A program made the translations under genes and the position numbers. Positions 1 through 64,000 of a stretch of DNA of 64,000 bases are shown here, piece by piece. The stretch comes from Siphonodentalium dalli. Lineage: Eukaryota > Mollusca > Scaphopoda > Gadilida > Siphonodentaliidae. The notes under the pieces were generated by a model that was given only the letters and a program-made list of their open reading frames with translations, was not told the origin of the DNA and ran no database searches. Within the stretch, counting starts at the first letter, position 1; each line of letters opens with the position of its first letter. The stretch lies in contig CP136061.1 in NCBI GenBank assembly GCA_032622095.1, forward strand, positions 192,826,369 through 192,890,368, written 5' to 3'.

Positions 1-770
1 CCCAAATTTTGCTACATATGTCAACATGAAACAGATGTGTGAGTGACAATTTCAGAATTTTGACGTAAACAAAACGAATGTTGTCACGTGGCAATTTCAA
101 CATAAACAAAGTTATAACTGCAATGTTGTCTCACTGGTTGAATGTTCTAATACTTACATTCTAAAACCACAAGAACAGAGATAACATAGCAACTGTGCTG
201 TATAGGCATTCCCAAAGAGAGTTCAACACGTGAACGGCTGCATATATACAGACGAATTCAATTTCGAATTCAATTCGGAATTCTAAACCACGTGCTCCGA
301 AACCGGAAGTTGGGGAATTACCCACAATTTTCAACATAATAAAATAGTTTTAATTTTATTTTTTGCGTAAAATAAAACAAGTGAAATTGAATGAAATTGT
401 CACTCTGATATTATTTTAATAATTATTGTGTCGTTTCCCAAATTGAAACGATGTCACAACAAATTAAACAAATTGGAACGGAATTGTTAAATGAAGCCGA
501 CAATAATATGTGGTTCAATTTGCTCATAGCGTGTACTTCCCTTCGAGTCACAAGATGAAAAAGAGATCTTGACTGTGTCCCCACTTGCTTATATACATAA
601 CAAGTGAACAAATGACCTTGACCTGCTACGTCATATAAATAATGATTCAAAAAGGTACTTAAGCTATTTCGTACCAAAATAATAAATTTTAAACGATCTC
701 ATAGAATCCTTTCTTGTGAATAAAGATGAATATACCATGTAGTTCAGTGTGTAACGTATCTTTGAGGGGA
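1..770 (-). mobile_element. End of a long-terminal-inverted-repeat element (copy Z, cut by the window edge)
   Basis: This segment is the reverse complement of about 52040-52790, the left end of the large element at 52.0-59.0 kb. It shares the 'TTCAGTGTGTAAC' tip, the 'CTTGACTGTGTCCCCACTTG' block and the CCGGAAGTTGGG stretch. It lies in the 3'-ward intron of LAS1L. The open frame at 423-677 is only this repeat. Confidence 0.7.
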
Positions 771-1577
771 ATATATACTGAATTTTCGATCAGAGGAATC
801 ATATAAAATAAATGTACAGACCCAAATAAGCAATGTGCACTGACATGCAGGGTGGAAATTTACAATGAAATTAATAAATGTGCATGCACGTTTATTTGGA
901 ATACTTTGGAGTATGTTCATAAGTTCATGTTCAGCTAACTTGGGTAGTAGTGTAATATGAATACTATTGACCCTTGTAGCATGCAGGCAAAAAATATTTC
1001 AACTTCAGAAATGACAAAAAAATCCTCAACTTTATGGACACAAATTGACACTTCTTCATCACTATATTGTGCAACCACTGCAATGCTTCACAAATTAAAT
1101 TTGATGCTTTTATAGCAAAGAGGAAGAAAACCATTTTGCATGAAATGTCTTTCCAATTGACAAATAATTAACCCTTTCATGATGGGAGCTGCGCTGGCGC
1201 AGCATTAAAGATCATGTGCCAGTGTATTCTCTCATTGGGAGCCTTGAATATATAAGAGAATGTACTTACAAGGTGAAGGTAAATATAATATTGTTAGACC
1301 AATGTATTCTCTTTTAATATGTATGTGAGGCTCCCTATAGGAGACTCTCATAATTAAGAGAATGCACTGGCTTACAAGGTGAAGGTAAAATGGTTAGACC
1401 AATGTATTCTCTTATATATGCAAGGCTCGCTATGGGAGGCTCGCATATATAAGAGAATCATGAATGCATTGGCACAGGGTTTTTGCAATATTTCAGGAAG
1501 ATTCAGTCATGGAATGATGGAAGGGATGAAGGTAGAGCATACACCAGTAATAACATCATATATCCATTCAGTCTCAC
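771..1577. repeat. LAS1L intron with a TTAA hairpin MITE (1168 to about 1515)
   Basis: From 771 to 1167 nothing is recognised. A TTAA at 1168 begins an ACCCTTTCATGA end typical of the piggyBac-like MITE family found elsewhere in the window. Inside are hairpins built from 'GCATTCTCTTATATATGC' and its complement. The right end is degenerate ('GGAAGATTCAGTCATGG' near 1496-1512) and no second TTAA was found. The short open frames here are hairpin artefacts. Confidence 0.65.
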
Positions 1578-1685
1578 CTCATATTGCTTGTTCTCAAATG
1601 AATGCAGTAGATCTCTAAGCTTATTTTTACAAGCATCCTTGTTCAAAGAATCAGATATTGGCAGCTGCTTCTCCCAGTATTCTTT
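1578..1685 (-). CDS. LAS1L: LAS1L coding exon 6
   Basis: Acceptor AACACAG|A and donor GAG|GTGAGA; exactly 36 codons. It encodes KEYWEKQL (family: 'TYW.RQL') and then ACKNKLRDLLHSFENKQYE, matching the 'ELL.SYE.EQ' helix. There is no long acidic insert between these two blocks, unlike the vertebrate protein. The next exon should be left of the window; none was found between 1 and 1577. Confidence 0.93.
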
Positions 1686-4600
1686 CTGTGTTATGCAAAG
1701 AGAGACAGACAACCCTCAACCATGTACAGATTGTAATAATAAAATATGTTGATATTTATTACTTTTCATAGTATCATTTAACCATTTCAATACTAAAAAT
1801 AATTGATTACATTAGTAAATACTCAGAAAATAAGTTCAATAAACAGCTGTATTATATGTTCGTCTGTCTGCCATCTGCTTATATTTCCTGAACATCCCTT
1901 CAGATGAATAACGATTTCAATCCTTTTTATATATGCAAATATACACATATTTTGTTTGTTTAGTTCTATCAAAATTGAAATATTCTCCAAAATTCAAATA
2001 CATATTTATTCATTCCACAGTATGCATAACAGCTCTGCTTTGTTGTTCAATTATAAACATAACTTTCAACTTCAAAATCAGAAGCATGCCGATTTTAAGA
2101 ACACCGGGACTGGTATATAATACTTACTTTTAACCACTGAAGTGACCACTCAGCCGCTGTTTGTAGAACATCCAACGATGGCAGGTTACCGTGAGACGCT
2201 TCATGACGAATATTCACTATCCACTCAGGTACTCCAAACTGTAATAGGAAAATGAAGCTCATTTGTCTGATTAATTCATAACCTTGTTTATCACATACAG
2301 TAATGTTAGAGAACTTCCCCCCCCCCCGCCTGAATTTTTCTTACCTTAAGTATTAAGGCTTAATATGTAATGTGGCCAGTTACTCTCAATTTATTATTTA
2401 ATATGACTCCCAGAAAATACATGTTTCATTGTTGGGGGGGGGGGGGGTAAACTAGCTAATTTTCAATGAAAATTCTCCAAACTTTAATTATTGCCTTTTT
2501 GAATACATGCTTTATTGTCACCAATGATAGTTTTTCTTAGTCGCATAGCCATATCTGGCCATTAGAATGCCTCTGCTGATGAAAACAAAATACTTCCTTG
2601 TCACATTAGGGGGAGATGCGCAAGGGGGGGGGGGGGAGATGTTGTAGCACACCATTACAGTGAAAATTGCCAAAGTACTGACAGTTCGAGGACCAAAACT
2701 GGCACCTTTGAGTGACTAACACGAGAAAATTAAAACATCAAAAACAGTAACATCAGTCTAGTTGATACCCTATTTATAATTTATAACCTAAATATTTGCT
2801 TTTTGTTGAAACCATAAAGCAATAAAGTACTGTTGCTTGATTTTGAAGTGGTGGTGGTTAATCATCATTGTTTTTATAAGTAAGCGTGTGTGACTTCAGA
2901 TAAATTGTTATCCAGCCATACACAACCGAGCAACTGCTGATTAATTGTTGACGGGTTTCAGTGACATCTTGTGATATTTAGATATAAGATTGCTGACTAT
3001 GTTGGCTTGAAACTTTTTGGCCAAATGAATATATTTTTGGCTGTTTTCGAAGCAATCTGGCCATTGGCCAATTTAGCCAAGACAGCATGCACCCTGTCTG
3101 GAAAGGTGTGTTATATATCCCATGTTGATGTCTCAATCAGCCAATATAAAGCAGCCAAGATAACTGTTCCTACCATCACCTACCAGTCTGATTCTGCAAG
3201 ATGCCGTATATGTGAACTAAATTATGGAGAGACAAATAATTTTTTTTTACATTTTGAGCTGGTTATTCTTCCGGAAAAAATGTCAAAATGACCACCAATA
3301 ACCAGGACTGTTGGCGGAACAAACACGCAATTGTGGTAGATTCACGGTAACATGGTGTGACAATCGCGATCTGGAGCCTAGATTCAAAATGAAAACAAAC
3401 ATTAAGCCATTAGTTTCTTTCCATGTAACCATAACTCCAACACAATATTGTTAAAGGACAACTTAATATTCGAACTCCCAGATCACACTATATAAAATAC
3501 ATGTTGTATTAAATATCATTTGAAAGAGGAAGCTCCAAAACATTTCATTATCAACTTATCCGGTGCAATAAACTGTGAACATTGTTGTTTGTGTTGAGGT
3601 ATCGACGTGTTTTTGTGCTTAAGTTTCATCTGATTTGTTCTGCAAAGTATATAATTTTCAATGGAAGGGAAATAACTCTATATCTGAGTTTGAATTCTGT
3701 TGCATTCTGGTAGCGAGAAAGGGGAAATGTTTCTATGATTTCAGCTATTTTCTGTTACTCTATGGGCATCTTCTGAGACACAGACTCTCCAATTGGTGAT
3801 AAATTATAGTATTTTAGTCTTATTTTATGTCATACATTGCTATTAAAACCGTAAATCAAGGCACTATAAAAAAATACCTGATGGTTCAGGAGTCGATTAT
3901 TTAGGGCATTACTGTAGTTCCCTTACAAAATGTTCAGCTAATAAATTAAAACAAATGATCATGTTTGTTGAACTTATTATCTGCAAATTTCCAACAAATG
4001 AATAGGAATCCACACGCACTTATATTAACTGTTTTTCTGAACATCCCTCCAATTGAATAGTACACGCCATTCCAATGAATATTTTTAGAACTTTATAACT
4101 GGGCGGGAGAATCCATTTAATTAAGAAAGGGTTAATTTGAGAGTTAAAATCAGATAACAAAGGGTGATATATCTTCAAATCACAAATGGAATTATCCCTT
4201 CCTATACTAAATGGTTTCTCCCATTCAGTTATAAAGCTATACATTTGAATGGTCTATTATTCATCTGAAGGGGTGTTCAGGATAAACTAGCAAATGACAG
4301 TCAGACAAAAAGATAATAGAAGTGCTGAAGGATCCATATTCATTGATGGGAAATGTTCAGATAATAAGTTTAACAAATGGGTCGTTTGAAATTATTATCT
4401 GAACATTTCCTAAGGGAACTACTCGGTACTCGTCAGTGAGTATTTAGTATAGAATGGGTTAAACACCCACATAGCAAGGTTCTGAGTAGAGCTAGCACAG
4501 CAGCCTTTATGCATACCCTTTGTTTTGTACTTACATCTCGAGCAAGCCGGTGTATTGGTTGGGCAAATGCCTTCTGACCTTTGTCTGTTATAAGATTTAC

Positions 4601-7600
4601 AAATCTGTAACAAAACACCTAATAATTGTCAGAAAAAGGAAGAGGATGTTATGTGTATGCATGCCATATATACTGTAAAGTCATTTTAATTCATAGGGGT
4701 CTATTATTTGATAAATTCATAGTTTGGCCAAAGAGCCAAAAAATATTTAACAACACGTAGACAACGCAGATGACACTATACGAGAGAGGCACAAAGATAT
4801 TAGCATGTCGTAAGATGGTTGTAACAAAAAACAGAATGAAAGATGAAACATAATCAATTCATATAAAATAGCAGATCTTTTATTGTTAATATCGTATGTC
4901 ATCTGATACCTTCTCTAATAATTTGGGTAACCAGGGCTCACTATGTGCAGGTTACATAAACAATGTTATAATTACACTGTAGGCCTACTTTTGTCAGTGT
5001 GTGAAATACATGTAAAGCTGGTAGCTATTAGCACACTGATTGAATGATGCCCTATTAAAGCCAGACAACCTAGAGGTCAAGTTCCAAACGATCACTACTT
5101 GGAGCTGGTATTGTTCGACCTGTTCAGTTTGACATATACCATTCTCGACCCACGAATTCATATTCCCACTAAATGGTCTTTTTGTGAGAAACAACGAAAT
5201 ACGATGCCGATGAAATCAAGCCATTCACAGTACATGTATCAAATACAACACAATAGTTAAATTAAAATACAATTCACATCATTGATCATATTTTCACTTG
5301 CGATTGTATTCGCTATGCAACATGAATGCTGGACATTAGTTGATTGAAATTACATCACAGGCAAAAATATACCTTTTGTATTCTGATTCCCATTCATTCA
5401 TTTGTAAGGATGTTCAAAACTTAAGTTCAAGGCTGTTTGTTGAACTTATTAGCTGAAAATCCCTAAAATTGATGGGAATCAAGTAACTACTCGACACTGA
5501 GTATCCACTTATGGAAGAGATAATGATATTTTCTGCATGCTTTCGTGCTCCACACAAAACACTTGTAGTTACAAACTTCACCCATACAGCATGCAATGCA
5601 ACAAAATCACATCTATATCTTAATTGATTTTTTATTTGTTACTCTGCTCAGATTCAAAGTTTGATTTGTTAGTTGTTATTCATCATGTCATAGAGTTCCT
5701 CATCACCTACTAATATTATCATCCCGTTAGATTACTTTCTACATTTCTTACTTCTGCTTTACTTTTATCTATTATAATCTGTTCTATTCTGGTGTTTGGT
5801 AAACAATATTTAATTTTCAATTAAATACGAATTTCATATATCTAATGCAATTATAGCAATATACCCCCTGAAACATCAATGATTTCTGAAAGGTACAGGG
5901 CGAATATACTGTGGCAAATACCTTTTAACTAAATTTGACATAGTATATTCGCCAGTACCTTTCTGAAATCACAAAACACGACCCCGTTATCCCCTAACTC
6001 ACCTAATAACTGCTAGGCTGTAGTTCATTACAATAGAGTGATAATTAGCATCAAAGGTACCCTCTTCTTCTGTCTCATGATGTAACAGCAGGCATTTTAC
6101 AAAACTGTATGTGCAGTCAATCGCCACAGGAACTACATTTGGCAACCTAGATATAGAATCAAGAAAATATGTAGCCTTCAAAGTATAAAAAGATCAACTA
6201 TGAAAGTGATAAGAATGATAAGAAAGCTAGATCTGAGCAGGCATGAGAATAAGGTGCCTGTCATTTGCAGAATGAGGTCTTAAAGAATTGAAGTTCCCAA
6301 ATGGTGAATATTGTGATGTACACCCATTTGGAACCTTGATTATGCAGTGTGTCGTCTGCCAATTTGGGGATATAGAGAAACTAGACTAAAGAAGAAATAG
6401 AATTTATGTGAAGAATTTCTATAGAAATTTGATAATAAAGAAACTTTCCAGAGAAGATGAGGCATAAGTAGAATAAGGTCCCCGGAGGGTGAATTTAGCA
6501 ATTCTAGCCTGCTATTTGGGATAGTGTCACTAAATTCACCTTTTTGGGACCTAGTTCTGCAAATGTCAGGCAACTTATTCTCAGGCCTGGTTGCAGATAT
6601 TGAACAATCACATCTCCAATTATAACAGATTGACTGAAATACATGAGTACCATAGCATGAATACCATTTTGGAATATCATTAGTTAATCATCACATACAT
6701 ACATGTATGCTCCCACTGGGGTTGAATCGCTGACTTCTACATTGTATAATGGCTAACAATTAACATTTATATTACCCACTAAAACTGATAATGTGATTCC
6801 CATTTCGATTCAAAGACAATCCATTAAAATATAGTTAAAGATTCATGTATGTCTTAGAGCTTTCATCCATAGGTGTCCAGAACAATATATAGTATGTTCC
6901 ACAAACATAAATAAAACAGCCAGCAAATTAAATGGAATTAAATACTGTCCATGTGACACACATGCATCACATGGTAACCACTCAATTACCAAATGAGAAC
7001 ACAAATATGAGCCTACGTGGGACCTGATTGGCCAGAAACATTCATTTTACAATTTTGTTGTTAGGAAATTGAATCACATGTTTGGCACACAATTTCCCAT
7101 AGGAAATCCCCATGTTTTTAAAGTGGATATTCCCAGACATTTTGTTGCAGATTGTAAATGTAGCTTTTCTAGGAAATAATATTTGTTATCCTAGGCAACA
7201 ACGGGGGTACATGGAGATTTAAAACCTGGATGTTGATATTCAAAAAGAGACATCCAGGTATTAAATCTCCATGTACCCCAAGATGTTGCTGGAGATAACA
7301 ATTTTGTCCCCACAGCCTAAAAGACATATCATATACTTGTTCGTGCGTGAAACTGATAAGTTAGTATTCAGGCGCTATGCCAACTGAAGGAATGTAACAT
7401 TCTACTAACATCACCGAAAATTTGAAGCAAATCGAACATCCCATTCCATAGAAAACATCATCTGAACTATGCTCAATTGTAAATATTTACTACTCGATTC
7501 GGGACGCATCTATCGGCGATAAACTAATGAAAATGATGTCGCCACCGAGAGACACTGCATTTAATTAATATATAAGAATGACGGTGTGTGTTGTCACTTT

Positions 7601-10600
7601 GGATATAATATTTGTAAAAATTACTACTTTGAACAAGATTATTCTCCATTTCTATTTGACCACCCTACCTGAGTGTTTCACATCACTTTAATTAAAGTGT
7701 GCTTTTATAACTTCTCAGATTAATTCACACCGATAAGAATAATTCAATATGAGTATTGAGACACGACATATTTACAAATGAGAATCGGAGAACATTGTTA
7801 TAGACAGTAACTACAATATATCTACAATTCACCACTTTCACTATGTCAGCAATTGCGGTGGCCGGGATGGTGGAACCATAGCCCACTTCTCTCAGTCGGT
7901 GTAGTATCAGGCAGAAACATTATATAAACACTCCCCTTCCTGCCTCATCTCAATTAAAAGTGTCTCCCCTGAAGAAATGAGTTCAACCAATGGGTTGAAT
8001 ATATTGTCTGTGCATTTTTCCAAGGACACGCCACAATTTTCCTGGTAAAAATCAAACATTGCTCGATCGCTATGATATGCCTGTGGTCTAGTCGTGAGCA
8101 TGCGCAGTGGGTACTCCACCAGTGATTTTCCCCACCTACAAATTAAAATTGCAGTGTCTGCGGTTGCAATTACAAGGTCAATATTGTTAGGCCGATGTAT
8201 TCTCTTATATATGCAAGGCTCCCTCTGGGAGACTCACATATATAAGAGAAAGCATTGGCATAGGGTTTTCGCAAAATTTCAGGAAGCTCCAGTCATGGAA
8301 TGGTTCAAATTGATGATGTAAGTAATCACCCCAGTTTACTATTTCATGAGTTCTTATGTATTAGGAATATATCACCTCCACTGTGCACTGAGCATAGGAC
8401 GTGGAAATGTCACAAGACTATCACCAGGCCTCGAAATTTGGGATGAGCAAATTTTCATTAGCCTCTCGATCATGCAAATTGAAATGTGGGGGACGAATTT
8501 TTGTCACTATAGCATGGAAACTAAACAGAATTTATATTGAACCTTCAAAACAACTGTCCACCATGTGTCTGAGGAAGAATTTCCAGATAATGAAAGTGTC
8601 AATGACACTGTAGCTCAACTTGGAAAGGGAATAATTTAATGTGTTACAGTCAATGGAGCGATTAGGAATGTGGAAAGTTGAAATGTCTAAGCAATACTAG
8701 ATTATCGACATGAAGAGATATATATATTTAAAGTAAAATCCAAGATGGTTGCTAGTGGCTATGTTTTCGAATGAAATTCAAAAACATTTTGACAGCTTCC
8801 ATCTAGTAGATCAATATCAAGATTAATATGAAGATTGGTGATGATCGGCTGAGGGAAGTGGACTGCAGGGTGTGCCAAAGGATTTAGTCATGCAAAGAGC
8901 AAAATCTAAGATGGCTGCCAGCGGACATGATTTATGGCCGAGGGAACCCAAAATGACTCGTTCCCATCTACATGTCAATGTTAACAGCCATGACAAATTT
9001 CCTAATGATCGGACCAAAGCTATGACTTGTAGACCGTCATGCAATGAGTAAAATCCAAGATGGCTGCCAGTGGCCATGTTTACGGCCGATTGACCCCGAA
9101 ATGCCTCGTTCCCATCTACATGTCAATGTTAACATCCATGACAAATTTCATGATGATACGACCTGTAGCCTGTGTCAAATGATTTAGTCAAACAAAGAGT
9201 AAAATCCAAGATGGCTGCCAGCGACCATGTTTTATGGCCGAATTACCCCAAAATGACTCGTTCCCATCTACATGTCAATATTAACATCCAAGACAAATTT
9301 CATGATGATCAGACGAATACTCCAGCCTGTTGCCCGTGCTAATGGATTGAATTTTGAAATCCTAGATGGCCACTGGCGGCCATGTTTTTTTTCCAAATGA
9401 CCCATCCCATCTAAATGTCAATGCCCATGACAAATTTCATAATGATTGTACCAAAGGTAATACCTGTAGCACATGCCAAAGGATTTAGTCATGCAAAGAG
9501 TCAAATTCAAGATGGCTGCCAGTGGCCATGTTTTAAGGCCGTATGACCCCAATATGACTCGTTCCCATCTACATGTAATTGTTAACATTCATGACAAATT
9601 TCATGATGATCCGACCAAAGGTATGATCTGTAGCCCGTGCCAAACAATTTAGTCATGCAAAGAGTAAAATCCAAGATGGCTGCCGGTGGCCATGTTTTAT
9701 AGCTCATCGACCCCAAAATTAATTGCTCCCATCTACATGTCAATAATAACATCAACAACAATTTTCATGATGATCAACGAAAAGTAGGACCTGTAGCACG
9801 TGTTAATGGATTTAAATTTGAAATCCAAGATGGCCGCTGGCAGCCATGTTTTTTTTCCGAATGACCCTAAAATGACTCGTCCCCATCTACATGTCAATGT
9901 CAACAGCTATGATTTTATAATGATCCGACCAAAGGTATGACCTGTAGCCAGTGCTAAAGGAAATTGTTGACGAATCACACACGCACACACACCCTCATGC
10001 ACACTGGCACACACATGGACGACGGATACCAAGCCATGGCAATAGCTCAAACTTTACAAAGTAAAATTGAGCTAAAAAACCTATCTTTTTCAGAGAAGTT
10101 CTAAGTGCAAGGGAATGGCCCCAAATGCAGGAAATGGCCTTTCAGGTGCAAGCCTTGAAATAGTGTGTCTGTCATTTGCAGAATGAGGTCCCCAGAGGGT
10201 GAATTTAGTAATGCTACCCCGCATAGCGGCTAGCATCACCAAATTCACCCTCTGGGGACCTCATTCTGAAAATGACAGACACACCATTTCAAGGCTTGCT
10301 CAGGTGCAACAGCAATACGGGGTCCTGGGTAGATTCCATAATCATGACCTGAGGCCCTCACTTCTGTGATTGGATCACCATAGGAATTCAGGGGGACCTG
10401 CAAGCCTTGAAATAGTGTGTCTGTCATTTGCAGAATGAGGTCCCCAGAAAGTGCGCCAGATGGTGAATTTAGTTATGCTATTCCGCACAGCAGGCAACAT
10501 CACGAAATTCAACCTCTAGTAACCTCATTCTGCTGAGACCTCAACTGCTATGGGAGACCTAGGATCAGATTGAAGTTACCCAGTTGAAGTTGGTGATGTT

Positions 10601-13600
10601 CACCAGTCACCTCGATTATGCATTTTATCTTTGCAAATTAGGGGATACAGAAACTGAACAGAAGGGATAAAGTAACTAAAAACAATGTTAATTTGAGACT
10701 ATAGATACTTCCCAGAAGATGAGGCCTAAGCAGAATAAGGTCCCCATAGGGTGAATTTAGCCTAGCCTGATGTGTGGGGAAGTGTCAATAAATTCACCCT
10801 CTGGGGATCTCAATCTGCAAATGACAGATAAACTAGTATTTCAAGGCTTGGGGACCTGTTAACAGGTTACCACAAATTTCCCATTTGCACCAAATTTAAT
10901 GCCCTGTATCATCATATATTGTGTATTATTGGCACACTTAGAGCCATTAACTCGTTTAGGACGGGAAACGGATATATCCGTTTCCCAAAACATTACCTAC
11001 AGGACGGGAAACGGATATATCCGTTTCCCACTTCATGCACTTGTTATCAGCGAATGAATCTTTTATAATTAAATGTTTGCGCATAGTATCATGTATTTAA
11101 TATATAGGCCGATCACTCAGTGAGGGGTCCAGGAAGATGTAACCTATTTTTGGCGTCACGTGAGGGTCGCGTGACGTGATTCGTGACGTCATTGTTCCAA
11201 AATGTCGGCGCCTAGTAGCCTAATTCGTAGACGCGTAGACAAGTTTTCGGGTGGTAATCAACATGGCAGGTGAATCTTGACCACTTCAGCGGAAGGTCAA
11301 AGAAGCGATAGCAATTTAAGTATATTCATGGACCATATTTTTTGGAAATTAATTACATTTGATTCAAAATGTCGCATGCAGACATCTCGTATAGCGAAAT
11401 TACAGCCCCCAAACGCATAATTTTCCGAAAATCGGTTGCCATGTCAACCGGTCGCAATTTGGTGGTATATACCCAAATTTTTTGGAAGATTTATAGACGC
11501 ACGGATGATCACCCGTCGTATATTATGAGTTGTCACGTGGAGAATTCTATCATGACAAATAGTCTGACCCAGCATTAAATTAACGCATACATTGCTATAA
11601 AATGATCTAAAAGTAAGCATTTAACGTTAGAAAACGGGGGTTTGGTGGCCATTTTGAATGGCGCCCTCTGTCGGTGATGGGTGATTTTCGAGCAAGGTTA
11701 GTACCAGATGTTGGCAAAATATTCCTGGATCATTTAACTTTGGAAACCATTTATATTTGATTCAAAATGTCGCAAACATATCGTCATATAGCGAAATTAC
11801 AGCCCCCAGAATAATAAATTTCCGCTAATAGGTTGCTATGGCAACCGGTCGCAATTTGGTGGTATCTACCCAAAATTTCTAGAAGATTTATAGACTACGG
11901 ATGATCACCCATATAGTATGAGTTTTCACGCGGAGAATTCTGCCATCGTCTGGCCCAACATTGAATAAACGCATAAATTGATATAAAATTATATAAAAGT
12001 AAGCATTTCTGCAAACAATCTCGTCTGTGAGTAATGTTTTCTCAAAAGAATCACGTCCCAAACGAGTTAAAGAAGAAACGCATGGATTCGCCTGTAGATA
12101 GTAAAGAAAGTGATAAATCTGGGAATTTTGCATGGACATCAGGTATCATTAGGGGGTCAGGGGGGCTAAAGCCCCCCTCCCCAAAAATTTGAGTAGTGTT
12201 AGCCCCCCCCCCCCATTGGGAAAAGGTGGCAGTTAACCCAATTAAGATTTCCCGGCACCCAGTAGCCTTATCGGGGACCGTAGTCCCACCCCAAGTCGGG
12301 GGGGGGGGTGATGGCATCGCCAGTAGTGTTAATGTCGTGCAAAACTGTCATGGCAGGTTTGTTAAACAGACATTATGCCCTGCCATCTGGTCAAATTGCA
12401 TGCCTGAGATTGTGGCTGATGTTGTATAATTATGTTTAGATATTTAAATTGACTTATAGTTGCTTTATTATGCTATTAAAGTATTTTTTATTTAAATTTT
12501 CTGTTAATTTTTGTAAATGTTTATTATAAATTGACAAATTTTGCATGAAAAGGGTTTAAAATTGGACAAGTTATCCCACTCAAAATGTATATTAACATAT
12601 CCTCTTCAATTTAGTAATAGTATGGTATATAAGGGTATTCTTCAGTTATACGAGATGCATCAGCTAGTAAAATTGAAAAAAAATTCAAAATTTTTTGGCT
12701 TTATTTTGAGGATTGACACTAATTTTCAGGATGCCTCATATTGGAAAAATAAACAACTACTGCTCGATATAATCCATTTTTTATTTCAGTAAGGTCTATA
12801 TTTTGATAAAATACTATAAGAAACGCTGTGTTTCACACATATACATATATATAGGAATCAGGGAGCTAAATGTGTTCTAGAGTCGGGGAGCGAGTACACC
12901 GTGGAACCCTAAAGGTGAAGGTAACTGAAGAATGACCTTCACCTGATACATGCGACACGTTGTTAAAGGATGACATCGCGTTTATTTGATTTGTACATAA
13001 TATCTAAATAATTTAAACTGGTGAATGAATGGGGGAATGGATTTTTGTGAGCGGGAAATTTATTTAACTAGCTGCTGTAGTTCTGGATTTTTCCAGAACA
13101 AATTTGGCTGTGGGATAACCCCGTCGTACACTTGGGGATTTATTTTTAAAAGTAAACACATGACCTATGATTTTTCTTGCATTTTCGTGATCAGCTGGTG
13201 TCAATCTAGCTGGGTAAACATCACTGGTATGGCCTGCAGGCTTCAATTCAGTGAATTTGGCGGAAACGTTAACACTGTCGCCTATGGGAAACCATTTAGT
13301 TCAGTGATTCCTATAGGAAAAATATGAATTTTACGAAATTTCACGTCTCGCCATGATAAGTTGTTAATTCCATATTTTCTTATTTTCAAATGATAATGAC
13401 CACATTTTGGACAGATTTAAAGAAGAAACGCATGGATTCGCCTGTAGATAGTAAAGAAAGTGATAAATCTGGGAATTTTGCATGGACATCAGGTATCATT
13501 AGGGGGTCAGGGGGGCTAAAGCCCCCCTCCCCAAAAATTTGAGTAGTGTTAGCCCCCCCCCCCCCCCATTGGGAAAAGGTGGCAGTTAACCCAATTAAGA

Positions 13601-16600
13601 TTTCCCGGCACCCAGTAGCCTTATCGGGGACCGTAGTCCCACCCCAAGTCGGGGGGGGGGGGGGGGGGGGGGGGGTGATGGCATCGCCAGTAGTGTTAAT
13701 GTCGTGCAAAACTGTCATGGCAGGTTTGTTAAACAGACATTATGCCCTGCCATCTGGTCAAATTGCATGCCTGAGATTGTGGCTGATGTTGTATAATTAT
13801 GTTTAGATATTTAAATTGACTTATAGTTGCTTTATTATGCTATTAAAGTATTTTTTATTTAAATTTTCTGTTAATTTTTGTAAATGTTTATTATAAATTG
13901 ACAAATTTTGCATGAAAAGGGTTTAAAATTGGACAAGTTATCCCACTCAAAATGTATATTAACATATCCTCTTCAATTTAGTAATAGTATGGTATATAAG
14001 GGTATTCTTCAGTTATACGAGATGCATCAGCTAGTAAAATTGAAAAAAAAATCAAAATTTTTTGGCTTTATTTTGAGGATTGACACTAATTTTCAGGATG
14101 CCTCATATTGGAAAAATAAACAACTACTGCTCGATATAATCCATTTTTTATTTCAGTAAGGTCTATATTTTGATAAAATACTATAAGAAACGCTGTGTTT
14201 CACACATATACATATATATAGGAATCAGGGAGCTAAATGTGTTCTAGAGTCGGGGAGCGAGTACACCGTGGAACCCTAAAGGTGAAGGTAACTGAAGAAT
14301 GACCTTCACCTGATACATGCGACACGTTGTTAAAGGATGACATCGCGTTTATTTGATTTGTACATAATATCTAAATAATTTAAACTGGTGAATGAATGGG
14401 GGAATGGATTTTTGTGAGCGGGAAATTTATTTAACTAGCTGCTGTAGTTCTGGATTTTTCCAGAACAAATTTGGCTGTGGGATAACCCCGTCGTACACTT
14501 GGGGATTTATTTTTAAAAGTAAACACATGACCTATGATTTTTCTTGCATTTTCGTGATCAGCTGGTGTCAATCTAGCTGGGTAAACATCACTGGTATGGC
14601 CTGCAGGCTTCAATTCAGTTAATTTGGCGGAAACGTTAACACTGTCGCCTATGGGAAACCATTTAGTTCAGTGATTCCTATAGGAAAAATATGAATTTTA
14701 CGAAATTTCACGTCTCGCCATGATAAGTTGTTAATTCCATATTTTCTTATTTTCAAATGATAATGACCACATTTTGGACAGATTTAACTCGTTTAGGACG
14801 GGAAACGGATATATCCGTTTCCCAAAACATTACCTACAGGACGGGAAACGGATATATCCGTTTCCCACTTCATGCACTTGTTATCAGCGAATGAATCTTT
14901 TATAATTAAATGTTTGCGCATAGTATCATGTATTTAATATATAGGCCGATCACTCAGTGAGGGGTCCAGGAAGATGTAACCTATTTTTGGCGTCACGTGA
15001 GGGTCGCGTGACGTGATTCGTGACGTCATTGTTCCAAAATGTCGGCGCCTAGTAGCCTAATTCGTAGACGCGTAGACAAGTTTTCGGGTGGTAATCAACA
15101 TGGCAGGTGAATCTTGACCACTTCAGCGGAAGGTCAAAGAAGCGATAGCAATTTAAGTATATTCCTGGACCATATTTTTTGGAAATTAATTACATTTGAT
15201 TCAAAATGTCGCATGCAGACATCTCGTATAGCGAAATTACAGCCCCCAAACGCATAATTTTCCGAAAATCGGTTGCCATGTCAACCGGTCGCAATTTGGT
15301 GGTATATACCCAAATTTTTTGGAAGATTTATAGACGCACGGATGATCACCCGTCGTATATTATGAGTTGTCACGTGGAGAATTCTATCATGACAAATAGT
15401 CTGACCCAGCATTAAATTAACGCATACATTGCTATAAAATGATCTAAAAGTAAGCATTTAACGTTAGAAAACGGGGGTTTGGTGGCCATTTTGAATGGCG
15501 CCCTCTGTCGGTGATGGGTGATTTTCGAGCAAGGTTAGTACCAGATGTTGGCAAAATATTCCTGGATCATTTAACTTTGGAAACCATTTATATTTGATTC
15601 AAAATGTCGCAAACATATCGTCATATAGCGAAATTACAGCCCCCAGAATAATAAATTTCCGCTAATAGGTTGCTATGGCAACCGGTCGCAATTTGGTGGT
15701 ATCTACCCAAAATTTCTAGAAGATTTATAGACTACGGATGATCACCCATATAGTATGAGTTTTCACGCGGAGAATTCTGCCATCGTCTGGCCCAACATTG
15801 AATAAACGCATAAATTGATATAAAATTATATAAAAGTAAGCATTTCTGCAAACAATCTCGTCTGTGAGTAATGTTTTCTCAAAAGAATCACGTCCCAAAC
15901 GAGTTAACATTAACGAGAAGTTGCTTGAGAAGCAGTAATGCACTAATGCAGCGTTACTGACCATAACTCATACATGCTTACTTATCTAAACAATGGTGAT
16001 TAGATGCCGCTATTACTGATCATTGCTGTATCCTTTCTTAATCAGTAGTCAATCATTTACTGATTTGTGATTTTAAAATGACAGAACCAAAAAATAGGCC
16101 AATCAGTGTTCATTTATTTGGTCTGATATCGATTGGACTTTGTTACTGTCTTTGAAGGTTTCACGTTGGTACAAATTTCCAGTGCCTATTTTGCAATATA
16201 ACTCAATCTTGTAATTATTAACCAACTACCGGTAGCTTTCTTTGAATTTTTTCTCTTTTGCTGTGCTGTTTGTCTTTTTCATTATTACCTATTTTTGAGT
16301 TTGATTTAAGTTTTCTCAAAGATTCTATTTCTTTTTCCAGTTTGACCAAATTTTCTGAAAAATGGCCAGATATAGCTGAAAGAATTTTCAGGCCAGCGCA
16401 GACACCGGCGAGGTTCAGTTTATCTCATGCATAACTACTGACAACTAGAATGAGATAAGACAATATATTGAATTTATTGTTGTATGGCGATGGTAACCCA
16501 TTAAATAGAGAGTAATCACTTGACTGAACTGGTGACCTGAAATAATAGGCAGGGACGTTGTACAAACACGAATGTGCATTGCGATCGAGTGTTTTACAAA

Positions 16601-19600
16601 ATAGTCCCTGCCTTCGTGCCTCGAATGAATTATTTCATGTCATCAGTTCAATCAAGTAATTATTCTGTTTATTATATTCCGCTATAAATATCTTATTACC
16701 AAACATCCAAATAATACTGCCAATAAAGCAGTATAGCCATGGCAAATTGTATTTTGATTGTGCATATGAATAGATAGCTAGTTAAAGTGACATAATGGTG
16801 TTAATGATGAACAGTATATGGAGATTAGCAACTGCCAAAAAAGTCCAATTCAAATTGACGAAACAAGTGACACAACTGAAATAGAAAACAAGATGAGCAT
16901 AAAAGTACTGCTTTTATTCACATGTACACTGGTCAGAAAATTGATGATAAGAGAAGGAAAATAGACCACAAGACAATTTGTTTGTTGTAGGGTTGAAATG
17001 ATTAATCGACTCTGAATTTTGCCGTTGACTAGTTGGAACATAGTGTATTAGTTACATGTATAACGTTTTCAAGATTGATTCCGGCATAAACGGTGTTAAC
17101 TGCGCGTAAGTTACTGTAAGTAGAACATTTGGTGGCATCCGGAATTTACAGTTTTACTAGTATAGACACATACGGTGACCCGACTATTAGTATTAATTGA
17201 AAGAATGAAATTGACAACACAATGTCTCACTCGTCGTTTGAGGTCAAAGACATCACTGCGACATGATGGCAATGATTGACGCGGCTTTATCGTTTGTCGG
17301 AGACCGCTTTGATCTAGACACTGTGTATATTTTGATTGGTCTCGCACCGTCGGGTTATGATGCGACGCTGTGTGAAGGTTGCTTAAGGTGACGTCATTGG
17401 TGCTACCGTATATAAATGATACTGACATTAAGAACTGGCTATCGTATTCTACAACGTAGCCTATACTATAGGGCATATTTAGTCGGAACATTAACATTTT
17501 ATAGTGACCCTGCTTGGCACCGGTTTATTGGTGATCAGTGATCACGTGACTAAACGAAATCTCGAACGCTGATATTAAATTTAAACCTTTATAAAAGATC
17601 GTGTTTCTAATCATTATCCACCACATGTCTTACATTCAGTGTGTTGGATAAATATGAAGATGTTTACTGTATTATTTCCCAAATAAATTGGTGTCTATGC
17701 AGGGAAATGCGCTACGCAATAGACGTCATTGCATCAGTCATCAGTGTACGCCATGTACAATGAATTTTCCGTACCATGTTATGTTTGAAAGTTTTGATAT
17801 CGGGTACCGACTAGTCGACGCAACGCGACTTTTTGACCTCGACTAGTCGACTTTGAAATTCACTAATCGTTTCAACACTAGTTTGTTGAACTTATTATCT
17901 GAACATTTCCCACCAATGAATATGAATAATTCTGCTCTTATATCATCTGTTTTCTCTCTGTTGTCTGCTTTTATCACTTGAACACCCCTTCAAATGAATA
18001 ATATATCGTTCCAACGGCAATGTATAGATTTATAACTGGGTGGGAGAATCCATTCAGTATAGAAAGGGTTAATTTATCTTCACCTGCTTTTCCATGTTTG
18101 AATTCTATCTGTTGCATGTTTCTGTTTTTCTACTGTGTTTGAGTAGATCTCCTTGTAGACTTTGACATACTCAGACCTGAAGAAATAATATTAAACTAGA
18201 GTAAGAAGAACCAAAATAATAAAGAAAGAAGAATAACTTTAAAACGGAACTTGTGAACAACATCAATTTTCAGTCATTTTACAGCATCAATGATATTCCT
18301 ACCAAATTTCATTGAGATCAAGTAACCCATGTCTGAGATATATGTGTTGATGAATTGGAGGTTGTGAGAGTTCCCAGATGTTGAAAATTAACACCACGGT
18401 GTCATGTTGGTCGTGGGACATGAGATATCTCATTGTATCCATTATGTTTCAACCCTATTCCCATCAAGCAGTTTGATGACTTTGATCTATTTCTATTTTA
18501 GGTATAAATAACAACAATGAGAATGAAATAATGAGCACACAAAATTTAAGCTGGTTCAATGACATTATGTATTGAATTTTTGTGTTTACATTTAGCAACG
18601 ATGTGTTTACAACCTCCAGAGTATCAGAATTGTAATGGTGTTAAGTTATATGTCGCTTATCCCCAATACCAGATGGGCCCTACATGCCCATCTGGTATTA
18701 TTAACCCAGCTGTTGACTAATGCTGCCATTTTAGAGGCGCTTCACCAGAGCGATTTACACATACCCAACAACCAGGTCCCTATTACTCGTCTAGGTACGA
18801 TGAAGCGAGCACAGTTCAGGTGACCTTGCCCAAAGGTCACAACCTGGCTCGAGATTTGAAACAGCATGTGACTCTATACAACACACATTCTGCTGAATCC
18901 GAGATGATAGTTCACTGGCGGGCACGAACTCACGCGGGTGCGTTAACAGTGTTATATATTATAGACCTGAGTGATGTGTTTAGGCCTGTGCCAATTAAAA
19001 TTAATACAGGGGGGATTAATGCATATCATATGTAAATATGATCTATTTGCACTTAAGTGCAAATCATTTGTCCATAAGCGTAAATGATTTGCACTTAAGC
19101 CCAATGATTTGTGCTTAAGTGCAAATGATTTTCACTTAAGCATAAATATATGCGCTTAAGCGCAAATGACAAAAAATATTTGCGCTTAAGTGCAAATATT
19201 TACGTTTAAGCGCAAATATTTGTGCTAAAGCGCAAATAAGGAATAAATGTGAAAACGGCCTCACATACTTTTTATATTTTATTTATTTGCGCTCAAGCGT
19301 AAATCATTTGCACTTAAGCGCAAATATGTGTCTATCAATTTATTTGCGCTTAAAGATGGATTATCTCTTTAAATAGCAAATTTGAAATAGTTGCGTGGGT
19401 ATAAAATAAGAAATATGCATTGCAGATCCCTGTCCGGAAAGGCTTCTATCAATTAATATGATTTTATTTAGAATATTTTTATTATGAAATGAGATGATTA
19501 ATTGGGACACTTTATTGCTCTATATTTAGAAGACAATTTGGGCGATACCATATTATAACGATAGAGAGCTTTACGCTGTTCCTATAGCTATGCACCGAAC

Positions 19601-22587
19601 ATCAAATGTCCCAGATTTACGTAAGATCTGTGTGCGCACACGGTATGATTTTAGTCGTGCGACTACTGTTTTTATCACTTACGGTAGACCACCGCACACG
19701 ATGCGATCGGATCGTACGATCTGGTTGTTTACTTTCTCGTGAATACAATGGGTTACGTATTATTAACGTAGTGTATATATAGGCTATAGGTATACTAGTA
19801 GGTCTATATTTGTATTTATCGCAGATATTAAATACGAATTTACAATAAAATTTATTTTATATTACAAGTGTTTGTAGTTCTACATGTATAGACTAGTAGG
19901 CCCTATACCTTATTTAATTCCCCACACAAATTCACAATCAGATATTATTTTGACATCAATTTGCTGGTGTCCTGTCAACCTAGCTGTTTCAATTGTAGTT
20001 GTATTGTAGAGGCATGAATGCATTCCGCCGTCCAAAATATCCCGCTACTCTGACTTTGAAGGACACTGCATGGACGCCATGTTGTTGTGAAATAAAACAT
20101 GTGATCGCCGCGTGATCATATTAATAGTTGAATCTGATTGGCTACTTCGAATAAATCGTACGACTCGATCGTACGAAAATCAAATTATTTGATTCCCTGC
20201 AGGACCGATCGTGCGACAAAATATTCTGCGATTTTCTACCACACACGCTACGATTTGACCCGTAACCGGTGCCTGATATTTGTCGTATATATATCGCATC
20301 GTGTGCGGCGTGCTTTACTGGGGGATTTATTCCTTCATGCCATGTCACGGTGGCCTATATCAGTATATGCCAATAAGTAGGGACGTGACAAAAACGACGT
20401 TTTGACGTCGGTGGTTTTGACGTTGTTGTTGTACCGCGATATGCTTGTTTATGGATAATTAAGAGGTTTATTATTGGAATAACTTACTATACAGTACTGT
20501 GTGCTTGTTTATGGATAATTAAGAGGTATATTATTGGATTAACTTACTATACAGTACGGTGTGCTTGTTTATGGATAATTAAGAGGTTTATTATTGGATT
20601 AACTTACTAAACAGTACTGTGTGCTTGTTTATGGATAATTAAGAGGTTTATTATTGGACTAACTTACTACACAGTACTGTGTGCTTGTTTATGGATAATT
20701 AAGAGGTTTATTATTGGACTAACTTACTACACAGTATTGTGTGATTGTTTATGGATAATTAAGAGGTGTATTATTGAACTAAGGCCAAAAAAAATAAATT
20801 ATTTGTTTCCTATTACGGAGCGAAAAAAATCCAGGTAGGTAGGTAGGGATTTTTTTTTTGGTAATATTTTTTTATTTTTTCCCCGAACAGTTAAGAAGTA
20901 CATTAATGCTTACTCTTTATACTTGTGCTAAGGCTGTCCATGTATATTGCAAGTAACTGTTAATTTAGCACAATAATATGATAAGTATTGTCAATGTGGA
21001 CAAACAATTAAATGCCTCCCAGACACTCAACTACATGTACTTGTATGTTATTAATTCAATTCTCACTTAAATATTTGGTCATACGCCTCAGGACCTAAGA
21101 CACACCTCCACTGTCAGGATATCTCACATGCGCCTCAGACACATTGCACAGGGTGTAAATATTCCTCAGACACCCCTCAATTGCATTGAAATATAAAGTC
21201 CCACACCACACTGAAAATGGTACCACAGGCCACACCTTGACTGAGATACCACACCTCCGCATTCAAATTGCCCCCTACTTTGAAGTTCCTTATACACACT
21301 GGCATATGCATGCCTGTACGGTGTATTCACTATTCACCCAAACAAACCAGTAGATAATTTCATGTGCTTTTTAGTGCCCATCCCAGAAGGGTGTTTGATA
21401 TGGTAGACATGCAGTCAGCTTCATACTGTCTCTATACATACTAGTAACTATGCATGAACACTATGAATCCTTGATTGACTGGGAAGAGGAACTCTAAATT
21501 CTGATATAGAAAGTCTTCTACATGTACTAGTATATTGGTCTCTAACAAATAAGACTTCTTCCCATAAGACATGGGAGTATCAGTTGAACAAACAAGATTA
21601 CCACAGGCAGGTTTTAAAGACTGCAGATTTATTGGTGTTGAATGTGGAATCATCTGCACAACCACAAATGGACATGTATTTTAATAGAAGTAAATTGTTA
21701 TTGAAAATTCCATCTAAAATTATTGCTGCTTAATGTAAACATAGTATATAGTATATATTTAGAGATATAGATGTGTTTACATGCCAATTACATGCATTAA
21801 AAAAAAAAAAAATTTGAAAAAAAAAGTCCAGGTCGGCCCAATTTCGGCAGGTCGGTCGGGTAACCGGAAACACAGATGTTGTTTTTTTTGGCCTAACTTA
21901 CTATACAGTACTGTGTGCTTGTTTATGGATAATTAAGAGGTAATACACCAATATCGCAATACAGGTCAAGGTAAAATTTCTGTTCAATCGGATAATTTTT
22001 GTGAGAGTTATGACCCTTTTTCGACTTAAAGTTTTTTTAGTATAAGGCTATAGACTTGAGCACAGGCTTTGGTAGTTTTATATACCTTTTTCATGAAAAT
22101 TTTATCCTATCTTACTAATAATCTTTATTAGTAAGATAGGATAAAATTTTCATAAAAAGGTATATAAAACTACCAAAGCCTGTGCTTGAGTAATGTGTTT
22201 AGGCCTGTGCCATTTAAAATTAATTTGGGTGGGGGGTCAATGAATTTGAATTTTTATTTGCGTTTATCGCAAATGATTTTCGCTTAAATTCAAATATTTA
22301 CGATTCGGTGGTTAAACGCAAATAAGGAATACATGTGAACACGCGCCGCGGCCTCCCATAAAATCTGTGGCAGTACTGGCACTCCGAGATGTCGTCACAA
22401 AATTTCCGACGAAATATGGTTAACAGTTAATGGAGGTCTATTTAATTCAATATGCCCAAGCCAGTACTGATAATTGTGGATCTACAATGTTTTTTATCGC
22501 TGCCTTTTGATGTTTTCATGTTTTTATTCAAATGAAATACCTGTTGATCCACGGAACAACTCGCATCCCCGCCATGGACGCAGACAT
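1578..22587 (-). CDS. LAS1L: LAS1L/Las1 pre-rRNA endoribonuclease, 5' part (6 coding exons, gene continues left of the window)
   Basis: Las1 is the HEPN-fold endoribonuclease that cuts the ITS2 spacer of pre-rRNA, in complex with the NOL9/Grc3 polynucleotide kinase, during 60S maturation in the nucleolus. Six exons on the minus strand join in phase to 191 residues. Signatures in order: RVVPWIN (residues 9-15); the SEYVKVYKEIYS helix (17-28); DRIQTWKSR (39-47); LPNVVPVAIDCT (48-59); SLAVIRFVNLITDKGQK (90-106); FGVPEWIVNIRHEASH (119-134); and WLKKEYWEKQL (153-163). R129 and H134 form the HEPN Arg-x4-His catalytic motif (RHELTH in vertebrates, as remembered). All splice sites are GT-AG and every phase matches. 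Introns of 4.4, 11.9, 1.4, 2.3 and 0.4 kb are full of repeats. The C-terminal half lies left of position 1, so no stop codon or poly(A) site is visible. The identification is by recall of the family, not by a search. Confidence 0.93.
2128..2238 (-). CDS. LAS1L: LAS1L coding exon 5, carrying the HEPN catalytic motif
   Basis: Acceptor ATTACAG|T and donor AAA|GTAAGT; exactly 37 codons. It encodes FGVPEWIVNIRHEASHGNLP and then AAEWSLQWLK. The Arg-His-x3-His of the HEPN ribonuclease active site is intact. Vertebrate Las1 has Glu-Leu-Thr where this protein has Glu-Ala-Ser between the His residues. Confidence 0.96.
2239..4534. other. LAS1L intron 4
   Basis: Holds homopolymer C or G runs near 2319, 2435 and 2620. 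From about 3967 to 4435 it carries copies of the 'TTATCTGAACATTTCC' TTAA-MITE family (second copy seen at 43897-44145). The open frame at 2971-3291 has no recognisable domain or splice context and is not called. The rest is unassigned AT-rich intron. Confidence 0.5.
4535..4604 (-). CDS. LAS1L: LAS1L coding exon 4
   Basis: Acceptor TTACAG|A and donor GAT|GTAAGT. One base plus 23 codons, encoding RFVNLITDKGQKAF and PIHRLARD. This is the most recognisable Las1 stretch ('ALVRFVNLI(S/T)ER..' followed by 'L(A/R)..'). It ends in phase 0. Confidence 0.95.
4605..6002. repeat. LAS1L intron 3 with a hairpin element (5880-5971)
   Basis: Positions 5880-5971 form an inverted repeat. Its left arm begins TGATTTCTGAAAGGTAC and its right arm is the near-exact complement, around a core of about 25 bp. 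A fragment of the 'TTATCTGAACATTTCC' MITE family lies near 5395-5515. The remainder is unassigned. Confidence 0.6.
6003..6146 (-). CDS. LAS1L: LAS1L coding exon 3
   Basis: Acceptor TATATCTAG|G and donor AG|GTGAGT. One base, 47 codons and two bases. It encodes RLPNVVPVAIDCT (helix 3) through MNYSLAVIR. The open frame continues past the acceptor to 6181, but using that longer version breaks the phase with exon 2. The acceptor at 6147/6148 restores both phase and homology (WKSR-LPN). Confidence 0.93.
6236..6585. repeat. 'GAGGTCCCCAGAGGGTGAATT' hairpin family, member 1
   Basis: A unit of about 350 bp. It contains a degenerate outer pair near 6253 and 6560 and the inner hairpin AGGTCCCCGGAGGGTGAATT / AAATTCACC. 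Related members lie at 10151-10299, 10402-10540, 10725-10850 and 61345-61640. It has the structure of a non-autonomous DNA element; the family is not identified. Confidence 0.6.
7185..7303. repeat. Inverted repeat (hairpin MITE)
   Basis: The arms share GGGGTACATGGAGATTTAA and CCTGGATGT on the left and their complement on the right, with a core of about 20 bp. The outer parts (TTGTTATC.. / ..GATAACAA) are also complementary. It lies in LAS1L intron 2 (18083-6147). Confidence 0.7.
8171..8297. repeat. Partial TTAA hairpin MITE
   Basis: Carries the paired TTCTCTTATATATGC / CATATATAAGAGAA arms and the 'AGGAAGCTCCAGTCATGG' end of the family seen intact at 46051-46276. The TTAA ends are missing. 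Small open frames across it are artefacts. Confidence 0.7.
8700..9960. repeat. Tandem array, period about 155 bp, 8 units
   Basis: The phrase (A/T)AGATGG recurs at 8742, 8908, 9057, 9208, 9363, 9509, 9673 and 9828 (spacing 146-166 bp). Most copies read CCAAGATGGCTGCC. Each unit also repeats CTCGTTCCCATCTACATGTC, ATTTCATGATGATC and GATTTAGTCATGCAAAGAG. Copies are diverged, so the array is not young. The AAGATGGC core equals the textbook YY1 site. A CA-rich stretch (9966-10010) follows. Confidence 0.9.
10151..10850. repeat. Three copies of the 'GGTCCCCAGAGGGTGAATTT' hairpin family
   Basis: 10151-10299 is a near-perfect palindrome: CTTGAAATAGTGTGTCTGTC then GAGGTCCCCAGAGGGTGAAT, and the complement of both on the right. 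10402-10540 and 10725-10850 are more degenerate copies in the same orientation. Clustering of three copies within 700 bp suggests local duplication or insertion preference. Confidence 0.8.
10947..12070. mobile_element. TTAA-flanked element A, copy 1 (piggyBac-type MITE)
   Basis: 1124 bp from TTAA to TTAA. The ends read TTAACTCGTTTAGGACG on the left and CGTCCCAAACGAGTTAA on the right, i.e. inverted repeats of about 17 bp. TTAA duplication is the hallmark of piggyBac-like transposition. Two identical 24-bp palindromes (10963-10986 and 11006-11029) lie just inside the left end. No transposase can be read; the open frame at 11369-11578 is not a known domain. Confidence 0.85.
12071..13420. repeat. 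Segment B, copy 1 (tandemly duplicated, TTAA at each joint)
   Basis: 1350 bp between element A and segment B copy 2, with TTAA at both joints but no terminal inverted repeats of its own. It has C and G runs near 12209 and 12300. Its left edge reads as an open stretch of about 24 codons (KKKRMDSPVDSKESDKSG.. up to a GT) that is not identified. Confidence 0.85.
13421..14787. repeat. Segment B, copy 2
   Basis: 1367 bp, nearly identical to 12071-13420. The differences seen are in the length of the C run (near 13553) and the G run (13651-13674, about twice as long), plus single substitutions such as the GTGAATTTGG/GTTAATTTGG pair that shortens an open frame. The shared open frames (12541/13908, 13025/14392) are duplicated noncoding sequence. 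Confidence 0.9.
14784..15907. mobile_element. TTAA-flanked element A, copy 2
   Basis: 1124 bp, the same length and orientation as 10947-12070, with almost no substitutions seen (for example ATTCATGG versus ATTCCTGG). It ends in TTAA at 15904-15907. It closes the A-B-B-A block inside LAS1L intron 2. Confidence 0.88.
15908..16987. other. LAS1L intron 2, mostly unassigned; inverted repeat at 16511-16665
   Basis: The only structure seen is an inverted repeat with arms ACTTGACTGAACTGGTGACC .. AGGCAGGGAC and their complement, separated by a CGATCG-containing core. The 63-aa open frame at 16850-17041 has no family signature. Confidence 0.55.
16988..17880. mobile_element. hAT-type non-autonomous transposon with perfect 8-bp target duplication
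   Basis: 893 bp. The ends are TAGGGTTGAAATGATTAATC on the left and the complement of TAGTGTTGAAACGATTAGTG on the right. It is flanked on both sides by GTTTGTTG (16980-16987 and 17881-17888), the 8-bp duplication expected for hAT. It sits in the outer end of a 'TTGTTGAACTTATTATCTG' MITE. The 128-aa open frame on the minus strand (17111-17497) lies inside and shows no hAT transposase motif. Confidence 0.92.
17881..18075. repeat. Fragment of the 'ACTTATTATCTGAACATTTCC' MITE family
   Basis: Carries TGAACTTATTATCTGAACAT and, at the other end, CAGTATAGAAAGGGTTAA, the right terminus seen in the complete 249-bp copy at 43897-44145. The hAT element inserted at its left side. It ends about 10 bp before the donor of LAS1L exon 2. 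Confidence 0.8.
18084..18176 (-). CDS. LAS1L: LAS1L coding exon 2
   Basis: Acceptor TTTCTTCAG|G and donor AG|GTGAAG. The exon contributes one base, 30 codons and two bases, so its phase fits both exon 1 and exon 3. It encodes SEYVKVYKEIYS followed by QKHATDRIQTWKS, the family's N-terminal helical pair. The usual Glu-Trp is Glu-Tyr here. The exon lies just upstream (in the gene's direction) of a TTAA MITE whose terminal sequence starts about 10 bp into the intron. Confidence 0.92.
18177..20440. repeat. LAS1L intron 1, distal part: palindromic short repeats (19040-19350)
   Basis: Between about 19040 and 19350 the sequence is a run of imperfect copies of TTTGCGCTTAAGCGCAAA and one-base variants (TTTGCACTTAAGTGCAAA), separated by a few bases. 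Single copies recur near 22260-22325 and 23490-23590. 18662-18702 is a small hairpin (CCAGATGGGC / GCCCATCTGG). 18770-18900 resembles a tRNA-SINE-type tail ('CCTTGCCCAAAGGTCACAAC'), low confidence. A 19.6-20.3 kb stretch rich in CGTACGA/TCGTACG is not assigned. Confidence 0.65.
20441..20782. repeat. 60-bp tandem repeat, about 6 copies
   Basis: The unit begins TGCTTGTTTATGGATAATTA and continues AGAGGTTTATTATTGGA..; the period is exactly 60 bp. A further partial unit lies at 21894-21943, showing that the Harbinger-type element at 20783-21893 inserted into the array after it formed. Confidence 0.95.
20783..21893. mobile_element. PIF/Harbinger-type MITE inserted in the 60-bp array
   Basis: 1111 bp beginning GGCCAAAAAAAATAAATTAT and ending with the complement of GGCCAAAAAAAACAACATCT. 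The flanks are TAA on both sides (20780-20782 and 21894-21896), the 3-bp TWA duplication of Harbinger elements. The array sequence is continuous once the insertion is removed (GAAC-TAA-CTTA). No transposase frame was seen; 21441-21665 (minus) is an unrelated short frame. Confidence 0.88.
22059..22185. repeat. Near-perfect 127-bp palindrome
   Basis: The arms start AGCACAGGCTTTGGTAG and are complementary to the right arm for about 60 bp around a 3-bp loop in CTAATAATCTTTATTAG. It lies in intron 1 of LAS1L, about 360 bp from exon 1. Such a structure would give a long, nearly unbroken RNA hairpin. Confidence 0.93.
22541..22587 (-). CDS. LAS1L: LAS1L coding exon 1 (start codon)
   Basis: The ATG at 22587-22585 has an A at -3. 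The exon encodes 15 residues plus two bases of an Arg codon, ending RVVPWIN. This matches the short 'VVxW' N-terminus conserved in Las1 proteins, just before the (E/D)W/Y..VY helix of the next exon. The donor is AG|GTATTT. Two further in-frame ATGs at residues 5 and 8 could also serve as starts; the first was chosen because nothing rules it out. The exon is too short to find by ORF length; it was found by looking for the missing N-terminus upstream of exon 2. Confidence 0.85.
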
Positions 22588-24110
22588 TTTGAAATGTAAA
22601 AACTGACCAGGTGGCAGGAAAGATAAGTAGGAAATTATTTTTAAGAATTTTGTTAAATCAGTGCAGATTATTGTAAGTTCTCACGAAAATGTAATTTAAT
22701 AGAAAGTTTACTTTAAAGCACCAATGTGTTTTCGTTGTATATTTGGTTTGATTTCTTATTTTTTTATCACTTTAGTGATAAAATTTAGTTCGTTTTATTT
22801 TTTAGAATTCTATGTTTTGACAAAACTACGATCTCGCCATTTCTCACGATGAATCATGTCGCATGAAAAATTGATCGCGTTCAACGCAGTTTCATATTGA
22901 ACCAAACATATTTATTTCGGACTGGCGATAGAAGTTGGTAAGGTGTCATTCTATATATCCACTTGTTGCTGGATTCATAATTTATCTTGACACTTTTGCT
23001 GTCCGCCATAACGACCACCACAGATCGATTTTTATTTCTTGTTTACAAATGTTGTGGTTTAGTATTTTACAAATTACAGTTGTGAACAAAACAAAAATAA
23101 GTTGGGGCACAGCCTTACTTAGTATTTTCGGATACGACGTCATGACCTTCTGACGTAGTAACGGACTTGACTTAGAATAGGGACCGCTGTTTGACTGTGG
23201 GGATTCTACCGACACTGTTAGTCGAAAATCTACGGGATACTAAACTGTTATACAATGTAAATAGTAAATATTGGACTACCGGTACCGTCACTATATATTA
23301 AAACGTCTTGCCCATGAAAAAAGATGGTATTAGTCTGTACCAGTCTCTGAGTCTGATGCCCATGACGTCACTGATCAGAGGTATAGAGCTGGTGTCCGGT
23401 CTAAGGTACAGTACCAATCGATCTGGAGACTGAACAGTTTTGGAAGACTGATCTGTGTTGTACTAGTAGGCCAAATTCACATCTAATAATGAATTGCACT
23501 TAAGCCCAAATAATGGTGCTTAAGCGCTATCAATTGCGTTTAAGCACAAATACCACATAGGGCATTTATGCTTAAGTGTATAATAATGAATTGTGTTTTA
23601 AAAAGCATAGTGAATTGCAGTTAAGATAACCTGGTTTATTATATGATTACCACTAATCCCTTACAAATACCACTATTGTTTGGCGATAAATTCCGAGCAG
23701 TCGGAAAACGCTTGTCTGGTCGTGAGCCGTATCAGTAATTTCTATGAATTCCGTATCCTTTGAATTCCGTAGGGCTATCAGTATCCTGTGAAATTAGGTC
23801 ACCGGAAGTTGGGAACTATTTATCAGGTCTGTTTGTTTGAAGCGTAAACTGATAGGGCCTACTGTTATATTGTCTTACACTGTTAAGACTTATTACGAAA
23901 GATTTGTTTTGTATTATTACGCGTTTATGCGAATCACCCCCAAATTCAAAAAATAGTTCCTCGACCTTGGCCTTAAATTGGGAGTTTCGGGTGATGACTG
24001 GGAATGTTCAATGGAGTACTTTTGCCCGGGTGATGACTTGGGATGGTGTAACGAAGTAGTTTTGCCCTTTGTGACATGGGATGGACCAAAAATGTGTCAT
24101 AATTAATAAA
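22588..24110. promoter_or_regulatory. 5' flank of LAS1L; possible divergent promoter area
   Basis: This is the region immediately upstream of the LAS1L start codon. No TATA box or defined core motif was recognised. At 22916-22937 a plus-strand sequence ends in a good donor (GAAGTTG|GTAAGG), which might be a noncoding first exon of a divergent transcript such as Scm. That is inference only. A repeated phrase (GGGTGATGACT.GGGA, 23990 and 24030) and short CTTAAG palindromes (23490-23590) are also present. Confidence 0.3.
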
Positions 24111-24115
24111 CGCTT

Positions 24116-24263
24116 TATCGGTACAGTGAAGTGATATGGGCTGCAGTATCACGTCTCGTTGACGATGTCAGATCGCCGCCTGTGGCAGCTCGTTTGATAC
24201 AGCGATATGACATCGTCAACTGGGCATGATAATGCAGCCCATATCACTTCAATGTACCGATAA
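24116..24263. repeat. 148-bp hairpin element, family also at about 45745-45900
   Basis: Left arm TTATCGGTACAGTGAAGTGA.. TTGACGATGTCA; the right arm is its complement. The core GCAGCTCGTTTGAT is shared with the copy at 45745-45900, where the arms have diverged. The right arm abuts the TAA of the Harbinger-type MITE at 24264. Confidence 0.8.
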
Positions 24264-25243
24264 GGCCAACACGAAGAATACCTGTGTTTAGGGTAACCCG
24301 CCCGCCCCTACTCAAAACCTGCCGCCAAATTCCATTTTATCGTTTTTCAAAAATTTCCTCCAACTTCATTTTATTTTTTTGTAATTAGGAATTCGCGACT
24401 ACGGAATTAGCTTAAACAAGTAAACCATTTCCTTGCAAATATCGTCAATTCACGAAAAACGGAATTGCCGCCATTGTTGTTGTAGTATATTCGTATTCCC
24501 TCGTCATTGTTCGGCAAACCTCGCCGATTTCTCGAAAGCGGAAACCAGAAAACACGCGATACTTGGACCGGAATATGTATTAACTAGCAAATCGAAAGTA
24601 ACCGGATATTTTGCCGATTGCACATGCAGAATGTTTTTACAGAATTTGCAGAATCTGTAAATTGCAGAATTTGTTTTACAGGTGTGAATGCCACCACCGC
24701 TTTGCATATTGATTATGTTATGTATGTCACGTTGGCGTTGCCGCATGTATGTGCCATTTCCAATGGAGGAACTCTTGTTAAATTCACCTTCTGAGTTGAA
24801 TATTTCGCAAAATTTCTTAGTATTCGAGTCGGTGGATTAACAAATTATCATAAGTGTCTTGTGTGGGAAATTGAACAGTAATATGTCCACTCGTAGGATT
24901 TGGCCTGTAATATCCGAGCTTCAGTGTGAACATAAACCATTTAATTTCCAACACTAGACACTTATTCTATATATAATATCATTTAATATCATGCTGTATA
25001 CATGTCATTGAACTTCTGTAACACCATTAAACTGATTAAAGCTACCATGACATTGATTAGTGTGACAATGACTTGCCCAAGCTTTATACGGGTGACACTG
25101 GCAGACGATTAGAAGGCACGAATACTTAAATACCATTCCCCGTGAAAAATAAAATGAAAAAATAAAATAAAATGAGTACCGCCCGCCCGCCCCTGTTTTT
25201 TTCCCTCATGTTACCCTAAACTCAGGTATTCTTCCTTTTGGCC
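24264..25243. mobile_element. PIF/Harbinger-type MITE with TAA duplication
   Basis: 980 bp. The ends are GGCCAACACGAAGAATACCT (left) and the complement of GGCCAAAAGGAAGAATACCT (right); both continue GTTTAGGGTAAC inward. It is flanked by TAA at 24261-24263 and 25244-25246. The GC-rich CCGCCCGCCC stretches near both ends are part of the element. The open frames at 24433-24746 are not a Harbinger transposase. Confidence 0.85.
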
Positions 25244-25486
25244 TAATGTGTATGTATCACCTAGCAACACAAAAGTTGCATGGGGATAATTTTAACCTGT
25301 TTTAATTAGCCTAGTAGTAGTACCGGTGTGCTCAACAGTCAACTGTGTAGAGCAATCAAAGATAATCCCTAATTTCATATTATCAGCATCCCTCTATCCA
25401 AAGATTTGATGTCTCCTTCCCGGAACTCTATTATTTTTTTTATATTATAATTATTAAAGTATTTTTAGATTTGGGCCATTACAATC

Positions 25487-27650
25487 ACACGGCACAATCG
25501 TTTTATGACAAACTTCGATAAAGGGGCTTTTTACTGAATTGGGACGACAAAAGTTGGCTTCTTCTTGTTTCATTGTATAGAGTAGACTTTGCAGGTTCAC
25601 CAGGTTGATTCACCGAATACATACGGGGATGAGATCTATACATAAAATGAGTCACAGCTCAGTCAAATTGGGACCATCAGATCAAACCGCGAACCGATTG
25701 CAAAAAGTTATTTCTTGGGTTACAAGGGGACATTAACAGTGCAAAATGGACATCCACAAATAGGGGACTTACTGCAATTTGTCAACCTCGGCGTCGCATT
25801 ACAATGTTTAGTGTGTACCAAAGTTTCCAGTTCTATAAATAAAACGCCCAGCGCTATTACAGCGCCCATGCGATACACTAATTTCTACGTTAGTATACAC
25901 CCGGGGGCGTAATGACTATTTTGACAGTTTGTTTGCTTTACTCTGGCACAGGATGGTTGGAATTGGTATGTTTAAAATTTATTATAATAAGGGACTTATG
26001 AATGGTCAGTTAAGTCCCAACCCTTTTTCGTATTTATGCTTGGTCGGAGTTTTGGTCTACTAAATCGGTGCTGTTCCACTGGCTCGGTGTTTTTCCGAAA
26101 GATAACATTTACAGATTATTTCTCTGAAAATAAATATATCTACAACAACTCGACTACTCTTGTGAGACGATACGCCCATAGTATTACGGAAGAAGTTCTG
26201 CTACAATGGTGCATGCCTAACATTATTGATGCAATATACATGGGCTTACATGCAGAACTAAGCTGTCCGATCAGTGTCAGATATGTTAGTCCAGGAGATA
26301 TTGGTCGACCTCTGCACCCCCCCCCCCCCCCAGGACTTAACTTCACCCCACTAATTTTCTTCCTTAATGTCTCTTCTAATTTTTTTCACTTGTTAACAAG
26401 AAAAAAAAGTGGCCGCAGAGACTCCAGACAAGATGGCGTCCATCATGGCGGCCATTTTTTTTAAATGCACCAGGTCTCTTTGATCGCCATTATAGTAAAG
26501 ATGATAGCACATGCGGTCTTGTTTTCCGCTCGATTCGTTATGCTAATATATAATCCTTACAAATTAGCCAAAAATCCGACACCAGAATCCAATATGGCGG
26601 CCAAGATGGCCGCCGAAATGTGAAAATATGCTATTTTTCTGACATGTTACCACCTTTCGTTTGTCTCTGTGGGAAAATGTTAGAAATTTTGCATCATGTT
26701 ATACATTTGTCATATAGAGGAGTCATTGGCGAACACATGGGGACCATAATATGCATTCATTGCGGGATATTTTTGTCCGATATCACGTTTTCCAAAATGC
26801 CGGTATCAGAGGCCAAAGCCGAATCTCCGTTAATAACGCGATGTTATGTTTCGAATCAATGAATGTTATTGCTATTATAACAACACCCATGCATATATAT
26901 TTGCAGGAGATACTCGAGCTAGGATTCCTCTTATACCTGAGTTGAGGAATATTTACCCAAATCCAAGATGGCGGCCAAAATGACCACCAGAAATAAAAAA
27001 TCGCCGAAAATCGCTGATTTTAACACCAGTGAGCATTATTGTCATGACAACTCCACACCTGCTTACTATTGTAAGATGGGAACACTTAGGCGAAGAACTT
27101 TCCTTGTACCATATCCAAATAAAAGTCCCCCAAATCCAAAATGGGGCCCACAATGGCGGACAGATTTTGAAAAATCACCGAAATTCCCTCATATTCACAT
27201 CATTGGGCATTATTGTCGAGACAAATCCACCCATGCTTACAATTGAGTTGTAAATACTGAGGTGAAGTAATTACATTACATCTCATGCAAGAAATTGTTT
27301 TCCAAATCGAAGATGGCAGCCAAAAGGGCGACCGAAATTTGAAAACAAGTCTACATTACTTTACTTTCTTACGATGGGCGTTATTGTTTCGCGATTTCTA
27401 TCCACCATTACATGTTGATATGGAATAGTGACATGAAGTATTCATTACGGTTTGGCAATTGATACTCACAGCCAAGATCGCTGCTAAATTGGCGGCTAGA
27501 AATTGAAAAGAAATCGATATTTTCACATATTAATTTCAACTTTTTGTCATAATATCGGTATGTATGGACGAAACTGTACATAAACCATCTACTAGTTCAA
27601 CTTAAAGGTATCATATCGCATAACATAGCTCGTATCCTTCTGGAAAGATG
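25487..27650. repeat. Left arm of a giant inverted repeat
   Basis: Matches the reverse complement of about 29930-31803. Similarity is very high in the middle (for example 26700-27230) and falls toward the centre. It starts at GGCACAATCGTTTT. The segment about 25740-26280 has no partner in the other arm. It contains YY1-like AAGATGGC phrases at 26430, 26603, 26965 and 27310 in a degenerate repeat of about 170 bp. The open frames in it (for example 26036-26464 and 26620-26862) recur in the other arm as repeat sequence and are not called genes. Confidence 0.9.
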
Positions 27651-29930
27651 AAACACCACAATTAATATCGCGATGTGGCATTTCGAAATCCAGTCTCCAC
27701 TTAGCGCCGATAATGGCCGTAAGCGTAGGTGCGCCGAATAGTTATATCAGAACAATTACATGATAACAGATTCTGATATGCCACGTCACGTCCATAATTA
27801 TCTGGACCAGCTTCCATTTCTTTGTCTGAAAAATCTAGGTCGCTCACACCGACAAAGTATTCACCACTTCCTGGGAGTAGGGTCCCTCTAATCATAACGT
27901 TTCAAACAATTCATTTTCCGGTGTCTAGCTTACAGAAGGTCATATCTATGTATGTGTCTCATACCCCATGGGATAACGACATGTACACCTGGCGAACCGG
28001 TTAACTAGTCACTTCTCAATAGATGGTTCGTCAACTCACAAACTCAGTGAACGCATTGGCATATGTGGACAACTTCGACAGTGTTTCGAAGGTTGCTAGC
28101 TGTCTCATTCCCTTGGACAGATGTCTATCTGCTAAGGAGAAGACCCGAGTGTAGAGACTACCCACACTTCTTGACCATTATCCGAAGCAAACTGTGTGAC
28201 GCCCCGCAGTTGTCTCGTCGAATATCTCCCAGCAGAGAAGAACAATGCTCGCGGTGCTAGTTTGTGGACATGCGCCATGATAGTGGGAATGAAATGGGCC
28301 ACTGTATACACCACCCCTACACCTGGTGCATGTTTAAGATATCGAATGTCGTGCGTGTCGGTTTTATTTGGTGTGGTAAGATTGTATTTCCACATCCGTT
28401 TCGAAGCCTTTCTGATTCAACTACGTACACCTTTTGTCTGGATAATAATATGCTAGCCTCCCTCAAAACAGTCAGATGGACTAAAGGATAATGTCTTTAT
28501 AGCATGAATGTATGCGTGTTTTGTTATCCTCTCTCGGGGTTAGTGTCAGTATGTGGGCGGTATTATTCAAGAAAATGTCAGGAACTGTGGTGCATTTATT
28601 TCACTATGTATTTAAAGAACAATTTACTGTCTCGATGGCAATGGCTGTGGCCGTTGGGGAACGCGACCTTTATGATCATATAGCTTTATATATATATAAC
28701 TTTAGAATATAGTAGTTAATGTCTCATGCAGGAAAATGGTCGCATTGGTGATGTCACCAATAAATCACTTGGTGTACCAACGTTTGTTGAACTGAATGCC
28801 AGAGCTCATCAACGTAACATTCCTCTGGATGTTCTTCGCGTTGAACATTTCACCCTTTTTTTGATGGCATTTGTACTTTCTTGAACCATACCACCCAGCG
28901 TGAGTATGACATATCAAACAACTATCAAATGTATCGCCTTTAAGACTACACCCCAGTCTTGGTGGGGCTTATACAGCAGTAGCCAATGGCATACTCCTGG
29001 TCCAGTTGTTTAGGAACGGCTTCCAAACGGATGGGGACATACAATCTTAGCATACAAGGAAAGCAAAGCCACACATAAGATCCTGTCTGAATCTAAAACA
29101 TAACAAAATAAGGGGCGGTGCAGTCATGGTCCAATTTCATTTCCACTATCATGACACATACCCACAAACTAGCACCGTGTGTATTGTTATCATCTGCTTG
29201 GATCTGTTCGGTGAGACGATTGCTGGACGCCAACATGCTTGTTCTTATGATCATGTTCAAGGAGTTTGGATATATTATGCATTATGGTCTTCTACGCCTT
29301 AGCAGAAATGCATCCGTCAAATATCGGGCTTTCAACATTCGAAGCCATATACAGAAGTTGTCCGGGTACGTCAGTGCATTAGATGAGTATGTGAATTGAT
29401 GAACCATATATTGAGAAGTGGCTCTTTGGGAAGATCACCAGCTGTACACGTTGTTAACCCCATTAGGTCACCAAAGCTGACAATACGCAGATAGATAGGC
29501 CCTTCTGAAAGCTAGTATACGCATCGACCGAATACCTGTATAGTGTATCGCAAAAGATGACGCATATACCCCATATGTAGCATCTGAATTACACCATAAG
29601 CTATACCACGAATGAAGCTCGCTAAGAATTCCAAGCTTTCGAAACCAACACATGAGCTGGACACCGGCATATGTATTGTTTGAAACTTTCCGATTAGTGG
29701 CACACTACTACAAAGAAGAGTAGTGAACTGTTGTTGTGAGTGAGATAGATTAATCTGACGAAGAGACGGAAACGAGTCTAGATAATGCTGAATGTGGCAA
29801 TTCAGAATAAGCTCAGGTACTGTTGTTTTGATTCTTGGAAGTCATAATATGACTATTCGGCGCACCTATATACGGTTACGGCCAGTATGAGCCCTTAGTG
29901 GAGAATGGATTTTGAAATGCCACATTGCGA
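27651..29930. repeat. Diverged core of the giant inverted repeat, unidentified
   Basis: The two halves (27651 to about 28900 and the complement of about 28900-29930) are still alignable but diverged, roughly two-thirds identical by eye. One conserved open stretch reads FIPTIMAHVHKLAPRALFFS on the minus strand (28132-28395). Its counterpart on the plus strand (29118-29399) reads FISTIMTHTHKLAPCVLLSS. No domain is recognised. It may be the decayed coding part of the element. Confidence 0.55.
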
Positions 29931-31803
29931 TTGTGGGTTTTAATCCTTCCAAAAGGCTACGACTTACATTGGAACTAATATATGGCTTATATTATGTACC
30001 GTTTCGTTTATACAAATCAATATTATGACAAAAAGTTGAAATTAGTATGTGATAATATCGGCTTATTTTCAAGTTCTGCCCGCCAGTTGGCCGCCATATT
30101 GACTGTGAGTATCACTTGCCAAACCCTAATGAATAATTCATACATATCAACATGTAATGGTGGGTAGAAATCGCGAAACAATAACGCCCATCCTAAGAAA
30201 GTAAAGTAATGTAGACTTATTTTCAAATTTCGGTCGCCATTTTGGCCGCCATCTTCGATTTGGAAAACCATTTCTTGCATGAGATGTAAGGTAATTACTT
30301 CACCTCAGTATTTCCAACTCAACTGTACGCATGGATGGAGTTGTCTCGACAATAATGCCCAATGATGTGAATATGAGGGAATTTCGGTGATTTTTCAAAA
30401 TCTGTCCGCCATTGTGGGCGCCATTTTGGATTTGGGGGACTTTTATTTGGATATGGTACAAGGAAAGTTATTCGCCTAAGTATTCCCAACTTAAAATAGT
30501 AAGCAGGTGTGGAGTTGTCATGACAATAATGCTCACTGATGTTAAAATCAGTGATTTTCGGCGATTTTTTATTTCTGGTGGCCATTTTGGCCGCCATCTT
30601 GGATTTGGGTAAATATTCCTCAACTCAGGTATAAGAGGAATCCTAGTTCGAGTATCTCCTGCAAATATATATGCATGGGTGTTGTTATAATAGCAATAAC
30701 ATTCATTGATTCGAAACATAACATCGCGTTATTAACGGAGATTCGGCTTTGACCTATGATACCGGCATTTGGGAAAACGTGATATCGGACAAAAATATCC
30801 CGCAATGAATGCATATTATGGTCCCCATGTATTCACCAATGACTCCTCTATATGATAAATGTATAACATGACGCAAAAATTCTAACATTTTCCCACAGAG
30901 ACAAACGAAAGGTGGTAACATGTCAGAAAAATAGCATATTTTCACATTTCGGCCGCCATCTTGGCCGCCATATTGGATTCTGGGGTCGGATTTTTGGCTA
31001 ATTTGTAAGGGTTGTATATTAGCATAACGGTTGGAGCGGAAAACAAGACCGCATGTGCTATCATCTTTACTATAATGGCGATCAAAGAGACCTGGTGCAT
31101 TTAAAAAAAATGGCCGCCATGATGGACGCCATCTTGTCTGGAGTTTCTGCGGCCACTTTTTTTTCTTGTTAACAAGTGAAAAAAATTAGAGGAGACCTTA
31201 AGGAAGAAAATTAGTGGGGTGAAGTTAAGTCCTGGGGGGGGTGAAGAGGTCGACCAATATCTCCTGGACTATGTCGTATATACAAATGAAAATTACCGTT
31301 CAACAAGTTGCGCAATCGTCGGTTGTCATGGTCGAACCCGGGCGTTGCCAAATAGTTGACATTGTTACTGCATTTCTGTGTCGAGTTTAATCGAATATTG
31401 CGTCAACTGAGGTATGAACTTGACAAATTCTACATTTATGCTTATCAAAGCTTACGTTGGATGTTAATGTCCCCTTGTAGCCCAAGAAATTACTTTTTGC
31501 GATTGGTTTGCGGTTTAATCTGATGGTCCCAATTTGACCGAGCCGATTGTATAGATCTCATCCCCGTATGTATTCTGTGAGTCAACCTGGTGGACATGCA
31601 AAGTCTACTCTATGCAATGAAAACAAGAAGAAGCCCAATTTTGTCGTCCCAATTCAGTAAAAATCCCCTTTATCTAAGTTTGTCATAAAATATCACATAA
31701 AATAAGGTTGCAGAATCGTTAAACTGCCGTAGCACCGTGGTTGTCAAGCCACAGAATCGTGAAATTGGTCGCAGAATCATCAAAACGATTGTGCCGTCTG
31801 ACT
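29931..31803. repeat. Right arm of the giant inverted repeat
   Basis: Complement of the left arm at 25487-27650. It ends at AAAACGATTGTGCC and includes an extra insertion of about 80 bp (31705-31790). The 31270-31460 portion is not shared. The pair spans about 6.3 kb and resembles a transposon with very long inverted termini. Confidence 0.9.
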
Positions 31804-32339
31804 ATGGTCATATAGCATGAATGTGCTGTCACTGCACTGTCACTTTGCAATTCCAACCACGTCGACTTTACGATTTAAAAATGATAATGTCTGACGTACG
31901 CGCAGTTGTAAGTAAATAAATAAATACTTATTTATTGGTGGGCCGAATTAATCGTGATAAACAAAATGACAATCACTCCGACAAGTTGAGCCACTACTTA
32001 TAATCAATATATAAGAAATTATGAATGACATTTTGTGGTGCCAATTGGATATGCAATTTATGAGAATAGTTCTAACATCATTTTAACCTTCGAAACCCTG
32101 CTAGTACTTTTTGAGTTTTTATAAGAATTAGCTTGATTATTAATCATTAGTGTAACTAAATTAACTTGTGAACTGATCATACTGCCCTATTGTGTTTACA
32201 AATTAATCCCAAAATTTACAACCTTGTACAAAATGATTACAAATGAAAAGAACTTACTATCACTATTTTTGGTTTTTATGTTTACCCATACCATAGTATG
32301 GTAAACATAGTGTCGTTGCCCGGATTGACCACTCGTCGT

Positions 32340-32371
<32 letters not shown>

Positions 32372-34950
32372 AGACACTTTACGAGTAATGCGATAACTCA
32401 AACATTTTCTATCCGATCGAAACCAAATTTGGTATGTGAGTTTCACAGCCCAAAATACAGATCGAGTCCGAATATGGGTTTGATCCGATTAATTTTAAAG
32501 GAGTTATTATAACCCTTTTTCGAGAAAAATAAAATTTAAAAAAAATAAAAAAAATTTTAGATTTAGCTCCTTGCTAAATTTAGCATATATACAAATATTA
32601 AATTTTGTTTGAACTTTAATAACAATAAAAAAAAAATTAAATAATAAAAAAAAATTGACACTTTCATTTATTTTAGTTTTATACGATTAATTAGGTGTGA
32701 TATCCTGTTTTGAAAATATGAAGATTTTATTGCAATAGTTTCATGTAATATAATGATATCAATAAATTACCATGTGATCATCCAACATCCAGAGTACATG
32801 AGAGGATTTTTATAGATGTTGTCATTCCAAGTGAAATCTGTTATGAAATGAGTGATGACATATGATACAGAGCTCTGGTGGGTCAAGATAAACAACACTG
32901 GTGGCTGGCTGTTTGTTTATTCTAACTGTCAAATTGATTAATGGCAGCACAAGACTGGTGTTTTTCGTATTCTTGAAATTTCATTACAGGGTGAGATAAG
33001 GGCCCCCCTCACCTATATAAGTGTCTTCTAAATTCCATTAATTTGCTTCAAAAATAATTAACCCTTTCCAAGGTTTCCATAGACACATGCTATAATGTAC
33101 ATGGACTCTTCCTCATATCTCTTAATATCTATTGGGTATCTTTGCACACTATTCACTTCTATCAATTTTGGTATTGACTGATTAATTGATTTTTGAAAAA
33201 TATATTAACCCTTCAGACACGTGCTTTCAATTTGAAATTAAAACAACAGATGATAGCCAATATGATTTATCTATGCAATGGGAAACAGGCAGATAAATAT
33301 ACATGACTATTGTAAGGTGATGACTTGTTTTGAAAATCAATATGGTAGATGTTACTATTTCCAGGAACCTTATTTTCCCATTTGTTCACATTTTCATGGT
33401 TGATTGAATTTTAGGGGCCACAGAGCACTTAGAAGATTAACATTGAAGGTTGTGGCTTTTAGTGTCCAAGCTACTTGTAAACATTGTAATGTGTGAAACC
33501 ATTCAAATGAGGGCTAACTTACTTTCTTTTATATGAACGATTTAGTGGTCATAGGGCCAGCATCCCCATCATATTATGTCTGTATAACATTATATAGATA
33601 ATACTTTTGAATTGTATAAACTACATATATTTTTGAAAACCATACACCCCTGTTATGAAACACTTAATCTTATTTAATACACAGGTCAGATCTGATCTTA
33701 TATCTGTCCATGTTTGATAAACAAATAACTGGGGAGAAGGGGGGGGGGGGGGGGGGGGGTAATTAAAGTACCATTTAAATATGAGATGGAATCCCCTACA
33801 TGTATGTCGTTCTAAGCAGTCTGGCTTGTCAACAAATTATAATTTCTCTTTAGAAGTGAATAATAAATTTTGAATATCTGGCATGTCAAAAGTGGCAAAG
33901 ATAGGGATTTATCACTTTTGCTTCCAATGAGTTAACTAAACATGTCCTCCGAAATCACTAAACCATTGGATCTCACAGTGAGAGGTTCTTGTGTGAATAG
34001 GGACAGAGTTATGAGATTTAAAACTACTCCTCCCCACCCCAAATACTTTAACCCTTTCTTAAGACAAATTATTGGAGCTTTTGATTTCAATTTGGGTACT
34101 GATATATGGATTAATTCCTGTGATCATATCTTTGACAAATGATCAGTTATGGCTAGTCGCTATCGCCAAGGTATGGGTTAAACATCTGCCGATCGTGATC
34201 GGCCTCTCGTTATCATATGATTTTATCTTCTTAATAATATTAATAAAACACATTATAATCTTTATTCAATACAAAAATATGGTATTGGTATAAAATATGA
34301 TGGTAGGTTGGCACCTGAAGGCTAACTTAATTTTTCACAGGGGGGTCCTCGTGAGTAAGCCCAGTACCCACTTTTTGAGCAAAAACGTGCACGAGCCCCC
34401 CGGGCTTACTGACTGGTGTATACAGTATATATATAAAGTATTATGGAGTTCTTTTTACTATTATGATTTTTATTAAATGGGCTCTTGTGTTGAATAGTAC
34501 TTTAAAATTGGTTCATTGATTGGTTTTGATTGGGGCGTAAATTGAACTTCATCCATAGTTAGTTTTCCCTAATTGCGACATTGATCGCGGCCTATGCATA
34601 ATGATAGTACTTTCTAACAACCTCCTGTTGGGCTCATAGACCAGGGATGGTAGATTAGCTGTAACACCTTTAACGGCCTTTATAATCTTAATCCTGCATG
34701 AGATTTTGGCAAACAGCCTTCTTCAGATACAGATGAACACAAACAAAATCAATAACCAGTACACACAGGTAAGTTTATTTATCGCATTGAAGGTAACTTT
34801 ATAGGTGAATTGGGTGATTATTTGGCCAGGGGGAGTTTGCTAATCGATTGTTTCTAATTGCGTTGATTACTGGTTTAAAAACTATGATTTACTACTGATA
34901 ATTAGCCATGTTATTCTGGAGACTGTACTCTGGTCTGTGTTTTATTTCAG
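31804..34950. repeat. Intergenic, including a dispersed repeat (32277 to about 33350)
   Basis: At 32277 a hairpin TTTACCATACTATGGTAAA-type start is followed by a GTCT microsatellite (32341-32368) and about 1 kb that matches 62826-64000: shared GATTTTATTGCAATAGTT, CACCTATATA and AACAGGCAGATAAAT. A poly-G run lies at 33739-33759. From about 33360 to 34700 no structure is recognised. Confidence 0.7.
34727..34768 (+). other. Scm: Possible noncoding 5' exon of Scm
   Basis: An acceptor-like CCTTCTTCAG precedes and a strong donor ACACAG|GTAAGT ends this short segment, 182 bp before the first coding exon. Joined to it, an upstream ATG would read 15 codons and stop before the main start. Splice signals are the only support. 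Confidence 0.3.
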
Positions 34951-62771
<27,821 letters not shown>

Positions 62772-62825
62772 GTAGGAAGTGTTTTGATAACTTTAAGAAT
62801 ACCTTGTCTGTTGTAGAAGATATAT

Positions 62826-64000
62826 TTTTATGTGTACCCATGCCATGTATGGTACACATAATGCCAACATCTGGATCAACCATCCATTGTTTGTTCGTCC
62901 ATCCATCTGTCTAGCCATCTGTCTGTCTGTCCATCTAGCAGTTCGTCCGTCCATCTGTCTGTAGACACTTGTTATCTTACACGATTATTCAAGTATTTTT
63001 TATCCGATCCTGTTCACATTTAATGTGCATGTTTATGATGACACACCCCTCACTTGTATAGTTTTTGGTATCGATCGGTTTATCAGTTTAGAAATGATTT
63101 GCACTTTCCATCCAAACATGGTCATGTTCTATCCGATGCCAGAACTCAATTATTTTCTGTCTGATTTTGTTCATATTTTATATGCAGGTTTATGATGACA
63201 AATGCCTCACCTGTATAGTTTTTGGTATCATTTGGTTGATTGGTTTAGAAATAATTAACCCTTTCACACAGATTCAATAAGTCAAATACTTTTCTTCTGA
63301 TATACCTGATATTTCTTTCCTAGCTTTTCCTTAGCAAACTCGTCATCTGTATGGATTTTGGTTTTGATTAATTAACCCTTATACTCTTGAAGCAGGGTTA
63401 TAAATGGACACTTTATTTGATAGCTTTATGCCATTAATCAGGTGTGATGTCCTGTTATATGAAGATTTTATTGCAATAGTTGCATGTAATATAATAATAT
63501 CAATAAATTATAATGTAAACATCCAATATCCAGAGTATATGAGAGTATATTTTATACATGTTGTCATTCCACATGAAATATGTTATTAAATGAGTAATGA
63601 CAGCTGGCCAGTGGTTAGATGAAGACAGATAAACAGCACTGGTGCCTGGCTAATTGTTTATCATATATGTCAAATTTGATAAATGGCATGAGACTCTTGT
63701 TTCATGTATTCTCTTGAAATTCCATTACATGGTGTCTGATAAGGGACCCCTCACCTATATATCATCAGCTTAGAAAATAATTAACCCTTTCCTCATATCT
63801 CTTATATAGGGTTATCTTTGCACACTGTTCACTTCTATTGATTTTGGTATTGATTGATTGATTTTTGAAAAATATATTTACACTTTCAGATACATGCTTT
63901 CAATATTAAATTAAAATAATATATATTTTGTAGCCCATATGATTCATCTATGCAATGGGTAACAGGCAGATAAATCTACATGACTTGTTTGAATTGTGCA
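62826..64000. repeat. Dispersed repeat, second copy (cut by the window edge)
   Basis: Same order of blocks as 32277-33350: a TGTACCCATGCCATGTATGG-type hairpin start, GTCT/CATC microsatellite, GATTTTATTGCAATAGTT, CACCTATATA and ACAGGCAGATAAAT. It lies in the intron after the last Scm exon seen. The open frame at 63404-63589 is repeat sequence. Confidence 0.75.

Follow-up and report, generated by a model that had tools for sequence, protein, structure and literature searches.

The window, a stretch of 64,000 nucleotides of Siphonodentalium dalli DNA, carries six coding exons of a LAS1L gene at its left end, all on the minus strand. The features of the six-exon join are:

22541..22587, minus strand: LAS1L exon 1, coding part; residues 1-16, last codon split, the first ATG being the start
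18084..18176, minus strand: LAS1L exon 2; residues 16-47
6003..6146, minus strand: LAS1L exon 3; residues 47-95
4535..4604, minus strand: LAS1L exon 4; residues 95-118
2128..2238, minus strand: LAS1L exon 5; residues 119-155, carrying the HEPN catalytic motif
2191..2208, minus strand: RHEASH codons (R-H-x3-H); residues 129-134, within exon 5
1578..1685, minus strand: LAS1L exon 6; residues 156-191

Exon structure and surrounding repeats

As an earlier note on this DNA had claimed, exons of 47, 93, 144, 70, 111 and 108 bp (exons 1 to 6) join in phase, giving a stop-free reading frame of 573 bp and 191 amino acids with AG/GT borders. The exons are entered in phases 0, 2, 2, 2, 0 and 0, and the introns between them, 4364, 11937, 1398, 2296 and 442 bp long (introns 1 to 5), are GT...AG in five cases out of five. 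A donor-like GTGAGA directly follows exon 6 on its 3′ side, and the intron there extends past the window edge. The length of 47 bp given for exon 1 was correct but is that of the coding part only, counted from the first ATG, and not that of the whole exon. The same note had described the gene as hidden in very small exons; the sizes hold but are nothing special, since 70-144 bp is a common size for internal exons in animals. Long repeat-filled introns are likewise usual for a 2-Gb genome.

When the minus strand between exons 2 and 6 was scanned blindly for stop-free AG...GT intervals of three exact lengths, there were 13 of 144 bp, 28 of 70 bp and 17 of 111 bp, and the correct exon was present among the candidates for each length. 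With so many candidates of the same length, the exons are identified by homology and phase and not by length alone.

Several repeats lie in and around the introns; the figures for duplications, dispersed repeats and inverted pairs are taken from among the 40 longest alignments listed. Intron 2 contains nearly identical direct duplications at 10947-15907, in which 12064-13420 pairs with 13414-14787 (98.5%) and 10947-12070 with 14784-15907 (99.9%); these would stem either from nested duplication in the recent past or from an artefact of assembly. The same intron holds a satellite-like array (8588-10098) of units of about 150-165 bp with AAGATGGCTGCC, and related arrays occur to the left of the window, about 27-29 kb and 40-41 kb from its start. 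In intron 1, a 60-bp tandem array spans 20442-20782 (5.7 copies, 95% matches), with a lone extra copy of its unit at 21882-21942 (93% alike). A dispersed repeat is present in two inverted copies, 52017-59045 and 1-775 (the latter reaching about -4790 past the window), which are 95.8% alike over 4.0 kb and 95.7% alike over 1.6 kb; the intron after exon 6 contains one of them. A further copy lies at 42446-43312 (79% alike), and a separate inverted pair, 26287-27930 and 29655-31271, is 87.5% alike over about 1.7 kb. A second gene is indicated on the opposite (plus) strand by ORFs at 46363-46782 and 60559-60864, pieces of which match PF02820, the MBT repeat (E 3.2e-30), and PF12140, the SLED domain (E 2.9e-20); this suggests an Scm/SCML-type Polycomb gene.

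Identity of the encoded protein and its catalytic motif

When the six-exon join was compared with Pfam, a single family was matched at E values up to 1, namely Las1 (PF04031), with a score of 154.7 bits and an E value of 2.2e-45. Model positions 1-149 of 149 are covered by join residues 11-161, and because the match is full-length at this E value, chance is excluded. The N-terminal Las1 signature reported earlier is thus confirmed, and the check proposed with it, a Pfam Las1 match across all exons, was passed at 154.7 bits against a curated cut-off of 22.7. Exons 1 and 2 had been said to escape detection by ORF length. Both are real: the score dropped to 146.3 bits without exon 1, to 122.2 bits without exon 2 and to 117.0 bits without either, and both inconspicuous exons therefore contribute. 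Exon 5 alone matches the family at 46.5 bits. All nine distinct PDB sequences matched at E values up to 1 are named LAS1L, LAS1, Las1 or Ribonuclease, the best being human LAS1L (9dun_C, E 2.1e-26). The join encodes a complete N-terminal HEPN ribonuclease domain and is the front part of LAS1L.

The catalytic motif of the HEPN domain is intact, reading RHEASH at residues 129-134, with R129, H130 and H134 kept. Arg129, His130 and His134 are also the catalytic residues of yeast Las1, according to PMC10942766; the residue numbers 129, 130 and 134 coincide with those of the yeast protein by chance. In human LAS1L the motif RHELTH aligns to RHEASH, so that R-H-x3-H stands at the equivalent place, and residues 41-190 of the human protein (26lk_A) align to join residues 9-164, the HEPN domain. 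Compared with human LAS1L (9dun_C, 26lk_A, 10rn_A), the join is about 30 residues shorter ahead of the domain, and the loop encoded by exon 3 is longer by six residues, which fall in two gaps of 1 and 5 residues. Within the aligned stretch, the PDB chain 10rr_A differs from 10rn_A exactly at the three catalytic residues, from which we infer that it is a dead-enzyme mutant. The fungal Las1 chains 7y18_C (E 3.5e-21) and 7y17_C (E 7.4e-14), presumably those of S. cerevisiae and C. jadinii described in PMC10942766, are more distant than human LAS1L; they share the HEPN domain with the join and, according to that paper, the catalytic Arg-His-x3-His.

Further LAS1L exons left of the window

The window and 60 kb to its left were searched with the C-terminal half of human LAS1L, a probe of 366 residues that matches residues 318-683 of PDB 26lk_A over its full length. 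Coordinates left of the window continue its numbering below 1. Three places were retained:

C1:192807963-192808048, minus strand: exon A, 86 bp; match at -18315 to -18410
C1:192805785-192805979, minus strand: exon B, 195 bp; match at -20403 to -20582
C1:192792191-192792386, minus strand: candidate exon C; weak match to the human tail motif around WDTFPLG

Exons A and B were the two best matches to the probe, on the same strand and in the expected order. Exon A aligns to human residues 318-350 of 26lk_A (48% identity, E 0.018, 29.3 bits) and exon B to residues 370-431 (29% identity, E 0.002, 32.3 bits). Delimited by their splice sites, exon A leaves one base and exon B opens with two, giving an in-phase join through a GAG codon. 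Candidate exon C aligns to human SEDVRWDTFPLGRMPGQT with an E value of 7.0 and 20.8 bits, which is weak alone. It has an acceptor site. Past the matched motif the frame runs on without a stop for 49 residues to a TGA, which is overlapped by a donor-like GTGAGC; the exon would end at one or the other. Besides A and B, seven other matches had E values below that of C (0.66 to 6.8); they were spread across both strands, some inside the window and others to the left of it, and we take them to be chance.

In the real sequence, A, B and C were each the best place for their own probe segment. The 46.6 kb immediately left of exon 6 was subjected to 100 dinucleotide shuffles, taking the best score on that strand; the real score was reached in 0 of 100 shuffles for A, 0 of 100 for B and 2 of 100 for C. 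That exons A and B are LAS1L exons encoding the middle of the protein is well supported. Candidate exon C probably encodes the C-terminal tail (LCT), the part of the protein that binds NOL9/Grc3; the distance from exon 1 to C is approximately 56.8 kb, and the gene would then measure about 57 kb. The earlier reading of the six exons as a 5′ half fits these results, with further LAS1L exons lying past the window on the same strand.

The gene model remains partial. Exon A requires two bases from a preceding exon and exon 6, which ends in phase 0, supplies none, so at least one exon must be missing between them. In human LAS1L, 127 residues separate the aligned parts (191-317 of 26lk_A), of which exon 6 could cover 27. 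Searches with human segments, covering positions -34200 to 1580 on the minus strand, found no exon lying between 6 and A and none between B and C, the matches being at chance level apart from A itself. The central domain that follows HEPN was accordingly recovered in part: exons A and B match the human middle region, and these searches did not reveal the one or more exons that must precede A. Of the 18 candidates that a generic splice-site scan returned for the 20 kb adjoining the window on its left, none exceeded the threshold, and the scan was dropped when known LAS1L exons were seen to score low too. A regular-expression search of the same 20 kb for LAS1L C-terminal motifs gave nothing convincing; it missed exon A, which was revealed by the human probe alone.

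Copy number, alternative readings and function

The species' own genome (2.23 Gb in 9 contigs) was searched in six frames, a search that is incomplete by its stated limits. The Las1 family profile gave one match among 5 scored candidates, and this was exon 5. The 191-residue protein gave seven matches at E values up to 10 among 13 candidates. Six of the seven are the six LAS1L exons, collinear on one strand with E values from 2.7e-26 to 0.885, the last being the match of exon 1 (residues 1-18), which is weak on its own. The seventh lies 26 Mb away (E 6.36, 25% identity) and looks like chance. No processed LAS1L copy was seen in this incomplete six-frame search, and no second Las1 locus was found among the 5 profile and 13 protein candidates scored. 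LAS1L here is apparently single-copy.

These results bear on whether the locus might be a decayed or fragmentary pseudogene, with the working copy elsewhere. Repeats abound in the introns and the model lacks at least one internal exon, which speaks for such a reading, but all six exons are open, their splice sites are intact and the catalytic residues are kept, and the incomplete genome search revealed no second Las1 locus among its 5 and 13 scored candidates; we consider decay very improbable. There is equally little likelihood that the exons belong to a separate short HEPN-only protein, distinct from full LAS1L and ending soon after exon 6. The exon due after exon 6 was not found, and exons 6 and A are not directly in phase, both of which speak for such a protein; against it stand the donor-like GTGAGA right after exon 6 and the LAS1L-like exons A and B downstream, on the same strand and in the right order. 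The locus could also make, besides full LAS1L, a short HEPN-only isoform ending in the long intron that follows exon 6. If true, this would provide a nuclease free of the kinase-binding tail, but no evidence points to such a product and we regard it as highly unlikely. We are nearly certain that the locus is the 5′ part of an apparently single-copy LAS1L gene with a complete HEPN domain, whose middle exons and, probably, tail exon lie leftward.

Las1 is a HEPN ribonuclease for ITS2, which works as a Grc3-activated dimer and is bound through its tail; NOL9 is the counterpart of Grc3. In PMC10942766, fungal Las1 is described as a HEPN ribonuclease that cuts ITS2 of the pre-rRNA; it acts as a dimer which Grc3 clamps and activates, and the Las1 tail holds it to Grc3. 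The partner of human LAS1L is NOL9, as stated in PMC11523043. The CLP1_P profile (PF16575) gave 4 matches among 12 scored candidates in the S. dalli genome, which fall at C8:154.0 Mb and C1:215.1 Mb. These two loci may correspond to CLP1 and NOL9, the kinases to be expected with this domain, in either order. By analogy, the protein of S. dalli is most likely a Las1 endonuclease whose HEPN dimer would be held and activated by the NOL9/Grc3 kinase, and the activated dimer would most likely cut ITS2 of the pre-rRNA during maturation of the large subunit. The locus is presumably transcribed, and the encoded protein is predicted to have the enzyme activity and the NOL9/Grc3 partner.

The gene is an ordinary orthologue, an intron-rich animal housekeeping gene whose function is most likely the known one, and it shows no departure from known Las1. 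What is known of Las1 itself is unchanged. The value of the finding is one of annotation only: it provides a correct 5′ model for a conserved gene of ribosome biogenesis, in an animal genome that is large and rich in repeats and where long introns could lead automatic annotation to overlook exons 1 and 2.
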